From NCBI GenBank assembly GCA_020073385.1, contig JAIQFH010000001.1, positions 434,001 to 498,000 on the forward strand: a stretch of 64,000 bases of DNA, in the 5' to 3' direction. The notes below the pieces were generated by a model. The model did not search any database. It worked only from the letters and a program-made list of their open reading frames with translations, and had not been told where the DNA came from. Source of the DNA: Terriglobia bacterium. GTDB taxonomy: Bacteria > Acidobacteriota > Terriglobia > Terriglobales > Acidobacteriaceae. This document shows positions 1-64,000 of this stretch, piece by piece (position 1 is the first letter of the stretch; each line of letters opens with the position of its first letter). The position numbers and the translations under genes were made by a program.

Positions 1-284
1 ACACTCAGATGCAGGTTAGGCTTGTAGTCGTATTCCAGAAAATCGTCACGAAACCGCAGCGAAGGATCGACAGAGCCTTCCTTGCGGAGTCCTTCATAGT
101 ATCCCGCGTCGAGCGTCTCCAGGTCCTCAGCCTTGAAATTGGTCACGCGGATTTTTGAGAGAACCCGATCGGCGAGACGTCCCATTCGCGTATTTTGAAT
201 GGACGCGGGTAGCTTGATCACAATGAGCAGACCAAGCAGGATAGCCACAGAGGCGATTGCACTTCGCTCAAAACTGTTTTTCAT
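1..284 (-). CDS. Partial exported or membrane-anchored protein, possibly SGNH-hydrolase-like
   Basis: An open frame begins at an ATG (positions 284-282) and runs off the left edge, giving 94 N-terminal residues. The N-terminus has a short basic stretch and one hydrophobic segment (about residues 9-27), which fits a signal anchor. The last visible residues read LEYDYKPNLHLSV. This loosely resembles the Y-x-L-x-P-N start of SGNH/GDSL proteins encoded beside MBOAT acyltransferases (AlgJ- or DltD-like partners). It lies 106 bp downstream of the MBOAT gene on the same strand, so a joint role in acylating an extracytoplasmic polymer is plausible. The catalytic part is outside the window and the family call is a guess. 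Confidence 0.6.
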   Translation of the reverse strand, partial: MKNSFERSAIASVAILLGLLIVIKLPASIQNTRMGRLADRVLSKIRVTNFKAEDLETLDAGYYEGLRKEGSVDPSLRFRDDFLEYDYKPNLHLS

Positions 285-390
285 CCCTGCGATCGTCTCA
301 TTCCTCGTTGGCCGGATGGGTTGTCGACGGTTTCTGCAGAAAGTATTCGAGTCATCATTCCTGTATTCAACTGTTGCGGGTGGTGATTCG

Positions 391-1701
391 TCACAAATCG
401 CCAGTCTTCAGAAAATTCACCCACTTCTCTAAGCTGTTGGAGCTCCAAAGCGACCACAGTAGCATGAAGACGGACATGGTAGCCACGATTTGCGCTGCCT
501 CGACCGCCTTGGCGCGCCACCCGGATTGTGGGACGCGTTTCTTTTTCTTGGCGTCAAACCAAACATTCGCTACCACGAGAGCTCCCAAGATCGACCAAAA
601 CAGAGTGTCAGTCACCGTAAGGCGGAAATTGCCTTGAAGCCAGAAAAACTGGTACGAGTGCAAGACCCAAGTCACCAGGAAAACCAGAGTCGTGGCCACG
701 AGCTGCGCTCGAAGCTCGCCCTTTTTGCGGAGCTTAAAGTACGCGGGCAGATAGCAGATCTTCACCATGAAATCTTTCCAATAGATATTGATCCGGCGCC
801 AGAGATCGCTGATGCTGTGCGACAACAGATATTTCCGATTGGTTTCTGGCAAGTCATATCCGAACAGATGAAGCATCCCGACGATGATGTGAAACTGGCC
901 TGACACCTGTAAATAGAGCAGGAATCCGAGAATAATCCTGGCGACGACCGATGTGCCCACGCCGACTTTGGTTGGGGCGAACGATGCCTCCAATTGATAC
1001 ACCAGGCGGTAGAGAAGCAACTGAATGGTGCCGCGCAGTATCCACCAAACCCCTTGTTGAGCAACTTCGTGAATGTCACGCTGGAAATAGCTTTTTCGGA
1101 GTGTCTTAAAGTCAACGACGGGAAAGAGCAAAAAATAGTAATTGGGAAGCAGGAAAAAATAGCTCGCGAAATCTTTGAAAGGAGGCGGTCCCTGCAGACG
1201 CTGGATGTCATACAGGTAAATGATCATGCGGAACATGAAGACAGCGCCTAACACCGCCCAGAAGTGTTCGGGGATCGGGAACCGACCACTGGCCCGGCCG
1301 TAAGCGCAGAGCGCCCCAAACGCGAGGACCGCCACGACTCGCCAGCGGAAGGCCAGTCCGCTTCGGACGATGGCGAACAAGATCCCCCCCGCGCCGATTA
1401 GCAGGCCAGCGACCGCTGGATCGAGCAGGAGAAATGCGCCGCCCAGCGAGAGCGCAATGTAGAAAGGTTCTTTGAAGCGAAACGGTAACCAGTAGGAAAC
1501 GATAAATCCGCCGACGATCAGTGAGCTTAAGGTCAGAAATCTTCGAGACTCAAGACCATACAGATCGAAGACGAGCAACAGCAGTCCCAATTGGACAGCA
1601 AGCACCGCAAATCGCCACAGATTAGGACGGGATCGTTCGACCTGCGCTGCCAAGCCGGTCACCGGCGCTGAAGGTAGCACCGCTCTTACAGTCCCAGACA
1701 T
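391..1701 (-). CDS. MBOAT-family membrane O-acyltransferase
   Basis: The 436-residue product has roughly ten hydrophobic segments. It carries the MBOAT-type core: a FFLLPNYYFLLFPVVD segment near residue 185, an SDLWRRINIYWKDF segment near 300, and a conserved histidine in WVLHSYQFFW near 345. In this family (DltB, AlgI, PatA) that histidine is the presumed catalytic residue, moving acyl groups across the membrane onto a polymer or lipid. Its ATG overlaps the 3' end of the acyl-CoA dehydrogenase gene by 16 bp, so the two are probably co-transcribed and translationally coupled. The sequence departs from canonical DltB and AlgI, so the donor and acceptor cannot be named. Acylation of the polysaccharide made by the neighbouring locus is an inference. 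Confidence 0.8.
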   Translation of the reverse strand: MSGTVRAVLPSAPVTGLAAQVERSRPNLWRFAVLAVQLGLLLLVFDLYGLESRRFLTLSSLIVGGFIVSYWLPFRFKEPFYIALSLGGAFLLLDPAVAGLLIGAGGILFAIVRSGLAFRWRVVAVLAFGALCAYGRASGRFPIPEHFWAVLGAVFMFRMIIYLYDIQRLQGPPPFKDFASYFFLLPNYYFLLFPVVDFKTLRKSYFQRDIHEVAQQGVWWILRGTIQLLLYRLVYQLEASFAPTKVGVGTSVVARIILGFLLYLQVSGQFHIIVGMLHLFGYDLPETNRKYLLSHSISDLWRRINIYWKDFMVKICYLPAYFKLRKKGELRAQLVATTLVFLVTWVLHSYQFFWLQGNFRLTVTDTLFWSILGALVVANVWFDAKKKKRVPQSGWRAKAVEAAQIVATMSVFMLLWSLWSSNSLEKWVNFLKTGDL

Positions 1702-2840
1702 GTGGCAATCAGGTTCCTTTGGATTTCGGTAGTGCCCGAGTACAAGGTGCTGCCCATGGCGTCACGAAGTTCGCGTTCGATTTGCTGCTCAACCATGTAA
1801 CCGTATCCTCCGAATACTTGGATCGCATCCTGACAGTTGGCGACCAAGCTCTCCGAGACGTGCAATTTCGCCACTGCCGCTTCGAGGGTGGCGGGCTTAC
1901 CGTGTTCTTTGAGCCAGCCGATCCGGTAAACCAGCTGACGGCAAGTATCCAAACGGACTTTCATGTTGACGATACGGTTTGCGACCGACTGGAATTTCCC
2001 GATTTTCTTCCCGAATTGTTTGCGGGTTTGCGCGTACTGAATGGATCTCTCAAGCTGCCTTTTCATCAATCCGAGATAATTCGCCAGGATACAACCCCGT
2101 TCCCATTCCATTGAGGATTCGAAAACAGCGACGCCGCGGCCTTCTCGACCCAGTCGGTTGGATACGGGCACTGTGCATTCATCGAATACGACTTCCGCCA
2201 TCGGAGAGGTGCGCAAGCCCATCTTCTCGAGTGGCTTACTGATGACGATTCCCGGGGTGTTCCGCTCAATCAGAAAACCCGTAACGCCCATCGAGCCCAA
2301 TCGCAGATCTATCGTCGCATAAGCCACGAACAGATCTGCTACCTGCGCATTCGTGACAAAAGTCTTTGTCCCGTTCAGGACATAGTGATCTCCTCGGCGT
2401 TCCGCGCGAGTCCGCATCGAGAATACGTCTGAGCCCGCTTCGGGCTCGGAAGCTGCGTTTGCCGAGATCCATTCTCCGTTTGATAGTCGAGGCAGGTAGC
2501 GCTGCTTTTGTTCCGGGGTGCCGTACAGAGAAATGGGCATGATGCTCGTCCACATGTGAGCATTAATGGAGAACAACAGCCCTTGATCGCTCGTTCCATA
2601 CCCCAGGCCTTCCATGACAGCGATCACTTCGGTGATTCCGAGTCCCATCCCGCCGTATTCTCGAGCTACCGGCATCCCCAGTACGCCAAAGTTTGCGCAC
2701 TTCCTCCAGTCCTCACGGCTGAATTCTTCTTCGCGGTCGCGCCGAATAATATCTTTGCCCAGTTCGGATTGGGCAAACTCGATCGCGCCATCTTGCAGCT
2801 TCTGATGTTCTTCTAGCAGTTCAGGTGAGCCAATGGACAC
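1686..2840 (-). CDS. Acyl-CoA dehydrogenase family flavoprotein
   Basis: The 384-residue product has the full acyl-CoA dehydrogenase length and order: an alpha-helical N-domain, a beta domain with SEPEAGSD (131-138) and GTKTFVTNA, and a C-domain with YAQTRKQFGKKIGKFQ and QVFGGYGYM. Members oxidise the alpha-beta bond of acyl-CoAs with FAD and pass electrons to ETF. The usual C-terminal catalytic Glu of the medium-chain type (YEGT) is Ser here (YSGT, Ser368). A Glu-Arg pair at 247-248 sits where isovaleryl-CoA and long-chain dehydrogenases carry their base. The start is GTG, with GGGAGG about 9 nt upstream. It overlaps the MBOAT gene, so it may supply or tailor an acyl donor, which is inferred. 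The substrate is unknown. Confidence 0.88.
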   Translation of the reverse strand: MSIGSPELLEEHQKLQDGAIEFAQSELGKDIIRRDREEEFSREDWRKCANFGVLGMPVAREYGGMGLGITEVIAVMEGLGYGTSDQGLLFSINAHMWTSIMPISLYGTPEQKQRYLPRLSNGEWISANAASEPEAGSDVFSMRTRAERRGDHYVLNGTKTFVTNAQVADLFVAYATIDLRLGSMGVTGFLIERNTPGIVISKPLEKMGLRTSPMAEVVFDECTVPVSNRLGREGRGVAVFESSMEWERGCILANYLGLMKRQLERSIQYAQTRKQFGKKIGKFQSVANRIVNMKVRLDTCRQLVYRIGWLKEHGKPATLEAAVAKLHVSESLVANCQDAIQVFGGYGYMVEQQIERELRDAMGSTLYSGTTEIQRNLIATCLGL

Positions 2841-3292
2841 GACCGCGTACCTCCCTCTGCCACCAGACGTCGACTGTCAGCGCCGAGCCAACCGTGCTTG
2901 ATGAGCAAATTGAACCGTAACCCCGTCAGCGGACGCACTCTCATTGATCGATCACCCACTCAGATGGAATCTTTCCGTGAGCCACAAGGTCAATGTGAAA
3001 CAGGCTTTACGACTGATTAGCAGGCTTTGAAAAAAATTACGAACTGGTGTTCTGGCTGCGATCGCCAATTTTAACAGGGATCTTCCGGCCTGCCCAAGTG
3101 CGTCCTTGAGCACGCTCTCGCCCCGCGCCTAGACGGTACTCCGTCTGGAAACGGAGTCCGTATGGGGGCATAGCCCGTAATTATTCGGATCTAAATTTCC
3201 GGCGAGGGAGGAAGATCCTGATCCTGATACAGAACTCTGATGGTCAAGCGCCCGGCGCGCAGAAAGGAACGCGTCGGGCGCCAAATGAATCC
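2841..3292. other. Intergenic region with hairpins
   Basis: No convincing gene is seen in this 452 bp stretch between the beta-helix lipoprotein gene and the acyl-CoA dehydrogenase gene. It holds an imperfect hairpin at 3132-3161 (ACGGTACTCCGT against ACGGAGTCCGT) and a strong GC hairpin at 3248-3281, annotated separately. A promoter for the leftward acyl-CoA dehydrogenase/MBOAT genes should lie near 2850-2950, but I cannot place its boxes with confidence. Confidence 0.5.
3248..3281 (-). terminator. Hairpin just downstream of the beta-helix lipoprotein gene
   Basis: GCGCCCGGCGC (3248-3258) pairs with GCGTCGGGCGC (3271-3281) with a single non-Watson-Crick position and a 12-nt loop. It sits about 12 bp beyond the stop codon of the leftward gene. 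There is no clear U-tract on the leftward transcript, so it could also act as an mRNA 3' stabiliser rather than an intrinsic terminator. Confidence 0.45.
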
Positions 3293-5668
3293 TTATTTCA
3301 CGCCCGCGATCGCTGCGTCTAGAGCGTTCATGTCTGCTCCCAAATCCTTGCCGTCGATGCCAGCATTTTTGTATGGGCTCGAACTATGTAAATGATAGTC
3401 GCCGCCAATCGCATTGTTGTAGTTCACAAAACCGACGGCGGACGCGAGTGCAGGGAAGTAGTTTCCTGTCGGGTATTTGCTGGGCGGGTAGTTGGTTGGG
3501 CTTGCGATGATGGCATTGTGCGAGAAGGTGTACTTCTGGAAACAGGTCGGCAGCGAAATGATGGGCTTACTGTTGTAGGCACAATTTGCAGCCCCTCCAC
3601 CTGTCGTTGAAGTCGGGGCCATCCCGGCATTGATCAGGTTGTTGGTGAAGACGAGGTTGATCATCTGCGGATTCACGGTGATGTCATCGCCCAGATTCAA
3701 CATGACCGTTGGCTGGAATGCGGTCACGTGATTGATGGTGACAGATTGCAGTACGGGAGCACCCACACCCATGGAGACTTGGGCGAATGTGCCGTATCCG
3801 CTGTACTTCGCCGCATTGATGTCATCCACGGTAACATCGTGAATACTGTAGCGTCCGCCGGCCAGAGGGATACCTCCATTCGACGAGACTCCATTGCCGA
3901 GTACGAAGGCGCCGCCCACGTGGCTGATCGTGACATAGCGAATCGTCACATCCGTTACCTGGCAAGACGGGCAAACGTTCCCGCTACCGATCGCTTGATT
4001 CTTGGGAGTCAGCAGAACTGAGGCACCGGCCTGGGAGAAGCCGCCCCAAGTGTTTTCCAGAATATTCGCTTCGAACAAAACCCGCTGCGCATTCTTAAGT
4101 TCAAAGTGGTTCTTTACAATAAAGGGATTGCCCTTAGTCCCCCCGACGTATCCCGGCTGACCCTTCATCCAGATCATGGGTTTGAACATGTGATTGCGCC
4201 GAATCTCGATGTCGGTCGGGGTCATCGTGGCTGCACTGCCTCCCAGGAGAATGCACTCGCCAGAAGACTCGAGGAAGTTATCAACAATCTTGAAGGGTCC
4301 AGTAGCCTGGTCGCCGCTGCCTCCGGCGATCGCTTGGGAATCGGTGCACGCCCCCGATATCGATGTGCAATGGAAATCCGAGAGGTAGGAATCGACGATC
4401 GCAGCGTGGGTTAAGCCACTGAGCATGACGCCGCGTTGGGTCTCATCCTGTGCTGTTCCGTGGATCCAGCTGCGATCGAAGATAATATGGTCCGCTGCGG
4501 CAGAGTTCTCGCGCACCACCACGTTGTACACTACGCCCGAGCCGGGGGTTCGAGTCAGCTCGAGACCGATGAAGCGATAGTGGCTAGCCCCGTTGGCCAG
4601 GATGAGTGGTCCTCGGTTCCCGGTAGCGGACTGAACCTTCGCCAGAACGTTGTTCGTCCCCGTACAGTTGAGAGCAGGGCGCCCGGGAAGAGACGAGACC
4701 CCCGCGTAACATGGTGTAATCCTCGTTCCCTCGGCCGGCAGGCTGCTGTCGGCGGCGCTGGTGCGGACGATGATCCAATGGGCGTCGTCGCAAGTTTGTG
4801 CGGGAACCATGAAGCTTCCGGTAAAGACCGCCCCGGCCTGCAAAGTGATCGTGTCTCCACACTTGACCCTGTTCAATGCCTGCTGGAAATCCCCACCCTT
4901 GGCCACAGCAATCACGCTGCCGGGCGCGGGTGTATTAGCCAAGTCGCTCGGTACATAGACCCGCGGAAGTTCCGCCGGACCGTCGAAATTGCCGCCGGTC
5001 GATCCCCCAATCGTCAGGCTTAGGTTTCCGTTTACTTTCGCCGAATTGGCGTCGGTGACTGAGGCCGTGAAGGCAAAGTCTCCGGTCTGTGAAGTTGTCC
5101 CCGAAATTAGTCCGGTGGCTCGATCCAGTGAAAAGCCTTGCGGCAGCGATCCGCTGGCAATTTGCCAATGGTACGGGGCGACTCCTCCTGTGACTGTCAC
5201 GCTCGCGCTATACGGAGTTTCCGCCGTGCCGGCCGGGAGTGTATGCAGTTGCATGGCGAGTTTGGCCAGAGGAGATACCGTGACGTCGGAAGTCGCAATC
5301 ACGGTGCTGTCAGCCGCGCTGGTGGCCGTGACCGTGGTTTTAGTCGAGGACGACACACTGGGCGCAGTGTAGAGGCCGCTTCCCGTGATCGTTCCCGCGC
5401 TCGTGCGCCACAGCACAGCCGTATTGCTGGTGGAGGTCAACATTGCAGCAAATTGAATCTGCCCTCCGGAAATGACATCGGCGCTGCCGGGCGATACGTT
5501 GATTTGGACTACGGGACTCTTGGAAGCGCTCTGCGAACCGGATGGAATTCCCGCACATCCGATGGAGAGGCTGGTCGCGATCGTAAGAATTATGACGGCT
5601 AGAAGCTGGTTACGACGTCGAGTCGAGGTCTTGCTCAGTTGGAAGCCGGGGGATGACTCCAAGAACAT
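3293..5668 (-). CDS. Ig-like and parallel beta-helix surface lipoprotein
   Basis: The chosen start (ATG at 5668, with GAGGA just upstream) gives 791 residues; a longer frame to 5704 is possible. The N-terminus has an arginine-rich n-region, a hydrophobic core and a lipobox ending SIGC (Cys38), so a lipoprotein is expected. Next come a bacterial Ig-like domain (about 55-140, VSPGSADVISGGQIQF) and a putative-Ig/cadherin-like domain (about 145-230, GSLPQGFSLDRATGLISGT). A long right-handed beta-helix-like region follows, with repeated short hydrophobic turns. Beta-helix proteins of this kind often bind, cleave or epimerise polysaccharides, which would suit the adjacent locus. No catalytic signature of a named lyase or epimerase family was recognised, so the activity is left open. 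Confidence 0.8.
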   Translation of the reverse strand: MFLESSPGFQLSKTSTRRRNQLLAVIILTIATSLSIGCAGIPSGSQSASKSPVVQINVSPGSADVISGGQIQFAAMLTSTSNTAVLWRTSAGTITGSGLYTAPSVSSSTKTTVTATSAADSTVIATSDVTVSPLAKLAMQLHTLPAGTAETPYSASVTVTGGVAPYHWQIASGSLPQGFSLDRATGLISGTTSQTGDFAFTASVTDANSAKVNGNLSLTIGGSTGGNFDGPAELPRVYVPSDLANTPAPGSVIAVAKGGDFQQALNRVKCGDTITLQAGAVFTGSFMVPAQTCDDAHWIIVRTSAADSSLPAEGTRITPCYAGVSSLPGRPALNCTGTNNVLAKVQSATGNRGPLILANGASHYRFIGLELTRTPGSGVVYNVVVRENSAAADHIIFDRSWIHGTAQDETQRGVMLSGLTHAAIVDSYLSDFHCTSISGACTDSQAIAGGSGDQATGPFKIVDNFLESSGECILLGGSAATMTPTDIEIRRNHMFKPMIWMKGQPGYVGGTKGNPFIVKNHFELKNAQRVLFEANILENTWGGFSQAGASVLLTPKNQAIGSGNVCPSCQVTDVTIRYVTISHVGGAFVLGNGVSSNGGIPLAGGRYSIHDVTVDDINAAKYSGYGTFAQVSMGVGAPVLQSVTINHVTAFQPTVMLNLGDDITVNPQMINLVFTNNLINAGMAPTSTTGGGAANCAYNSKPIISLPTCFQKYTFSHNAIIASPTNYPPSKYPTGNYFPALASAVGFVNYNNAIGGDYHLHSSSPYKNAGIDGKDLGADMNALDAAIAGVK

Positions 5669-5939
5669 TTTGTCCTCACAGATTAAAAATTCACTCGAAT
5701 CCAATTGTGCGATTCTCGTCCGTTCAATCTAGAGTCAGTAGCCGAAACAGGAAAGATAACTGAGGACACTGTCCGGTCGGCGCACGGAAGTGCATGTTGA
5801 CGCGAAGGCTACCAGTACCTCTCGATGAGATTTCGGGCGAGCACCTCGGTTTGGGAGATGAACAATGCGGAGTCAGATGGAGAGAACTCTCGATCTGGGT
5901 TGCGCCTCCGACGCTGTTTTTCCTCGATAGGAGTGATCT

Positions 5940-6725
5940 TTACCGTAGCCTGCCCCCGACAATCAGAGCGCGAAGGGAATCGTACAGGGTGTTGCCGAGG
6001 ACAATTTTGGCTGCATCGCGCGACCTTTCTTTAAGTTGTGTCCCCAAAAGCCCCTGCCCCGAGCAATAACGCAAAAGCTCGTCGCTGTTTGTACCGTTAA
6101 GCATAGTCACTCGAGTAAGAGCAAACGGATCGGTGGTCGCGAGATTTAATCCCGTGCGGCTGGTAGCCATGGTTCGAAAATTGGCTTGCTTTACGGCCTG
6201 CGTGACGCGTGCATCCCACCTTCCACCCGGACAGGAAAAGTGATCCACTCGAACTCCGGCAATCTGCTCCAGCCTGTCTTTCGCCCCAGCGGTCTCATCG
6301 CGAAGCCGGTCGCCACTCACATCCGTCAGGTATGGGTGGGTCAGAGAATGGCAGCCGACCTCGAATCCCGCCGCGTGAAGCTCGCGGACTTGCGCATGCG
6401 ACATGTATCCCGGCTTGCCCAGGAATTCGACCGTAATGTACGAAGTAGCGCGAAACCCCAATTCCTTCAGCATGGGCGCGGCCGAGATGAGGTCGGTCTC
6501 ACAGCCATCGTCGAACGTGATGCACACGCTCTTGTCGCCGAATGACTCGACGACTTGTGTAACATTCAGGCCGCGCCAACCGTCGTCAGCGAGGCGTCCC
6601 ATATGCGCGCGGAAGTCTGAGGCCGGAACTACATAACGGGCATAGCCGGGTTCGGAATGGCACATAGCGCGCCCGGGAAGCCCAAGCTCGTGATACATCA
6701 AAAAGGCAGTGCCGCGTGTGGCCAT
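5940..6725 (-). CDS. Polysaccharide deacetylase (NodB-type, carbohydrate esterase 4)
   Basis: The 261-residue product is a compact NodB-homology domain: a YHE motif near the N-terminus, the catalytic and metal-binding TFDDG (near residue 70), and the histidine motif HSLTHPYL (near 125). CE4 enzymes remove N- or O-acetyl groups from sugar polymers using a divalent metal. There is no signal peptide, so it would act in the cytoplasm or on a lipid-linked intermediate unless exported some other way. The gene starts 16 bp after the ATP-grasp gene ends and is the last clear member of the leftward operon that begins at 10518. A downstream spacer of about 270 bp separates it from the beta-helix lipoprotein gene. 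The same deacetylase/ATP-grasp pairing recurs at 21417-23633. Confidence 0.9.
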   Translation of the reverse strand: MATRGTAFLMYHELGLPGRAMCHSEPGYARYVVPASDFRAHMGRLADDGWRGLNVTQVVESFGDKSVCITFDDGCETDLISAAPMLKELGFRATSYITVEFLGKPGYMSHAQVRELHAAGFEVGCHSLTHPYLTDVSGDRLRDETAGAKDRLEQIAGVRVDHFSCPGGRWDARVTQAVKQANFRTMATSRTGLNLATTDPFALTRVTMLNGTNSDELLRYCSGQGLLGTQLKERSRDAAKIVLGNTLYDSLRALIVGGRLR

Positions 6726-6741
6726 AAGAGGGTTCGGCGAT

Positions 6742-7941
6742 CTACGATCTTTGTTTCTGAAAGGCGCGTTCCAGGAAATTCAACCAATCCCCAAATTCTG
6801 GGAGCGGGTCGCGCCATTGGAAATTGTCGTGATAGGTACCACTCCTCGGCGCCAGGACAGAAAGCATTGTCTGCCAGCGATCCGGATAAGGCCTGGGGTA
6901 CCCCGCAGGCGCGCCTTTCATTACCTCGATCACATGACGAAAGTCTCCCAATAACCAGCGGCACACTGCCCCGGGACGAAACTGCGGTTTACTATCGATG
7001 TCCCCCCTCTCGGCCAATTCCGCTAACCAGGCGGGAAAATCGGCTCCGGAGTAACAAGCCAGCGGCAAGGAATTCCAGAAGCGTCCATTCACTTCCATGA
7101 ATACTGGGTCCCCGCCACGTGCCTGACGGAATTCCACCATCGCGACACCGTGCCATCGCAGAGCCTTCAGAATGGCCAGCGAGGCAGCTCTCACTTCAGG
7201 ATCGGGTTCCACGCTCACTCGAACAGCACTGCCCGATCCAGTCGGATGCACATCGCGAATGCGCCGGTGGGCGAACTCTGCGCGCAACTCACCATGACAC
7301 ATCAAGGCGAAATAACCGACGCCCTCCCCATCCACAAACTCCTGCGCCAGCATCTGCGAACAGATCTGGATCAGATCCTCGTAGCGGGCAAGCAGCTCTT
7401 GAGGATCTCTCGCGTACCGTGGCCGTCCGGTAATGCGGACGCCGCCATCAGCTTCGGTTTCTACCGAACTGCGCGGTTTCAGCACCACGGGAAACTTCAA
7501 GACCTGGCAGGCTCTCCGGGCGTCTTCGAGATTGCTGACCGTCACGGTCTTCGGTACGGCAATCCCGATCGACGCAGCTAACTGCACCATCTCATTCTTG
7601 TTGAAGGCTCGCAGGACATCAGCGTGGTCGGGCAATACCAGGCGTGCGCCATCGGAGAGAAGCGCGTCCCGCTGAGCTGAAATGGGCAGCATCGTTGCTT
7701 CCGTCATAGGCAGGACCAAAGTGCCGAGTTGCTGCTTCGCGATTTCCGAAACTCGAGCAATGAATCCCGCCACGTCTTCTTCGGGATTGGGATATTGGAA
7801 CGTCCCTCTGCAGTACCGGGACCATCCTGCTTTCGACCATGCGCTCGCCTCGCCGACCATGACATCATGGCCGGCGTCGGCCAAGGATCGCACGGAAGCC
7901 ACCGCCTGATTCTGGTTGCCATCGAGCACCAGGATTCTCAT
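6742..7941 (-). CDS. ATP-grasp family carboxylate ligase-like protein
   Basis: The 399-residue product starts MRILVLDGNQNQAVASVR, the N-terminal alpha/beta pre-ATP-grasp domain. The ATP-grasp core follows, with KNEMVQLAASIGIAVPKT, VVLKPRSSVE and the metal-binding EVNGRFWNSL near residue 305. ATP-grasp enzymes activate a carboxylate as acyl phosphate and join it to an amine or thiol; the substrate is not evident here. It lies 3 bp after the GT4 gene and 16 bp before the deacetylase gene, so it belongs to a tight polysaccharide operon. The paralogue at 22437-23633 shares the LVLDG start, the SRYCR segment and the VPKT segment. Amidation of a uronic acid or attachment of an amino acid to a sugar is an inference from context. 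Confidence 0.82.
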   Translation of the reverse strand: MRILVLDGNQNQAVASVRSLADAGHDVMVGEASAWSKAGWSRYCRGTFQYPNPEEDVAGFIARVSEIAKQQLGTLVLPMTEATMLPISAQRDALLSDGARLVLPDHADVLRAFNKNEMVQLAASIGIAVPKTVTVSNLEDARRACQVLKFPVVLKPRSSVETEADGGVRITGRPRYARDPQELLARYEDLIQICSQMLAQEFVDGEGVGYFALMCHGELRAEFAHRRIRDVHPTGSGSAVRVSVEPDPEVRAASLAILKALRWHGVAMVEFRQARGGDPVFMEVNGRFWNSLPLACYSGADFPAWLAELAERGDIDSKPQFRPGAVCRWLLGDFRHVIEVMKGAPAGYPRPYPDRWQTMLSVLAPRSGTYHDNFQWRDPLPEFGDWLNFLERAFQKQRS

Positions 7942-7944
7942 GAT

Positions 7945-9183
7945 CTAGACCGGTAAGGCCGCGGTGCTCGGCCGGTTCGGACTTCGAGGATCGCCAGCGG
8001 CTGCACTCAGCGCCTCAGCAAATCGCATGGCAATCTGCGACCAATCGTATCGTGCGGCTAAAACTGCGGCATTGTCCTCGTAGCTTCTACGCAGCGTGGC
8101 ATCGCGTAAGACCGCCAAAATCGCGCCTGCGAATGACGATGCGTCATCGGCGAGCAGGCAATCTTTCCCGCTGGTCACATCCAGACCTTCGGCCCCGATG
8201 GAAGTTGAGACCATTGCCTTTCTCATGGCCATAGCCTCGAAAATCTTGAGCCGCGTGCCTCCGCCGATCCTTAGCGGCACGATCACAACGGTTGCGTTGC
8301 GCAAATAGTCGGCCACAGACGGAACTGTACCCGTCACCTCGATCGACGGAGACGCCAGTTTCCGCACCCGGGAATGAGGGTTTCGGCCCACAATCTGAAA
8401 TCGCGCATCAGGGAACGCCGCGAGTACGCTGGGGAAAATCTCGTCGCAAAAATATTCCACTGCATCAATATTGGGCTCCCAGTCCATGGAGCCAGTAAAG
8501 ACAATCAGCGGAGGATTGCCCGATACGGAGGGAGCGGGTTGATATTTCTCCGTATCAACCCCGGTTGGCACGACCGTTATGGCGCATCCCGGAGCCAAGG
8601 CCAACATCTCCTTGCGATCGTTGTCGGAGACCGCGATCACATGTTGGAACCGTTGCAAGGTCTGGGTCTCGTAGGCCGCCATTTTGCGTGCTTCTATCCG
8701 GTAAGACAGTTTTCGGAGTGCGGATTTCTCCGTATCCGCCATTCGTCGCCATAGCATGGTCTCAACGTTGTGCTGGAACAAAACTTCCGGAGTCGGCGAA
8801 GCCTCCGGGAAATTCAGCGATGCGGAAAGGAAATCGCATACAGCAACGTCGGCGCTGCCATCGCTCAACCTGCGCCCCACCTCGCGGCGAACTGTTGGGT
8901 GCGTAAACTTCTTTACCGCATACGGAGCCGCGGAAGGCAGACGCAGAATGTAGTCGATCGATTGCGCGATCGTACTTTCCGGCGCAGCCGTGTAGATCGT
9001 TTGCGCTCCGGGCAGTTGTTGGGCGATGGCGGTTTCATACTCGGCATCGCGTCGGCCGCCGTAATAAGAGAGCAGAGTGACTTCGTGATTTCTGGCGAGA
9101 TGCCTGAGGATGTTGAATGAGCGAATCTTGCCGCCCGTGTCGACCGGCCACAGTTTCCCCGCTTTTACCCAGAGTATCTTCAT
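7945..9183 (-). CDS. GT4-family glycosyltransferase
   Basis: The 412-residue product has the two-Rossmann GT-B layout. The N-terminal MKILWVKAGKLWPVDTGGK-type start is the acceptor side. The C-terminal half has VVPTGVDTEKYQP, FTGSMDWEPNIDAVEYF, IVGRNPHSRVRKL, and the nucleotide-sugar site around RIGGGTRLKIFEAMAMRKAM. It resembles the sugar transferases of exosortase-associated exopolysaccharide loci, although no exosortase is present in this window. It should transfer a sugar from a nucleotide donor to a growing lipid-linked oligosaccharide on the cytoplasmic face. It is 9 bp downstream of the nucleotide-sugar dehydrogenase gene and 3 bp upstream of the ATP-grasp gene. The exact sugar is unknown. 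Confidence 0.9.
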   Translation of the reverse strand: MKILWVKAGKLWPVDTGGKIRSFNILRHLARNHEVTLLSYYGGRRDAEYETAIAQQLPGAQTIYTAAPESTIAQSIDYILRLPSAAPYAVKKFTHPTVRREVGRRLSDGSADVAVCDFLSASLNFPEASPTPEVLFQHNVETMLWRRMADTEKSALRKLSYRIEARKMAAYETQTLQRFQHVIAVSDNDRKEMLALAPGCAITVVPTGVDTEKYQPAPSVSGNPPLIVFTGSMDWEPNIDAVEYFCDEIFPSVLAAFPDARFQIVGRNPHSRVRKLASPSIEVTGTVPSVADYLRNATVVIVPLRIGGGTRLKIFEAMAMRKAMVSTSIGAEGLDVTSGKDCLLADDASSFAGAILAVLRDATLRRSYEDNAAVLAARYDWSQIAMRFAEALSAAAGDPRSPNRPSTAALPV

Positions 9184-9192
9184 CCGTCATCA

Positions 9193-10518
9193 CTACCAGC
9201 ACAGCCCTTCGTAGGCCTTGCCGGCGGCGGGTCTCCGGGCCTTCTCCAGATTCACCAGGTCGACGACAACCTGCTCAGGGCGAAGATGAGACTCCAGTTT
9301 CTTGCGGTCGATCCCGCGCGTGCCAATCACCACCACGTCCGCCTTCTCCAAAACCTGTTCGAGATCGGAGGAAAGCAACGACCCGATATGCGGAATGACC
9401 TGCTCGATGTACTCGCGGTTTGAGCCGATCAAGCGGCCCAATGACACATTGTCATCCCAGATCTTCAGCTGGCACCCTTCTCCGATGAGTCGCTTTACCA
9501 GTTGCACCTGCGGGCTTTCCCGCAGATCGTCGGTCGCAGCTTTAAAACTCAAGCCCAGCATGGCGATATTCTTCTTCCCCGTGCTCAGCACAATTTCAAT
9601 CGCACGGTCGAGATGGGCATCATTGCTGGGCAGGACTGACTCAAAGAGCGGCAGTGCCAGATCAAGTTCCTTGGCGCGATAGTTCAGGGCGCGCACATCT
9701 TTCGGCAGGCACGAACCTCCGAAGGCGAAGCCCGGTTTCAAATACGAGGGCGAAATGTTCAGCTTCGTGTCAGCGGAGAAGATCTCGATCACGGCCTCGG
9801 CATCAACATCCATACTCTTAGCCATCGTTCCCACTTCATTGGCGAACGCAACCTTCACCGCGTGCCAGGCATTGCAGACATACTTGACCATCTCCGCCGA
9901 ACGGAATGAAGTTTCGAACACCTTTCCCGGGACCCAGGAATAAAGTTCGCGAAGGACTTTGCTGTGCGCAGGGTCTGACGCCCCGATGATCGTGATGGAC
10001 GGCTCCAGAAAATCGGCTACCGCTGTGCCTTCCCGCATAAACTCAGGGTTCACGCACACTCCGAAGTCCTTTCCCAACTTTTTGCCGCTGGCCTTCTCCA
10101 GCGTAGGAACGACGATCGTTTCAGCTGTGCCTGGCAGTACTGTGCTGCGCAACACGATCAGGTGAAACGAATCTTTCTTGCGCAGCGCTTGTCCGATCTC
10201 CTGGCACACTGGGCCAATATGCCCTAAATCCAGTTTGCCATTTCTCATGCTGGGAGTGCCTACGCAAAGGAAGGAGATCTCAGTTTCCAAAACTGCCTGT
10301 TGCGAATCCGAGGTGGCGTGCAAGCGGCATGCCTTCTGGCAGTCGGCAATCAGGTCTGAGACGGCGGGCTCCACAATGGGGCTGCGTCCGCTCCCCAAAG
10401 CCTCCACTTTGGCTGCGCTCAGGTCCACTCCCGTGACCCGGTTTCCCTTATGCGCCAGGCAGGCAGCTGTGACCGTACCTACATACCCCAACCCAAAAAT
10501 GCTGACCGTCCGGCTCAT
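9193..10518 (-). CDS. GDP-mannose/UDP-glucose 6-dehydrogenase family enzyme (AlgD-like)
   Basis: From the chosen ATG (10518-10516) the product is 441 residues; 13 extra N-terminal residues are possible. It has the NAD-binding GLGYVGT, the CVGTPS segment, NPEFMREG, the YVCNAWHAVKVAFANEVG helix, and the catalytic cysteine in PGFAFGGSCLPKDVRAL. The YVxNxWHA and LNIS-x-Y-x-x-PGFAFGGSC pattern is closer to GDP-mannose dehydrogenase AlgD than to UDP-glucose dehydrogenase. The enzyme would oxidise C6 of a nucleotide sugar twice to give a GDP- or UDP-uronic acid. It is the first gene of the leftward operon and diverges from the GT4-heparinase gene, so uronic acid supply is probably tied to polymer assembly. 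Confidence 0.9.
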   Translation of the reverse strand: MSRTVSIFGLGYVGTVTAACLAHKGNRVTGVDLSAAKVEALGSGRSPIVEPAVSDLIADCQKACRLHATSDSQQAVLETEISFLCVGTPSMRNGKLDLGHIGPVCQEIGQALRKKDSFHLIVLRSTVLPGTAETIVVPTLEKASGKKLGKDFGVCVNPEFMREGTAVADFLEPSITIIGASDPAHSKVLRELYSWVPGKVFETSFRSAEMVKYVCNAWHAVKVAFANEVGTMAKSMDVDAEAVIEIFSADTKLNISPSYLKPGFAFGGSCLPKDVRALNYRAKELDLALPLFESVLPSNDAHLDRAIEIVLSTGKKNIAMLGLSFKAATDDLRESPQVQLVKRLIGEGCQLKIWDDNVSLGRLIGSNREYIEQVIPHIGSLLSSDLEQVLEKADVVVIGTRGIDRKKLESHLRPEQVVVDLVNLEKARRPAAGKAYEGLCW

Positions 10519-10766
10519 TTCTTTGTATGGACCCTTTCCTGTCGCTCCGGAGTGCAAACTTCCAAGATAGCTTAGCTGGCGACTTGCGGCAATGCCAGTT
10601 ACTACCCGTAACCCATTGATTTACTGAGCCTTGGGTAATCCCGTGGACGCCTCTCGATATTGATGGACCGGTGGACTTTCGTCGTCCGCCAGTTCGTCAG
10701 GGGTGACCTGATACCAACTCTCGGGCTCTGTGCAGTGAGCCGAATTTGCCGCTACTATGAAGAAGC
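10519..10766. promoter_or_regulatory. Divergent intergenic region between two polysaccharide operons
   Basis: This 248 bp spacer separates the leftward operon starting at 10518 from the rightward operon starting at 10767, so it must hold promoters for both. I could not pick out reliable -35/-10 boxes or an operator palindrome. Assignment rests on gene orientation only. Confidence 0.4.
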
Positions 10767-13700
10767 ATGGGTCGCCACGGCCAGTCCCCGGATATTCTCG
10801 ATGCCGAACCGCCAGCCTCAACGCCGGTGCAAAGCGAGAGCCAAGATGCCCCCACGGAGACCACTCGTCAGCGAAAGGTCTTCTATCTCGTCGATTCGCT
10901 CAATGTCGGTGGCACCGAAGTGCAGGCGGTTGAACTCGCGACCAGGCTAAATCCCGAACACTACAACGTGACTTTGGGGTGTCTCCGTGCGCGTGGACCT
11001 TTGCTTGAGAGGCTACAAGGATCCTCCGTCTCCGTCCGCGAATTCTATCCCAAGGGTGGTTTCGATTCAGTTCAAGGCATCTATCAGATGTTCCGGCTTG
11101 CATGGTTCCTGCGGCGCGGACGGTTTCAAATCGTTCATACCCACGATCTTTACGCGAACGTGCTGGGTATCCCAGCGGCCGCGATCGCACGCGTTCCCGT
11201 CATCATTTCCAGCCAGCGCGACTTGGGCCATCTCGACCTATATAAGAGCGGGCGGCGTGTCTGGCTGCGACGCCTGCAGAAGCTTTCTACCGCGGTCTTG
11301 ACGAACGCCAACGCCGTCAGGGACGCGGTCTTAGCTGAGGACCACTTTGCTCCGGAAAAAGTGCGGGTCATCCATAACGGTGTGGATCTGGAGCGCTTCA
11401 GCCAGAGATCGAGCGAGAGAGCATGGCTGCTTCCCGACGCGGATCCGGAGAGCGCGCATCAGGAGAGATGGATCGTTCTCGTCGGGAATATGCATGGCGA
11501 TGTGAAGGGACACGCGGTGCTCATCGCCGCCGCCGAGACCGTGGCCCGTGAGTTTCCCAACGTCAGGTTTCTGTTTGCCGGTGATGGGGAGCGGAGAAAG
11601 GAATTTGAGGAACAGGTCGCGAGGCTTGGTCTCGGGAAGAACTTTTCCTTCTTGGGACGGCGCAATGATGTGCCGCGAATCCTCAGTTGCTCTGACCTAG
11701 GAGTGCTTCCGTCCCAGGCCGAGGGTCTTCCGAATGCGGTCCTGGAATATCTCGCTGCTGGTCTTCCTACCATCGCCAGTCGGGTCGGAGGCAACGTCGA
11801 AATTATTCAGGAGGGCAAGACCGGGTTGCTGGTCCCGCCGGATGAACCTTCCGCCCTCGCAACTGCGCTTCTCCGACTCTTGCGCGATCCCAACCTCGCG
11901 GCAGAATTAGGAAGAAACGGACGGAGCTTTGTCTCCGCCGAATTCAGCTTCGAGCGCATGATCGAAAAGACGGATCAGATGTACACCGAATTGCTTCAAT
12001 CGAGAGGTGTCGAAACGAACCTAGAGCCGAACAGTAGCTCGGAGGGTTGGAGACGCGTATATCGGCGCGTGCGCTCGATGGAAGGTCCGGAGGTCACGGA
12101 CCGGCTCCGGCAGTACGCGACCGCACGTCTGGATTGGGTACGTTACAAAGTCGGTTCCGATTTCTTTCCCGAAATCTCCACCGTCCCGCAAGGGCAGCCG
12201 CGATTCTTCTTCTCCCCGGAAGAGGTTCCACATCTCTGTTCCAGGTTGCGAGAGTTGTTTCCTGAGACCGTTGAAGAGATCGTCCGCCGGGCCCAGCGCA
12301 TCTGCCAGCATCGTTTCGACCTTCTGGGCTACGAAGCAGTCGACTACGGCACCGAGATCGACTGGCACTGCGATCGTGTTCACGGCAAACGCGCGCCACT
12401 GAAACCTTGGTTCAAGATGAAGTATCTGGATTTTGACCAGGTCGGTGACAGCAAAGTTACGTGGGAACTGAACCGCCATCAGCACCTGGTCACGCTAGCC
12501 AAGGCCTTCCGGCTGACCGGCGACGCGAAATTCGCCTCGGAGTTGTTCGCCCAGTGGCATCACTGGCACTCCGAAAACCCGTATCCCATCGGCATCAATT
12601 GGGCCAGCAGCCTGGAAGTAGCCTTTCGCAGCTTGTCGTGGCTCTGGACTTACTTTCTGATGGCCGATTCTCCTGCAATGCCAACAGGGTTTCGTCGCTT
12701 ATGGCTGCGTTCGTTGGCGGTTTCCGGTCGCCACATCGAGAGCTATCTCTCCACATACTTCTCGCCTAACACGCATCTCCTCGGTGAAGCCGTCGCTTTG
12801 TTCTTCATCGGCACCCTTTGCCCGGAGATTCCCGCATCCCGTCGATGGCAACAGCTTGGATGGAAGATCGTGCAAAAAGAGGCGACGCGTCAGGTTCGCA
12901 GTGATGGTCTACATTTCGAGCAGTCGGCGTACTATCACGTCTACGCTCTGGACCTCTTCCTGCATTCTGCGATCCTGGCTTCCGTCAATCACATCGAGGT
13001 GCCGAAAGAGTTCGATCAGACGCTGGAGAAAATGCTGGATGCGCTGGCCGTACTGGCTCGTGGCGGAATGGTGCCCGGCTTTGGCGATGACGATGGCGGC
13101 CGCCTCTTCGATTCCGCCCGAAATCGAATGATGCACATGACGGATCCCTTGGCTACAGGAGCCGTGCTCTTCGGACGAGGCGATTTCAAAGACGTTGCCG
13201 GCGGGCCGCGTGAAGAGACGCTTTGGCTGCTGGGCGAGGCTGGCATGCATGAATTCCAACAGATTCCGTCAAAGCCGGTCCCGGAGGCCTCCGCTGCATT
13301 CCGCCCCAGCGGCCTATATGTTATGTCGGGAAACGAGCGCAAGTGGCAGTTAGTGATGGATGCCGGTCCCCAGGGGGCCCACACAGCCGGGCACGGACAT
13401 GCAGACGCGCTAAGCCTGACTCTCACCGCTTCCGGCCGCGAATTGCTCTCGGATGCCGGGACCTTTGAGTACGTTGGCCCGGACTCCGAACGGGACCGTT
13501 TTCGCGGAACCAGCGCTCACAACACTCTGATGGTCGGTGGCAAAGATCAGACGCAACCGCGCGGCCCTTTCGGATGGGATCGCTTGCCTGACGTTCAGGC
13601 CGAGGGCTGGATCAGCGGCAAAACGTTTGACCTGTTCGTCGGCAGCCACGACGGTTATTCACGCTTGCCGAATCCGGCCATTCATCGTCGTTTCGTGCTC

Positions 13701-14393
13701 GCGCTGAAATCGGGCCTGATCCTGGTGCGCGATCTGGTTCTCGGATTCGGAGAGTACCCCGTCGACATATTCTGGCATCTCGGTCACGGCTTGACGGAAC
13801 AGTCCCCGGACCTCTTCTTCGGCGACGGTGCCGGTCTTCGTGTCATAACTGTGGATGGACACGAGTGGTCCCGCAATGTCGAAGAGCACTTTCATTCGCC
13901 GGTCTATGGAGTGAAACAGACTCACAAAGCTCTCCACTTCGCCACCCGGGCGAAGCTTCCAACTGAGTTCGTGACTTTGCTCATGCCGGTATCGACGGCG
14001 AAAAGCTCCGATGACAAACTTGTGAAAATCCCTGGGCAATCCGCGGCATCCGGCTCTTGCGTTGGATACCGTTATAAGACAAGCAGTGATGAGCATTGCT
14101 TCTTTTTTGGACAAGGGGCGCCGTGGAGGATGGATTCCTGGAACACCGACGCCGAAGTGCTGTATTTCGGCCGATTCGCCGATGCATCCCAGGTCAGGTT
14201 CTTCTGCTGCAATGCGACATCCGTGGAGTGGGAAGGCAAAAAGATTGTGAGTGCCAAGAGGCCGGTTTTGCGCTGCGAGGTGATCGGAAGTCCCGCGGCT
14301 ATTGTCAGCAGCGATCCCGATGTCGTGTCTGTGGACATTGAAGCGTGGATGACGCTAGTAAACTCTTCCCAAGTGCCGGTGAAGGCAATCTAG
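10767..14393 (+). CDS. Fusion of GT4 glycosyltransferase and heparinase II/III-type lyase
   Basis: A single uninterrupted 1208-residue frame joins two domains normally encoded apart. Residues 35-415 are a GT4 transferase: LVDSLNVGGTEVQAVELA, HTHDLYANVLG, VIHNGVDLERF, and the donor site PSQAEGLPNAVLEYLAAGLP. After a short linker, residues 430-1208 match the heparinase II/III (PL12/15/17/21-like) layout. This is an alpha/alpha toroid with NTHLLGEA (668-675) and SDGLHFEQSAYYHVYALD (Tyr722/723), then a beta-sandwich with AGHGHADAL (near 875) and RGTSAHNTL. Such lyases cleave uronic-acid glycosidic bonds by beta-elimination. No signal peptide is seen, so the lyase half would be cytosolic. It is followed after 16 bp by the AsnB-like gene. 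The fusion may couple chain extension with cleavage or length control, which is inferred. Confidence 0.88.
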   Translation: MGRHGQSPDILDAEPPASTPVQSESQDAPTETTRQRKVFYLVDSLNVGGTEVQAVELATRLNPEHYNVTLGCLRARGPLLERLQGSSVSVREFYPKGGFDSVQGIYQMFRLAWFLRRGRFQIVHTHDLYANVLGIPAAAIARVPVIISSQRDLGHLDLYKSGRRVWLRRLQKLSTAVLTNANAVRDAVLAEDHFAPEKVRVIHNGVDLERFSQRSSERAWLLPDADPESAHQERWIVLVGNMHGDVKGHAVLIAAAETVAREFPNVRFLFAGDGERRKEFEEQVARLGLGKNFSFLGRRNDVPRILSCSDLGVLPSQAEGLPNAVLEYLAAGLPTIASRVGGNVEIIQEGKTGLLVPPDEPSALATALLRLLRDPNLAAELGRNGRSFVSAEFSFERMIEKTDQMYTELLQSRGVETNLEPNSSSEGWRRVYRRVRSMEGPEVTDRLRQYATARLDWVRYKVGSDFFPEISTVPQGQPRFFFSPEEVPHLCSRLRELFPETVEEIVRRAQRICQHRFDLLGYEAVDYGTEIDWHCDRVHGKRAPLKPWFKMKYLDFDQVGDSKVTWELNRHQHLVTLAKAFRLTGDAKFASELFAQWHHWHSENPYPIGINWASSLEVAFRSLSWLWTYFLMADSPAMPTGFRRLWLRSLAVSGRHIESYLSTYFSPNTHLLGEAVALFFIGTLCPEIPASRRWQQLGWKIVQKEATRQVRSDGLHFEQSAYYHVYALDLFLHSAILASVNHIEVPKEFDQTLEKMLDALAVLARGGMVPGFGDDDGGRLFDSARNRMMHMTDPLATGAVLFGRGDFKDVAGGPREETLWLLGEAGMHEFQQIPSKPVPEASAAFRPSGLYVMSGNERKWQLVMDAGPQGAHTAGHGHADALSLTLTASGRELLSDAGTFEYVGPDSERDRFRGTSAHNTLMVGGKDQTQPRGPFGWDRLPDVQAEGWISGKTFDLFVGSHDGYSRLPNPAIHRRFVLALKSGLILVRDLVLGFGEYPVDIFWHLGHGLTEQSPDLFFGDGAGLRVITVDGHEWSRNVEEHFHSPVYGVKQTHKALHFATRAKLPTEFVTLLMPVSTAKSSDDKLVKIPGQSAASGSCVGYRYKTSSDEHCFFFGQGAPWRMDSWNTDAEVLYFGRFADASQVRFFCCNATSVEWEGKKIVSAKRPVLRCEVIGSPAAIVSSDPDVVSVDIEAWMTLVNSSQVPVKAI

Positions 14394-14409
14394 GCGAAAG
14401 AACTCTTAT

Positions 14410-16347
14410 ATGTGTGGAATCTGCGGAATCTTCTTCGCGAATCGCGAGTGGCGCGTCCAGGGCGATGTGCTCGCGCGCATGAACCGCCGCATTGTGCATC
14501 GCGGGCCCGATGATGAGGGATTCTTCGTCGAGGAGAACGTCGGCCTTGCGATGCGCCGACTGAGCATAATTGACGTCAAAAGCGGCCATCAGCCTCTGGC
14601 GAATGAGAATCGCGATGTCTGGATCGTTTTCAACGGCGAGATCTATAACCACGCCGAACTGAGAGAGGATCTGGAAGCACGCGGTCATCAGTACCGCACA
14701 CGCAGCGACACTGAGACCATCGTCCACCTCTACGAGGAATATGGATCCGATTGCGTGATGCATTTGCGCGGCATGTTTGCATTCGTGATCTGGGACCGCC
14801 GTAAACGCGTTCTTTTCGCAGCCCGTGATCGCCTCGGCATCAAACCTTTCTACTATCGCTGGGACGGAAAGTCGTTTCTCTTCGGCTCCGAAATTAAAAC
14901 GATCCTGACGTATCCCGGCGTCGATGCTGAATTCGACCGGGGTCGACTCGCGGAATATCTCACCTTCGGATACGTTACCGGGCCGCAGACCATGTACTCG
15001 GGCATTCGCAAGCTGATGCCCGGGCACACACTCGAGCTGAGCGAGCGCGGCGAGCCCAAGATCACTCGCTACTGGGACCTCGTCGTGCCTGTGGATGAAT
15101 TGCCGCGCGAACACAGTTACTACGTGAAGAACTATCGTGAGAAGCTTGAGTCTGCTGTCGGATCGCACCTGATGAGCGACGTGCCGTTAGGCGTCTTTCT
15201 CAGCGGCGGTCTGGATTCGAGTGCGGTCGCCGCCCTGACCGCGAAGATTCGCGGCGATAAGATTCAGACGTTCGCCGTCGGCTACGGCGAAGAGGAGTTC
15301 AGCGAACTTCCTTACGCCCGGCAGGTCGCCGCGCACATCCATTCGGATCATCACGAAGTTCGTCTCAGCCGGGGGGAATTTTTTGACAGCCTGCCGCGCC
15401 TGATCTGGCATGAGGACGAACCGATCGTCTGGCCGTCGAGCGTCTCTCTCTACTACGTCGCACGCCTTGCGCGAGAACGGGTGACGGTGGTGCTTACCGG
15501 CGAAGGCAGTGATGAGACCTTGGCAGGCTACACCCGCTACGCATGGACGCTTTTGAATTCGAAGATGGATCGCACTTATCGTGCGACGACGCCCGCATTC
15601 CTCCGCCGCTGGCTCCGACAGGGAATTGCCTCGGCCCCGCTTTCCGCCAGCCTGCATCGCAAGCTCGAGCACACTTTTCTCATGCGAGACGGCGCCTCGT
15701 GGCCATCTTTTTACTTCGACAACTTCTACTCCGCATTTTCGGATGCTGAGTTCAGCGAGCTTTTGACGCCGGAAGCGTTGCGATCGGCAGGTCCGGCCTA
15801 TGACGGATCGATGGAGCCTTGGGAGCACTCCTCCGGCGATCTTCTGCACCGCTTGCTCTACACCGATATCAACAGCTATCTGATTGAGCTGCTGATGAAG
15901 CAGGACCAGATGAGCATGGCCGCCTCGATTGAGAGTCGCGTGCCTTTCCTCGACCATCCGCTCGTCGAATTCACCGCTCGTATTCCCGCATCCCACCAGA
16001 TCAAGGGGATGGCCGGCAAATTCATTCTGAAAGAAGCCGTCGAAGATCTTCTGCCGCATGACATCATCTACCGCAAGAAGATGGGATTCCCCACGCCCTG
16101 GGCTTATTGGCTGGCTGGACCTCAACTGCAGCAGATCGAGACTCTGCTGACAGGTCCTCGAAGCACTGCCCGCGGCCTGTTTCGTCCTGAGGTGATTTCC
16201 CGAATCTTCGCTGAGCATCGTGCCGGGCACCGCGATCATGGCAATCGCATCTGGCGGCTGCTGAATTTCGAGTTATGGCAGAGAGCCTGTCTCGAGGGAG
16301 ATCTCGAGTCCACCACCACCGCGGTTCCAGCGAATGCCGCTATCTGA
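14410..16347 (+). CDS. Asparagine synthase-like glutamine amidotransferase
   Basis: The 645-residue product starts MCGICGIF, so Cys2 is the N-terminal nucleophile of the class II glutaminase domain. RLSIIDVKSGHQP, FNGEIYNHAELR and the SDTETIVHLYEEYG segment follow. The C-terminal synthetase domain has the PP-loop motif VFLSGGLDSSAVAAL (near 265) and the GEGSDETLAGY motif. Relatives in exopolysaccharide clusters are annotated as XrtA-associated amidotransferases and probably amidate a sugar carboxylate rather than aspartate. The gene lies between the GT4-heparinase gene (16 bp upstream) and a deacetylase gene (39 bp downstream), so amidation of a uronic acid is a reasonable inference. True asparagine synthesis cannot be excluded by sequence alone. 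Confidence 0.9.
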   Translation: MCGICGIFFANREWRVQGDVLARMNRRIVHRGPDDEGFFVEENVGLAMRRLSIIDVKSGHQPLANENRDVWIVFNGEIYNHAELREDLEARGHQYRTRSDTETIVHLYEEYGSDCVMHLRGMFAFVIWDRRKRVLFAARDRLGIKPFYYRWDGKSFLFGSEIKTILTYPGVDAEFDRGRLAEYLTFGYVTGPQTMYSGIRKLMPGHTLELSERGEPKITRYWDLVVPVDELPREHSYYVKNYREKLESAVGSHLMSDVPLGVFLSGGLDSSAVAALTAKIRGDKIQTFAVGYGEEEFSELPYARQVAAHIHSDHHEVRLSRGEFFDSLPRLIWHEDEPIVWPSSVSLYYVARLARERVTVVLTGEGSDETLAGYTRYAWTLLNSKMDRTYRATTPAFLRRWLRQGIASAPLSASLHRKLEHTFLMRDGASWPSFYFDNFYSAFSDAEFSELLTPEALRSAGPAYDGSMEPWEHSSGDLLHRLLYTDINSYLIELLMKQDQMSMAASIESRVPFLDHPLVEFTARIPASHQIKGMAGKFILKEAVEDLLPHDIIYRKKMGFPTPWAYWLAGPQLQQIETLLTGPRSTARGLFRPEVISRIFAEHRAGHRDHGNRIWRLLNFELWQRACLEGDLESTTTAVPANAAI

Positions 16348-16386
16348 ACACTCCATGCTCTCCATCTCCATCGCCCCGGAATCCCG

Positions 16387-17445
16387 ATGCTGAGGAATGC
16401 CAAACTCGCAGCCCTAAGCTTCCTCCGAAGTGCAGGAGCCTTTGAAGCTGTCGCTAACAGCAAGTGGCGACGCGACCGCCTGCTGATCCTTTGCTATCAC
16501 GGCACTTCACTTGAGGACGAGCATCAGTGGAGGCCGGCACTCTACCTCGCACCTCAGGTCCTGGAACAGCGCCTGCAGTCCTTGCGCGCAACGCGTTGTT
16601 CCGTTCTGCCACTGGGAGAGGCTCTTCAGCGCCTGCAGGCTCGCGATCTCCCGCCACGCAGCGTTGCCGTGACATTTGACGACGGCGCCTATGACTTCTA
16701 CCGCCAAGCCTATCCATTGCTGAAAAGCTACGGCATTCCCGTGACTGTTTATCAAACCACCTATTACACCGACAATCCTATGCCGGTGTTCAACCTGATC
16801 TGCTCGTACATGCTGTGGAAGCGGCGCGGCGACCAGTTGGGCCCGATCCCCGAACTCGGCCTCACCCAGGCGATGGATCTGAGCACGCAGTTAGGCCGGC
16901 ATAAAATCGTACGCATCCTGGTGGAACGATCGGAGCGCGAGAATCTGAGTGGCCGGGAAAAGAACGAGATTGCTCGGCGCTTGGCGGGCGCGTTGGGAAT
17001 CGATTATGCGGCGCTCACCATCAAGCGCATTCTGCAACTCATGAATGCTCAAGAAGTGGCCGAAATCGCCAAAGAAGGCGTCGACGTGCAACTGCACACC
17101 CATCGCCACCGCACCCCGGACGACGAAGCCCTCTTTCGACGTGAGATCGCCGACAACCGTGGGCGGATCCAATCTCTAGTCGGGCACAGCGCCAGGCACT
17201 TTTGTTATCCGAGCGGAGTGTACCGGCAAGAATTCGTTTCCTGGTTGGAGAAGGAAGGTGTGCTATCGGCCACAACCTGCGATGCGGGCCTGGTCAAGCG
17301 CGGTGACAACCCATTCCTGCTATCGAGGTTTGTGGACACGACGGGCCGAACGCAATTGGAATTTGAAAGCTGGCTCAGCGGCCTCGGAGCCCTGATTGCC
17401 TTCCGCAGGGCGGCAACGCAGAGCTACACCTTACCGGAGGACTAA
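16387..17445 (+). CDS. Polysaccharide deacetylase family protein
   Basis: The 352-residue product contains the NodB-type motifs: CYHG near residue 37, the metal-binding TFDDGAYDFY near 97, and a histidine motif HTHRHRT near 237. A 100-residue insertion lies between the first two motif regions, longer than in minimal CE4 enzymes. FCYPSGVYR near 277 is the usual later motif. It should remove N-acetyl groups from a sugar polymer or its lipid-linked precursor. It ends the rightward operon that starts at 10767. Its stop codon overlaps the stop of the convergent CysQ-type gene by 4 bp. No signal peptide is obvious. Confidence 0.87.
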   Translation: MLRNAKLAALSFLRSAGAFEAVANSKWRRDRLLILCYHGTSLEDEHQWRPALYLAPQVLEQRLQSLRATRCSVLPLGEALQRLQARDLPPRSVAVTFDDGAYDFYRQAYPLLKSYGIPVTVYQTTYYTDNPMPVFNLICSYMLWKRRGDQLGPIPELGLTQAMDLSTQLGRHKIVRILVERSERENLSGREKNEIARRLAGALGIDYAALTIKRILQLMNAQEVAEIAKEGVDVQLHTHRHRTPDDEALFRREIADNRGRIQSLVGHSARHFCYPSGVYRQEFVSWLEKEGVLSATTCDAGLVKRGDNPFLLSRFVDTTGRTQLEFESWLSGLGALIAFRRAATQSYTLPED

Positions 17446-18248
17446 CGCGGCGAAGAGGCCGTCGGAAGGTGCGTCTGCACCGCAGCCAGCAGTTCCTCGC
17501 GCAGGAAAGGCCCGCTGGCCAGAAGTCCGGACAGAAGAGGATTCTTGCGATTGCACTGCAGAGGAGTATTCTCCAACGTGCTCACAAATCCGCCCGAACT
17601 CGCTACCAGCGCCGCGCCCGCAGCCACATCCCACTCGTTCTTCGGAGTCAGTGTAAAAGTGATATCTGCCAGTCCTGCCGAAACCAAGCCAAGCTTGTAC
17701 GCCACCGATCCCATGGGACGAATCTGATAATCGCCGCTCTGAAACTGCTGCCACTCGCCACGCTTCACCTCGCTACGGCTGGCAAGGATCAGCGAGCCTT
17801 TCAAGGAAGTCCTTTGACTTGGTTTGGCGGGCTTGCCGTTATAAAGCACTCCCGCGTCGATCGCGCCGATGATGGTTTCATTTGTGGCGGGATTACAGAT
17901 GCCGCCGGCCACAGGTCGTCCGTCTTCGACGAACCCAATCGAAACACAGAACTCGGGTATGCCCTGAACAAACTCTCGCGTGCCGTCAAGCGGATCCACC
18001 ACCCAGACTCGACTCTTGGAAAGCCGAGAAACATCGTCAACGCTCTCCTCGGAAAGCCACCCTTCGCGGTCCCGCAGTAGGTTCTGGCGCAGCACGGCGT
18101 CCACCGCGCGATCCGCCTCAGTCACAGGATCGTGTCCAATCTTGTATTCCGTCTCAATGGCGCCCGGGGTAAACCGCGCAAACACAGCTCGTGCCGCTTC
18201 AATCGCAGCTTCGATGCGGGTAAGAATGTCCGAATAGGCAGAGGTCAT
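17442..18248 (-). CDS. cysQ: Inositol monophosphatase family, probable 3'-phosphoadenosine 5'-phosphate phosphatase (CysQ-like)
   Basis: The 268-residue product has the lithium-sensitive phosphatase signatures: TEADRAVD, SEES, the metal site WVVDPLDGTREFVQG (about 92-106) and the C-terminal EWDVAAGAALVASSGG. In sulfating organisms CysQ hydrolyses PAP, the by-product of sulfotransferases, to AMP, which relieves product inhibition. Inositol-1-phosphatase is the main alternative. PAP phosphatase is favoured because the gene sits in one leftward block with the PAPS synthase gene, near three sulfotransferase genes. AAGGA lies about 7 nt before the ATG. A small palindromic element separates it from the TauE-type gene upstream. 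Confidence 0.85.
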   Translation of the reverse strand: MTSAYSDILTRIEAAIEAARAVFARFTPGAIETEYKIGHDPVTEADRAVDAVLRQNLLRDREGWLSEESVDDVSRLSKSRVWVVDPLDGTREFVQGIPEFCVSIGFVEDGRPVAGGICNPATNETIIGAIDAGVLYNGKPAKPSQRTSLKGSLILASRSEVKRGEWQQFQSGDYQIRPMGSVAYKLGLVSAGLADITFTLTPKNEWDVAAGAALVASSGGFVSTLENTPLQCNRKNPLLSGLLASGPFLREELLAAVQTHLPTASSPR

Positions 18249-18281
18249 GAGGTCCTTGAAAATGCGTTCTCTAACAGGCTG

Positions 18282-18406
18282 CTGAAAAACTAAACTCAGC
18301 GTCTCGATTTGAAAGGGTGCGGTTTCAGCCGCACCGTAAATGCCTCACAATCAGTCGCGGCTTCAGCCGCTGGGGTAAATTGCCAGCATGAGAAAGAGTT
18401 TTTCAG
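18282..18406. repeat. MITE-like palindromic element
   Basis: The element is bounded by a perfect 10-bp inverted repeat: CTGAAAAACT at 18282-18291 and AGTTTTTCAG at 18397-18406. Inside are two smaller hairpins, GTGCGG-tttcag-CCGCAC and GCGGC-ttca-GCCGC. Nothing inside is coding. The shape (short terminal inverted repeat, internal palindromes, about 125 bp, intergenic) is that of a non-autonomous mobile or REP-type element. It lies between the TauE and cysQ genes and may reduce read-through in that block. Confidence 0.6.
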
Positions 18407-18411
18407 TCTTG

Positions 18412-19188
18412 CTAAAACGTGGGCCACAACATGCGGGCCCCGGTGACCAGAAGCAATGCGCAGAGCAGGCGGCGCAGCCATAGCATGGGAACGCGAGTTG
18501 CCAGGTGCGAACCCAATAGCCCGCCGGGGATCGAGCCAATCAGCAATGACAGGACCAACCGGGGATCTACGTTTCCAAAGTGGAAGTGCAAGAGGCCGGT
18601 CACGCCCGTTAGCGCCACCGCATGTACGATGTCGGTCCCAACGTTCACCTTGGGCGGAAAACTATAGAACAGCAACAACAGCATCATGATGATGCTGCCC
18701 GATCCCACCGAAGTCATTCCCACCAGAAAGCCCGCAATTGCGCCGATCACAACCATGCCGGCAAATCCCTTCATCGTAGGCGGGCGATTCGCAACGTGGT
18801 CTTCGATCCGCTTCTGAAACAGCAGCAATAGCGGAATAATGATCAGAAGCGCGCCAACCGCGGTCTTGATGAAGTTGTTCACTCCGTCGCCGTACACATG
18901 ACGGATGTAAATGAGCAGGTTCACTCCGCCGATCGACCCCGGAATGCTGCCTATCGAAAGAGCGATTACAACTTTCCTGCGAACCGTGCCCTTCTTCAGG
19001 TGCATCAGGCTCGCAGGGATTTTTGTGAAGAAGTTGAACACCGCGTCCGAACCGACCGCAACGATCGGTGGTACTCGCAGGCCAAAGATCAGCACAGGGA
19101 GCAGCAGAACGCCGCCCCCCACGCCGGTCATTCCGATCAGAACACCTACCACGAACCCGACCAGGATTTTGCCTGCCAGTAGCGTCAT
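18412..19188 (-). CDS. TauE/SafE family sulfite/sulfonate-type permease
   Basis: The 258-residue product is almost wholly hydrophobic, with about eight predicted membrane segments. It has the duplicated glycine-rich motifs of the family: GVLIGMTGVGGGVLLLPVLI near residue 13 and GFLVGMTSVGSGSIIMMLLL near 150. TauE/SafE proteins move sulfite, sulfoacetate or other organosulfur anions across the inner membrane. Its position 15 bp after the sulfurylase/APS kinase gene suggests a role in moving sulfate or sulfite for the sulfation module. Direction and substrate cannot be read from the sequence. Confidence 0.88.
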   Translation of the reverse strand: MTLLAGKILVGFVVGVLIGMTGVGGGVLLLPVLIFGLRVPPIVAVGSDAVFNFFTKIPASLMHLKKGTVRRKVVIALSIGSIPGSIGGVNLLIYIRHVYGDGVNNFIKTAVGALLIIIPLLLLFQKRIEDHVANRPPTMKGFAGMVVIGAIAGFLVGMTSVGSGSIIMMLLLLFYSFPPKVNVGTDIVHAVALTGVTGLLHFHFGNVDPRLVLSLLIGSIPGGLLGSHLATRVPMLWLRRLLCALLLVTGARMLWPTF

Positions 19189-19203
19189 ATATCTGTTGTT
19201 GTG

Positions 19204-20949
19204 TTAGGCCGCAGCTCCGTTCACTCCGATGAAGCCCTCGCGCTCCAGGTGCAGAATAATTTCCTGTGCAGCTTCCTCGGGTGACAACTCACCGGTGTTG
19301 ATTGTTACCTCGGCATCCGCCGGAGCCTCATACGGATCGGAGATTCCGGTGAACTCTTTGAGAATGCCCGCTCGAGCCTTGGCATAGAGGCCCTTGCGAT
19401 CCCGTTGCTCGCACACTTCCACCGAAGTCGCGACATGTACCAGGATGAAACCGCCGAAGGGCTCGACCATCTGGCGAACGTGCTTACGGGTCGCGTCATA
19501 GGGAGCGATGGGCGCGCAAATCGCGATCCCGCCGTTCTTGGTGATCTCCGACGCCACATATCCGATTCGTCGGATGTTGATGTCACGGTGTTCCTTCGAA
19601 AATCCTAGCTCAGACGAAAGATGCTTGCGCACCAGGTCTCCATCCAGCAAGGTCACCGGACGCCCGCCGACTTCCAGGAATTTCGTAAGCAATACATTCG
19701 CGATCGTCGACTTGCCGGAACCCGACAGGCCAGTGAAGAAGATGGTCACGCCCTGCCGGCTGCGTGGCGGAAAGCTGCGCCGTAATTCGTGAACTACCTC
19801 GGGATAGGTGAACCAACCCGGAATGTCACGCCCTTCATTCAACCGCTGACGCAGTTCCGTGCCCGAGATGTTCAGAACACGATCTCCCTTCTTTACCTCG
19901 TCATCGGGGATGTAACGGTCCTCGCCCTCGAGATAGACCATCATGCTGAAGGGGACCATGGTTACGCCAATCTCAGGCTCATGCTTCTTGAAGACTTCCT
20001 GCGCTTCGTACGGGCCGTAGAACGGCTTGCCATCTGTGTCCTTGCCCGGACCCGCGTGATCGCGTCCAACGACCAGGTGCGTGCAGCCGTGATTCTTGCG
20101 GATGAGTGCGTGCCAGATCGCCTCGCGTGGCCCCCCCATGCGCATGGCAAGGGGCAAAAGAGAGAGCTTCTGCGTCCCCTGCGGATACTTCGAACCAAGC
20201 AACTGATAACAACGCACCCGCGTGTAGTAGTCCACGTCGCCTGGCTTGGTCATTCCGACGACAGGATGGATCAAAAGGTTGGCTTCGACTTGCTTGGCAG
20301 CGCGAAATGTCAGTTCGACGTGCGCGCGGTGCATAGGATTTCGAGTCTGGAAAGCCACAACGCGGCGCCATCCCAGACGGGCAAACTCGTTGCGAAGCTC
20401 GGCGGGAGTGAAGCGCAAAGTGCGGAAATCGTAGTGCGAAGGCATCTGCAACCCTTCGACGCGTCCTCCAACGTACCAGGGGTTGGCGATATTCATCGCA
20501 TAGTTCGCGCCGGGGTGGGCCTTGCTGGTGCTTTTGAACACAGCTTTGGCTTCGGCAGCGCGGTCCGGTTGCCAGACTTCTTCGACGTGCAGCACGGCGA
20601 GCATTACGCCCTCAGGATCGCGTAGCGCCACTTTGCTGCTGCCCGGAGTCAACTTCTTGGCGAATTCTTCCGTCACATCCAGCGTGATCGGCATCGGCCA
20701 CAGGATTCCGCTGGCCAGCTTCATGTTTTGGCAGACCCCTTCATAGTCGGCTTTGGTCATGAAGCCGCGTAGCGGGGAAAATCCTCCGCTCATGAGCAGT
20801 TCGAGGTCACAGATTTGGCGAGCAGTAAGATCCCAGGACGGCCATTCGCGGGAATGGGCTTTGAGTTCTGCAGCTTTTTCAGAAGATGCGAGCAGATCAG
20901 TCAGTTCACCACCGTGCGGAGCAATTAAATGACTAGTCGAAGCGGACAA
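19204..20949 (-). CDS. sat-cysC: Bifunctional sulfate adenylyltransferase / adenylylsulfate kinase (PAPS synthase)
   Basis: The 581-residue product carries both halves of PAPS synthesis. Residues 1-390 are ATP sulfurylase, with the active-site FQTRNPMHRAH, VGRDHAGPG and a GTELRQRL segment. Residues 395-581 are APS kinase, with the P-loop GLSGSGKSTIAN (near 405), DGDLVRKHL and FIGVN near the end. The enzyme makes PAPS, the universal sulfate donor. No ATG exists near the domain start; the TTG at 20949 is chosen because GGGAGG lies about 9 nt upstream. The gene heads the leftward sulfur block with TauE and CysQ. Lack of a PAPS reductase nearby suggests the PAPS is for sulfotransfer rather than cysteine synthesis, which is inferred. 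Confidence 0.95.
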   Translation of the reverse strand: MSASTSHLIAPHGGELTDLLASSEKAAELKAHSREWPSWDLTARQICDLELLMSGGFSPLRGFMTKADYEGVCQNMKLASGILWPMPITLDVTEEFAKKLTPGSSKVALRDPEGVMLAVLHVEEVWQPDRAAEAKAVFKSTSKAHPGANYAMNIANPWYVGGRVEGLQMPSHYDFRTLRFTPAELRNEFARLGWRRVVAFQTRNPMHRAHVELTFRAAKQVEANLLIHPVVGMTKPGDVDYYTRVRCYQLLGSKYPQGTQKLSLLPLAMRMGGPREAIWHALIRKNHGCTHLVVGRDHAGPGKDTDGKPFYGPYEAQEVFKKHEPEIGVTMVPFSMMVYLEGEDRYIPDDEVKKGDRVLNISGTELRQRLNEGRDIPGWFTYPEVVHELRRSFPPRSRQGVTIFFTGLSGSGKSTIANVLLTKFLEVGGRPVTLLDGDLVRKHLSSELGFSKEHRDINIRRIGYVASEITKNGGIAICAPIAPYDATRKHVRQMVEPFGGFILVHVATSVEVCEQRDRKGLYAKARAGILKEFTGISDPYEAPADAEVTINTGELSPEEAAQEIILHLEREGFIGVNGAAA

Positions 20950-21416
20950 GAGCGTGAGCCTCCCAGATTCGTTGATTTGGATTTATTGCATGTAGATTCG
21001 GCGTTTCGCAGAAAGAATCAATTTGATGATTTCCGGACTGCTATTGGGGGGATGCCGACGAGACTTCAATCTTTGCTGCGGGTCAAAGAACCCCGACTCT
21101 GCCTTCAAGTTTACATGAAAGAATTGCTGCTCTTACGCTATGCAAATGCTATGCCGACCGTGTGGTTCCATTGTACTGTAAGTTGATAAGGATAAAAGCT
21201 TAATCTTTGGTTTACCCGGTAGAAAATCCTTACTGAGGAGTATTTGTGTGCAAATCCTTGCGCAGCTCGGCAAACGAATTCCCCCGGGAAAGGCTTAACG
21301 TTTGCAGTTTGCTGCGCAAATCCGGGCATCACAATCGATGGTAACCAGCCAGGCTCGTTACCGTTCGCCCCTCGGTTACACTGCTTGAAGGTTTCTCAAA
21401 ACCCTTTTGATTTTGA
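20950..21416. promoter_or_regulatory. Divergent intergenic region upstream of sat-cysC and the second deacetylase gene
   Basis: This 467 bp stretch is locally AT-richer, especially 21150-21260, with no convincing gene. It must contain the promoters for the leftward sulfur block and for the rightward deacetylase/ATP-grasp pair. I see no recognisable riboswitch. The deacetylase gene at 21417 has no clear Shine-Dalgarno sequence in the bases before its ATG. Confidence 0.4.
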
Positions 21417-22403
21417 ATGAAGGACTTCGCCAAAAAAGCCATTCTCGCCAGCCGAGCGCTACGGTTGATTTCCCCCGGCGCGAGTGCGGCAATTCTGATG
21501 TATCACTCGGTCATGCCCGATCCGGCTGCGCACGCAGACTCGTTGGGCGGCATCATTCACGCGCAATCAGAATTCCGCGCCCAGATGGAACTGCTCGCAC
21601 GAGATTACCATCCCATGACCTTGGATGCAGTTGTGGAGGGTCTCAACGGCGGCAAAGACTTGCCCAGTCGATCGGTGGTAGTCACGTTCGATGACGGTTA
21701 CACAGACAATGCCGAAGTCGCGATGCCTATCTTGAATCAGCTCGGGATCGCAGCGACTTTTTATGTGACCGTCGATTGCGTGGAGCAGCGCACGCTGCCT
21801 TGGCCGAGCCGTCTGCGCTTCGCCTTTCGCAAAACGAAGCTGCGGACATGGACGGATTCTCGCGCTAAGTCCTGGCAACTGGACGATTCTGATTCCTGCG
21901 AACGCGCATATCTTGCTTCCTGCGATAACTGCTGCCAACTCAGTGGAAAAGTACAGGAAGATTTCGTGCGCAGCACCGAGGAACAGCTGCAGGCCGCCGC
22001 TCCCGGCGATTTAAGCTCGTTGATGATGAGCTACGATCAGATCAGGAGTCTCGCCCGCCACGGCCACATCGTGGGCTCTCACACCATGACGCATCCGAAC
22101 ATGGCGTACATTCCTGAGCAGGATGCCAAGGCCGAGTTCGCAGAATCGAAACAGCACCTGGAGAGAGAATTGAAGGCGACCATTAAACATTTCTCCTATC
22201 CCTGCCCGGCCATGACACCACACTGGAATGAGAAGACTGTCGCGCAAAGCCGCTCAGTAGGATACGACTCGGCCGTAACAACCAACGGCGGCGTGACGCG
22301 GCGTGGAGACAATCCGTTGTCCTTGAAACGCATCCGTCCCACCAAGACGGCTGAGGGGCTGCGGTGGAATCTGGAGTGTGCATTCGCAGGACGCGCGGTA
22401 TAG
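21417..22403 (+). CDS. Polysaccharide deacetylase (NodB-type)
   Basis: The 328-residue product has LMYHSV near residue 28, VTFDDGYTDNAE near 89, and the zinc-type histidine motif GSHTMTHPNM near 220. FSYPCPAM follows near 262. A region of about 100 residues rich in basic and polar residues separates the first motif block from the histidine motif, as in the deacetylase at 16387-17445. It should de-N-acetylate a polysaccharide or precursor. The next gene, an ATP-grasp protein, begins within about 35 bp. This repeats the deacetylase/ATP-grasp pairing of 5940-7941 but with gene order reversed. Confidence 0.88.
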   Translation: MKDFAKKAILASRALRLISPGASAAILMYHSVMPDPAAHADSLGGIIHAQSEFRAQMELLARDYHPMTLDAVVEGLNGGKDLPSRSVVVTFDDGYTDNAEVAMPILNQLGIAATFYVTVDCVEQRTLPWPSRLRFAFRKTKLRTWTDSRAKSWQLDDSDSCERAYLASCDNCCQLSGKVQEDFVRSTEEQLQAAAPGDLSSLMMSYDQIRSLARHGHIVGSHTMTHPNMAYIPEQDAKAEFAESKQHLERELKATIKHFSYPCPAMTPHWNEKTVAQSRSVGYDSAVTTNGGVTRRGDNPLSLKRIRPTKTAEGLRWNLECAFAGRAV

Positions 22404-22436
22404 CGAGGAGTGGAACTCGATCGGGGCGAAGATCAG

Positions 22437-23633
22437 TTGGCCAGAATCCTGGTTTTAGACGGGCATAGCGCAGCAGCTCTCCCAGTCACGCGATCGGCCG
22501 GACGCGCCGGCCATTGGGTGGCGGTCGGTGCCAACCGCGGTGCCTTTGCCGCGGCCAAGCTCTCGCGTTACTGCCGCATGGCTCTTGATTATCCCGTCTC
22601 TACCAGCGAGCCGCATGCGTTCGTAGAGTCCATCCTCGAGTTCGTGCGAGCCAATCAGATCGATCTCGTTGTTCCCCTTACCGATTGGACGCTGGGCCCC
22701 CTCTCCGTGGATCGCGAACGTTTTTCCGGTCTGTGTCCGCTCGCGATGCCCTCGCACTCCGCGGTCGAATTCGCTTCTGACAAGTTCCGCACCATCGAAC
22801 TGGCTCAGGAAATCGGCATCGGAGTGCCGAAAACCCGTCTCGTCCGGTCTCTCGCCGATCTTTCTGGCCTCAAAGAGTTCGGATTTCCTGCGGTAGTGAA
22901 AGATCGCTTTTCGGTGCGATGGATTCAGCAGAAGGCTGTCTTCGGCTCAGTCGCTTATGCCTATTCGCCTGAGGATCTGCAAAAGAGAGTTGCGGATCGT
23001 CTGGAAAAAGCCGGGGATGTTCTGGTTCAGGAGTTTGTTTCAGGGCAGGGAATCGGTTTCTCCTGTTTCGTTGCGGGCGGCAAGACCTTCCTGCCTTTTC
23101 AGTGGCTACGAGTGCGAGAGGTTGATCCCCGCGGTTCCGCAAGCAGCGCCAGGAAATCCATCGCCTTGGACGATGCGCTCGTCTCTCAAAGTCAGCAGCT
23201 TATTAGTCGGATGGCTTTTGAAGGCATCGCGATGGTGGAGTACAAGCGCACGTCTGACGGCCGTCTCATATTGATGGAGATCAATGGACGTCCCTGGGGT
23301 TCGATCGGCTTGCCTTTCGCCTGCGGCGTCGATTACCCGCGCTATCTCATCGAGTGGTGCCTCGAGGGCAAACTTCCGCCGGAAAAGATCGCGTATCAGG
23401 AGAATATTCTGTGCCGCCGCGCGGTCAGCGAATTGACTCACCTCAGCAACATCCGCGCGGGGCGTCCGCCAAATTGGCCTGGCGCCTATCCCAAGTTCTG
23501 GCCGACTCTGCTCCGAATGGCGCTACCATGGCGTCCCGACATGTGCTACGACGATCTGTGGATTTCGGACTTGCGTCCCGGCATCGCCGCCCTGCGAAAC
23601 TGGTTTCAGGTTCGCGCCAAAGGCTCTTCGTAA
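22437..23633 (+). CDS. ATP-grasp family carboxylate ligase-like protein (paralogue)
   Basis: From a TTG at 22437 the product begins MARILVLDGHSAAALPVTR and is 398 residues, matching the paralogue at 6742-7941 in length and start. An upstream GTG at 22410 is less likely because its purine-rich stretch abuts the codon; GGGGCGAAG precedes the TTG at usable spacing. Shared landmarks are SRYCRMALDYP, SDKFRTIELAQEIGIGVPKT, FPAVVKDRFS and the metal-binding EINGRPWGSIGLPFA. It should form an acyl-phosphate and ligate it to an amine, with unknown substrates. Its 3' end overlaps the convergent phosphatase gene by 28 bp. Confidence 0.8.
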   Translation: MARILVLDGHSAAALPVTRSAGRAGHWVAVGANRGAFAAAKLSRYCRMALDYPVSTSEPHAFVESILEFVRANQIDLVVPLTDWTLGPLSVDRERFSGLCPLAMPSHSAVEFASDKFRTIELAQEIGIGVPKTRLVRSLADLSGLKEFGFPAVVKDRFSVRWIQQKAVFGSVAYAYSPEDLQKRVADRLEKAGDVLVQEFVSGQGIGFSCFVAGGKTFLPFQWLRVREVDPRGSASSARKSIALDDALVSQSQQLISRMAFEGIAMVEYKRTSDGRLILMEINGRPWGSIGLPFACGVDYPRYLIEWCLEGKLPPEKIAYQENILCRRAVSELTHLSNIRAGRPPNWPGAYPKFWPTLLRMALPWRPDMCYDDLWISDLRPGIAALRNWFQVRAKGSS

Positions 23634-24316
23634 GACGTTGCGCCTGGTTGTTTCGTGGATGAGAACACAGTCGCGGCCAGCAGATTCTGAATGCAGGTCT
23701 GCAATTGCCGCGCGCAATAGCGCGTGACCTCCAAGTCTCCAAGATACGGGTCAGGAATCTCCCGGTGCTTCCACGCGCCTTCCGCGAATGCACTCAGCAT
23801 GTGAATCTTTTCGGCCGACTCTGGATACAGCGTCAGCAGTTCCGCCTTATTCTGGAAGTCCATGGCAAAGATAGCGTCCGCCGCATCCGCCATCTCCCGC
23901 GTCAGCAGCTTAGCTCGGTGCGTTGTCAGGGAGATGCCCAGGTCCGCCGCCGCTTCTTGCATCCAGGGATGAGCCTCCCGTCCCGGATTTGCGTGCAATC
24001 CGGCAGAGACGATGCGGACCTTCTCAATCTCCCCCGGCGCAGTTTCGTTGAGAGCTTTGCGCATCAGGGCTTCCGCCATGGCGCTGCGCATGATGTTTCC
24101 AAAGCACACAAAAACAAACGATCGCGCCGAAGAAGGTACGGCCCGCTGATCTTCACCACGCATGCCCAAGACGTCGCGCATCCTCAATCCCGCATAAATC
24201 CTGCCCGCTCCCGGACCAAGCCGCCGGATGATTCCTCGCTGTTGCAACAAGAACCGCGGAATAAACTTCCGCACTACATCCTTGAAAGTTCTAGGCTGGA
24301 CAGCTTCTTCGGTCAC
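23606..24316 (-). CDS. Low-molecular-weight protein tyrosine phosphatase (Wzb-like) with N-terminal extension
   Basis: The start is a GTG at 24316 that overlaps the upstream sulfotransferase stop in a GTGA junction, with AGGGA upstream; this gives 236 residues. The phosphatase loop is CFGNIMRSAMAEAL, so Cys71 and Arg77 fit CX5R, although the usual second Cys of the loop (NICRS) is Met. The general-acid DP motif is IPDPYLGD. The first 65 residues are an extra basic region not found in minimal Wzb-type enzymes. In capsule loci such phosphatases reset the BY-kinase Wzc; no Wzc or Wza gene is in the window. It is the last gene of the leftward sulfotransferase/NRPS run. Confidence 0.85.
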   Translation of the reverse strand: MTEEAVQPRTFKDVVRKFIPRFLLQQRGIIRRLGPGAGRIYAGLRMRDVLGMRGEDQRAVPSSARSFVFVCFGNIMRSAMAEALMRKALNETAPGEIEKVRIVSAGLHANPGREAHPWMQEAAADLGISLTTHRAKLLTREMADAADAIFAMDFQNKAELLTLYPESAEKIHMLSAFAEGAWKHREIPDPYLGDLEVTRYCARQLQTCIQNLLAATVFSSTKQPGATSYEEPLART

Positions 24317-25221
24317 GAACGAGTTCCCTGATGTGAGATGGATTCGACCTGCGCCGCCTTGCTGCCTGACGACAGCTCGTATCCGAGACTTTGCATCAGG
24401 TCGCCCCACGCCGATTCGATTGCCTCTACCGATTCGGGAGCGAGTTGCGATTTCCACCCTCCTGCTTTTGCCGTTCGCACGAATGGCTTGTCGCTCCGTG
24501 TGCTCTTGGTCAGCACCCAGCTTGCCGCCTCTTCTTTCTCCAGCGCTCGCATGCGTTCTGGAGAGCTGAGTTCGATCGCTCTCTGCAGCGCTTCGGGACT
24601 CGAATCAATTTTCCGGAATGAACAGTGCTCCAGAAATGCAACGACATGCAGAAGCGCTCCTGCTGTATCGCGCTTCATCTCCTCATAGCGCAGCATCATG
24701 AAATTTGGATTCTCGCCGCGCAAGGAAACCCAGCTCAGCACGTTATCCCGCCAGGAGCCGAACTTTTGATCAAACTCTCCGCCGATGAAGCGCGGCACAA
24801 AACTGGTCATTGGATAATCGTCTGGAATATTTCTCGCCTTCACATTGTGATGGTAGAAGGAAATCGCCACATCTCGCGGATCGCGCACCACGTAGATCAC
24901 ATGCGGATAATGCGGCTGAAATGGTTCATGACTCTTCAGCATGCGCGGACGCGGCAGGGCCCGCAGCTCCCGATCCCGATTGAAGTAAATCTCCGGAATG
25001 CGCGATTCGATATTCGAAAATGTGACGGGCGCATCGGGGTAGAGAAGGTTGCCCAGCAGAAACCGCGTCCACGTGTTGCCTGAGCGCGGATACGACACCA
25101 GAAAGACATCATCGGGATAAACCGTCACTCCGCGCCCGGCAAGCTGCCTTCCCGTAAGCACGCGACCAGCCTGAGTCAGTGCCCCCAGCGCTCTGTCCAG
25201 TTTCTTCGTCGGTCCAGGCAT
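24313..25221 (-). CDS. PAPS-dependent sulfotransferase
   Basis: The chosen ATG at 25221, 5 bp after the stop of the upstream sulfotransferase, gives 302 residues. The 5'-phosphosulfate loop is SYPRSGNTWTRF (about 43-54) and the 3'-phosphate site is VIYVVRDPRDVAISFYHHN (near 110). A C-terminal KAGGWKSQL corresponds to the GxxGxWK PAPS-binding loop. It should transfer sulfate from PAPS to a hydroxyl or amine of a sugar. No signal peptide or anchor is seen, so it would act in the cytoplasm on lipid-linked or precursor sugars. It is a tandem paralogue of the next gene upstream. Confidence 0.93.
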   Translation of the reverse strand: MPGPTKKLDRALGALTQAGRVLTGRQLAGRGVTVYPDDVFLVSYPRSGNTWTRFLLGNLLYPDAPVTFSNIESRIPEIYFNRDRELRALPRPRMLKSHEPFQPHYPHVIYVVRDPRDVAISFYHHNVKARNIPDDYPMTSFVPRFIGGEFDQKFGSWRDNVLSWVSLRGENPNFMMLRYEEMKRDTAGALLHVVAFLEHCSFRKIDSSPEALQRAIELSSPERMRALEKEEAASWVLTKSTRSDKPFVRTAKAGGWKSQLAPESVEAIESAWGDLMQSLGYELSSGSKAAQVESISHQGTRS

Positions 25222-25226
25222 ATTTT

Positions 25227-26081
25227 TCAGCTTCTCACCAGTTCCCGTTCCCCGTGCGCTTCTGTAACGAGTTCGTACCCCAGTTCCTTCATCGTTAATC
25301 CCCAAGCCTGTTCAATGGTCCGTACGGCTACTGCCGACAGCTTGCTCCTCCAGCCCCCAGCCTTGGCTTCGCGCACAAAGGGAATATCCTGACGGGTATC
25401 TTTCGTTGCCGTCCACTCTTTGGATTGCTGCTTCTCCAGTGACTGCATATTGCCAGCGGAACTCAGTCGAACGGCTCGCTCGATTCGCTCGGGAGTGGGA
25501 TCGATTCCCAGCAGTGGCGCCAAGGCTCGAAGCTCCTTCTCAGGATCGGTCAGCAAATCCTCATACCGCACAAGCCTGAACCCTGATTTCCCCTCTCGCA
25601 ACCGTACCCAACTTAGTACATGATCCTGCCAACAGCCCACGCGATCGGCATAACCCACCACCTTAGCCGCTACAAATCTTTCCACAAACTCGTCCATGGA
25701 ATATCCGTCGGGAATCACTCGAACCTTGAGGTTGTAAAAGTAGAAGGACACAGCCACGTCGCGCGGATCGCGGACGATGTAGATCACACGAGGATATCGC
25801 GGATCAAAACATTCATGACTCTTCAAGACGCGGGGCAGTCTTCGCAACTCATGATCCGGAAGATCGTAAATGATCGGCACAAGCCGGGACATGTTGGTGA
25901 AGGTCACAGCTTCTTTTTCGTGAATCAGGTTGCCGAACAGGAATCGCGACCAGGTGCTGCCCGAACGGAAGTAGCTGACCAGGAAAACGTCATTTGGAAG
26001 CACCGTGAGTCCGCGTCCCGCGGGCGTCCGCCCAAGTGCGGCTTTGGCTCCCCTCTTCAGTCGTGCAAATAGCCGGTTCAC
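25227..26081 (-). CDS. PAPS-dependent sulfotransferase (tandem paralogue)
   Basis: The chosen GTG at 26081 has GGAG 8 nt upstream and avoids overlap with the flippase gene, giving 284 residues. The 5'-phosphosulfate loop is SYFRSGSTWSRF and the 3'-phosphate site is VIYIVRDPRDVAVSFYFYN. KAGGWRSKL near the C-terminus matches the PAPS loop. It is clearly related along its length to the product of 24313-25221, including GRGLTV-x-P-DVFLVSY and the KSHE segment, so the pair arose by tandem duplication. Two enzymes could sulfate different positions or different sugars of the repeat unit, which is inferred. The stop is 5 bp from the next start, so the two are co-translated. Confidence 0.92.
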   Translation of the reverse strand: MNRLFARLKRGAKAALGRTPAGRGLTVLPNDVFLVSYFRSGSTWSRFLFGNLIHEKEAVTFTNMSRLVPIIYDLPDHELRRLPRVLKSHECFDPRYPRVIYIVRDPRDVAVSFYFYNLKVRVIPDGYSMDEFVERFVAAKVVGYADRVGCWQDHVLSWVRLREGKSGFRLVRYEDLLTDPEKELRALAPLLGIDPTPERIERAVRLSSAGNMQSLEKQQSKEWTATKDTRQDIPFVREAKAGGWRSKLSAVAVRTIEQAWGLTMKELGYELVTEAHGERELVRS

Positions 26082-26106
26082 CCCGTATTCTCCGCTCGTC
26101 GCATTT

Positions 26107-27660
26107 CTATGCTTCTTCCTGGTAGGTCTCAACCAAAGCCATCGAAATCTCGTCTTCCTGGTTGGCCACCAACTGGCCCACATCCCACGCTCGGTGAGTC
26201 CAGAACGCCCAAGCCAAGCCAATTCCGTAAACCACGCCACCAATTACAAGTTGTACCAGCAGATCGGGCAAGTGATGCGGGATGTACCACCGCCGCATCA
26301 ACAAAAGGCACGCCACCAAAGGAACGCTCAACAAAAGCGGCAGCAGGAAAGCTTGCGACAGGTAGGTTCTGAGTTTGATCCCCAGAAGATTGCAGAGGTG
26401 ACGCGGCAGGAAGAAGATCATCGAACAGGCAAGGGGAATCGCAGTTCCGATCGCGTCTCCGAGAATTCCGTAGTGCCGGACTAAAATGACGCTCAGGATC
26501 AGATTCGAAATCCCCTCTGCCAGAACAACGAACGCCCACGTGCGATGCTTCGCCATTCCCCACAGCGTCCGCCCCGACGCAGATTGCGCCAGCATCAAGG
26601 TTGTCGGATAGAGCAGCACCAACAGTACGGGATAGCTCTGCGCTACGTACTTCGCGCCCATCCACGCTTCGATCACAGATTTACCCAGGAGAGTGAGCAC
26701 CGCGGTAATAGGAAATATGATGAACGCGCAGGCACGATTTCCCACCACGAAAATCTTGCGCAGCCCGTCGAGGTCGCCTTTCGCCTGCGACTGGCTCGAC
26801 ATCGGAATAAAAATTTGTGCCAGGCTGCTTACGACCTCCGAGGAGTAGTCCACCAGGCGCGAACCGATGGTGAAGAAAGTGATGGCGGATGCTCCTACAA
26901 ACGTACCAATCACCATCGCATCCGTCTTGAACCGCAGCCGGCCCCCTACGATGATCAGAAATGTCGTACCGCTGTAGCCGGCAATCAGCTTCAGAGTGGT
27001 CCGGTTCACAAACTGCGGATTGATCCGCAGTTTCAGATGCCGAAACGCAACCGTCGCGTTTACCATCTGATTGATGAGAGGAAGCACGACTGTGATGAAT
27101 GCGACTGAGAGCAGTCCGCCGCCATGCTGCAGTGCAATCACAATCAGAACTGTTCGCAGGATGGTGGAGGCAATGTTCGTGAAATTCAGAACATAGAATC
27201 GCTGCAGCCCTTCCAGAATTCCGCTGAAGACTCCGAGTGGAAATCCCAGTGACACCGAAGCCCCGACCATTACCAGCAGCCAGCGCGCGGTCGTCACAAA
27301 CTCCGGCTGGATCTTGAAAATCGAGTTTACGAAGTATGCCGCGACCAGTGTGATCGACATGGCCACAGCGCCAATTGCGCCGTAGCTGAACATCGCCGTA
27401 TTCACCAGTCGGTTCAGCTCATCGTATTCCCCGGTCGCCGAGTACTTCGCCACGTACCGAACGATCGAAGACCGAATCCCAAGATCGAAAAGCCCGTAAT
27501 AGCCGGTGACAGAAAAGATCAGAATCCAGAGACCAAACGCTTCATCCCCGAGATGATGAACGATAAACGGCGAGAGGATGAAGCCGGTCACAACGTTGAC
27601 GCCAAGCGAAAACCAGCTCGACGAAACGTTCTTGAGAATCTGGCCCTTGTTGAATTTCAT
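26107..27660 (-). CDS. Polysaccharide/O-antigen flippase (Wzx-like, MOP superfamily)
   Basis: The 517-residue product has 12-14 hydrophobic segments and the start typical of lipopolysaccharide repeat-unit flippases (SSSWFSLGVNVVTGFILSPF). Wzx proteins turn undecaprenyl-linked oligosaccharides to the periplasmic side of the inner membrane. Its ATG overlaps the NRPS stop codon (ATGA junction), and the sulfotransferase start follows 25 bp after its stop. This supports co-expression of lipid-linked assembly, sulfation and the NRPS. A Wzy polymerase was not recognised in the window, although the GT39-like protein at 36129-37817 is the nearest large membrane protein. Confidence 0.9.
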   Translation of the reverse strand: MKFNKGQILKNVSSSWFSLGVNVVTGFILSPFIVHHLGDEAFGLWILIFSVTGYYGLFDLGIRSSIVRYVAKYSATGEYDELNRLVNTAMFSYGAIGAVAMSITLVAAYFVNSIFKIQPEFVTTARWLLVMVGASVSLGFPLGVFSGILEGLQRFYVLNFTNIASTILRTVLIVIALQHGGGLLSVAFITVVLPLINQMVNATVAFRHLKLRINPQFVNRTTLKLIAGYSGTTFLIIVGGRLRFKTDAMVIGTFVGASAITFFTIGSRLVDYSSEVVSSLAQIFIPMSSQSQAKGDLDGLRKIFVVGNRACAFIIFPITAVLTLLGKSVIEAWMGAKYVAQSYPVLLVLLYPTTLMLAQSASGRTLWGMAKHRTWAFVVLAEGISNLILSVILVRHYGILGDAIGTAIPLACSMIFFLPRHLCNLLGIKLRTYLSQAFLLPLLLSVPLVACLLLMRRWYIPHHLPDLLVQLVIGGVVYGIGLAWAFWTHRAWDVGQLVANQEDEISMALVETYQEEA

Positions 27661-30600
27661 GCGTCCTGCTGCCCCGGTGCCGACGCCGCCAAAGTTTCTT
27701 CACGGCTCGCGTCCGTGAGTTGCGTCATGTGTTCCGCCAGCTTCCTGCCAAAAATCGCCACATGCGGCTCGCGCAGAATCTCGGCATGATGAAACTCAAC
27801 TTCGTGGATGGTGACGCCGCCTTCGCTTCTCTCGGCCCAGCCCATCTGCGGATCGTTGATGTAATAGAACGGCTGCTTCGGCCGCTTGAACAAGACTACC
27901 GGCGCTCGAAAGCGGGAGGGCGTGTAGTCCTCCGGCCAATACGTCTGCCGCCAATCGGTACGCGCCGGCTTGGATCCGGCCAGATTCTGAACTTTATTTC
28001 CGGCGGCGCGTGTGTACGAGGCGAGCCGCTCGGCAAGACTGAGACGCTTCATCTCGCGCATGCGTTGGCCGTAATAGAAGATCTTCCACAGAAGGCGATT
28101 CTGACTGTGCTGCAGCACCCACGTATCGAAGATCGCGAACAGCCCGACCTCCTCACCCTCTGATTCGAGCTTGTGCACGATCTGTTCGGCAATGTGCGTT
28201 CCGTCGCAGAGCCCGCCCAGGCAATAAGGCCCATGCGGCTGCACCGAGCGCATCGCTGCCACGTACTCGTCGGTCAAAGCACGCATCTCCTGTTCTGAGT
28301 ACGGACGTTTGCCGAGTGTCACCGGAGAGTGTCCCTGGACTTTGTAGACCGTCTGTTCAGGTCCCATATGCCGCGCGAGCATAGCGTAGCCCAGCGACTC
28401 CTCGCCCGGAGGCACGATGGCAAAGAACGGCACGCGGCTGCCGTCTCCGTGCTTAATCTCCATCAACACGGGATTGCGATCGAGCTCCGATCCAAATGCA
28501 ACCAGCTTTGCCAGAGATTCGACGGTGGCGCCGCGGAACATTGCGGATAGGGCAACCTGCCGTCCTGTCGCCTCGTGAATCTGCGCCAGTAGACGCCCCG
28601 CCAGCAGCGAATGCCCACCGAGATCGAAGAAATTGTCAGTCACTCCCACTGTGGGAAGCCCAAGAACCTTGGCGAATAGAGACGCCACCATCGATTCAAT
28701 ATCGTTTCGAGGCGCCACTCGCTTTGTTTCATCGCGTTGTTCCAGGGGCGGTACCGGCAAAGCTTTGCGATCTACTTTGCCGCTGGTCGTCATCGGAAAC
28801 TTCTCCACGAAGACGAACCTCGAGGGCACCATGTATTCCGGCAGCCGATCCTCCAGTTCCCTGCGCAAAAGCTCGGCATCGGGCTCCCGCTCGGGTCCGG
28901 CAATAAGATATGCGACTAGCCGCTTATCTCCCGGCTGATCCTCTCGTACCACAACCACCGCCTGCAGAACTCCTTCGCAGCGGCCCAGCACTGATTCGAT
29001 CTCGCCGAGTTCGATACGCAGCCCGCGGAGTTTCACCTGAAAATCCGTGCGCCCGAGGTACTCAATGTTCCCGTCAGAAAGGTAGCGTGCCAAGTCGCCA
29101 GTCTTGTACAAACGCGCGCCAGTCTCCTGACTGAATGGATCTCGAATAAATTTCTCCGCCGCAAGCTCGGGACGGTTCAGGTATCCGCGCGCCAACTGGA
29201 TTCCGCCAATATGCAACTCCCCGGGCACACCGATCGGAGTTGGCTCAAGATTTGAATCGAGAATGTAGATCTGTGTATTTGCGATTGGCCGCCCGATGGG
29301 AACGATCGACCGATCACTATCCGGCATGCACGGCCAGTAAGTCACATCAACCGCGGCTTCCGTTGGGCCATAGAGATTGTGCAGTTCCGCATCAATCCGT
29401 TCGAAGAAGCGCTGCTGCAATTCGAGGGACAGCGCCTCGCCGCTCGCGAAAACCTGGCGCACGCTACCGCAGCGTTCCAGCCCCGCTGCCTCAAGGAAAA
29501 TGCTGAGCATGGAGGGAACGAAGTGAAGGGTAGTGATCCCCTGTTCGGCGACGATATCCACCAGGTATGCCGGATCGCGATGTCCCCCCGGCTGCGCCAC
29601 AACCAAGGTTGCTCCGGTTAACAACGGCCAGAAGAACTCCCACACCGAAACATCGAAGCTGAAGGGAGTCTTCTGGAGAACGCGGTCCTTGCCCGTCAGT
29701 TGGTACATCTCCTGCATCCACAGCAGCCGGTTCACAATGCCTTCGTGGACATTGGGTACACCCTTCGGCTTGCCCGTCGATCCGGAGGTGTAGATCGCGT
29801 ACGCGAGATTCTTGCCTCCGACCGCCGCAGCAGGGTTCTCCGTGATCTCGTTCTGTATAGAAGGCCAATCGTGGTCCAGGCGGAAAACGTTCTTTGCGCC
29901 AACAGGTAGTCGATCGAGCAGATGAGACTGTGTCAGGACCACTGGAGCATTGGCGTCGGCCAACATCATTTCCAGCCGATCCTTCGGATATTCCGGATCG
30001 AGAGGAACATAAGCCCCGCCAGCCTTCATGGAAGCAAGAAGGGCAATCACGAGCTCGATTGACCGCTCGGCGCAGACTCCCACAAGGACGTCCGGTCCAA
30101 CGCCATTCTTCTGCAGGTGACGCGCCAGCTGGTTGGCTCGGGAATTTAACTCCCGATAGGTCAGCCGCTCCGATTCATAGATTAATGCCACCGCATCGGG
30201 AGTCTTCTCAACCTGCGCCTCAATCAACCGGTGCAGTGGAGTATCTCGTGGATACTCCACCCGAGTGTCGTTCCATTCGACGAGCAACCGATGGCGCTCT
30301 GCCTCGCCCAGTATCGGCAGCCGGGAAATCGCGACATTCGGATCGGCAACGGCACTTTCCAAAAAGACGCGAAAATGCTCTGTCATTCGCGTGATGGTCT
30401 CTTCGTCGAAGAGGTCCGTGCTATAGCTGAAGCGGCCAGCGAGTTCGCCATCGCTCTCCTGAAACGCCACTCGAAGATCGAACGGTTCCGCCGGACTCTC
30501 AATTTCAAATATTGTCACTGTGGGTCTGACGTCCGAATCTTCCTCCCGCATATCAAACCGGACCTGAAAGAGCGGATGACGGCTCATATCACGGTCCAGA

Positions 30601-31610
30601 CGCAGTTCCGCTAACAAAGCCTCGAAGGGAATTCCCTGGTGCGTGAGAGCGTCCCCGACCACTTCACGGACTCGCGAAACAAACTCGACGAAACTGCATT
30701 CGCCGGGAACCTTCGTGCGCAGCGCAACCATGTTTTCCAGCGGCCCGACCACTCCTCGACTCTCTGGCTGAACCCTGCCTGGCAGCCCAGTTCCGACAAT
30801 CAAATCTTCCTGTCCCGTATAACGCGCTAGGAGGACTTGGAAGGCAGCGACCAGTGTGATGAAAAGTGTCACGTCGAATTTCTGACTGAGCTCTCGCAGT
30901 CGTTGCATCAGCGGGCGATCGATTCGCATCGTCTGGCTCGCGCCTCGAAATGACTGCGTGGCCGGCCGTGCACGGTCGGTGGGAAGGTCGAGGCTCGAAG
31001 GTGAGCCCGCCAGCTGCGCCTTCCAGTAGAAGAGATCATCTGCAGCGAGCGGCAGGGAAGCCAGATCACGATACTGGAGAACTTCGGCCGATTCCGGTTG
31101 TCGCCCGTTTGTGAGCGCGCCGTAGAGGGCTATGACATCATTCACCAGAATTCGCAGAGAATGTGCGTCGCACACCATGCGGTGAGCGACAAAGAGAACC
31201 ATATGCTCTGAGTCTGACGAGACAACCTGCGTAGCGCGGAGGGCGGGACCATCTGCCAGATCGAACCCCTTCGCGATCTCCTGCCCGATCAACTGGGAAA
31301 CTCGACTAGTCCGGTCGGCCTCGCCCAGTTGTCGCAGATCGACATGCGCAAGAACAACCCTGGCCGCCGGCGAGAAAATCTGCCTGGGTCCCCCGTTGAC
31401 CACGCGAAATCCGGAGGCCAGGACCTCATGCCGCCGCAGTAGCGCGTTCAGCGCAGCCTCCAGAGCAACGGAGTCAAGTGTGCCCGTCCAACGCGCTCCG
31501 ACCCCGATGTTCCCGAGTCCTTTGCCGGGATGCAGTTGTTCCAGCACCCAAAGCCGCTGCTGCGCAGCCGATAAAGGTAACTCACACGCGCTCAACTGGT
31601 CGTTCCCCAT
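27657..31610 (-). CDS. Single-module nonribosomal peptide synthetase, C-A-PCP-TE, serine-type code
   Basis: The 1317-residue product has a condensation domain (about 1-440), an adenylation domain (about 455-970: AIYTSGSTGKPKGVP, LYGPTEAAVD, TSGKVDRKAL), a carrier domain with FDLGGHSLLAGR (near 1030) and a thioesterase (about 1056-1317). Specificity positions read by eye give D-V-W-H-F-S-L-V-D-K, the EntF serine code. The condensation motif is HRMVCDA (143-149), so the second, catalytic His of HHxxxDG is Arg. The thioesterase nucleophile elbow is GLCDG, with Cys1135 in place of Ser, Asp1162, and His1275 or His1283 as partners. It overlaps the flippase gene by 4 bp and follows the phosphopantetheinyl transferase gene by 32 bp. 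The product is unknown. Confidence 0.92.
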   Translation of the reverse strand: MGNDQLSACELPLSAAQQRLWVLEQLHPGKGLGNIGVGARWTGTLDSVALEAALNALLRRHEVLASGFRVVNGGPRQIFSPAARVVLAHVDLRQLGEADRTSRVSQLIGQEIAKGFDLADGPALRATQVVSSDSEHMVLFVAHRMVCDAHSLRILVNDVIALYGALTNGRQPESAEVLQYRDLASLPLAADDLFYWKAQLAGSPSSLDLPTDRARPATQSFRGASQTMRIDRPLMQRLRELSQKFDVTLFITLVAAFQVLLARYTGQEDLIVGTGLPGRVQPESRGVVGPLENMVALRTKVPGECSFVEFVSRVREVVGDALTHQGIPFEALLAELRLDRDMSRHPLFQVRFDMREEDSDVRPTVTIFEIESPAEPFDLRVAFQESDGELAGRFSYSTDLFDEETITRMTEHFRVFLESAVADPNVAISRLPILGEAERHRLLVEWNDTRVEYPRDTPLHRLIEAQVEKTPDAVALIYESERLTYRELNSRANQLARHLQKNGVGPDVLVGVCAERSIELVIALLASMKAGGAYVPLDPEYPKDRLEMMLADANAPVVLTQSHLLDRLPVGAKNVFRLDHDWPSIQNEITENPAAAVGGKNLAYAIYTSGSTGKPKGVPNVHEGIVNRLLWMQEMYQLTGKDRVLQKTPFSFDVSVWEFFWPLLTGATLVVAQPGGHRDPAYLVDIVAEQGITTLHFVPSMLSIFLEAAGLERCGSVRQVFASGEALSLELQQRFFERIDAELHNLYGPTEAAVDVTYWPCMPDSDRSIVPIGRPIANTQIYILDSNLEPTPIGVPGELHIGGIQLARGYLNRPELAAEKFIRDPFSQETGARLYKTGDLARYLSDGNIEYLGRTDFQVKLRGLRIELGEIESVLGRCEGVLQAVVVVREDQPGDKRLVAYLIAGPEREPDAELLRRELEDRLPEYMVPSRFVFVEKFPMTTSGKVDRKALPVPPLEQRDETKRVAPRNDIESMVASLFAKVLGLPTVGVTDNFFDLGGHSLLAGRLLAQIHEATGRQVALSAMFRGATVESLAKLVAFGSELDRNPVLMEIKHGDGSRVPFFAIVPPGEESLGYAMLARHMGPEQTVYKVQGHSPVTLGKRPYSEQEMRALTDEYVAAMRSVQPHGPYCLGGLCDGTHIAEQIVHKLESEGEEVGLFAIFDTWVLQHSQNRLLWKIFYYGQRMREMKRLSLAERLASYTRAAGNKVQNLAGSKPARTDWRQTYWPEDYTPSRFRAPVVLFKRPKQPFYYINDPQMGWAERSEGGVTIHEVEFHHAEILREPHVAIFGRKLAEHMTQLTDASREETLAASAPGQQDA

Positions 31611-31642
31611 AGTGTCTTAAGAGTGCAGCCCGAAGCCTCGAC

Positions 31643-32383
31643 CTACTGGCTCCCCTCGCGAGTTGCCACTGCCACTGCCGCCGCAAAGCCGGAACCGATC
31701 GGTATATCGCAGATCGTCCACCGCGCAGCCTCATCCGCATCCGGCCGGGTTGCGAGAAGTGCATCTCGATCACCCTCAACGATGGAGACGTCGAATTGGT
31801 GCAGCGGCAGCGAAAGTCCTTCGCCTTTCGCTTTGATATAGGCTTCCTTCCTCGTCCAGCATCGGAAAAAAGCGGCCTGCAATTCATCCCCGCCCAAAGG
31901 CCTCAGGGCCTGACGCTCGTGTTCAGAAAAAAAACGCTCCGCCAGCCGTTCCGCCTCGACTTCTCGGCCAACGTTCTCCACGTCCACCCCAATGGCACGT
32001 TGCTTCACAAACGCCATAAGTGCCAGACCATTTGTATGGGAGACGTTGAAAGACAAGCCGCTCTCGCCCTCGAGGGCCGGCTTGCCATGGCCCGCATAGC
32101 GGAAACGTATATCTTGCGGAGTACTTCCAAGATATTGAGCCAGCAGAGAACGCAACGTTCCCCGAGTCAGGACAAACTCGTTGCGCGGCCGTTCGACACG
32201 GAATCGGCGCGCCCTCTCTTGCTCTTCGATCGAGAGCAGTTCGTAACAGGCGCTTACTTCGGCACCGGGGGCATCGAGCCGGCGTTGCCACAAATGCACA
32301 GCGCCCGAGCCTGGTTCAGACGGAGACCCGATCTTCGTTGCGTCCCAAACCTCGCCGATCCGCACCTCCGTCTTCGATCCCAT
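31643..32383 (-). CDS. 4'-phosphopantetheinyl transferase (Sfp/Gsp type)
   Basis: From the ATG at 32383 the product is 246 residues; two in-frame GTG codons lie just upstream. It has the family signatures GVDVENVG and FFRCWTRKEAYIKAKGEGL, with the Mg-binding Asp and Glu of the first and the Trp-x-x-Lys-Glu of the second. It moves phosphopantetheine from CoA to the conserved serine of carrier domains. The NRPS gene starts 32 bp downstream on the same strand, so it is the probable dedicated activator of that carrier domain. The length fits the Sfp class rather than the short AcpS class. Confidence 0.92.
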   Translation of the reverse strand: MGSKTEVRIGEVWDATKIGSPSEPGSGAVHLWQRRLDAPGAEVSACYELLSIEEQERARRFRVERPRNEFVLTRGTLRSLLAQYLGSTPQDIRFRYAGHGKPALEGESGLSFNVSHTNGLALMAFVKQRAIGVDVENVGREVEAERLAERFFSEHERQALRPLGGDELQAAFFRCWTRKEAYIKAKGEGLSLPLHQFDVSIVEGDRDALLATRPDADEAARWTICDIPIGSGFAAAVAVATREGSQ

Positions 32384-32601
32384 CACCACGCAGCTTTATC
32401 CGTCCTTGTCATGTGAAACTCTTCGAGCAGATGCCCACGTCGGTGTCCATAAGCTATATCGAGAGTATCTCTCGATCATTGCAGCCACTCACGGATCAAT
32501 ATGACTCTGCTCGAGATCGCTATATTCCTCAGCATGGTCGCGGATGGCGCTCAAGCAATCCCGGCCGCGCGCGAATCCTCAAGCCGGTCGGGAGGAGCCC
32601 C

Positions 32602-32991
32602 TCAGTGCTTCCGGGCGCCGGATGCACTCGATTGATTACGGGGAGGGTGGTAGCCGAAGTTGATGCTGGAGCTATGTCGTGTTGGCTCAGAATGAATGTG
32701 TGGTGACTGCCCGGCCGCCTTGGCGTTCCGTTGCCTTGACTGCGCCTGAAGATGCATCGAATTCTGATGCTCGAGCCGTTCAACCTCTTTTTCGTGTGCA
32801 GACTGCGATTTCGACTGTAAAACGGCGGGGCCGCTCGACCGCGCGTGTCCCGCATCTACGTTTTGCGCCTGCGCGTGGCGCGGATGTGGCGAAGTCGTGT
32901 GGAACTTCTTGGGAGGGTTGTCTGTTCCCCAGGAAGCCGACACCAGAAGCAGTAGTATGCAGATTGTCATTCCAGCATTTTTCATCGCCAT
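32602..32991 (-). CDS. Small secreted His/Gln/Ser-rich protein
   Basis: The 129-residue product begins MAMKNAGMTICILLLLVSASWG, a clean signal peptide. The mature part is polar and low-complexity, rich in His, Ser, Gln and Arg, with no cysteine and no recognised domain. GGGAG lies 5 nt before the first ATG; the second ATG (third codon) is an alternative start. It begins 7 bp downstream of the sulfotransferase at 32999 and is followed by a 218 bp gap before the phosphopantetheinyl transferase gene. A basic, His-rich secreted protein beside sulfation genes could bind an anionic polymer or metals, but that is speculation. Confidence 0.6.
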   Translation of the reverse strand: MAMKNAGMTICILLLLVSASWGTDNPPKKFHTTSPHPRHAQAQNVDAGHARSSGPAVLQSKSQSAHEKEVERLEHQNSMHLQAQSRQRNAKAAGQSPHIHSEPTRHSSSINFGYHPPRNQSSASGARKH

Positions 32992-32998
32992 AGTCTCC

Positions 32999-34153
32999 CT
33001 ACGGTTGTCCCGCCATCCTACCCACGGTTGATCTTTCCCCGGCTAAGTCGCAATTTGCTTGGGCTTGCGCCGCAACCCGCATCCGCTCGGCCGCGCTCTC
33101 ATCCACCAAGACAATGTCGTCCACGTCTTTCGAAGTCAGAGGTTTCCGCAGCGCTCGCAGCACGCTGTTCTTCTTCGACTGGAGCTTCGATTCGAAGAAG
33201 TTGCGGTATAGCTGGCGATTCCATGCCCGATACAGCGGATTGCAATCCTCATGGCCTGTGGTCGCCAGTTCGTATCCAAGCTCGGTGAGCGTGCCGCCTA
33301 CCAACCCCTCAATCCTGGTGAGTTGCTCGCGAGTTAACTGCTGTTTCCATCGCGCAATGGGATTAAAGTTTTCTTCACCCGAGCGTCGAAATGAACTATT
33401 CGGTTTCGCCACCGCGCCAACCCGGTTTTCCAGGATGCGATCGTAGTCCAGATCATGCTCCAGAAATGCACTCAGTGTTCGAAGAACCGAACGGGGGTCG
33501 CGCACCAGTTCTTCGAAGTGAATTTCAATGTAATCATCCCCCAACTCGGTGCCCGCAGCCTTTCCTTTGTTGATTATCCACTCCCAATAAAGGGCCGCGC
33601 CCTCTGGCGTTTCGCGCTCCTTCCACGGAAATGGCCGGATATATCGTTTCTGCGAAAGCGAGACGCTCACGTCACGCCCGTCACGAATCATGTGGATCAC
33701 AAGTGCGTCAGGGATCGTCTTTTTGATCTGCCGCAGGTGAAGAATCTCTTCCGGAGCATTCCCAGCCCAGCGGCGCGCACCTTGCTGCCGGGCCATTTCC
33801 TCCATCACGATTCGCAAAAAATCACCCGCGTTACGGCAATCGTTCAGAATCCTTGATTCCACATCGTTGCGATTCAGTCCGGAAACCCGAAACAAACTGC
33901 TGCCGAGCCATACCTGCCACATCTTTTCCCGGTTTTTGCGGACCGCCAAGTCACCAAATCGTGGCGCCAAGAGATTGAAAACATTAGATTCACCCAGATA
34001 GAGTGCAAATCCCCCGGCTGAAAGCAGCATGTCGTAGAGGAGGGTAGTGCCAGAACGTGCGCTTCCAACCACAAAGACCGGGGCACAACTCCTGCTTCTG
34101 ACGTGTGGGGCCGATTCCAAGTGCAAAACCTCAGCGATGTGTCGGATGCGCAA
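32999..34153 (-). CDS. Sulfotransferase family protein (Sulfotransfer_3-like)
   Basis: The 384-residue product has the 5'-phosphosulfate loop VGSARSGTTLLYDML (about 29-43) and the 3'-phosphate site VIHMIRDGRDVSVSLSQ (near 155). Its sequence differs from the tandem pair at 24313-26081: SARSGTT instead of YPRSGNT, and a longer C-terminal basic tail. It probably belongs to a different sulfotransferase branch with another acceptor. No signal peptide is visible. It begins the leftward run and is separated by 130 bp from the GT2 gene upstream. Together with the PAPS synthase and CysQ it completes a sulfation module. Confidence 0.9.
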   Translation of the reverse strand: MRIRHIAEVLHLESAPHVRSRSCAPVFVVGSARSGTTLLYDMLLSAGGFALYLGESNVFNLLAPRFGDLAVRKNREKMWQVWLGSSLFRVSGLNRNDVESRILNDCRNAGDFLRIVMEEMARQQGARRWAGNAPEEILHLRQIKKTIPDALVIHMIRDGRDVSVSLSQKRYIRPFPWKERETPEGAALYWEWIINKGKAAGTELGDDYIEIHFEELVRDPRSVLRTLSAFLEHDLDYDRILENRVGAVAKPNSSFRRSGEENFNPIARWKQQLTREQLTRIEGLVGGTLTELGYELATTGHEDCNPLYRAWNRQLYRNFFESKLQSKKNSVLRALRKPLTSKDVDDIVLVDESAAERMRVAAQAQANCDLAGERSTVGRMAGQP

Positions 34154-34283
34154 ATCGGAGCCGGGGAAGCCCCTTTAGGGCTATTATAGCAACCGTCCAA
34201 CCGATATCCTACGCCCTTCTTTTACCCTAACTCCCTGCCTAACAATAGTTTGGCGGCTTGCGCGGAAAGCCCTAGTTTGATGT

Positions 34284-35090
34284 TTAAGTCGGGCCTGCTG
34301 TTGCCGCGTGGGATGCGTAATACGGCTCGCGCTCGGTTTCGAGTTTGCGGCCCTGCTGGCTGAATCGCGGCAGGTGCAGGAGACCAATTTTCTGGGCCGC
34401 GAACTGCAAGGTTGTCGCCAGCACCTCCAGCCCGTACTTCACGCTGCGGCGGAAGTTGATCGACGACGCTTCCTCGAAATACTTCGTCGGGCAAGACACT
34501 TCGCCGATGCGGAATCCGAAGTGCACGCATTGCGCCAGCATCTGGTTGTCGAAGACAAAGTCGTCGGAATTCTCCAGCAATGGCAACTCGGTCAGCACCT
34601 GGCGGCTGAAGGCGCGATACCCTGTGTGGTACTCAGAAAGCTTTACCCCTAGAAACAGATTCTCAAACGCGGTCAGCAGGCGGTTGGAGATGTACTTGTA
34701 GAGCGGCATGCCGCCCATCAGTGCCCTGCCTCCGATAATGCGCGAACCAAGCACCACATCGTAAACGTCATAGGCCACCATGCTTGCCATTGCCGTAATC
34801 AGCAGTGGCGTGTACTGGTAGTCGGGGTGCAGCATGATGACAACATCCGCGCCCGCGGCTAAAGCCTCGCGGTAGCAGGTTTGCTGATTCCGTCCGTACC
34901 CATAATTGCGATCATGCTGGAAGACGAGCAGCCCCAACTGGCGGGCTAACGCGACGGTCTGGTCGCGGCTGTGATCGTCGACCAGGATGAGGATGTCGAC
35001 CAGATCCGGGATCTCTCCCACCGTGGCCTCGAGAGTCTTCTCCGCGTTATACGCGGGCATGACGACAGCGATGTGTTTGCCGTTGATCAT
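34284..35090 (-). CDS. GT2-family glycosyltransferase (dolichyl-phosphate-mannose synthase-like)
   Basis: The 268-residue product has the GT-A fold start [49 protein letters not shown], and an HPDYQYTP segment in place of the usual D-x-D, followed by SRIIGG. A C-terminal basic and hydrophobic region may contact the membrane surface but no strong transmembrane helix is present. Such enzymes load a sugar on polyprenyl phosphate or extend a lipid-linked oligosaccharide. It stands alone, leftward, with its promoter probably in the 35091-35314 spacer shared with the divergent GT2 gene. Confidence 0.88.
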
Positions 35091-35314
35091 GGGAATACTT
35101 CGGGAGGTACTTCGTTAGTTTAGCCGAGAATCAGATTCGCGGCGATGCCTGCTAGTAATCGCGCTTCAGTAACACTGGAGGCCCGAGAATCTGTCGAAAT
35201 TCGACCTGCATTTTTCGCCCCCGTTTCGCTTTCACCATTGCACAGGCAGTGTGGTTAAATAGAGTTCCAGGCGTGAATTCTCTCGAGACTCTCCCTCGGC
35301 ATAAGGATCCGGCA

Positions 35315-36085
35315 ATGCAAGATCGCTGGGAGGGATGCGTGTCGGTAATCGTGCCGGTCTACAACGAGGTGCTCCATCTCGAGGAGCTCTTACAGGCCGT
35401 TCTGGCTTCTCCTGTCAAGAAACAGGTCGTTATCGTGGACGATGGTTCAACCGACGGCACTCGCGAGAAGTTGCTTGCGCTTCCGCAGCGCGAAGACGTC
35501 ACCATCGTGTTCCACGAAAAGAACTGCGGCAAGGGAGCTTCGATTCGCACCGCTCTCGCCTACGCACGAGGCGAATACATTCTGATCCAGGATTCGGACC
35601 TGGAGTACGATCCCACGGATTATCCTGCGTTGTTAGCGCCCTTGGAGCAGGGAAGAGCGAATGTTGTTTATGGTGTCAGGCAGGATCACCCTGAGCGCGG
35701 TCTCCGATTCTTCCTCGGAGCCAAACTTTTAACCCACCTCACGAACCTCCTTTACGGCACTAGAATTCACGACGAGGCTACGTGCTACAAAGTCTTTCGA
35801 AGCTCATCGCTTGCGCGCTTGCGACTGGATTGCCACCGTTTTGAGTTTTGCCCGGAGGTCACGTCGAAGCTTTGCCGCATGGGGGAGAGAATCGAGGAAG
35901 TCCCGATCTCGTACCATCCCCGATCCGCGGAAGAAGGCAAGAAGATCCGTCTATCCGATGGCTGGCTGGCAATCTGGACTCTTATTCGTTATCGCTTCCT
36001 TCCGCGCCGCCGCTGGCTACAGAGCCCGCAGGAACTTCAGCCTGCTCCGTTCGCGGTCAGTTTTTCGCGGGTGCCGGAGGAGTAG
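35315..36085 (+). CDS. GT2-family glycosyltransferase
   Basis: The ATG at 35315 is chosen because AAGGA lies at good spacing upstream; in-frame GTG codons at 35249 and 35273 would lengthen it. The 256-residue product begins with VSVIVPVYNEVLHLEEL, then VVIVDDGSTDGTRE, NCGKGASIRTAL and the metal-binding QDSDLEYDPTDYP, the full GT2 pattern of polyprenyl-phosphate sugar transferases. HDEATCYKVFR follows. No C-terminal membrane domain is present. It diverges from the GT2 gene at 34284 and converges on the GT39-like gene. A polyprenyl-phosphate sugar made here could be the donor for that membrane protein, which is inferred. Confidence 0.9.
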   Translation: MQDRWEGCVSVIVPVYNEVLHLEELLQAVLASPVKKQVVIVDDGSTDGTREKLLALPQREDVTIVFHEKNCGKGASIRTALAYARGEYILIQDSDLEYDPTDYPALLAPLEQGRANVVYGVRQDHPERGLRFFLGAKLLTHLTNLLYGTRIHDEATCYKVFRSSSLARLRLDCHRFEFCPEVTSKLCRMGERIEEVPISYHPRSAEEGKKIRLSDGWLAIWTLIRYRFLPRRRWLQSPQELQPAPFAVSFSRVPEE

Positions 36086-36128
36086 CTCAGGAACGCCTTC
36101 AGACCGGGTGCTGTTCGCGCACGCCAAC

Positions 36129-37817
36129 TCACCGTTTCCCACCATCCAGCTGGTTCATTGGAATTTCGATGTCGTGAGGTAAGGTCAGCATTCGAATTTT
36201 CAGTACGCCGCCCTGGGGAGGCGTCCAGTTTTTCTTTTCATAAAGCAGCAGATTCTCACCCCTCCACCGGGGTTCGTTCGTCGTGACCGGGAAGCGTCCC
36301 AATTCCGTGAAATCGTCGCCACGCAGCTGTTCCCGGAGATTGCGCTGCGAATCGAAGCGTATCGCAAGGTTCTGCGACACCACCGCAAAGCGAACTCCGT
36401 ACTGCCGGAGGGCCTCAGCCACCTGTTCCTTGCTGTGCAGCAATTCCTCGCTGCCTGCGCCTGGCCGAATATCGTCGGCGTAGAGCACCTTGCGCAAAAT
36501 CACGAATCGCCTGCCCGGATCCAGAGCCCGAACAAAAAACACAAAATTTCCCGGTACGGGGCCATCAAAAAGGATGATTCCCGTGTCGTAACCTTTCACG
36601 ATTCGGGATGCAATTTCCTTATATCCGCTGATATACGGCCTCTCGTAGCCCCACGCCGGAATTAACAGAATCACAATCAATACAGCCGCTGCGGTCCGCA
36701 TCGCCACCCTCATCGGACCGGACCGGAAGAATCGGGTGATCAGCCCAACCGCGAAGTACACCAGAGGCGGAAACCAATAAACCGCGAAGCGGGGTTCCCT
36801 TTGCCCGAACCAGCTGAATGTCAGATAGCCCGACAGTAGCCAGCACCCCATGATGGCTGTCCGTCTGGGCACATCCCAGCGGAATGCCAGCGCCGCTCCC
36901 AGCAAGGCCAAGACCAGCAGGGTAGGTGGCAAAGAACTGGGCAACGTCTGAGCGTAATACGTGATGCGCTCCCATCCGCTCATCCGGTGTGAACCCAGAT
37001 CATTGGCGACTGCCTTCCCTTGCAGGAACATCATTAGCGTTAGGAAAGGCCCGGCAAGCACCGCGACGATCGCCGTGAATACCACGGCATCGCGTGAAAT
37101 GATCCGTTTCCACTGGCCCGTGACCAGCAAGCTCAACACGCAGAACACCAACAGATAAACGCTGGTTTGCTTGCACAGCAGCGCCGCACTCAGCCAGAGC
37201 GCCGCCAGATAGAGCGATCTCTTTCGATGCTGTTCCAGATATCCGATCCAGTGTCGGATCGCCGCCACGCCCAGCGCCAGCGACGGAATCTCCAGCATGA
37301 CGCTCTTCTCGAAGAGAAGCATCATCGGCAGAAGTCCCAGTGCGGCGCTGCAGATCCCGGCGGTATAAGAGTCCAGCGTTTCCTCGACCAGCCGAAACCA
37401 CTGATACAACAGCAGAACGCAAAAAAGCAGCACGGTAAGCCGGGCGGAAACCACGGAAGGTCCCAGCACCAGAAAACTCAATCCTTCAAAGATGTAGAAC
37501 AGAGGAGGCCAGTGCAGAATGGCGACCGCTGGATATTGCGCGTAATACCGGTACGCATATTGCACTGGATGTCGAATGGGAAGATCGCGAAATGCGTCGG
37601 CGATAAATAAGCCGGTGACGGCGTGCTGGGCTTCGTCGACGTTGTAGTCGAATTCGCCAATCCGAATATCGCGAGCGGCAACCACGCAAACCAGGGCAAT
37701 GCTGCCCAATAGCCAAAGCCAACGCGTCCAGGTTCCGGACCGAGCTTTCGCGGCGGCGCTCTGCCCGGCATCTTTCTCTGGTTGTGTCACGCCTGCATGC
37801 GTTTCCACCGCTTCCAT
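36129..37817 (-). CDS. GT39-like membrane glycosyltransferase
   Basis: The 562-residue product has a cytoplasmic N-terminal tail of about 30 residues, then about eleven hydrophobic segments to residue 400, then a soluble C-terminal domain of about 140 residues. The first loop contains EFDYNVDEAQHAVTG, the acidic loop expected for PMT/ArnT-type (GT39/GT83) enzymes, which use polyprenyl-phosphate sugars on the periplasmic face. HWPPLFY near residue 100 is also typical. It converges with the GT2 gene at 35315, which could make its donor. Function in polymer modification is inferred; a polymerase role is not excluded. Confidence 0.82.
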   Translation of the reverse strand: MEAVETHAGVTQPEKDAGQSAAAKARSGTWTRWLWLLGSIALVCVVAARDIRIGEFDYNVDEAQHAVTGLFIADAFRDLPIRHPVQYAYRYYAQYPAVAILHWPPLFYIFEGLSFLVLGPSVVSARLTVLLFCVLLLYQWFRLVEETLDSYTAGICSAALGLLPMMLLFEKSVMLEIPSLALGVAAIRHWIGYLEQHRKRSLYLAALWLSAALLCKQTSVYLLVFCVLSLLVTGQWKRIISRDAVVFTAIVAVLAGPFLTLMMFLQGKAVANDLGSHRMSGWERITYYAQTLPSSLPPTLLVLALLGAALAFRWDVPRRTAIMGCWLLSGYLTFSWFGQREPRFAVYWFPPLVYFAVGLITRFFRSGPMRVAMRTAAAVLIVILLIPAWGYERPYISGYKEIASRIVKGYDTGIILFDGPVPGNFVFFVRALDPGRRFVILRKVLYADDIRPGAGSEELLHSKEQVAEALRQYGVRFAVVSQNLAIRFDSQRNLREQLRGDDFTELGRFPVTTNEPRWRGENLLLYEKKNWTPPQGGVLKIRMLTLPHDIEIPMNQLDGGKR

Positions 37818-38179
37818 CGTGCTCTGCTCCCGATCAGAAAAGCCTTACCATGGTCACCAGCCACTCATTGCCCCAAGCGGGTGCGCGACAGTGCACCGGT
37901 GCTAATTCATATTCATATGATGGTTCTTGTGGCTCACATGTTGGTGATCGTGCACCACGAGTTGGGGGGGACCGTCGTTTGCGACTCTCATGGGTCCCAA
38001 ACGTGGATCGGCTTCAGGTTGTTGCCTAACATTGTCGCCGATGATCGGCGTCCTGACAACGCCGTTGTTTAGGATTCGTAGCCAGATCCCGCGTCCATCA
38101 ACCGGTCTGGGCCCCTGATTCCAAAGGATCTGTCCATGAACTTCCGGAAAATTGTTAGGGCCGTCGCGTGCCGTCGAGC
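37818..38179. other. Intergenic region without a convincing gene
   Basis: Two overlapping frames here on opposite strands (37782-38072 forward and 37902-38210 reverse) have no plausible start context, no recognisable domain and unnatural composition, so neither is annotated. The stretch probably holds the promoter of the leftward GT39-like gene. Confidence 0.4.
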
Positions 38180-38530
38180 CTAACTCCCTTTCTTCAACTG
38201 CTGTTTCCACCCTAGCACCCTCGCCTTGGCTCCCTCCGCCTCGGCTTCGGGAATCATGCCCTTTTTCTGGTACAGGACCGACAGGCTGGTGTGCGCGAGT
38301 ACATCGTCAGGATCGATTTCGGCGATTCTCTTGGCCACCTCAATCGCCTCATCGAAGCGCTGCAAATCCTGCAGCGCCCGCGCCAATCCGTGCATGGCCT
38401 CGGTAAAGGTCGGGTCGGCGCTCAGTGACTCTTGATAGGCTGCAACCGCTCGCTCCAGATGTCCCTCTGCCATGAGATCCAGAGCCGAATAGTAGAGGTC
38501 CTCAGCCTTCTGGGTGTTTGCGTCAGTCAT
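38180..38530 (-). CDS. Tetratricopeptide repeat protein
   Basis: The 116-residue product (from the ATG at 38530; a GTG at 38563 would add 11 residues) consists of about three TPR units. The signature AVAAYQESLSADPTFTEAMHGLARAL lies in two adjoining repeats, followed by FDEAIEVAKRIAEIDPDDVLAHTSLSVLY. No signal peptide or other domain is present. TPR units bind partner proteins; no partner is suggested by the neighbours. The length is short and complete. Confidence 0.8.
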   Translation of the reverse strand: MTDANTQKAEDLYYSALDLMAEGHLERAVAAYQESLSADPTFTEAMHGLARALQDLQRFDEAIEVAKRIAEIDPDDVLAHTSLSVLYQKKGMIPEAEAEGAKARVLGWKQQLKKGS

Positions 38531-38660
38531 GCGGAGATCAAGGCAGAGCTTGGATTCTAACACGATGGAATGTGAGGAGAGCCGCCCCGGCCAAGCTCAT
38601 GTGGGGACAGCCGCCATCGGCTGTCCAGCCGCGCAGCGGCGAATCCTTCGTGTACCGAAG

Positions 38661-38684
38661 CCTGCCCTGAGCATAGTCGAAGGG
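38661..38684 (-). repeat. Dispersed CCCTTCG...CAGGGCAGG repeat, copy 1
   Basis: In the reverse orientation this reads CCCTTCGACTATGCTCAGGG followed by CAGG. It matches the copies near 42169, 44395, 47131 and 48194. The core is palindromic (CCCTTCGA with a CTCAGGG partner). It is intergenic, between the TPR gene and a small gene. Confidence 0.65.
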
Positions 38685-38709
38685 TGCCTTTTGTGGTTAT
38701 GATTACGCC

Positions 38710-38943
38710 ATGCGCAACAAGATCCGCTTCCTTTGGAATGCTACTCGCGGCCATCGCCTGGCCCCTTGGCGTAGCCCGTACCTTCTCTGGCGCATCGAAA
38801 CTTACACGGGCGTGAAAATGAAGCAGATCGGCTTCGTGGAGTTCTGGGAATTCATGTGGCGCGAGCGTCACGAACTCTGGCGCTTCCTCCGCTGGACCGG
38901 TGAGATGGAACGCTACGCCCATCCCAAACCGAAAAATCCGTGA
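38710..38943 (+). CDS. Small uncharacterised protein
   Basis: The 77-residue product is rich in Trp and Arg (NATRGHRLAPWRSPYLLWRI, then EFWEFMWRERHELWRFLRW) and contains no signal peptide or recognised domain. The patterned aromatic and basic residues look like a real folded or membrane-surface protein rather than random translation. The frame is complete and flanked by repeats on both sides. I recall similar short proteins in acidobacterial genomes but cannot verify it here. Function unknown. Confidence 0.6.
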   Translation: MRNKIRFLWNATRGHRLAPWRSPYLLWRIETYTGVKMKQIGFVEFWEFMWRERHELWRFLRWTGEMERYAHPKPKNP

Positions 38944-38982
38944 TTCCTCTGTGCCCTCTGTGGTGAAAGCTTTGGTGGAAGA

Positions 38983-39052
38983 GCGGCGCTTTAGCGCCGC
39001 GTTCAGCGCGATTGAATGAGGGCTTTAGCCCCCGTGGGCGCGTTAAGCGCCC
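38983..39052. terminator. Three successive hairpins at the end of the SAM hydrolase gene
   Basis: GCGGCGC-ttta-GCGCCGC (38983-39000), GGGC-ttta-GCCC (39020-39031) and GGGCGC-gttaa-GCGCCC (39036-39052) follow one another. The last overlaps the stop codon of the leftward SAM hydrolase gene. The cluster lies between convergent genes and could act as a two-way terminator; it also belongs to the CTTTAGC palindrome family. Confidence 0.45.
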
Positions 39053-39870
39053 TTGCCCGCTGCCGTCGCCCCGCCGAGTTGCACGGTAACCTCTGCGCCC
39101 TTGCCCGCTCCCGTAAGTTGCGCCGCCGGAGCCCGGTTCGCAACGATCTCCAGATATCCCATGCTCCCGAGAATTCCAAAAACCTCTCCGGGCCCGCCCT
39201 CGGCATAAGCGCTGCGAATCCCCGTGATCTCTTTGCTTCCCACAACAATCTTGAACGCCGCCTTGCCCGAAAACAGAGCGGGCGCATCATCCGGTGTGAT
39301 ATTCGTGATCAGGTTCCCGAAGCGATCCACCTTCAGCACCACGGCCCTCAGCTTGTTTTCCCCCGTAGGCTTAGGTTTTGGCGCGGCGAACTTCACGTAA
39401 TCCTCAATCTCATCCCCGAACTTGTGCGAGTCCACCATTTTCGCCAGGTACGCCGCCACCGGCGCAAACACGTCTCGCGCATGGAAGGTATTGCTCACCG
39501 GCTGATGGAAGTAGTGATCTGACGTGACGTGCCGCACATGAATCCGCTCCTCCTTCGCGTACACCATCGAAAGCACGCCATTGTCAGGAGCGACAAAGTG
39601 GTACCCGTCGCTGGACGCAATAATCGGCCGCCGCGTTGTTCCTACTCCCGGATCGACCACCACCATGTGCACGGTCCCGGTAGGGAAATACGAATACGTC
39701 TGCGAGATCGCAATCGCGCCGTCGAGCACATCGAACGCCTGCACCGCGTGCGATATATCGACGATCGCCGCCTCCGGCACAATGTCGAGAATGACGCCCT
39801 TCACGGCGCCCACAAAATGATCGTTGGTCCCAAAATCAGTAGTAAGAGTGATGATCGGACGATGCGCCAA
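39043..39870 (-). CDS. S-adenosyl-L-methionine hydroxide adenosyltransferase (SAM hydrolase, DUF62)
   Basis: A TTG at 39870 with GAGGA 5 nt upstream gives 275 residues, the usual family length; a longer frame to 40032 would add 54 unconvincing residues. Motifs are TLTTDFGTNDHFVGAVKG at the start, VVVDPGVGTTR, VAPDNGVLS and FHARDVFAPVAAYLA. The family cleaves SAM with water (as hydroxide) to adenosine and methionine and is related to the chlorinase/fluorinase enzymes. C-terminal domain residues DRFGNLITNI are also typical. A lone gene, with no link to neighbours evident. Confidence 0.92.
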   Translation of the reverse strand: MAHRPIITLTTDFGTNDHFVGAVKGVILDIVPEAAIVDISHAVQAFDVLDGAIAISQTYSYFPTGTVHMVVVDPGVGTTRRPIIASSDGYHFVAPDNGVLSMVYAKEERIHVRHVTSDHYFHQPVSNTFHARDVFAPVAAYLAKMVDSHKFGDEIEDYVKFAAPKPKPTGENKLRAVVLKVDRFGNLITNITPDDAPALFSGKAAFKIVVGSKEITGIRSAYAEGGPGEVFGILGSMGYLEIVANRAPAAQLTGAGKGAEVTVQLGGATAAGKGA

Positions 39871-40180
39871 CTTGATCCTCGCTGGAAGACAGAATGATCC
39901 CTGTACCCGCGAAGTTAATTGTCCGGGAAGCTGTGCGTCAAGGCACTGAGGTAATAACCGGGCTGTGCGTTCACCTTTGAAACTGAGGGCTCCGCTGAAA
40001 AGCCAGCCACGACGAGGCGTGACCTGCATCACTGACTGCCACTCCGGTTTGTCTCACAATGGCCAAGATTTCCGCCTCCCAAAGGTACGCCCCGTCGCGG
40101 GACGCCAACCCTTGAAGGCAAAAAAGTAGTTTCCCACGCGCTCCATTCAACCCAGGTTTGTTTCTCGGCTGAGGTGACCC
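39871..40180. other. Divergent intergenic region
   Basis: About 310 bp separate the leftward SAM hydrolase gene from the rightward peptidoglycan-binding protein gene. A longer in-frame reading of the hydrolase covers part of it but is not favoured. Promoters for both genes are expected; no boxes were assigned. Confidence 0.35.
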
Positions 40181-40975
40181 ATGAACTACGTATTCTTGAA
40201 TCGCGGATGCGTCTTGCCGGCCGTTGGAGTTTTACAGTTGCTGCTCAATCGGCAAGGAGCGCACCTGGAAGTGGACGGTATTTTCGGTCAACGCACTGAG
40301 TCAGCAGTTCGACAATTTCAACGCAGTCACAGGCTTGAAGTCGATGGCGTGGTTGGTGAGCAAACATGGCCTCGGCTGGTTGGCGACGAGGACCTGCAAA
40401 TCGCGGATTGTGTCGATATCACCGATCCTAGCCTGCTGCGCTTGGAAGCCACTGATCTGTTGCTTACGGGTGGCTCCCCGTTCCTGATCGGAGGAATGTG
40501 CAATGGAGTAGAACAGGCCGTGCAACAGATCACCGCGGGTATTCGGGGGAAAGTATTCCTGCTTCGTTTTCACGGACACGGAAATGTCGGGGCCGCCGGA
40601 GTGGGCTTCGGGGAAGGTACATTGGACTCGAACGGGACCAAAATCAATATGTATGGTGAAAAATCGGACATTGATACCTATAACCTCGATGAAGTTCGGC
40701 CCTATCTGGCAAGGCTGCGTGGCATCTTCGGCCCCTACGGAAATATCCAGTTCATGCACTGTAAGACCGGTCGCGGTACAACTGGCCTCGCTTTGCTGAA
40801 GAACATCGCACAAATCGTCGGCGTACCTGTGACGGCAGCGGTGAATACCCAATACGGATCGGGTATCAAAACGTTCAAGTTTGAAGGTCCAACCCAGACC
40901 GCATGTCCCCCGGGTATGAATCTGAAAACTTGGTGCACCTCGCGACGGCAGTTCGCGTGCATGTCTCTGGCCTGA
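40181..40975 (+). CDS. Peptidoglycan-binding domain fused to caspase-like (DUF4347/CHAT-like) domain
   Basis: The 264-residue product has an N-terminal PG_binding_1 domain (about 10-67: VGVLQLLLNRQGAHLEVDG, FGQRTESAVRQFQ, DGVVGEQTW). The C-terminal domain has FHGHGN (130-135) and FMHCKTGRGTTGLALLKNIA (191-210), which fit the His and Cys dyad of clan CD cysteine peptidases such as the DUF4347, gingipain and CHAT families (His131 or His133, and Cys194). No signal peptide is visible, so the export route is unclear. GAGGTG precedes the ATG. It stands alone in a repeat-rich region. Proteolytic activity is an inference from two motifs. Confidence 0.72.
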   Translation: MNYVFLNRGCVLPAVGVLQLLLNRQGAHLEVDGIFGQRTESAVRQFQRSHRLEVDGVVGEQTWPRLVGDEDLQIADCVDITDPSLLRLEATDLLLTGGSPFLIGGMCNGVEQAVQQITAGIRGKVFLLRFHGHGNVGAAGVGFGEGTLDSNGTKINMYGEKSDIDTYNLDEVRPYLARLRGIFGPYGNIQFMHCKTGRGTTGLALLKNIAQIVGVPVTAAVNTQYGSGIKTFKFEGPTQTACPPGMNLKTWCTSRRQFACMSLA

Positions 40976-41802
40976 GCGACTGGCCGCTTTGGGCGGTTCC
41001 CTTTCGCGGCCCAGTCGGCGGCTGGCCCACCCTCTCGGCGGGTAGCCCATCTGGCGGGTGGCCCTGCGGTGGCTCATCCTTTTCAACCTAAGTACAGATT
41101 AGGGTGGCCCATCCGCCTTTCGCAAAGGGTGGGCATTCCCAATTCTGAACCACGTGGGATTTTGACGTTGCCCTTTTTCGTCTCGAACTATTTCAGACAG
41201 TCGATGAACTGCATGCGCTATAGGGAGAGAGCATCGAATCCCACCCTTTGCAAAAAAACTTAAGAGATGGCCACCCGCGGACAAATCGGGAAGGGCACGA
41301 ATTTAACTCGTGCCGAAATGGGATGATATCAAAACACCGGCTTTAGCCGCCGAGGTGCGCTGTTGGCGATCTCGTATCTGCAGGGGGCGAACCCCGGCGG
41401 CTAAAGCCGAACTTCCTGTGAAGCCGTATCGGCACGACTATAAGTCGTGCCCTTCCCAGTTTTCTTTCGGCGCGGCCTCCAGCAGCGGGACTCGCGGGTG
41501 GCCCACCTTTGATCTCTTTGGATGGTGCCACTACTGAGGGTGGCCAATCCTTGCGTTCTTTGCAAGGGTGGGAACCTCGACCGATACGTTCTTAGGATTT
41601 TGGTTTGAGGGTAAAGTCCGTGCTTCTCACAGAACGCGAAAGGATGCGGCACCCGCTTAAAGGAATAGTGTCTACAGAAATCAGAACCAATTTGCCTGTC
41701 CCACCCGCGGTCAACATTCACCGGTTCGGGCTGATGCTGGCAAGGCCCTTCATCAACTCTCGCGAGTGCGTTCTTTCTTTACTGGTTTTCTTTCGAGGGT
41801 GA
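40976..41802. other. Repeat-rich intergenic region
   Basis: This 827 bp stretch contains no convincing gene. It holds several imperfect copies of a GGTGGCCCA(C/T)C-like word (for example 41021-41080, 41102-41112, 41497-41507) and the nested palindromic element at 41288-41457. Small frames here have no start context or domain. Confidence 0.5.
41288..41457. repeat. Nested palindromic element
   Basis: An outer 28-bp inverted repeat (41288-41315 against 41430-41457, 24 of 28 positions matching) encloses an inner perfect 15-bp inverted repeat: CGGCTTTAGCCGCCG at 41338-41352 and its complement CGGCGGCTAAAGCCG at 41395-41409. Each outer arm can itself fold (GGCACGA with TCGTGCC). The inner core is the GGCTTTAGCC word seen at several other intergenic places. 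This is consistent with a composite REP- or MITE-type element. Confidence 0.65.
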
Positions 41803-42042
41803 TTATGCTTGAGCGGCAACCTTGTATTGGGACATGACACCCCATTCTGAGAACACAAAACCGTCTTCAGTCGCGTACACCTCAATCCCTTCTGACCATG
41901 CGTCTTCAATGTTCATTTTGAAGTGCGCCATGACATCCGCCCGGTGAAAGTGCTTGTACGGATCAGCTGCATCGTTGGCAAAAGCTTCAGCCAGGCGCTG
42001 CAAGTTTTTCCGCGTGACCTTGATTGCTACTGTATCTTCCAT
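41803..42042 (-). CDS. Small hypothetical protein
   Basis: From the ATG at 42042 (GGTGGGG upstream) the product is 79 residues, MEDTVAIKVTRKNLQRLAEA onward. It is acidic and aromatic with no signal peptide (YKHFHRADVMAHF, DAWSEGIEVYATEDGF). The composition is that of a small folded cytosolic protein. A longer frame to 42117 adds an unconvincing cysteine-rich start. No family was recognised and no operon partner is present. Confidence 0.6.
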   Translation of the reverse strand: MEDTVAIKVTRKNLQRLAEAFANDAADPYKHFHRADVMAHFKMNIEDAWSEGIEVYATEDGFVFSEWGVMSQYKVAAQA

Positions 42043-42168
42043 GCCCCACCCCCATGCACAGGCTAGCAACCTGCAAGCAACTCCACATCGCACGATGGTG
42101 TGATTGCAATGTCTCAAAGGTGGGGTCTCGCCCCCGCGGTGCCGATGCTGCCACTAGTTTGCAGAGGT

Positions 42169-42192
42169 CCTTCGATAAGTTCAGGGCAGGCT
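42169..42192 (+). repeat. Dispersed CCCTTCG...CAGGGCAGG repeat, diverged copy 2
   Basis: CCTTCGATAAGTTCAGGGCA followed by GGCT is a diverged copy of the family seen at 44395, 47131 and 48194. Confidence 0.55.
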
Positions 42193-42238
42193 CTTGAGTC
42201 GCAAAAAACGACCTCAAAATCCGCTTCCCGGTCGGTGG

Positions 42239-42269
42239 CCCACTCAAGCCCGATTTTGGCTTGAGTGGG
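42239..42269. terminator. Perfect 12-bp hairpin
   Basis: CCCACTCAAGCC (42239-42250) and GGCTTGAGTGGG (42258-42269) form a perfect stem with a 7-nt loop. On the forward strand it is followed by GCTTTTCC, a weak T-tract. No forward gene ends directly before it, so it may belong to a repeat rather than to a transcript end. Confidence 0.35.
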
Positions 42270-42621
42270 GCTTTTCCACAGCCCCAACATGTGACATCTG
42301 ACCTTGCGCACAGCCCCGCAATCGCGCGATCATCGTCGAGGCCGTGACGGTAGGCCGAGAGCGCATAAGTCGCGTTCCGGAAGTTATCCCGCGAGCCCGA
42401 AGCGTAAGTTCTTTGATATCAAGATTTTGCCCGCAAGTGATTGAGCCCCAGGATTTAATTTGCGATGTCCCGCTAACTCAATGATTCCAGAGATCGAGGG
42501 GGGAGGGGGGTACCCTCCCAACAATCAGCCACTCCCATTTCGGGAACGGGTAGCAGAATCAATTCTCCAAAGAAATCAACAGCAGGGGCGATCGTGAGCA
42601 GATCTCTGCTCGGATTGTGTA

Positions 42622-42645
42622 GGGACGGACGCCTTCGTCCGTCCC
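42622..42645. repeat. GGGACGGAC palindrome
   Basis: GGGACGGACG and CGTCCGTCCC form a perfect 10-bp stem around cctt. The same outer arms bound the longer elements at 44386-44438 and 48185-48237, so this is a short version lacking the inner repeat. Confidence 0.55.
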
Positions 42646-42710
42646 GAGAGGGAAGCCGAGCGTGTCGAGCTGCAACCGCGAGCTTCGAGCTACGCTGATG
42701 TGAACCTGAG

Positions 42711-42768
42711 AGCTGAAAGCTGAAAGCTGAAAGCTGAAAGCTGAGAGCTGAAAGCTAGAAGCTGGAAG
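42711..42768. repeat. Heptad tandem repeat (AGCTGAA)
   Basis: About eight copies of a 7-bp unit, AGCTGAA with occasional AGCTGAG or AGCTAGA variants, run to within the 3' end of the monooxygenase gene. The last units encode its C-terminal residues near the stop codon. Such short repeats change copy number by slippage, so the C-terminus may vary between strains. Confidence 0.6.
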
Positions 42769-44311
42769 CGACTTCCTCCCGCGCCTCCGCACGCGCAACA
42801 TCAGCGGCCGCGCTGAACTGCAAGATGCCATCTTCCAATCGGCTGAGCTTCATGGTGAGCATGTCGCGCAGATAGTTCTGGCGAATCAGCCACGGAGCGG
42901 TTGCGGCTTGTTTGGGTAGATCGGCTGACGCTCGCTTGACATATCCGGAGTTGAGATTCAGCAGCGGTCTTTCTTCCAGCGTCGACGGATCGCACTCCGG
43001 CTTGCACGTGCGGTAACCGTGTCGATCCATGTGGTTCAGCACGCGGCAGACATACGTGGAAGCCAGGTCCGCGCGCAGCGTCCACGAGGCGTTGGTGTAT
43101 CCGATGCAGAAGGCGAAGTTGGGCACGTTGCTCAGCATCGTGCCCTTGTAGATGAAGTGCCGCGCTGGAATAACCGCCTCGCCATCGACATTGAGTTGCA
43201 CCGCTCCCAGAGCGACCATCCGCAATCCGGTTGCCGAGACGATGATGTCTGCTTCCAGTTCGTCGCCGGATCTGAGGCGAACCCCGCGTTCGGTGAAGGT
43301 CTCAATCTCATCGGTCACCACCGACGCTCGGCCCGCGCTGATGGCTTGGAACAGGTCGGAATCCGGAACCAGGCACAGCCGCTGATCCCACGGCCGGTAG
43401 CGCGGGTTGAAGTGCTTGTCGACCTCGTAACCCTGCGGCAGAACCTTCGCCGCACCATCGCGCAGCATGCGGCGCATGCGGTCCGGAGCGAGCCGGCTCA
43501 GCTGATAGATCCCCATGCTGATCAAAATGTTCTTCCACCGCACCAGGCGAAGCGCGGTGCGCTGCGGCAACACACGCCGGATCAGATCAGCAAGCGGATC
43601 GTGCTGCGGCAAAGTCATGACGTACGTGGGCGAGCGTTGCAGCATGGTGACATGCGCGGCCGTCTGCGACATCGCGGGAACCAGCGTGACCGCGGTCGCT
43701 CCACTGCCGATGACGACGACCTTCTTGCCCGCGTAGTCGAGATCTTCCGGCCAATGTTGCGGATGCACGACGCGTCCAGAGAAGTGTTCGGCACCAGGAA
43801 AGGCCGGTTCGTAACCTGCGTCGTAGCGGTAGTAGCCAGTGCATCCGTAGAGGAAGTCGCAGGAATAGCGGAGGATTGCGCCGGTCGCGTCGCTCTTCGC
43901 TTCCACCGTCCAGCGCGCGTCTTCCGATGACCACCTGGCCGAGAGCACGCGCTGACGGAACCGGATGTGCCGATCGATGCCGAACTCGCGCGCCGTGTCG
44001 CGTACATATTGCAGGATGCTCGCTCCGTCGCCGATGTGCTGGACCTCCTTCCACGGACGGAAGGGATATCCGAGCGTGTGCATGTCGGAGTCGGAGCGCA
44101 CGCCGGGATAACGGAACAGGTCCCAGGTGCCGCCAATCTCCGCGCGCGCTTCGAGGATGACGTAGCGCTTGAGTGGACAGCGAGTTTGCAGACGGTATCC
44201 CGCACCGATGCCGGAGAGTCCAGCACCGATGATGACAACGTTGAAGTGCTCGGTGAAAGGTGTCAACGCGACCCCGCGATGCTTCCGGTGCAGGAAGCAA
44301 AAGTTCCTCAT
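42755..44311 (-). CDS. Flavin-containing / Baeyer-Villiger-type monooxygenase
   Basis: The 518-residue product has the FAD-binding GAGLSGIGAG (about 29-38), the conserved GGTWDLFRYPGVRSDSD segment, the fingerprint FSGRVVHPQHW (FxGxxxHxxxW, near 180) and the NADPH-binding GSGATAVTL. These define class B flavoprotein monooxygenases, which insert oxygen next to ketones or oxidise soft nucleophiles. The start is uncertain: the ATG at 44311 has no clear ribosome-binding site, and a TTG about 16 codons downstream is possible. It stands alone, flanked by repeats, with no linked dehydrogenase or hydrolase. Substrate unknown. Confidence 0.9.
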   Translation of the reverse strand: MRNFCFLHRKHRGVALTPFTEHFNVVIIGAGLSGIGAGYRLQTRCPLKRYVILEARAEIGGTWDLFRYPGVRSDSDMHTLGYPFRPWKEVQHIGDGASILQYVRDTAREFGIDRHIRFRQRVLSARWSSEDARWTVEAKSDATGAILRYSCDFLYGCTGYYRYDAGYEPAFPGAEHFSGRVVHPQHWPEDLDYAGKKVVVIGSGATAVTLVPAMSQTAAHVTMLQRSPTYVMTLPQHDPLADLIRRVLPQRTALRLVRWKNILISMGIYQLSRLAPDRMRRMLRDGAAKVLPQGYEVDKHFNPRYRPWDQRLCLVPDSDLFQAISAGRASVVTDEIETFTERGVRLRSGDELEADIIVSATGLRMVALGAVQLNVDGEAVIPARHFIYKGTMLSNVPNFAFCIGYTNASWTLRADLASTYVCRVLNHMDRHGYRTCKPECDPSTLEERPLLNLNSGYVKRASADLPKQAATAPWLIRQNYLRDMLTMKLSRLEDGILQFSAAADVARAEAREEVASSF

Positions 44312-44385
44312 TATGCGCCGGAGGAAAGGGAATTGCCAAGGTTCGCGTGAATGGTGTCAGTAGCCTTAACGGTCGCTGCGCGACC

Positions 44386-44438
44386 GGGACGGACCCTTCG
44401 GCTGCGCTCAGGGCAGGCTTCGGCGTCCGTCCCTACAC
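44386..44438. repeat. GGGACGGAC-bounded repeat with inner CCCTTCG core, copy 3
   Basis: GGGACGGAC (44386-44394) and GTCCGTCCC (44425-44433) bound an inner CCCTTCG...CTCAGGGCAGGCT core, followed by TACAC. It is almost identical to 48185-48237. It lies between the monooxygenase and amidase genes. Confidence 0.65.
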
Positions 44439-44442
44439 AAGC

Positions 44443-46950
44443 TTACTTCGCTGCGCTCGCTACCTTCACGCCTTTGGAACTCGACGCGTAGCGGGCGATG
44501 CCTTTGTAGAGGGCTTCGGCGATTTGTTCGCGATAACCGTCGCTGCGGAGTTTCTGTTCGTCCGTGGGGCTGGAGACGAAGGAGACTTCTGCCAGGATGC
44601 CAGGCATCGCGCTTTCGGTTAGGACGACGAATCCGGCTTCTTTGATGCCGCGGTCGCGCAGGCCGGGATTCTGTCCCGACAGCGTTCCGTAGAGCGAGTG
44701 CTGCACGCTCGATGCAAGCCGCCTTGATTGTTCGATACGGTCGCGCAATTCTCCCGGTGTGAGCGTTGGCATCGGAACATTGTGGGGTGTCGAACGCATG
44801 GCCGCTTCTTTCGGACCGGCGGGATTGCTGAGATCCTTCGAGCCCGGTGCTGAGAATAAGTTCGTGTAGTAGGTCTCCACACCGCGTGCCGATGGCATGT
44901 CGCTGTAGTTGGCGTGTACCGAGATGAAGAGATCAGCCTGCGCCGTATTGGCAATCACGGCGCGCTCGTCGAGCGGAATATAGTTGTCGTCCTGGCGGGT
45001 GTAAATCACGTCCGCACCGAGGCGTGATTCGAGCAGCTTGCCCAGGCGCTGGGATATTTCAAATACCAGATCTTTTTCGAGCAGTCCGCGGCGGCCAACC
45101 GTGCCAAGATCCCATCCGCCGTGACCCGCGTCGACGACGATGCGCATTTTCGGCACCTTCGAGCGCCACTGCAGGTCTTCTTTTGTCGGAGGCGGAACGA
45201 CTATGGCGAGCTTATTCTTTTCCACCTCTGGAGCGTTGGGGAAAAGGTTGACTGCGCCTTTCGGAGTTGTGCCGGCCTTGCTGACCTGAATGACGAGGCG
45301 ATAAGGATCGCGCTCGAGACTGACCTGCGGAGCCGAGAGCGCCGCGCTGTTCCTGGCTTCGAGCACTACGCGGGTCATGCCCGAGACCGGTTGGGCCAGG
45401 CGAATGCGGCTGAGCAGCGTGTCTCCTTCCAGTGACTTGCCCTGCAACTCGCCGGCGAGCTGGGTGTCGCGGAGGTCAAAGTAGAAGCGCTCGGGATTCG
45501 AGAGATGTCCAGGTTCGTACTGCACCTGATCTTCGAGGTCGAGAACAACGGTGCTCGAGTCGCCGGACGACCAGTGACGGACGCCGGTGACGTGGGGAAA
45601 CTTCAATAACTCCTGCGGATTGGCAGGCGTGTTTTCCGGCTGATCGGAATCTGGAAGCTCGCCGGAGTCCGATGCTTCCGCCGAATTCTCTGCGGGATTC
45701 GGCTGAGTCGATGGCGCGACGGGCTGGTTCTGCACCATCTGGTCGCCGATTTGCGCGGTTTTCAGCTTCCACCACACTCCCACGCCGAACGCGGCGGCGA
45801 TGACGACGCCCACGAGCATGAACACCATCCATGGACGCTGTGATTTGTCGCTCTCGAGTTGTCCGAAGGTGAGTGCAGGTTCAGGCGTGGCTTTGGACTT
45901 AGCTTCCAGAAACGCATGAATCGGCGCGGTGGGCGATGCCACTGGCTTCGCAGAAGATGTAGCCGGAGCTGCGGCTGCAATCTGAGGCAGCAATGCCGGC
46001 TTCGGCGCAGGCAGCGGAATTACTGGCTTCGCCGGCGCAGCAGTTGCCGGAATGACCGCGGGCGTTGTCGGCGGAGGCGGAGCAACGACCTTGGCGGGCG
46101 TTACGGGCTGCGTCGCAATCGGCACCGCGGGTACGGGCTTCGGCGGCAACGGACTGGGAGCGACAACGGCTGGGGCGATTTTCGCTTCGTATTTGGGTGG
46201 CTCTGACTTCGCTGGCTCAGGCTTGGCTGGTGCCAATCTGCTCTCTGCTGCCTGCGCCGATTGCGCGAATCGATCTTCGTCTTCCGGCTTGAGCGCGCCG
46301 AGGATGAGTTCCGCGAGCAGAGTGAGGTTGCGGATGTCGATTTCGTTGAAGGCGAAAGGCCATGATGAGAAGGCTTCAAGAACTCCGATGACGCGGCGGC
46401 GTCCGCATAGCGGCACCGCCACCATGGAGCGGACCCCCATCTTGCGGCACGCTTCAACATTCACGCGAGTGTCCGTTTCCGTGTCATCGCAATTGATGAT
46501 CTGCGCAGTGCGGAAGCAGGCGCCCGAGAAAGCCGAGTCACGGTCGATGCGCGTGCCGGGATCGGGACAAACCGTACCGGCAGCAGCGCGGAGAACGATC
46601 TCTTCATTTTCGGCGAGGGCGATGGCTAGCCCATCGGCGCCGGTAATGGCCACGGCGCGCTCGGCGACGAGTTGCAAGACTTCATCAAGAACAAAAAGCT
46701 CGGTCGGTTCAAACTCAGCTGCTGGAGTTGGCGAATCGAAACCGTTGTGTTGCGAGGCCAGCGCCCTGCGCCGGCGCACTTGCTCGTGCAGAGCCGAAAA
46801 TGCGAGCAGCGCCTGCAATGCGTCACGCTGTGATGGCCTGCCGACATCGTTCGTGCCTGGATCTTTCGCAGGCGCGTGCGGCCACGCGGGCAGATTGCCG
46901 CCCGTAACGTCTGCCGTTTCAATGTCAGGCTTAGGGGTTGTTGTCGCCAT
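44443..46950 (-). CDS. N-acetylmuramoyl-L-alanine amidase with GAF, transmembrane and AMIN domains
   Basis: The product from the ATG at 46950 is 835 residues; a TTG at 46998 is possible. An N-terminal GAF domain (about 60-200) precedes a long Ala/Pro/Lys linker. One transmembrane helix follows (VFMLVGVVIAAAFGVGVWW), then an AMIN domain (about 450-560) that targets peptidoglycan. The C-terminal Amidase_3 domain has zinc ligands in VDAGHGGWD, the GLLEKDL Glu and ISVHANYS, and the catalytic Glu in LAEVSFVSS. The enzyme should cut the amide between MurNAc and L-Ala in the periplasm. The cytosolic GAF domain is unusual for this class and suggests signal-controlled activity. It is a lone leftward gene. 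Confidence 0.88.
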   Translation of the reverse strand: MATTTPKPDIETADVTGGNLPAWPHAPAKDPGTNDVGRPSQRDALQALLAFSALHEQVRRRRALASQHNGFDSPTPAAEFEPTELFVLDEVLQLVAERAVAITGADGLAIALAENEEIVLRAAAGTVCPDPGTRIDRDSAFSGACFRTAQIINCDDTETDTRVNVEACRKMGVRSMVAVPLCGRRRVIGVLEAFSSWPFAFNEIDIRNLTLLAELILGALKPEDEDRFAQSAQAAESRLAPAKPEPAKSEPPKYEAKIAPAVVAPSPLPPKPVPAVPIATQPVTPAKVVAPPPPTTPAVIPATAAPAKPVIPLPAPKPALLPQIAAAAPATSSAKPVASPTAPIHAFLEAKSKATPEPALTFGQLESDKSQRPWMVFMLVGVVIAAAFGVGVWWKLKTAQIGDQMVQNQPVAPSTQPNPAENSAEASDSGELPDSDQPENTPANPQELLKFPHVTGVRHWSSGDSSTVVLDLEDQVQYEPGHLSNPERFYFDLRDTQLAGELQGKSLEGDTLLSRIRLAQPVSGMTRVVLEARNSAALSAPQVSLERDPYRLVIQVSKAGTTPKGAVNLFPNAPEVEKNKLAIVVPPPTKEDLQWRSKVPKMRIVVDAGHGGWDLGTVGRRGLLEKDLVFEISQRLGKLLESRLGADVIYTRQDDNYIPLDERAVIANTAQADLFISVHANYSDMPSARGVETYYTNLFSAPGSKDLSNPAGPKEAAMRSTPHNVPMPTLTPGELRDRIEQSRRLASSVQHSLYGTLSGQNPGLRDRGIKEAGFVVLTESAMPGILAEVSFVSSPTDEQKLRSDGYREQIAEALYKGIARYASSSKGVKVASAAK

Positions 46951-47130
46951 CGACAGATAGCTCACGCTTAAGGTATCGGGGATTGCCGTGACTTTCAATT
47001 ACCGCTGGATGACCCTTTGGCCATGTACTTCCGTGTATTCGCTTCCGATCCCCGAACAAGCGGCGAAAGTCGGGGTGCCGGGGGCAGGTCTGGAGTAGAA
47101 TCCGGCGAAATCCAATCACCACGAAGGACA

Positions 47131-47155
47131 CCCTTCGACTGCGCTCAGGGCAGGC
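47131..47155 (+). repeat. Dispersed CCCTTCG...CAGGGCAGG repeat, copy 4
   Basis: CCCTTCGACTGCGCTCAGGG followed by CAGGC, close to the family consensus. It lies 25 bp upstream of the membrane protein gene at 47180, just before the ribosome-binding site. Confidence 0.65.
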
Positions 47156-47179
47156 AAAGGGGCACGAAGAAAGGGAATC

Positions 47180-48139
47180 ATGCGACAGCCTCGGACTCAC
47201 GGGTCTCCCTCTACTTCGATCGCTGCGGGAATCGTCATCGGGATGCTGGCGATGATGATTATCCCGGCAGCCATAGCACTGCATTCGGTGAGCACGCCGG
47301 CCACGCTGCAGGTCCAGCCCAATGCCTCGCCGCATGGATACACCTGGAGCCTGCTGCTGTTCCTTGTGCCGATCGTCGTAATTGCCGTTTGGTTTCTGCC
47401 CAGCGCGGGGCTGGAGATCCCGCAGCGCTCCTTCTGGCGCACGATCGGGATTCTCGCGCCTATCGGCTGCCTGCTGGATGTGATCTTCGCGCAGTGGTTC
47501 TTCTTATATCCAAACCCACAGGCGACCTTGGGTGTCATGGCGCCGGCGCTGGGACATTGGGTGCCCGTCGAGGAGTATGTCTTCTATCTGACCGGGTTCA
47601 TTACGACTCTGCTGCTGTATGTATGGCTGAGCGAGTATTGGCTGGCTAGGTACACGGTGGAGGACTACCGGGGCGAGGCGCAGGCGCTGCCGAAGTTGCT
47701 GAAGTTTCATCCCATGTCGCTGGTGATCGGAGTAGGCCTGATTGCCGTCGCCGTCGTGTACAAGAAATGGTTCTCGGAAGTGCGCGAGGGACTGCCGGGA
47801 TATTTCATCGTGCTCGTCATCGGAGGCTTAATACCCTCGGCTAGTTTTTATCCGGCGACACGGAGGTTCATCAACTGGCGCGCGCTGAGCCTGACGATGT
47901 ATTTCATCCTGCTGATCAGCATGTTGTGGGAAGCGACACTAGCTTTGCCGTATGGATGGTGGAACTACCAGCATCGGGCGATGATGGGCGTGTTCATCGG
48001 GGCGTGGTCCGATCTGCCGGTCGAGGCGGTGCTGGTGTGGCTGGCGGTGACTTACGGGACGGTCAATCTGTTTGAGGCGGTGAAGATTTGGCAGGCTTCG
48101 GGGAGGAGAGCGCGGGCGGCGTTTTTGGGATCGGCGTAG
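47180..48139 (+). CDS. Lycopene-cyclase-like membrane protein (CrtYc/CrtYd-type duplicated domain)
   Basis: The 319-residue product has seven to eight hydrophobic segments in two related halves. The first half carries WVPVEEYVFYL (residues 127-137) and the second LPVEAVLVWL (279-288). A P-(I/V)-E-(E/A) motif at the start of a helix is the hallmark of the heterodimeric-type lycopene cyclases CrtYc and CrtYd and of their fused forms, and the two halves fit that fusion. Cyclases of this type close the beta-ring of lycopene. No other carotenoid gene is visible nearby, so the substrate is unproven. AGAAAGGG precedes the ATG. Confidence 0.7.
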   Translation: MRQPRTHGSPSTSIAAGIVIGMLAMMIIPAAIALHSVSTPATLQVQPNASPHGYTWSLLLFLVPIVVIAVWFLPSAGLEIPQRSFWRTIGILAPIGCLLDVIFAQWFFLYPNPQATLGVMAPALGHWVPVEEYVFYLTGFITTLLLYVWLSEYWLARYTVEDYRGEAQALPKLLKFHPMSLVIGVGLIAVAVVYKKWFSEVREGLPGYFIVLVIGGLIPSASFYPATRRFINWRALSLTMYFILLISMLWEATLALPYGWWNYQHRAMMGVFIGAWSDLPVEAVLVWLAVTYGTVNLFEAVKIWQASGRRARAAFLGSA

Positions 48140-48184
48140 AGACGGTTTGCAACGTCACTGCCTGCCGCTCGGCTTCGCCTTCGC

Positions 48185-48237
48185 GGGACGGACCCTTCGA
48201 CTTCGCTCAGGGCAGGCTGCGGCGTCCGTCCTTACAC
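48185..48237. repeat. GGGACGGAC-bounded repeat with inner CCCTTCG core, copy 5
   Basis: GGGACGGAC (48185-48193) and GTCCGTCC bound the inner CCCTTCGACTTCGCTCAGGG plus CAGGC core. It matches the element at 44386-44438 almost base for base, including the trailing TACACAAG. Intergenic, upstream of the PilZ gene. Confidence 0.65.
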
Positions 48238-48333
48238 AAGACGGGCGAACCAGCTTGGTTACTGAGAAGTTACTGCATGCGGGGATAACATCCTTGGATA
48301 CCCTCTGGCTGACAGCGATTTCCGGCGGCGAAT

Positions 48334-49188
48334 ATGGAAGCAGGACTCACTCCCGCGCGTCAGGCACGAGCCCAGCATCGGCACGAACTCCGCACACTTG
48401 CCTACGTCACTCTCGATCAGGCAAACGGCGGGATCGTGCGCAATCTCACACAAAGCGGCATCGGGGTGCAGGTCGTGGCGGCAGTGCGTCCGCGGCAGCA
48501 GTTGCGCGTGCGCTTCGAGTTGCGCTACCCGCGGCTGCAGGTAGAGACGCGTGCCGAAGTGGTGTGGGCGACATTTTCGGGCCAGTGCGGCATTCGCTTT
48601 CTCGATATGCCTCCGGCGTTGAAGCAACAGATCAACCAATGGATCTTTGGCAACCTTCTGGAAGGCATTTCGCTGCATGCCGAGCACTCCGGATCGATCT
48701 TCGCTCCCAAGCCCGATAGCGATGTGCGCTTCCACGCGCCGGGCAACGGTCGCTCTTCAGTGGCGGCTGAGGACGAAGACGACGGGTTGATGGTCTCGGC
48801 GACGCCGGTCAAAGTGATTGCCCTGCCCGTTCGACGCGAGCCGCCGGAACCTGAGATAAGAGAGGAAGACGTGATTAGCGAGACGGAGCCTCTCTCGCAG
48901 GAACTGGACTGGCTATCGCAGCCGCTCACCGGGCGGACACTGGCGTGGACTGTGGACGGCCTGGTCGTCTTGGCGTCCCTGTTGTTGTTCACGCTCGTAT
49001 TCCTCTCAGTGACGCGGGAAACTCCAAAATGGCCGCTGCCGATGGTGAGCGGCGCCGCTTTGACCATGGCCGGGCTGTATTGGGCATTCTTTCGTTACTT
49101 CGCGGGCGGAAGTCTGGGCACGAGACTGGCGCGCATTGCCGAGTCAGAGGGCCAGGATCGGGAGATCAGGCAGGAGACTTTTCGCTAG
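48334..49188 (+). CDS. PilZ domain protein with C-terminal RDD-like membrane domain
   Basis: The 284-residue product begins with a PilZ domain (about 10-110): the basic HRHELR region and the NLTQSGIGV motif, which stands for the c-di-GMP-binding RxxxR and (D/N)xSxxG. A variable acidic linker follows, then two hydrophobic segments (about 205-255). GRTLAWTVDGLVVLA and GGSLGTRLARI resemble the RDD-family membrane signature. PilZ domains bind c-di-GMP; a membrane-tethered PilZ could control secretion or the envelope. The first Arg of RxxxR is His here, so binding is uncertain. It faces a second PilZ gene across about 55 bp. Confidence 0.8.
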   Translation: MEAGLTPARQARAQHRHELRTLAYVTLDQANGGIVRNLTQSGIGVQVVAAVRPRQQLRVRFELRYPRLQVETRAEVVWATFSGQCGIRFLDMPPALKQQINQWIFGNLLEGISLHAEHSGSIFAPKPDSDVRFHAPGNGRSSVAAEDEDDGLMVSATPVKVIALPVRREPPEPEIREEDVISETEPLSQELDWLSQPLTGRTLAWTVDGLVVLASLLLFTLVFLSVTRETPKWPLPMVSGAALTMAGLYWAFFRYFAGGSLGTRLARIAESEGQDREIRQETFR

Positions 49189-49244
49189 CATCACAAGGCT
49201 TTCACCACAAAGGACACGAAGGAAATCCCTCGTGCTGCGTGGTG

Positions 49245-49919
49245 TTAGTTCGCTAGAAATTGCTGGGCCAGCCAGAGTTCCAGCGCTCTTTGCTGCTGTT
49301 CCGGAACCTTCACGAATCGAACGCCGACATTGCCGCTCTTGTCCTGCCAAACAACCTCGGCTTGCGCCTGCAATTGCGACTTAGCCCCAGGGAGTTCGCA
49401 GGAGATCTGCAGGGGCCCGGGATCCACGGCGCGTTCGGTCGCGATGCGCATGCCGCGCTGACTGACGTTGACCAGATGCCCGTCTAACTTTTTGTTGCCC
49501 TTGTGCTTGAGAGAAACGGGCACTTCAAGGCCGATGCGCTGATAGCGCAATCGTCCGTCGAGGATCATGCAGCGCGCTGCCGACATCGTGCGTACGGCCT
49601 GCTCGACGGATATCGGTTTTTCGAACGCGAATAGGGCACCGGTCTGATCCAAACTGGCCATGCCCTGGCGGTTGCCCATAATCACTAGAGGAACGGTGTT
49701 GAACTGTCGTCCGGGCGTCTGCAACTCGCGGAAGAGTTGGAATGTCCCATTCAAGTCACAATCCACGATGAGGGCGTCAATCTTCGAGTGAGAGAGACGG
49801 TCCATGGCTCGTTGAGGTTCGCACTCGACGGAAACGTCCATGTGAAGGCCACCCAAGATGCATTCCAGAACGCTGACTTCCTGCCAGTCGCGCGAGACCA
49901 CCATCGAGGAAAGAGTCAT
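49245..49919 (-). CDS. PilZ domain protein with N-terminal receiver-like domain
   Basis: From the ATG at 49919 (GAGAG upstream; a longer frame to 49964 is possible) the product is 224 residues. The N-terminal 110 residues resemble a response-regulator receiver fold, including IDALIVDCDLNG where the phospho-acceptor Asp would be and a Lys-Pro near FEKPIS. A C-terminal PilZ domain begins YQRIGLEVPVSLK with LVNVSQRGMRI. The RxxxR motif is partial. It converges with the PilZ-RDD gene at 48334, so the two form a small c-di-GMP-related pair, but binding was not shown. Confidence 0.78.
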   Translation of the reverse strand: MTLSSMVVSRDWQEVSVLECILGGLHMDVSVECEPQRAMDRLSHSKIDALIVDCDLNGTFQLFRELQTPGRQFNTVPLVIMGNRQGMASLDQTGALFAFEKPISVEQAVRTMSAARCMILDGRLRYQRIGLEVPVSLKHKGNKKLDGHLVNVSQRGMRIATERAVDPGPLQISCELPGAKSQLQAQAEVVWQDKSGNVGVRFVKVPEQQQRALELWLAQQFLAN

Positions 49920-50356
49920 ATCTCTCACTTTAGACATGGGTGTCGTAGGTCCGTAGATAACCAACGTAATGACGTGAGGCGGCAGGCGCCGGCCTCGGAC
50001 CGCAGATCTCAGACCTCGGACCTCGGACCTCCTCGGACCTCGGACCTCCTCGGACCTCGGACCTCAGACCGCGCTGGCAGCCGCATTACCGATATGTCCC
50101 GCCAGATTACGGGAACCTTGGGACCTTTGCAGACGTAACCTTTATTGGAGAGGGCCGTCTTACTCTATAGCCGTGCGGCCGGGGGTACGTCTGCCCTTCA
50201 TTTGTCAGCGAAAAGAGGTTCCCTGGTTCGCATTTCTGCATCACAGAAGGAAAAGGCCGGATTTTCTTCTGTAATTAAGGGACAGGTTTCATCGTCTTTA
50301 GTCTCTAGCGCCAAACTTCGGTCGCATTTCTCAGGATATTTTCGAGGGGTCTTCTA
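49920..50356. other. Intergenic region with tandem repeat
   Basis: About 437 bp separate the leftward PilZ gene from the rightward permease gene. It holds a tandem repeat at 49991-50070 and an AT-richer stretch from 50240 to 50350, which probably carries the promoter of the permease pair. No gene was recognised. Confidence 0.45.
49991..50070. repeat. Tandem repeat of CCTCGGACCT
   Basis: The words CTCGGACCT and CCTCGGACCTC are repeated about seven times with small changes. This is a simple-sequence expansion, with no coding frame and no palindromic structure. Confidence 0.6.
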
Positions 50357-51601
50357 ATGCGGAGTGTTTCAGACATTTTCGGACAGATTTTCCGCAATCT
50401 GTGGGCGCATAAACTGCGTTCGTTCCTCACCATGTTCGGCATCGCGTGGGGTGTGGGATCGCTGCTCCTGCTGGTGGGGGTTGGGGAGGGCTTTCGCTCG
50501 GGCAACAAGCGCGAACTGGCCGAGTTCGGCAAAGACATCATGTTTCTATTCCCCGGCCGCGCTCCCTCGGTCAAGGGCAACATGACTTCGGCGCGTTCGT
50601 ACCTGCTCACCTACCAGGATTATGAGGACATCCGGCACGCTCCGGAAGTGCGCAACGCCTGTCCAATTATTTCCCGCGGCGACTTGCACGAAGTAAGCGA
50701 GTTTTCCAACGGAAGCGGGGAAGTTCTCGGGACCGAGCCGCAGTTGAACGAGATCAGCTACCTGCCCCTGCAGGAAGGCCGCTGGCTTAACAATCTGGAT
50801 GGCGCGCAGCGCCGTAACGTGGTGGTGCTCGGCAACCAACTCGCCAAGGTTCTATTCCCCGGACGTCCGGCGCTGGGCGCGTTCATTCTGATCAACGGCC
50901 TGCGCTTCGAAGTCATCGGCAGCATGCCCCACCTCGGCCGCGGCGACAATATGTGGCTCAACAACCGGGCTTACATCCCCTATGAAGTGATGGCTGCAAA
51001 CTTTCCACTCAAGGGTGAAAATCACCAGAATTCCATCTCGTTCATCGAATATCAACCGCATGTGACCGCCGAACATGTGATCGCCCGCGACGCCGTCCAC
51101 AAGATTGTGGGGCATAACCACGGGTTCGATGCCAGCGATGACAATGCCTTCGACGAGTGGGATTCGATTGAAGAATCGAAGATGGTGGGAACCATCTTCG
51201 ACGTGATGAACATGTTTCTGGGAGCGGTGGGCGTGGTCACGCTGGCGCTCGGCGCAATCGGCGTGATCAACATCATGCTGGTTGCGGTGAGCGAACGAAC
51301 GCAGGAGATCGGGCTGCGCAAGGCATTGGGTGCGACGAACCGAAACATCCTCTTTCATTTCTTTCTCGAGGGCTTACTGCTGACGTTGGGCAGTGGCATG
51401 CTTGGCCTGGCTTTTGCGGGCGGGCTGATGGGATTGATGGGCGGAGTGCAGGGGCCGCAGGGATTCGATCCACCGAAGCTCGTGCCCATGTCGGCGATGC
51501 TGGCGATTGGATGCCTGACGTTGGCCGGTGTGATTGCCGGACTGTATCCGGCGCGGAAGGCGGCGATGTTGCAACCGGTGGAAGCGCTGCGACAAGAGTA
51601 A
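50357..51601 (+). CDS. MacB-like ABC transporter permease
   Basis: The 414-residue product has one N-terminal membrane helix (about 21-42, SFLTMFGIAWGVGSLLLL), a large periplasmic MacB_PCD region (about 45-265), and three C-terminal helices from about 285 (VVTLALGAIGVINIMLVAVSERTQEIGLRKALGATN). The C-terminal ERTQEIGLRKALGA block is the standard FtsX/MacB signature. Such permeases act with an ATPase and a periplasmic adaptor in export or mechanotransmission. The partner ATPase is not adjacent in this window. It is followed after 56 bp by a paralogue. Confidence 0.92.
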   Translation: MRSVSDIFGQIFRNLWAHKLRSFLTMFGIAWGVGSLLLLVGVGEGFRSGNKRELAEFGKDIMFLFPGRAPSVKGNMTSARSYLLTYQDYEDIRHAPEVRNACPIISRGDLHEVSEFSNGSGEVLGTEPQLNEISYLPLQEGRWLNNLDGAQRRNVVVLGNQLAKVLFPGRPALGAFILINGLRFEVIGSMPHLGRGDNMWLNNRAYIPYEVMAANFPLKGENHQNSISFIEYQPHVTAEHVIARDAVHKIVGHNHGFDASDDNAFDEWDSIEESKMVGTIFDVMNMFLGAVGVVTLALGAIGVINIMLVAVSERTQEIGLRKALGATNRNILFHFFLEGLLLTLGSGMLGLAFAGGLMGLMGGVQGPQGFDPPKLVPMSAMLAIGCLTLAGVIAGLYPARKAAMLQPVEALRQE

Positions 51602-51657
51602 GAGCGGGCGCGGCCGCAAAGCCGCGCCCTTCAAAATGGCTTATCCAAAGGTTCTTT

Positions 51658-52899
51658 ATGTTGCGTGATCTACTCCAGGAAGCCTACACCGCGATGCGCC
51701 ACAACCGGCGTCGCACCGCGCTCACCATGCTCGGCATGGCATGGGGCATCGCCACCGTTGTGATGCTGCTGGCCTATGGCGATGGCTTTGGCCAGGCATG
51801 CGCGAACATCTTCGCCAACTTCGGAACCAAGCTCGTGATCGTGGTGCCAGGGAAGACGTCGATGCAGGCGGGCGGTCAGAAGTCGGGAGTCGCAGTGCGC
51901 TTCACCCAGGAGGATGTCGACGCGCTCGCTACCAATCTTCCGCAGATCACACACATCACGCCGGAAGTGGGCAAGCAGACTAACGTGCAGTATGAGAATC
52001 GTGTGTTTACATTTCCGGTGAGCGGGAACAATCCCGATGTGTATGACATCCGATCGCTCAAGCTGGGCGTGGGGCGCTTCTACAACATGGAAGACCAAGT
52101 GCAGCGCGGGCGCGTGGCGGTGATTGGTTCGGAGGCGAAGGACAAGCTGTTTTCCGGACGCAATGCTCTAGGCGAACACATACGGCTCGATGGCATCAGC
52201 TTCGAGGTGGTTGGCGTGCTGGCCGCCAAGATGCAGGAAGGGAATGATGACATCAACCGCGTGGTCTACGTTCCCTTCAGCACGATGAGCGATCTGAAGA
52301 GCACGCACTATCTGAACACGATCTGGTTCAACTATCAGACGCCGGAATATCAGAAGATCGAGCCCGCGGTGCGGACGATTCTAGCGGGACAGCACAAGTT
52401 CAACGAGTCGGACCGGGAAGCGGTGCGGGTGTTCAACCTGATGAATCAGCTGCATCAGTTCGAGATCATCACGCTGGGGTTGAAGATTCTGATGGGATTC
52501 ATCGGCACGCTGACGCTGGGTATCGGCGGTGTGGGGCTGATGAACATCATGCTGGTGTCGGTGACGCAGCGGACGCGGGAGATCGGCGTGCAGAAGGCGC
52601 TGGGCGCGCGGCGGCGTTACATCTTGATGCAGTTCCTGGCCGAGGCACTGACGATTACTTTCATCGGCGGCGTGCTGGGAGTAGTTCTCGCCTACGTGGT
52701 TGCGCTCTCAGTGGGACGGCTGACGTTGTACAGCGCATTCGCCAAGAACGGCGAAGCGGGCGACATCCGGCTGATCATCCAGCCCGCGACGCTGATCGCG
52801 TCGACGGTGATTCTAGGCGCGGTAGGCCTGATCAGCGGGATGATCCCGGCCCTACGCGCATCACGACTGGATCCCATTGAGTCGTTGCGGCACGAGTAA
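51658..52899 (+). CDS. MacB-like ABC transporter permease (tandem paralogue)
   Basis: The start is the ATG at 51658; upstream in-frame codons overlap the previous gene and are not favoured. The 413-residue product mirrors the preceding permease: one N-terminal helix (TALTMLGMAWGIATVVMLL), a periplasmic domain and three C-terminal helices with QRTREIGVQKALGARRRYI. The two probably form a heterodimer fed by an ATPase encoded elsewhere. No ATP-binding or adaptor gene is adjacent. The spacing of 56 bp suggests co-transcription. Confidence 0.92.
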   Translation: MLRDLLQEAYTAMRHNRRRTALTMLGMAWGIATVVMLLAYGDGFGQACANIFANFGTKLVIVVPGKTSMQAGGQKSGVAVRFTQEDVDALATNLPQITHITPEVGKQTNVQYENRVFTFPVSGNNPDVYDIRSLKLGVGRFYNMEDQVQRGRVAVIGSEAKDKLFSGRNALGEHIRLDGISFEVVGVLAAKMQEGNDDINRVVYVPFSTMSDLKSTHYLNTIWFNYQTPEYQKIEPAVRTILAGQHKFNESDREAVRVFNLMNQLHQFEIITLGLKILMGFIGTLTLGIGGVGLMNIMLVSVTQRTREIGVQKALGARRRYILMQFLAEALTITFIGGVLGVVLAYVVALSVGRLTLYSAFAKNGEAGDIRLIIQPATLIASTVILGAVGLISGMIPALRASRLDPIESLRHE

Positions 52900-53057
52900 G
52901 TGAGCAGAATGAATCCCGAATTTTTCCTTCGGGTCTAACCTGGTAGTCAGTGCGTGCAATTGATTGCATGACAATGTCGGCTCCCAGCCCCGGGTAGAGT
53001 TAGTCGTCAGAGAGACGATGTTTCGCCAGACATCTAGGTATTCCGCAAGTAGGGCTT

Positions 53058-53339
53058 TTAAGGACCAGATTTGATGCTCATCAGGACGGCACGGTCGAGC
53101 ATGTACCATACGATCTTTTCAATAGACGGACCGCCTTGGCCCTCGCCTAACTCGAACAGCACATCGCCCCTCATCTTTTCGCCACGCGCCTCACTCTGTT
53201 TGACGTAAGCGACCAGCGCAGGCCAATTCACTTCAAACTCGGCACGCATGATGGCACGTTGCTCTTCCGTCTGGCTTTCACGAAGCTGAAACGCCTGCTC
53301 GAGCAATCCCTTTTCATCATCAGTAAAGCGGGTTTCCAT
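53058..53339 (-). CDS. Small hypothetical protein
   Basis: The 93-residue product is acidic and largely alpha-helical in character (METRFTDDEKGLLEQAFQLR, then EEQRAIMRAEFEVNWPALVA). No signal peptide or recognised domain is present. The composition and complete frame suggest a real gene, although the ribosome-binding site is modest. It is leftward, convergent with the permease pair across about 160 bp. Confidence 0.6.
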   Translation of the reverse strand: METRFTDDEKGLLEQAFQLRESQTEEQRAIMRAEFEVNWPALVAYVKQSEARGEKMRGDVLFELGEGQGGPSIEKIVWYMLDRAVLMSIKSGP

Positions 53340-53359
53340 TCCTTCCAGCCTAGCGACTG

Positions 53360-53599
53360 CTAGCTTTCGGTCAAGAGCACATCAGGGCATCTGCCAAGCA
53401 GTGAAACTTGAATCGTCTTTCTGCAATGAAACGTCAAAATGAGAGCCGCATTCCTCTCGCAATTTGCCGTTGGGCAAAAGCAGATGGATGCCTTGACGTA
53501 CAAATCGGAGTCCATGAGAACAAAATCCCCGCTTGGCCATTTTGAGTTAGCCGTGGGCCTTTCGTCCCACCCATAGGGATGAAAGTCGCATAGTCGCAT
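53360..53599 (-). CDS. Doubtful small hypothetical protein
   Basis: From an ATG at 53599 a 79-residue frame reads MRLCDFHPYGWDERPTANSK onward, with plausible mixed composition and five cysteines. The overlapping frame at 53434-53778 in another register has a hydrophobic N-terminal segment followed by residues that would join it. The two might be pieces of one secreted protein split by a frameshift. AGGA lies only 2 nt before the ATG. It could equally be noise. Confidence 0.3.
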   Translation of the reverse strand: MRLCDFHPYGWDERPTANSKWPSGDFVLMDSDLYVKASICFCPTANCERNAALILTFHCRKTIQVSLLGRCPDVLLTES

Positions 53600-54061
53600 A
53601 TCCTGGCCTCGATTGATTCCAAACGGGTTAGGAGGCGACTTTCGACGGAGTGAAATGGAGGCTTTTCGCCAATTGACCACCGTCGAGACGCGTGATGCGC
53701 GTCACTGACAGTGCATACCTCGAAAGCGACAATAAGCAGGATAATTTCCCTCGCTCCCCAAACACCAGCGTCCGGCAAACAAATCTCACTTTGATCGCAT
53801 GATTCTGCTCTCGTTAGGTGAAGCGCATAAGCAGAACCACGAGTCAGAATAGGGAGAGGATTTTGAATCCTACATTCCAGCCTGATTCGTTCTCTTCACA
53901 GTCCAGTAGAGGCGCGTTCGCGGGAAAGCATGAGACAGCCACATTGAGGGCCATGTCTCCACTACGGCGTGTTCTGCACCTGATTTGGGAGATCGTATGG
54001 CCGTACGAGATTGTCTGGAGCTCCAAACAGCAACCAGAGCACAACAGCCAGGAGGGTTCAG
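53600..54061. other. Stretch without a convincing gene
   Basis: Several overlapping frames on both strands cover this stretch, and none has a supported start, a domain or a good ribosome-binding site. It may contain the decayed 5' part of the doubtful gene at 53360. Confidence 0.35.
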
Positions 54062-54250
54062 ATGGAGGAAACTGGCGAAAAACGCACAACGAGTCTGACA
54101 CGAGAGGGTGTTCCAGGCCGGAAAAGGCGAACTCATTCACAGCATGTTGAACTCGTGACAGCTCGTATTTTTGCCAAGGAGCGCGAGTACTGGGAACAAA
54201 GGTCATTTCGATCTGGCGATGTGGAAGAGCTCGCAACAGATCGGCGGTAG
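54062..54250 (+). CDS. Possible small basic protein
   Basis: A 62-residue frame, MEETGEKRTTSLTREGVPGR onward, starts at an ATG preceded by AGGAGGG at ideal spacing. The composition is strongly charged and the C-terminal half reads like a helix (VELVTARIFAKEREYWEQR). No family was recognised. The strong ribosome-binding site is the main reason to list it. Confidence 0.4.
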   Translation: MEETGEKRTTSLTREGVPGRKRRTHSQHVELVTARIFAKEREYWEQRSFRSGDVEELATDRR

Positions 54251-54542
54251 CGCCACCGCCCACAACTGTGCTCCTTCGTTGAGCCACTGGTTGCAGTTAG
54301 GCGGTTCTGGGTACGGATCCGCTTGGTCTTCCCCCCTCAGCAAGCAGGGTTTGACGCTGTCAGCCGTTTTTGTCCCTGCGACACTTTGGTCAACTATCGA
54401 AAGCAGGATTTATCGCCAACAATCCAGCGTTGGGTTGGCATGGTATCGGGAAAGGCTTCCGGCCCACTGACCGATTACGTAGCCCTTAGCTCGGGATACA
54501 ATCTTCCAACATGGCCCATGGAGAGGAGATAGGTAGAGTGAT

Positions 54543-55001
54543 ATGAAGTCTCTATCCAACCCCAGAGACAGGGAAGAGATCTTCCGTCGGCTCCGAGCGG
54601 TGGGTCCTACCAGTCCGCATCGCTGGGGGAGAATGTCCTCACATCAGATGGTTTGTCACCTGACCGACGGATTCAGGATCTACATGAGCCTGAAAACTGC
54701 GCGGCCTGTACCTGTTCCTTATCCCCGCATCCTGCTGAAGTGGGCGGCGCTCTGGGCTCCCATCCCGTGGCCCAAGGGGTTCAAAACCGCGCCGGAGCTG
54801 GATCAGGAGGCGGGCGGCACGCGGCCCATCGCTTTTGACAGCGATCTGCATGAATTACAAAACCTGATGGACCGTTTTACTCGACAGCCCAAGGACTTCC
54901 AATGGCAAACGCACCCGCACTTTGGCCAGATGTCGGATCGGGAATGGATGCGCCTTGCATACCTTCACGTGGACCATCACCTTCGGCAGTTCGGTGCATG
55001 A
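54543..55001 (+). CDS. DinB/DUF1569-like protein
   Basis: The 152-residue product has the shape of the DinB superfamily: a helix with MSSHQMVCHLTDGF, a central PxPYPRILLKW-type stretch, and a C-terminal LAYLHVDHHLRQFG. The spaced histidines (His34 or His39, His144 and His148 by eye) fit the three-His metal site of the fold. Members are thought to be thiol- or metal-dependent transferases with few known substrates. A purine-rich stretch precedes the ATG. It is a single rightward gene. Confidence 0.78.
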   Translation: MKSLSNPRDREEIFRRLRAVGPTSPHRWGRMSSHQMVCHLTDGFRIYMSLKTARPVPVPYPRILLKWAALWAPIPWPKGFKTAPELDQEAGGTRPIAFDSDLHELQNLMDRFTRQPKDFQWQTHPHFGQMSDREWMRLAYLHVDHHLRQFGA

Positions 55002-55093
55002 GGAGCCCATGCGTCTTTGCCGCAACTGCTGAGAACAGGCGTGGCTGTTGAAAAAGTCCTTCCCGCGAAATTCGCCAAAATAAAATTGCGGAA

Positions 55094-56770
55094 TCAAACG
55101 GAGAGCGCGGCCTCACTTTCTCTCGTTTCCTTCGAGGAGCGGACTTCCTCTTTGATGCGTTGAATGTGGCCGCGTCCCAGAGCCTTTACCTCGCAGCCAA
55201 GTTCGAAGTAGCGGCGGATGTCGTCATCCTGGAGAATCCCAAAACAGTCGACAACGGCAATCGGTCCCCCGGACCAGCGCACGACGTCGTCCGGGTTCAG
55301 ATGCAAATAGGGTGCGTGACGCACTGCAAGCACCAAAGCCTCCACTCCCCGGAGTGCAGAGGCCAAATCTTTCTGAACATGAATGCCGCTGAGATCCTGT
55401 TGGTTACGGAAGAATCTTGACCACGAATGCCCCGGAGACGGGTAGTTTTCCTGGCTCTCGAGTTCGTACCAATGATCCACGTAGGGATCATGCACGGAGA
55501 TTTCGGCTCCCATCTCGGTAAGCTTGCGGACGACCAGTTCGCTGCCGCTGTAACGCGTATCTCCCACATCCTCGCGGTAGCTTGCGCCGGCCAGTAGCAC
55601 GCGGGCACCGGCGATGTATCTGCCCATGTTACGTAGCGCGTCGCGGGTAAGCTCCGCAACATGCAGGCCTCGCGTGTCATTGACGTCAATCGCGACGGTG
55701 CTGATCTTGAAGACGCTGTCTCCGTCTTCAAAGCCCAAGAGGTGGCTATAGGCCCAGTATCCCAGCCCGCCATCTTTTGGAAGGCAGTAACCGCCGATTC
55801 CCGGTCCGGGAAAGATGATGTTGCTGTGCGTCGGCCTCATTTTGATGGCTTTCACCACTTTTGTGAGATCCACGCCATTGCGCTCGGAGAAAATCGACCA
55901 TTCGTTCAGGAAGGCAAGAATGGTCGCGCGATAGGAGTTTTCGACGATTTTAGTGGTCTCCGATTCGATTGGCCGATCCATCACTGTCAGTGGGAACTTG
56001 TCGACATTGATCACCTCATTCAGGAACTTAACTACTCGCGTCTTCGCTTCGGTGTTACATCCTGAACAAACACGCCAGAAATCGCGAATGCTACTCACGT
56101 ATTCCCGGCCGGGCATAACGCGCTCGAAGCTGTGCGCCAGAAGTGGCTCGGTCTGAATACCGCGGGTACGGAACGCCTTCCTAAGGATCGGCAGCGCCAC
56201 GAACTCCGTCGTGCCTGGGGCGACCGTCGTTTCGATCAGCACGAGACATTCGGGTTGAATCTTCTCGCCCATTGTCTTTAGGGTTGCCTCCAGCGCCGCC
56301 ATCTCGGTCTCACCGGTTTTCATCATGCCCAAGTCTTGCTTGGAATAGTCGCATTGCACGTCGACTACGACGCAGTCCGCCAGAGCCAGACAGTCGGAGT
56401 TGTAAGTGGCCGTAAGCGTCTTCTTTTCCAGGACACAACGGGTGATCATCGGGTCGACTTCGGGATCCTCGGACTTCACTGGCGACTGCCCGCGGTTTAA
56501 AAGGGGCGTCTTCCAGTAGCTGCGGCTGCTAGGCCGTTGGCACCCAATGACAAACTTGGTCGAGTGACCGTTCTTCTTATCGACCGTATCGGCAATGATG
56601 GCTGCCATCACAGCCCCGACAAAACCTAAGCCCATCACGACAATGACTTCTTTACCGTCGTCGCGGGCAGCAGTTGCTAGTTCCTGCAGCCGTCTATATT
56701 CGACTGCGTAATCTTCTTTACACGGCAACGGAAATCGTTCGCCGGTCGGACTAATGGAAAATTCTGGCAT
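55094..56770 (-). CDS. Enlarged nucleotide-sugar dehydrogenase (UDP-glucose/GDP-mannose dehydrogenase family)
   Basis: The ATG at 56770 with GAGGA at 5 nt gives 558 residues, about 100 longer than typical family members. It has an N-terminal extension, then the NAD-binding VIVVMGLGFVGAVMAA (about 41-56), VLIETTVAPGTTE, the HSFERVMPGREY segment, ENSYRATILAFLNEW, and the catalytic cysteine in GPGIGGYCLPKDGG. A C-terminal Rossmann-like half includes YREDVGDTRYSGSELVVRKL. It should oxidise a nucleotide sugar, perhaps to a uronate, and differs clearly from the AlgD-like enzyme at 9193. No glycosyltransferase is adjacent, so its pathway is unclear. Confidence 0.85.
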   Translation of the reverse strand: MPEFSISPTGERFPLPCKEDYAVEYRRLQELATAARDDGKEVIVVMGLGFVGAVMAAIIADTVDKKNGHSTKFVIGCQRPSSRSYWKTPLLNRGQSPVKSEDPEVDPMITRCVLEKKTLTATYNSDCLALADCVVVDVQCDYSKQDLGMMKTGETEMAALEATLKTMGEKIQPECLVLIETTVAPGTTEFVALPILRKAFRTRGIQTEPLLAHSFERVMPGREYVSSIRDFWRVCSGCNTEAKTRVVKFLNEVINVDKFPLTVMDRPIESETTKIVENSYRATILAFLNEWSIFSERNGVDLTKVVKAIKMRPTHSNIIFPGPGIGGYCLPKDGGLGYWAYSHLLGFEDGDSVFKISTVAIDVNDTRGLHVAELTRDALRNMGRYIAGARVLLAGASYREDVGDTRYSGSELVVRKLTEMGAEISVHDPYVDHWYELESQENYPSPGHSWSRFFRNQQDLSGIHVQKDLASALRGVEALVLAVRHAPYLHLNPDDVVRWSGGPIAVVDCFGILQDDDIRRYFELGCEVKALGRGHIQRIKEEVRSSKETRESEAALSV

Positions 56771-57215
56771 GATGATCCTCGCTGGAATTTGGAGAAAGTT
56801 ATTCTCCTCAAAGCTCTCGATCAGGGGAGTTTCTACCGTTCGGAGAACTGCAACGATCAAGGATGGGCCGAACGACTAGCCCAATACTCGAACCGACCGT
56901 AGCAATGTTGCGAACTGGCGATCATCCCACGGAGAGATGACCCCCGCCTGTGATCGGAATCACACTGCAGAGGCAATTCACACGGCGATCGGACGAGCCC
57001 TGCCGCGATTGGAATGAATCTGTCCTTGGCATTTCTTTTTCTTTGGCGGCCAACATGTCTTTGAGTTCTTGCTTCGTTGGGCGCTTCTTGTCGATGTCTC
57101 TCTAAGACAAGTCGACGGTTAGGCGGCGAGAGTACACTCTCCTGCAAAATGTGCGGATCTCAGATACGCACAGACGCCCGAGCCACGTCCGGCGGAAGGG
57201 CGGGGGGAGGAGCCC
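56771..57215. promoter_or_regulatory. Divergent intergenic region
   Basis: This 445 bp stretch separates the leftward dehydrogenase from the rightward truncated receptor gene. A perfect ribosome-binding site (GGAGGAG) lies at its right end, just before 57216. No other gene was recognised; promoters for both genes are expected. Confidence 0.4.
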
Positions 57216-57330
57216 ATGCGAGGCTTGAAGGGGTGTGCTCTTGTTGTGACAGTGTTGCTGGCTGCGGCTGCGGCAGCTTTTGGCCAAGGATCGTCAACTT
57301 CTCTGCAAGGGACGGTCACGGACCCAACCT
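57216..57330 (+). pseudogene. Truncated 5' end of an Oar-like TonB-dependent receptor gene
   Basis: A strong ribosome-binding site precedes an ATG whose product begins with a signal peptide (MRGLKGCALVVTVLLAAAAA) followed by SSTSLQGTVTDP. That is the usual start of the carboxypeptidase-regulatory domain in acidobacterial Oar-like receptors, which continue with S-G-A-x-x-P. Here homology stops at about 57327 and the frame runs on into antisense of the TPR gene. The gene is therefore cut after about 37 codons. Expression of the short fragment remains possible. Confidence 0.7.
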
Positions 57331-58510
57331 TCTTCATACCGTCCCATCATGGCAAGACACATCCCGAACCAATGGTGCGCGACGGCATACCGGGGATTCA
57401 ATTCAATCGCACGCTCGAATTCCTTCTCCGCGGTAGTGAAGTCGTAATCGTAATGGAATCTTGCCCACGCGAGAGAGGTATGAGCCTCCGCCAGGCTGTG
57501 GTCGAGATCAATCGCTTTCTGGGCTAGCCCTCTGGCCTTCCCGCAACCCTCATCCGGAGGGAGCAGGCCCCACAAAGCGATAATCGCGACGGCATCGGCC
57601 AAACCTGCATAGGCGGGCGCAGACGCGGGATCTTCAGTGATGGCTTGCTGAAAGTACTGACAAGCCCGAACGTGCCCTTCCCGGCTGCGTTTAATCCAAT
57701 GATAGCGACCCTTGAGATAAGCCTCATACGCCTCGGGATCAACGGGGTGCGCTTGCGCTAACTGGGCCTGTTCTTGCGGCGTCAGCTTGATCTGAATCTC
57801 GTGCGCGATCGCCCGAGCCACGTCTGCTTGCAGGTCGAGTATGTCGCGCAAGGGGCGGTCGTAGCTTTCGGCCCAAAGATGGGTTTCCTTCATCGGATCA
57901 ATCAACTGCGCAGTGATGCGCACTCTATCGCCTGCGCGCAGCACTGTTCCTTCGACGACCGTGTCCACTTCTAGCTCGCGCGCTATCTCCCGCAAGGGCT
58001 TACGGACTCCCTTGTACAACATAGAGGAAGTCCGCGAGACCACTCGCAATTCTCCAATTTTTGCCAGGGTCGTGATGAGCGCTTCGGTTAGTCCATCTGC
58101 GAAATACTCTTGCTCGGGATCGCGTGACAGGTTGTCCAAAGGCAAAACCACTAAAGAACGGAATCTTGGCGTTTCCTGTTCAATCTTCCCGATGAAACGA
58201 TAGCCGCGCCGCGGTAGCGTTTCGACAAAGCGTGGCGTGTCGGCGGTATCTCCTGCGCTTCACGAAGGCGCTTGATGGCGTTGTTGATGCCGTGATCGAA
58301 ATCGACGAAGGTATCGGAGGGCCAAACTTTTTGCTGCAATTCTTCGCGGGTGACGACTTCTCCGGGACGCTGCAGGAGAATCTGAAGCAACTGAAGGGGC
58401 TGGTCCTGCAGTCTGAGCCTCGTCCCCTGGCGGCGCAATTCTCTTGCGAAGTCGTCGAGTTCAAACTCGCCGAAGTGAATCACGCGTCGTGCTCTACCAG
58501 CCCCATCCAT
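57327..58510 (-). pseudogene. Frameshifted and truncated winged-helix/TPR regulator-like gene
   Basis: The first part (58510-58250) encodes a CadC-like winged-helix DNA-binding domain with REELQQKVWPSDTFVDFDHG. Near 58250-58256 the frame breaks: REAQEIPPT appears where relatives have REALGDTAxTPRF, and the expected DTADTPRFVETLPRRGYRF is found in the next frame. The second part (from about 58250, open to 57294) continues with the linker VVLPLDNLSRDPEQEYFADG and several TPR units. It ends abruptly after GRYEEG, where the receptor fragment begins. A one-base loss plus a 3' deletion both argue for a dead gene. The intact paralogue is at 58580-60328. Confidence 0.75.
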
Positions 58511-58579
58511 GACGGGCTCGTTCTGTTCCGTTCCTAAGCGTGCCTGCCAGGACTCCTCGCACCACTGGAGTCTGTCGAT

Positions 58580-60328
58580 CTACACCCGGAGGCCGATTCG
58601 GCGCTCAACGTCCTGGAATCTCGGATCTTGACGAAGCTGATCAAAGTGTGGCCATGTTTTGAGAAAGACTAGAGTCGTTTCGCGGCCCGTGTACGCCTTC
58701 TCCAGGGCCTCGATAGCCAGATCTTTCATCCCCAGACCTTCGAACACAAACACCGATGCCATGAAGGGAACGTATGTGTTCCTGGAAAGTTGCTCTAATT
58801 CATCCAAAATCTTCCACGCCTTTGCCGAGTCGCCGGACCTGCCATGCACATTGCCGATACAGGCTTTCTGAATGGCGAGCATCCCGCCCAGAGCGATTCC
58901 TTTCTCGTAAGCCTCTATCGCAGCGGCACTCTGTCCCGTTTGGGAATAGGCAACACCCAGAACCATATGGCAGAGCGTCATATTGGGATCGACCTCAATT
59001 GCGGTCAAGGCTTGCTTGATGCACTCGTCGTACTTACGTGCCAGCAGGAAAACAAAAGCTAGTCCTGCATTCAGCAGGGCTGACGTGGGCTCGCGGCTCA
59101 GCGCTTCCATAGCTTCATGAATCGCTTCGTCAAAGCGCTTCTGTTCGGCAAGAAGGTAGGAGTAGTGGTAGTGCGCGGTTGCGTAATTCGGATTCAGCTC
59201 GATGGCGCGTTCGTATTCCTTCTCTGCAACTTTCCAATTCCAGTCATACGTGTGCAGGATGTTGGCCAGAACGGCATGGCCTTCTGCCAGATCGGGGTCA
59301 ATTTCTAATGCTCGCAGTGCAGACGCTCTGGCTTTCGGGTAGGCTATATTTGGATCCACCGAACTGTAGTAACAGGGAACCGAGATGCACTGCGCCAATT
59401 CGGCATGCGCTGGAGCATAGGCGGGGTCCATCTCTATCGCCTGCCGTAGGTACTCGACTCCACGTCTGAATCCTTCCGTACTTCTCTTCTCCAACCACCT
59501 GCGGGCTCGCACGTACAATTGGTAGGCCTCGATGTTCTCGGTGTAACGCTTGACTAAACGTTGTTCGGCTTCCCCGGTCATCTTCAGGCGTAGATTGCGA
59601 GAAACCTCACGGGATATGCTGTCCTGCACGACGAAGAGTTCCGTGAGATCGCTGTCATACTGATCTCCCCAGATCTCCTCCCCGTTCGTCGTATCCAACA
59701 GATCCACGTGCAATCGCAATTTGTTTGCGCGTTGCCAGATCCTTCCGGTGAGCACCGCTCTTACGCAAAGCTTTCTGCCGATGGCCAGAGGGTCGCTCTG
59801 GCCACTGCTTTCACTGGCTGCGCTCCTCCATGAGATCACGCGTAGATTGGGCATCTGGGAGAGACCGTGAATTATGCTTCCCGGAATTCCGATCGACAGA
59901 TAGTCCATGTCCGGATCGGAACTGGCAGTTTCGAAAGGAAGGACTGCGATGGAGTCGAGCGACGCATCTGCGCTTCGCACCTTGGAGGGCGACTCTTCAA
60001 TGGGAGCGATAAAACGATATCCGCGCCGCGGCAGAGTTTCTATGAAACGTGGCGTTTCGGTGGTATCCCCAAGCGCTTCCCGCAGCCGCTTGATGGCGTT
60101 GTTAATGCCGTGATCGAAATCAACGAAGGTATCGGACGGCCAAATCTTCTGGCGCAGGTCTTCGCGCGCAACGATCCGGCCCGGTTGTTCCAGCAGAATC
60201 CGAAGAATCTGAAGAGGCTGCTCCTGCAGACGGATCCTGACTCCGTCTTTGCGCAGTTCTCCAGCATGCGGGTCCAATTCGAAACCCGCGAAGCGAACCG
60301 GGTCAGTCGACGATCGGAAGCCCCCCAT
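58580..60328 (-). CDS. Winged-helix DNA-binding / TPR protein (CadC-like)
   Basis: The 582-residue product has an N-terminal OmpR/CadC-type winged helix (about 10-105: FAGFELDPHAGELRKDG, DTFVDFDHGINNAIKRLR, TPRFIETLPRRGYRF). A linker domain follows with SIAVLPFETASSDPDMDYLSIG, then about eight TPR units (270-560). There is no transmembrane helix between them, unlike CadC itself. The proteins are abundant in Acidobacteriota and are presumed to be transcription regulators that respond to a protein partner bound by the TPR region. Its target is unknown; the closest candidates are the divergent secreted-protein genes. Confidence 0.9.
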   Translation of the reverse strand: MGGFRSSTDPVRFAGFELDPHAGELRKDGVRIRLQEQPLQILRILLEQPGRIVAREDLRQKIWPSDTFVDFDHGINNAIKRLREALGDTTETPRFIETLPRRGYRFIAPIEESPSKVRSADASLDSIAVLPFETASSDPDMDYLSIGIPGSIIHGLSQMPNLRVISWRSAASESSGQSDPLAIGRKLCVRAVLTGRIWQRANKLRLHVDLLDTTNGEEIWGDQYDSDLTELFVVQDSISREVSRNLRLKMTGEAEQRLVKRYTENIEAYQLYVRARRWLEKRSTEGFRRGVEYLRQAIEMDPAYAPAHAELAQCISVPCYYSSVDPNIAYPKARASALRALEIDPDLAEGHAVLANILHTYDWNWKVAEKEYERAIELNPNYATAHYHYSYLLAEQKRFDEAIHEAMEALSREPTSALLNAGLAFVFLLARKYDECIKQALTAIEVDPNMTLCHMVLGVAYSQTGQSAAAIEAYEKGIALGGMLAIQKACIGNVHGRSGDSAKAWKILDELEQLSRNTYVPFMASVFVFEGLGMKDLAIEALEKAYTGRETTLVFLKTWPHFDQLRQDPRFQDVERRIGLRV

Positions 60329-60609
60329 TCAAAGCCCCAAGCAGCCAAGAGAGTTTAGCACCAGTGGCTTGTAGCCCATAGCCCGCAAATCTCTTACTTC
60401 GACCGGGCGTGAGAGACACAGGAGCACCTCAGGAGAGATGTCCGGGATTTACTCGCCGAAGAGCATTTGCGATAACAGCACGCAACCTGGGGTGAAGTCC
60501 GGGGGTGGACTTCAAGGCGCAAATCTCAGGTAGGCGCGCGTCCTGACACCAAGAGGAGCGCCCGCCTCCATCTTCCCGATAGCGCGACAACTCTCGAAGG
60601 AGAATCTCT

Positions 60610-61089
60610 ATGAAGACCAGTATTTTGCGTACCCTGCTGGTGCTGGGCGTGGCCTTGGCAGCCACTCTTGTGCCCTTTCAGGCGAATGCGGCTCAATGTT
60701 CCACCGCCTCCACGGCGGGGAACTGGGCTTACACCTACACCGGTACCATCTTCACTCCCGCGGGTCCGTTGCCTGCGGCGTCGGTAGGCCACTTTCACCA
60801 GGACGCAAGGGGGAACATCACCGGCAGTCAGGCCCGCAGTGTAGCCGGCCAATCCGGGGCGGAGGACATTTCGGGAGCGATTTCCGTCAACAGTGATTGC
60901 ACGGCGTCGGCGACTATTGATGTTCTGGTGAACGGGGCGTTGCAGCGGACTGCCGCGCTCGCTGTGGTGTTTGACAACAGCGGAAACCACATGCGGGCAA
61001 TTTTTCAGTCATTGATTCTGCCCGATGGCACTACCAACGTTCCGGTGGTCATCACCATCGACGGGAACCGGGTGATCTCCAGGAATTGA
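60610..61089 (+). CDS. Secreted protein of unknown function
   Basis: The 159-residue product starts with a clear signal peptide (MKTSILRTLLVLGVALAATL, cleavage probably after QANA). The mature part has a pair of cysteines (in AAQCST and NSDCTA) and short beta-strand-like stretches (NWAYTYTGTIFTPAGPL, GHFHQDARGNITGSQ). AAGGAGA precedes the ATG. It is 80 bp upstream of the beta-helix protein gene and may be co-transcribed. No family was recognised. Confidence 0.78.
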   Translation: MKTSILRTLLVLGVALAATLVPFQANAAQCSTASTAGNWAYTYTGTIFTPAGPLPAASVGHFHQDARGNITGSQARSVAGQSGAEDISGAISVNSDCTASATIDVLVNGALQRTAALAVVFDNSGNHMRAIFQSLILPDGTTNVPVVITIDGNRVISRN

Positions 61090-61169
61090 CAGTGTGGGGC
61101 AGGTCAGGGCAACTCGCCTGCCCCTGTTTTCGCAGGAGAGAACCAAATTCCAACCGATAAGGAGGCAAT

Positions 61170-62111
61170 ATGCGAACGCTAATTCGGAAGACCTATCTGC
61201 TGGCTCTGATGTGGACCCTCGGCGGTTTCCCTTTGGTCGCACATGCTGGAATCCTCCATGAGAACTGCAATGGCACCAGAGGGCTGACGCGGATTCAGAA
61301 CGCCATCAACATCCTCCAGCGAAGCGGATCGGAGGGGTCCAATACCATACTTGTTTCCGGCGCCTGCAAGGAGAACATCACAATCCAGAGCATGGACAAC
61401 CTGACCCTGACAGCCGAGAACGGAGCATCCATCACCGATTCGTCCAATGGCAATCTCGACCTGATCGACATCTTCGATTCGCGGCGTGTTTCCGTCAACG
61501 GTTTTACCATCAACGGCGGCGCGAACGGTGTGGTCTGTGCAGACGCCAGCCTTTGCCGGCTGAGTGGAAATACGGTTCAGGGATCGTCCGGCTATGGCGT
61601 GATCGTCAGCAGTTCCCATGCGAGCTTGAACGGCGATACGCTCCGCGACAATGCAGGTCGCGGATTATCCATCATCAATGGCGGTGAGGTAGCCGATGCC
61701 ACGGCTATTAGCGTGCAGGGTAGCTTCGACGGGATCGTGTTGAACACTCGTGGCACCTTGACCTTGTCGAGTTCCACAGTGCAAGGGAACCAGAATCGCG
61801 GCATCTTGGCGACCACGTCATCGACAGTTCGGCTTCTGGGCTCGACTGTTACGGGAAATGGCGGCGATGGGATTCGCTTGCAGCAGAGTTCTCAAGCTCG
61901 CTTCGATAGTTTTGCCGGCGTCAACGTCATCACAAGTAATGGCGGGGCTGGAGTCAGCGTGGGCGACCTCTCATTCGCGTTCTTCGACGCCGACAGCAAC
62001 GTGACAAGCAATGTGGGTGGCACTGACGTGGTTTGTGTACCCCAGTTCAGTGCTACTCGTGGCGCTCTAACCAATCTCTCGGGCGGAACTACGAACTGTG
62101 TTGAACCCTAG
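61170..62111 (+). CDS. Secreted right-handed beta-helix protein
   Basis: The 313-residue product has a signal peptide (MRTLIRKTYLLALMWTLGGF, cleavage likely after AHA). The rest shows parallel beta-helix repeats: NLTLTAENGASITD, NGFTINGGANGVVC, NTVQGSSGYGVIVSSSH, NRGILATTSSTVRLLGS. Four or more cysteines lie near the ends. Beta-helix proteins bind or process polysaccharides or act in adhesion. AAGGAGG lies immediately before the ATG. It lies between another secreted protein and an Oar-type receptor. Specific activity unknown. Confidence 0.83.
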   Translation: MRTLIRKTYLLALMWTLGGFPLVAHAGILHENCNGTRGLTRIQNAINILQRSGSEGSNTILVSGACKENITIQSMDNLTLTAENGASITDSSNGNLDLIDIFDSRRVSVNGFTINGGANGVVCADASLCRLSGNTVQGSSGYGVIVSSSHASLNGDTLRDNAGRGLSIINGGEVADATAISVQGSFDGIVLNTRGTLTLSSSTVQGNQNRGILATTSSTVRLLGSTVTGNGGDGIRLQQSSQARFDSFAGVNVITSNGGAGVSVGDLSFAFFDADSNVTSNVGGTDVVCVPQFSATRGALTNLSGGTTNCVEP

Positions 62112-62281
62112 CCAACACGCTTGAACGAAGGCATTTGTGGGCGGGTCGAAGAGAGGCTCGACGCCACCCGCCCAGTTTGAAAGACAATTTATTGATTCCC
62201 AAGCTCCAAAAAGTTGTATGATGCGCGGCCATGCAGGCCTGAAGGTGATCGAATCCCATTGCAAACCCGTTAGGAGGACCT

Positions 62282-64000
62282 ATGAAGTTACGCAACCTCG
62301 TCGGGCCCCTTCTTTGCTGGTTGATTTGGTCTTCAGTAGTATGCGCCCAGAGCGCTAGCGTCTCCGGCGACATACGAGGAACCGTCAGTGATCCATCGGG
62401 TGCCGTTTTACCAAGAGTTACCGTCACTGCGCTAGACCCTCAGACCGGTTTCCAGCGTACAGCGCTCACCGATGCGACGGGTCAGTTCCGCCTGACCGGG
62501 CTGCCGCCGGCAGCGTACAACGTGACCGCCACAGCATCCGGCTTCACCACAGGAGTTCGAAAGCGGGTCGACGTTTCCATCGGCCAAACGACTGTCTGCG
62601 ATTTCCAGCTACGAGTGTCCTCAACCGCCGTTCAAATTGAGGTGACAGATTTGCCGGCTCTGGTGGAGTCGGAAAAAGGCAGCCAGGCCAACAGCGTGTC
62701 TGAACGCTATATCGCCGATTTGCCGATTGACCGCCGCGACTACCTTTCATTCACCTTGCTTATGCCTGGCGTCAGTAACGCCAACGCACTGGCCGATAAT
62801 GCTGACTTCCGCGTGAAACAGACGCCGCAAAGCGGTCTCTCGTTCTACGGAAGCAATGGCCGTGGCAACAGCGTCACGATGGATGGCGGTGAGGCCAATG
62901 ATGACGCGGGCGGCGTGCGGTTGAATGTCAGCCAGGATGCGGTGCGGGAATTTCAGATTAACCGAAGCAACTACTCCGCCGAGTTGGGGAGCGCTAGCGG
63001 CGCATCAGTCAACATCGTGACCAAGTCAGGTACCAACAGCGTGCGCGGCAGCCTGTATAGCTTCTTCCGAAATGACGCGATGGATGCCCGCGACCCGTTT
63101 GCGTTCAGTCCAGCGCTCGCGCCGGATCCGAGCTTCGCAAATTTTAATCTTGATGCCACCGGCGCACCCATTAAGAACTCGCTAAACCGGCAGCAATTCG
63201 GTGGCACTCTGGGTTTTCCAATCCAGAAGGACAAAACTTTTCTGTTTGTTGGCTACGAAGGTCTGCGCTCCGATGCGCAGGATTCGGTGCCGTTGCTGAC
63301 CCACAGCAAAATCTTCGGCCCAACTGATGGCCAGCAACTCATCGCGGGAAGACTGACCGCGCTAGGAAACGCTACCCAGGTTCCTTGCTTAAGTGGTCCG
63401 GTGGGCGCCGCGGTTGCCGCCGAGTTAGGATTCTCCCCGCCCAACCCGGTTACGATGCTGCCTGCCGCCACCTGCGCAGCGGTGTTGAACGGGGCGCTAA
63501 CCGAGAACCCGGCTGCCAGTCCGCTTGATGCATTCCTCGTCAGTCAATTTGAGAAAGACGGCGGCTTGTTTCCGTTTCCCATCCGGCAGCACAGTGCGAC
63601 GGCTCGCCTCGATCACCGGTTCGGTAGTCGTGATCAGATGGCGTTGCATTACAGCTTCGCGCACCTGAAGGAGTCCGACCCCGATGTCCAGGCCCTCATT
63701 GGTTATTCGCGTGGATCCTCAGTATTGAACTGGGACAGCACGCTACAAGGATCATGGTTCCATCAATTCAGCCCGACCTTAGTGAACGAAGCCCGAGTGC
63801 AGTGGAACAGGTATCAGTTCAATGTGGACACGAACGATCAAGGCGGACCGGGCTTGGACGTGCAAGGCTACGGATTTTTCGGGCGAGGCATCTTCCTGCC
63901 GAGCCATACGACTGCGCGACGCTATGAGTTGACCGACAACATCACCTACATTCGCGGTCACCACTCCATGCGGATTGGTTTTTACGAACTGCTGCGCGGA
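62282..64000 (+). CDS. Oar-like TonB-dependent receptor, partial
   Basis: The frame opens at an ATG with AGGAGG at ideal spacing and runs off the right edge, giving 573 residues. A signal peptide (LLCWLIWSSVVCAQ, about residues 10-23) is followed by a carboxypeptidase-regulatory-like domain (about 28-110: IRGTVSDPSGAVLPRVTVT, TDATGQFRLTGLPPAAYNV). A plug-like region then contains FYGSNGRGNSVTMDGG and IVTKSGTNSVRGSLY, and the start of the beta-barrel. Such receptors are numerous in Acidobacteriota and are thought to take up or sense polymers across the outer membrane. The C-terminal barrel is outside the window. It follows the beta-helix gene by 170 bp. Confidence 0.93.
   Translation, partial: MKLRNLVGPLLCWLIWSSVVCAQSASVSGDIRGTVSDPSGAVLPRVTVTALDPQTGFQRTALTDATGQFRLTGLPPAAYNVTATASGFTTGVRKRVDVSIGQTTVCDFQLRVSSTAVQIEVTDLPALVESEKGSQANSVSERYIADLPIDRRDYLSFTLLMPGVSNANALADNADFRVKQTPQSGLSFYGSNGRGNSVTMDGGEANDDAGGVRLNVSQDAVREFQINRSNYSAELGSASGASVNIVTKSGTNSVRGSLYSFFRNDAMDARDPFAFSPALAPDPSFANFNLDATGAPIKNSLNRQQFGGTLGFPIQKDKTFLFVGYEGLRSDAQDSVPLLTHSKIFGPTDGQQLIAGRLTALGNATQVPCLSGPVGAAVAAELGFSPPNPVTMLPAATCAAVLNGALTENPAASPLDAFLVSQFEKDGGLFPFPIRQHSATARLDHRFGSRDQMALHYSFAHLKESDPDVQALIGYSRGSSVLNWDSTLQGSWFHQFSPTLVNEARVQWNRYQFNVDTNDQGGPGLDVQGYGFFGRGIFLPSHTTARRYELTDNITYIRGHHSMRIGFYELLRG

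Follow-up and report, generated by a model that had tools for sequence, protein, structure and literature searches.

Two gene pairs, each consisting of a CE4 polysaccharide deacetylase gene and a gene for a predicted ATP-grasp ligase (AG), lie inside an exosortase-type exopolysaccharide locus. They were found in the window, the whole 64,000-nucleotide stretch of DNA analyzed here (positions 434001 to 498000 of contig C128, in a genome of 8.2 Mb). The comparisons below support the CE4-AG pairing as real and recurrent within this ATP-grasp subfamily. The type of locus in which it recurs is already known, whereas for the combination of CE4, ATP-grasp, and PHP-domain genes that it forms part of we found no published description among the papers listed by searches of the open-access literature.

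Two deacetylase and ATP-grasp gene pairs in an exosortase-type locus

As originally predicted, a deacetylase gene and an ATP-grasp gene are adjacent at 5940-7941 and again at 21417-23633, and the open reading frames fall at exactly these coordinates (Table 1). The gap between the genes is 16 bases in the first pair and 6 bases in the second. Gene order relative to transcription is reversed between the pairs, as also predicted: AG1 precedes CE4-1, and CE4-2 precedes AG2. The common start (RILVLDG) and the SRYCR and VPKT segments that the prediction had singled out in the ATP-grasp proteins are identical in AG1 and AG2. CE4-1 and CE4-2 are less alike than AG1 and AG2, with identities of 27% and 36% in two local pieces. 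When the own genome was searched with AG1 as the query, AG1 and AG2 were the sole matches at an E value of 0.001. Unit 1 (minus strand) reads UGD-GT4-AG1-CE4-1. Unit 2 (plus strand) reads CE4-2-AG2 and is flanked by genes for a PAPS synthase, an inositol-phosphatase-family protein, a tyrosine-phosphatase-family protein, sulfotransferases, and a flippase. The window also holds a third CE4 gene, CE4-3, which was absent from the original prediction.

Table 1. Coordinates of the genes discussed and the evidence for their assignment
Feature	Coordinates	Strand	Evidence
CE4-1, polysaccharide deacetylase, partner of AG1	5940..6725	-	PF01522, 87.7 bits; TFDDG and HSLTH; no strongly hydrophobic stretch
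AG1, ATP-grasp ligase (predicted)	6742..7941	-	PF15632, 31.3 bits; predicted fold, pLDDT 96.1; invariant K115, K155, E270, E283, N285
GT4 glycosyltransferase upstream of AG1, related to TIGR03087	7945..9183	-	239.9 bits, under the cut-off of 316.65
UGD, nucleotide-sugar (UDP-glucose type) dehydrogenase	9193..10557	-	TIGR03026, 387.4 bits (cut-off 189.8)
GT4 glycosyltransferase joined to a heparinase II/III-like domain	10767..14393	+	PF00534, PF07940, PF16889
Asparagine-synthase-type amidotransferase	14410..16347	+	TIGR01536, 527.1, over the cut-off of 267.1; TIGR03108, 577.5, under the cut-off of 816.9
CE4-3, third deacetylase, without ATP-grasp neighbor	16387..17445	+	PF01522, 69.6 bits
Inositol-monophosphatase family, CysQ-like by context	17442..18248	-	PF00459
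ATP sulfurylase/APS kinase (PAPS-making)	19204..20949	-	PF01747, PF01583
CE4-2, polysaccharide deacetylase, partner of AG2	21417..22403	+	PF01522, 74.9 bits; TFDDG and HTMTH
AG2, ATP-grasp ligase (predicted)	22410..23633	+	PF15632, 39.6 bits; 33% identical to AG1 over 395 columns (E 1e-63)
Low-molecular-weight tyrosine phosphatase family, Wzb-like	23606..24457	-	PF01451; equivalent place in L106 and L111
Sulfotransferase	24313..25305	-	PF00685
Sulfotransferase	25227..26243	-	PF00685
Wzx-type flippase	26107..27660	-	PF01943

The single PF09721 (exosortase) match in the genome lies at C128:409872-410624, about 23 kb before the window. This protein exceeds the cut-offs of TIGR03109 (213.4 versus 208) and TIGR02602 (209.7 versus 105.55); the XrtD and XrtW models score higher (230 and 228.1) yet remain under their own cut-offs. 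Between the exosortase and the window lie a gene for an initiating transferase that exceeds the TIGR03013 cut-off and one for an amidotransferase related to TIGR03108 (667.4 bits; cut-off, 816.9). Apparent export genes were noted by eye in the same region. The exosortase, initiating transferase, amidotransferase, and apparent export genes together indicate that the whole is an exosortase-type exopolysaccharide locus. On the question of PEP-CTERM proteins, a protein encoded at 11852-12649 of stretch L033 ends in VPEPGSLSLLGTGLIAMGGMIRRKLKA, as judged by eye only.

CE4-1 and CE4-2 both exceed the PF01522 cut-off of 23.1, and they retain the metal-site motifs FDDG and HxxxH. PF15632 (cut-off, 29.1) was the sole family over its cut-off in both ATP-grasp proteins. 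The five AG residues listed in Table 1, which presumably bind ATP and metal, are invariant in 55 aligned sequences (53 of the 80 related loci described below, plus AG1 and AG2). No 19-residue stretch scoring over 1.6 on the Kyte-Doolittle scale was found in any CE4 or AG protein of the window.

The predicted model of AG1, the one of the two ATP-grasp proteins that was modeled, is a complete ATP-grasp enzyme. A fold search with this model gave ATP-grasp enzymes among the matches listed (best E, 7.4e-18), including carboxylases, CPSase-like proteins, PurK, GAR synthetase, DdlB, and L-amino-acid ligases. Acyl-phosphate chemistry is common to these enzymes. The AG proteins resemble the ATP-grasp L-amino acid ligases, PurK, and the CPSase-like protein 2pn1 in fold, by model search, and in profile match. 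They differ from them in that identity was 13 to 19% among the 50 matches listed and in that neither AG1 nor AG2 reaches the curated cut-off of PRK12767 or PRK06849, the CPSase-like models in NCBIfam (best scores, 71.6 versus 406 for AG1 and 68.3 versus 390 for AG2). Because the 50 matches listed were generic ATP-grasp relatives only, we rejected the AG1 fold as a guide to its substrate. By domain content, and for AG1 also by predicted fold, AG1 and AG2 belong to the ATP-grasp superfamily, with a putative amide ligase activity.

Recurrence of the pairing among relatives

Relatives were collected with one genome per species and ranked by similarity to AG1, and CE4 genes were sought with a home-made profile built from eight CE4 proteins of the own genome, including the three of the window; such a profile misses divergent members. 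By this profile, CE4 was present within 1.5 kb of AG in 51 of 80 loci, the best 80 of at least 544 relatives, and in 48 of the 68 with full flanks. In L117 (Pelotalea chapellei DSM 13688), for example, the two genes share a strand, with CE4 167 bases ahead of AG. CE4 density was 0.40 per kb at 0 to 0.5 kb from AG, 0.15 at 0.5 to 1.5 kb, and 0.01 to 0.04 beyond 1.5 kb, a drop of about twentyfold from the nearest to the farthest interval. Across the 80 loci, 53 CE4 domains were observed within 1.5 kb of AG, versus 4.7 expected from the density further out. When AG sequences were clustered at 50% identity, with the window units included, CE4 lay within 1.5 kb of one or more members in 17 of 31 clusters; averaged over clusters, the fraction of such members was 0.52. 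Both CE4 motifs were found in 48 of the 51 partner deacetylases, 37 by the strict pattern and 11 more by FDD[GA] with HxxxH. The exceptions were L115 and L124, which lack FDD[GA], and L096, where the CE4 is split over two frames.

Two families that are both common in exopolysaccharide loci could be adjacent without acting together, sharing no more than an address. Control exopolysaccharide loci of the same phylum show how often this background occurs: CE4 was within 1.5 kb in 11 of 82, a total drawn from three sets with overlapping genomes and some possibly identical loci (TIGR03013 initiating-transferase loci, 4/30; amidotransferase loci without AG, 3/27; glycosyltransferase loci without AG, 4/25). 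The latter two sets were derived from 29 amidotransferase and 29 glycosyltransferase loci, own genome excluded, from which 2 and 4 AG-holding loci, respectively, were dropped; CE4 was present in both of the dropped amidotransferase loci and in none of the four dropped glycosyltransferase loci. With loci treated as independent, the AG loci differed from the controls (51/80 versus 11/82; P = 3e-11), as did the clusters when any member was allowed to count for its cluster (17/31 versus 11/82; P = 2e-5).

In an unselected draw from the phylum, 22 of 396 genomes had an AG relative at an E value of 1e-20, counting the own genome. Among the 21 other loci, CE4 was within 1.5 kb in 7 and within 2 kb in 9. 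On shorter stretches, the comparison with the controls was not significant (6/21 versus 11/82; P = 0.11), a result that favors the shared-address explanation. Eleven loci of the draw had AG profile scores above 470 bits, and 8 of these had CE4 within 2 kb; the same loci had contributed to the profile. Judging from their lengths, at least three contigs of this draw seemingly recur among the 80 loci (L039/L080, L040/L082, and L041/L120). The original prediction, which turned on co-occurrence beyond chance across genomes with exopolysaccharide loci, withstood this check inside the ATP-grasp subfamily, and in the unselected draw the enrichment taken alone was not significant.

In the AG loci, CE4 also lies near other genes, as would be expected if address alone brought the families together. 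Counted within 500 bp among genes of the 80 loci, CE4 was found at 16 of 37 PHP, 30 of 82 AG, 6 of 20 Wzy, 4 of 14 FemAB, 10 of 40 amidotransferase, and 5 of 77 GT4/Hep genes. CE4 is often near PHP, Wzy, FemAB, and amidotransferase genes partly because these flank the same CE4 as AG does.

The home-made profile found no CE4 in 20 loci with full 1.5-kb flanks. For nine of these, a nearby upstream frame was compared with Pfam: L083 and L130 match PF01522, L113 matches DUF3473, and the rest showed no deacetylase. A distant CE4 occupies the equivalent slot in L069 relative to L068 and in L072 relative to L064, where the AG proteins are 60 to 61% identical and the CE4 proteins 24%. These apparent swaps within one slot support the idea that some deacetylase would be needed there. 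The distances among AG proteins and among their partner CE4 proteins correlate (52 pairs, L096 dropped; rho = 0.52; 0 of 500 permutations as high), a value that includes shared genome ancestry. No AG-CE4 fusion was found in 101 loci (L035 to L135), and fusion was rejected as a proof of coupling. Given the contrast with the controls, the steep fall in CE4 density away from AG, and the slots that are filled by a different kind of CE4, we regard a shared address without joint action as quite unlikely.

A PHP-domain partner and the age of the two units

A PHP-domain gene directly follows 37 of 82 AG genes. The order AG-PHP-CE4 on one strand occurs in 15 of 80 loci, with a middle gene of about 270 residues. 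Pfam identified the PHP domain in L109 (33.0 bits; cut-off, 26.4), while the L061 protein scored just under the cut-off (25.9). PHP also follows AG in the archaeal assemblies L083, L089, L092, and L108, and PHP and AG share one open frame in L072, the single fusion. These observations suggest that the AG-PHP link is about as close as the AG-CE4 link. In the window, CE4-1 directly follows AG1, and the slot holds no PHP gene; likewise, PHP was not seen in the examined stretches of the AG1 relatives L056 and L057. A search of the own genome with the L061 protein as the query gave no match, an empty result that is not by itself proof of absence. This third member had been missed by the original prediction.

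The tree of 82 AG proteins places AG1 beside L056 and L057 (support, 100/99). AG2 falls with L106 and L111 (100/99), which are joined next by L086 (Pseudomonadota) and L099 (Pelobacter) (100/100), at a large distance from the AG1 group. The closest AG1 relative among the matches listed is 89% identical and comes from Acidobacteria bacterium isolate gp1 AA130. The deacetylases follow the same relationships: nearest to CE4-1 is the CE4 of L056 (82%), and nearest to CE4-2 are those of L106 and L111 (65%). L106 repeats the order CE4-CysQ-Sat-CE4-AG2-LMWP-sulfotransferase-flippase, and the order in L111 is the same up to the second sulfotransferase, where the examined stretch ends. A recent duplication of a single cassette was rejected, since AG1 and AG2 belong to supported groups far from each other and differ in both their relatives and their CE4 partners. 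The tree indicates that the two units are old, separately inherited lineages. For this reason, finding the pairing twice in the window says less than it seems to, and the real evidence for the pairing is its recurrence across phyla.

Possible joint roles of the deacetylase and the ATP-grasp protein

The CE4-FemAB pair of XrtA/PEP-CTERM systems (TIGR03006 and TIGR03019) similarly places a deacetylase gene beside a putative amide-former gene in exosortase-type exopolysaccharide loci. It differs from the window pairs in both members: CE4-1 scores 21.1 against the TIGR03006 cut-off of 276.2 and CE4-2 gives no match, while the partner in the window is an ATP-grasp protein, and AG1 and AG2 match no FemAB family. 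Five loci (L112, L115, L124, L127, and L132) carry a CE4-FemAB pair and a separate CE4-AG pair. In L112 the FemAB-side pair exceeds the cut-offs of both TIGR03006 and TIGR03019; scanning of the deacetylase beside FemAB assigned it to TIGR03006 in L112 and L115 but not in L127. In these five loci, it looks as though every amide former had come with a deacetylase of its own.

The holdfast system offers a second parallel. According to part of one report on Caulobacter, HfsK might act on amines that the deacetylase HfsH has exposed and acylate them, a role that is also unproven; the two are reportedly a cytosolic deacetylase and a putative N-acyltransferase acting on polymer precursors (PMC5362036). 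HfsK differs from AG in being GNAT/Fem-like (a FemX-like acyltransferase). Another report places hfsK outside the hfs locus and saw no effect of its deletion in H. baltica (PMC8449245). CE4-1 is also unlike HfsH, scoring 41.2 bits against a cut-off of 400. CA_C2189, listed as an ATP-grasp amino acyl ligase, is similar in that its gene lies among sugar-polymer genes; it is likened to AG by description only, and, as far as the main text of its source goes, the words deacetylase and PHP do not occur (PMC4000134, in part).

In our judgment, it is about as likely as not that each pair in the window carries out a two-step amide exchange within an exosortase-type exopolysaccharide pathway. CE4 would strip the acetyl group from an N-acetyl-amino sugar on a cytoplasmic precursor, either a lipid-linked repeat unit or a nucleotide sugar. 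AG would convert a carboxylic acid into an acyl phosphate and couple it to the newly exposed amine; the acid would probably be an amino or hydroxy acid. Flipping and polymerization of the unit would follow. In many relatives, a PHP-domain metal-dependent hydrolase would also take part, although none was found in this genome. We infer the location, substrate, donor, acceptor, order, and product of these steps. Freeing of an amine by CE4 and its re-acylation by AG is the simplest joint role and a plausible one. The original prediction of sequential action, in which an amine is exposed and then acylated, fits the anatomy of proteins without strongly hydrophobic stretches, the kept catalytic residues, and the parallel CE4-FemAB pair, with its substrate, donor, and order inferred only. 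The AG1 version lies beside a uronic-acid gene and the AG2 version beside sulfation genes, and two old, separately inherited versions would imply that either the N-acyl group or the target sugar differs between them.

The neighborhood of AG1 could also be read differently. AG might activate the carboxyl group of a uronic acid and join it to an amino acid or other amine, with CE4 acting on another sugar and the two genes being neighbors only through one shared repeat unit. AG1 follows a nucleotide-sugar dehydrogenase gene and a GT4 gene, an order also found in 9 of 80 relatives' loci, and a precedent exists in a Vibrio exopolysaccharide in which, according to part of the source, alanine and serine are amide linked to galacturonic acid (PMC4663550). 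However, a UGD relative was found in only 15 of 80 loci, versus CE4 in 55 of 80, in the stretches examined, and no UGD gene lies within 10 kb of AG2. The asparagine-synthase-type amidotransferase, present in 32 of 80 loci, is moreover already a candidate for uronic-acid amidation. We consider uronic-acid activation unlikely.

The genes around unit 2 raise sulfation instead. N-sulfated sugars are made in animals by the heparan N-deacetylase/N-sulfotransferase. In the window, CE4-2, the sulfotransferases, and the PAPS synthase might likewise produce N-sulfated sugars, leaving AG2 with another job. PAPS synthase, inositol-phosphatase-family, and sulfotransferase genes do flank unit 2, and L106 has the same block, as does L111 as far as its examined stretch reaches. 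Near AG elsewhere, in contrast, sulfotransferases of the window's kinds are rare (ST1, 4/80; ST3, 7/80, counting relatives of these kinds only) while CE4 is frequent there, so that sulfation can hardly account for the link between CE4 and AG in general. An amine freed for sulfation is, in our view, improbable.

Finally, the combination of a GT4 glycosyltransferase, a PHP hydrolase, a deacetylase, and an ATP-dependent ligase recalls the routes to mycothiol and bacillithiol, which use a glycosyltransferase, a phosphatase, a deacetylase, and an ATP-dependent ligase. A unit with this similar set of steps might make a small glycoside amide rather than decorate a polymer. Both window units nevertheless lie in an exosortase exopolysaccharide locus, and the thiol pathways use a different deacetylase family and different ligases from CE4 and AG. 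The two glycosyltransferases scanned also fall short of the MshA cut-off of 462.5, with 26.7 for the protein at 7945-9183 and 74.8 for that at 10767-14393, and the glycosyltransferase domain of the latter, the one scanned against BshA, scores 111.2 bits against a cut-off of 273.7. A small glycoside product therefore seems very improbable indeed.

Extended beyond this genome, the amide-exchange reading suggests a widespread CE4 and ATP-grasp module, with or without PHP, in several bacterial phyla and some archaeal assemblies, that would swap N-acetyl for other acyl groups on amino sugars in the cytoplasm. It would be the ATP-grasp counterpart of CE4-FemAB, and the genome studied here, with two independent versions, would place two N-acyl marks on one polymer. 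We put this generalization forward tentatively, as possible rather than probable. If it is true, it would provide a genome-based rule for polymer structure, whereby a CE4 gene beside this kind of ATP-grasp gene, with or without PHP, would lead one to expect an amino sugar with a non-acetyl N-acyl group. Such groups would govern the charge and cohesion of the polymer and its resistance to degrading enzymes. These ATP-grasp enzymes would, moreover, be candidates for forming amide bonds on sugars.

Ligase and deacetylase genes in related loci

Two loci from Zixiibacteriota (L116 and L134) each encode a second ATP-grasp protein of the AG family, about 7 kb away and on the opposite strand; two such ligases per locus are therefore not unique to the window. 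In L083, from an assembly labelled as Micrarchaeota, CE4 deacetylase (PF01522, 33.8 bits), ATP-grasp and PHP-domain hydrolase genes are consecutive (9072-11963). The third CE4 gene of the window has counterparts in the same gene order in L106 and L111, loci whose ligases group with AG2.

Candidate pyrrole-2-carboxylate cassette

Genes at the window start and in the adjoining stretch of the contig just before it (L034) likely constitute a pyrrole-2-carboxylate decoration cassette. The top single-enzyme match of the adenylation enzyme was the L-proline-carrier ligase 6o6e (317.3 bits), ranking below gramicidin synthase and one other synthetase. The dehydrogenase most resembled two proteins: prolyl-ACP dehydrogenase 4irn, at 445.1 bits, and PigA, whose model gave 447.9 bits, under its cut-off of 500. 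The MBOAT-like protein scored far below the cut-off of the DltB model, and a Pfam scan of it returned zero matches. Among the matches listed in a limited literature search, no publication described pyrrole-2-carboxylate as an exopolysaccharide group.

Features of the window and of L034
Feature	Location	Strand	Basis or content
Candidate cassette	window 391-2840 and L034 17201-19966 (contig C128 431201-436840)	-	
MBOAT-like protein	window 391-1701	-	DltB model, 23.9 bits
Dehydrogenase	window 1686-2840	-	nearest 4irn, PigA
Amino-acid adenylation enzyme	within L034 17201-19966	-	best single-enzyme match 6o6e
Small carrier-like protein	L034 18802-19098	-	SIIDSVGLL, by eye
SGNH-like protein	L034 19145-19966	-	by eye
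Third CE4	window 16387-17445	+	amidotransferase adjoining, no ATP-grasp neighbour
Sulfation set	window 17442-26243 and 32999-34153		PAPS synthase, inositol-phosphatase-family protein, TauE-like exporter, three sulfotransferases
One-module NRPS (C-A-T-TE) and 4'-phosphopantetheinyl transferase	window 27657-32389	-	next to the flippase

NRPS and sulfation genes

The NRPS and 4'-phosphopantetheinyl transferase genes adjoin the flippase gene, inside the polysaccharide locus. Separately, the sulfation gene set suggests that the polymer is sulfated.

Follow-up and report, generated by a model that had tools for sequence, protein, structure and literature searches.

The window, by which we mean the whole 64,000-nucleotide stretch of Terriglobia DNA that was analysed, encodes a genuine fusion of a GT4 glycosyltransferase (GT) and a heparinase II/III-type domain in a single chain of 1208 residues (10767..14393, + strand). 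The architecture is new, and it is built from known parts in a known kind of gene setting. For the heparinase-like half, a putative role in the editing, or in a C5 reaction, of precursors that contain uronate is more plausible than the control of chain length.

One reading frame encodes a GT4 domain and a heparinase II/III-type domain

The open reading frame at 10767-14393 runs from ATG to TAG with no internal stops, as the first-pass annotation had described it, with neither a stop nor a frameshift between the two domains; the same fusion is present in L038 and L009. The GT4 domain covers residues 35–410 (10869..11996, + strand, as for all features of this gene). Both Rossmann halves of the GT4 fold (PF13439 and PF00534/PF13692) scored above cut-off, with Glyco_transf_4 at residues 47–210 and Glyco_trans_1_4 at residues 234–374 (2.7e-38), and the EX7E motif, E319GLPNAVLE327, is found in the C-terminal half of the GT (11721..11747). 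A short, disordered linker (residues 411–438; 11997..12080), which corresponds to the stop/start junction of the separate genes in relatives, leads into the heparinase II/III-type part, which as a whole covers about residues 439–1200.

This part comprises an (alpha/alpha) toroid (residues 439–835; 12081..13271) and a beta-sandwich domain (residues 836–1170; 13272..14276). The Pfam profiles Hepar_II_III_N (residues 509–763, 8.3e-35) and Hepar_II_III_C (residues 839–1041, 9.3e-40) were both matched above their cut-offs, and the predicted toroid plus beta-sandwich fold is likewise that of the heparinase II/III superfamily. The Pfam search thus confirms the completeness of both domains that had been read from the translation, and the three motifs listed at that time are all present, NTHLLGEA at residue 668, the Tyr-Tyr pair at 722–723, and GHGHADAL at 875.

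No obvious signal peptide was seen at the N terminus and no transmembrane-like segment was present in the protein, where the highest 19-residue hydropathy (1.78) lies inside the beta domain. The lack of a secretion signal is consistent with the earlier description of the chain as cytosolic. An internal restart of the lyase was also considered and seems less likely, as the GGAGG at 12041 is placed some 32 nt before the in-frame ATG at 12078 and does not make a good site.

The fusion is present in independent assemblies and both halves are under purifying selection

An assembly artefact, which the first-pass annotation had raised as a possible source of the joined frame, was ruled out, because the same fusion was found at 89% identity in L038 (isolate gp1 AA130, a separate metagenome assembly) and at 58% identity in G186, which belongs to a more distant lineage. 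G748, from the family survey, has equal length and 89% identity, and looks like the same species as L038.

Between the window and L038, dN/dS was lowest in the GT (0.08), followed by the toroid (0.10), the beta domain (0.14), and the linker (0.36). The values for the domains indicate that both fused halves are under purifying selection and have been kept working.

Relatives encode the two halves as adjacent genes

Most relatives carry the two domains in two genes, a splitting that the first-pass annotation had named as a point against its proposal, and in nine of them the same GT and lyase genes are directly adjacent, back to back as separate frames. These gene pairs share an ATGA overlap (L012, L013, and L095), overlap by 28 nt (L014), are separated by an in-frame TAG with 3–6 nt between GT and lyase (L010 and L011), or have gaps of a few nt (L098, L100, and L102). 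These separate adjacent genes, in several cases with overlapping stop and start codons, show that the fusion arose when a stop codon was lost between two closely packed operon neighbours.

In the order survey, a match to either half was found in 107 of 298 genomes, and in the family survey, with a stricter cut, in 79 of 398; the fusion was seen in both surveys taken together only in three species, those of the window, L038, and G186. A search of 396 genomes across the phylum, which was not exhaustive, gave no further fusions among the long frames checked, in which the GT and the lyase each had a frame of their own, either apart or overlapping; coverage was largely confined to this phylum. In relatives, the nearest GT homolog is itself a tandem GT4-GT4 protein of ~800 aa; one of these (L052:12224-14620) was profiled, and others are equally long.

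In the trees of either half, the window and L038 are sister to an ATGA-overlap pair and lie apart from G186, and with this placement the label "fused" needs two changes. The simplest reading of these sequence trees would be two independent gains of the fusion, the alternative being one gain with later splits.

It is quite possible that the fusion is a neutral accident of stop-codon loss, with the domains working independently as they do in relatives, and the very short junctions in the nine adjacent unfused pairs fit this explanation. In the AlphaFold model of residues 9–1208, two folded parts are joined by a short low-confidence linker (pLDDT under 50 for residues 414–427), and the pTM of only 0.65 for this near-full-length chain suggests no firm contact between the GT and lyase domains; the linker is also more relaxed in dN/dS than the domains. 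However, the fusion has been kept between the window species and AA130 at a synonymous divergence of ~0.4, and two changes are needed on the trees, and both points speak against a neutral accident.

The lyase half retains the catalytic Tyr and His of heparinase III

The active site was compared with that of Pedobacter heparinase III, for which the roles of the catalytic residues have been described (PMC12088678). Y723 (12933..12935) aligns with Tyr294, and H876, within G875-H876-G877-H878 (13389..13400), aligns with His424. In N668-T669-H670 (12768..12776), however, it is T669 that falls in the Asn240 column, and Asn668 stands one place earlier; an alignment shift of one residue is possible. 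The equivalents of Y723 and H876 are invariant in 32 homologs. NTH is found in 32/32 close homologs and in nearly the whole phylum-wide acidobacterial subfamily, whereas two more distant paralogs have GNH or SNH at this site and a Shinella relative has NNH.

The earlier concern that catalytic residues might be missing thus applies to the Asn column, occupied by Thr, and not to the Tyr and His; a degenerate lyase was rejected with regard to Tyr, His, and selection. These alignments suggest that the subfamily differs at the carboxylate-neutralising site, where either the Asn is shifted by one residue or a true substitution has occurred. As to membership of PL12, the aligned Tyr and His agree with heparinase III and the Asn240 column, as aligned, does not, and the score of 114.6 bits is below the NCBIfam HepC equivalog cut-off of 700 bits. 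To our knowledge, no activity has been measured for any member of the subfamily of the lyase half.

The AlphaFold model of the lyase half (pLDDT 85.6, pTM 0.90) shows a helical toroid and a beta-sandwich. A structure search with this model returned heparinase III first (Z 27.8), followed by PL17/PL15/PL39 and others, and also dermatan sulfate epimerase 1 (DS-epi1, 6HZN; Z 22.3 over 590 residues). The lyase-fold half might therefore be a uronyl C5-epimerase, which would convert glucuronate to iduronate in the repeat unit before sulfation, the kind of reaction that DS-epi1 carries out with this fold. DS-epi1 uses His205, Tyr261, and Tyr473 in a heparinase II-like site, and the fold, which lyases and epimerases have in common, does not tell the two apart (PMC8006597). 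Altered chemistry might be reflected in the Thr of the Asn column, and the window contains genes for sulfate activation and three sulfotransferases. Conversely, the structure search gave higher scores to heparinase III and to several of the alginate lyases, and an epimerase is fairly improbable here.

The fusion lies in an exosortase-linked Wzx/Wzy exopolysaccharide locus

The divergent neighbour of the fusion gene, which is kept in relatives, encodes a nucleotide-sugar dehydrogenase, UDP-glucose 6-dehydrogenase-like and nearest to AglM/TuaD (9193..10557, - strand), and is followed by a TIGR03087-like GT4 (XrtA system; 7945..9183, - strand), below its model cut-off in the profile search. On the other side lie an asparagine synthase-like amidotransferase near TIGR03108 (XrtA system, also below cut-off; 14410..16347, + strand) and a polysaccharide deacetylase-like gene (16387..17445, + strand). 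A Wzx-type flippase is encoded at 26107..27660 (- strand). Some 34 kb upstream, the same contig encodes an exosortase that exceeds the XrtA cut-off and a PrsT-like protein that exceeds its own, together with an export protein, a chain-length protein, a tyrosine kinase, a priming transferase, and a Wzy_C protein. These genes show that the locus is an exosortase-linked Wzx/Wzy exopolysaccharide locus.

In addition, genes for sulfate activation are found inside this locus at 17442-20949, namely a CysQ-like member of the inositol monophosphatase family (17442..18248, - strand), an ATP sulfurylase-APS kinase (19204..20949, - strand), and TauE, together with three sulfotransferases on the - strand, two within 24313-26243 (24313..25305 and 25227..26243) and one at 32999..34153. 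In 15 of the 17 related genomes examined, the stretch around the lyase includes genes for sulfation (a sulfotransferase, an ATP sulfurylase-APS kinase, or a CysQ-like gene), a count that has no background control. Taken together, the dehydrogenase, the XrtA-type genes, Wzx/Wzy_C, and the sulfation genes point to a sulfated, uronate-containing exopolysaccharide as the probable product, made via the Wzx/Wzy pathway.

Several other features of the region were observed. The segment 27657-32389, embedded in the polysaccharide locus, encodes a 1317-aa protein that, as read from the translation, resembles a non-ribosomal peptide synthetase of one module ending in a thioesterase-like part, and also includes a phosphopantetheinyl transferase-like gene. 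A polysaccharide deacetylase stands beside an ATP-grasp protein in two copies (5940-7941 and 21417-23633). A protein that looks exported (3293-5704), carries a putative Ig domain, and by eye resembles a beta-helix is kept beside the locus in relatives, and the interval from the exosortase genes to the window includes a two-domain oxidoreductase (zinc-dehydrogenase plus GFO/IDH/MocA; L092:7065-9245).

The lyase half may edit precursors on the cytosolic side

In Wzx/Wzy pathways, the lipid-linked repeat unit is assembled by enzymes in the cytosol, and polymer formation follows in the periplasm once the unit has been flipped. The family and the locus suggest that the GT4 half would transfer a sugar onto a repeat unit carried by undecaprenyl at the inner membrane face. 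The heparinase-like half would act in the cytosol in this pathway too, deprotonating the C5 of a uronate, and its substrate may be a lipid-linked precursor or a stray oligosaccharide. Cleavage would most likely proceed by beta-elimination, by which wrong intermediates would be edited or cleared. The fusion would set GT and lyase at 1:1 and place the editing enzyme at the site of assembly, and substrate channelling would not be required.

That the lyase half edits or clears lipid-linked or stray oligosaccharides by beta-elimination is favoured tentatively, at somewhat below an even chance. This proposal is supported by the occurrence of the pair as a fusion in two lineages and as neighbours in nine relatives, by purifying selection on both halves, by the lyase fold model with its invariant Tyr and His, and by the UDP-glucose dehydrogenase-like gene with the Wzx/Wzy_C, export, chain-length, and exosortase A set. 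It is also supported by Shinella, where a GT4 and a lyase gene overlap by ATGA and have a nucleotide-sugar dehydrogenase gene as their neighbour. Against an editing lyase stand the Thr at the Asn position and the fold shared with the C5-epimerase DS-epi1. A nearby route for unsaturated uronate was not seen, the single GH88 match of the genome being on another contig. Since most relatives have separate genes, physical coupling of GT and lyase is dispensable.

The first-pass annotation had called the fusion unusual and had taken it to suggest coupled chain-length control or editing; under chain-length control, the lyase would trim the polymer that its own GT half is extending. Both domains do lie in one chain, and degradative enzymes occur in polysaccharide operons, such as the periplasmic AlgL (PMC8829089). 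However, AlgL works in the periplasm and not in the cytosol, the fusion has no secretion signal or transmembrane segment, and the Wzx/Wzy locus itself encodes a chain-length protein and a kinase. In such a pathway, a protein of the cytosol encounters lipid-linked units rather than the finished polymer, and control of chain length is therefore highly improbable; with most relatives split and a Wzx/Wzy-type locus, a singular coupling for this purpose is not supported. The editing that had been proposed alongside it is possible for lipid-linked precursors.

A more far-reaching picture is that the exopolysaccharide of these acidobacteria is sulfated and glycosaminoglycan-like, and that the heparinase-fold enzyme, linked to its GT4 in the cytosol, epimerises or edits a uronate while the precursors are still lipid-linked; this is rather unlikely. 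Heparinase-like genes sit in the polysaccharide synthesis loci of Acidobacteriota and Rhizobiaceae, where no assigned role was found for them, and fusion to the neighbouring glycosyltransferase is good evidence of one shared pathway, and probably of one place; the fused chain is, in addition, a compact protein for testing the role of the lyase.

Comparison with known systems

In the literature on heparinase-like genes in EPS loci, nothing on point was found. Heparinase III (PL12; Pedobacter heparinus HepC, 4MMH) is the best match by both sequence (1e-31) and structure, at 26% identity, with the same toroid and beta-sandwich and equivalents of Y294 and H424. Unlike heparinase III, the fusion has Thr at Asn240, no secretion signal was seen, the locus is biosynthetic, and a GT4 is attached. 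Human DS-epi1 has the same two-domain fold, but is only 13% identical and is an epimerase of the eukaryotic Golgi.

For the GT half, the best NCBIfam match is TIGR03088 (XrtA/PEP-CTERM system GT; residues 37–410), whose curated cut-off of 409.05 bits exceeds the observed 211.4 bits and whose model has no lyase domain. AlgL of P. aeruginosa, whose toroid matches with Z ~18, is likewise a lyase within a polysaccharide synthesis operon, and offers a precedent for a lyase serving synthesis, in the periplasm; in contrast to the fusion, it is a periplasmic, unfused protein with a single toroid domain.

A parallel in gene order is found on Shinella and Rhizobium plasmids, where a related lyase gene comes after genes for a GT4 and a nucleotide-sugar dehydrogenase within a cluster of Wzx/Wzy type. 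In Rhizobium sp. CC-CFT758 (L106:8944-10741), the annotation splits the lyase gene into two pieces that overlap, apparently because of a frameshift. The protein of Shinella plasmid paSHIWSC3, annotated as "alginate lyase family / heparinase II/III family", is 30% identical over ~630 residues and likewise has no obvious signal peptide. It differs from the fusion in that the lyase gene is separate, NNH replaces NTH, and the upstream GT4 is only 22% alike. The pairing of GT4 and lyase thus extends beyond Acidobacteriota, although the GT4 there is a different one.
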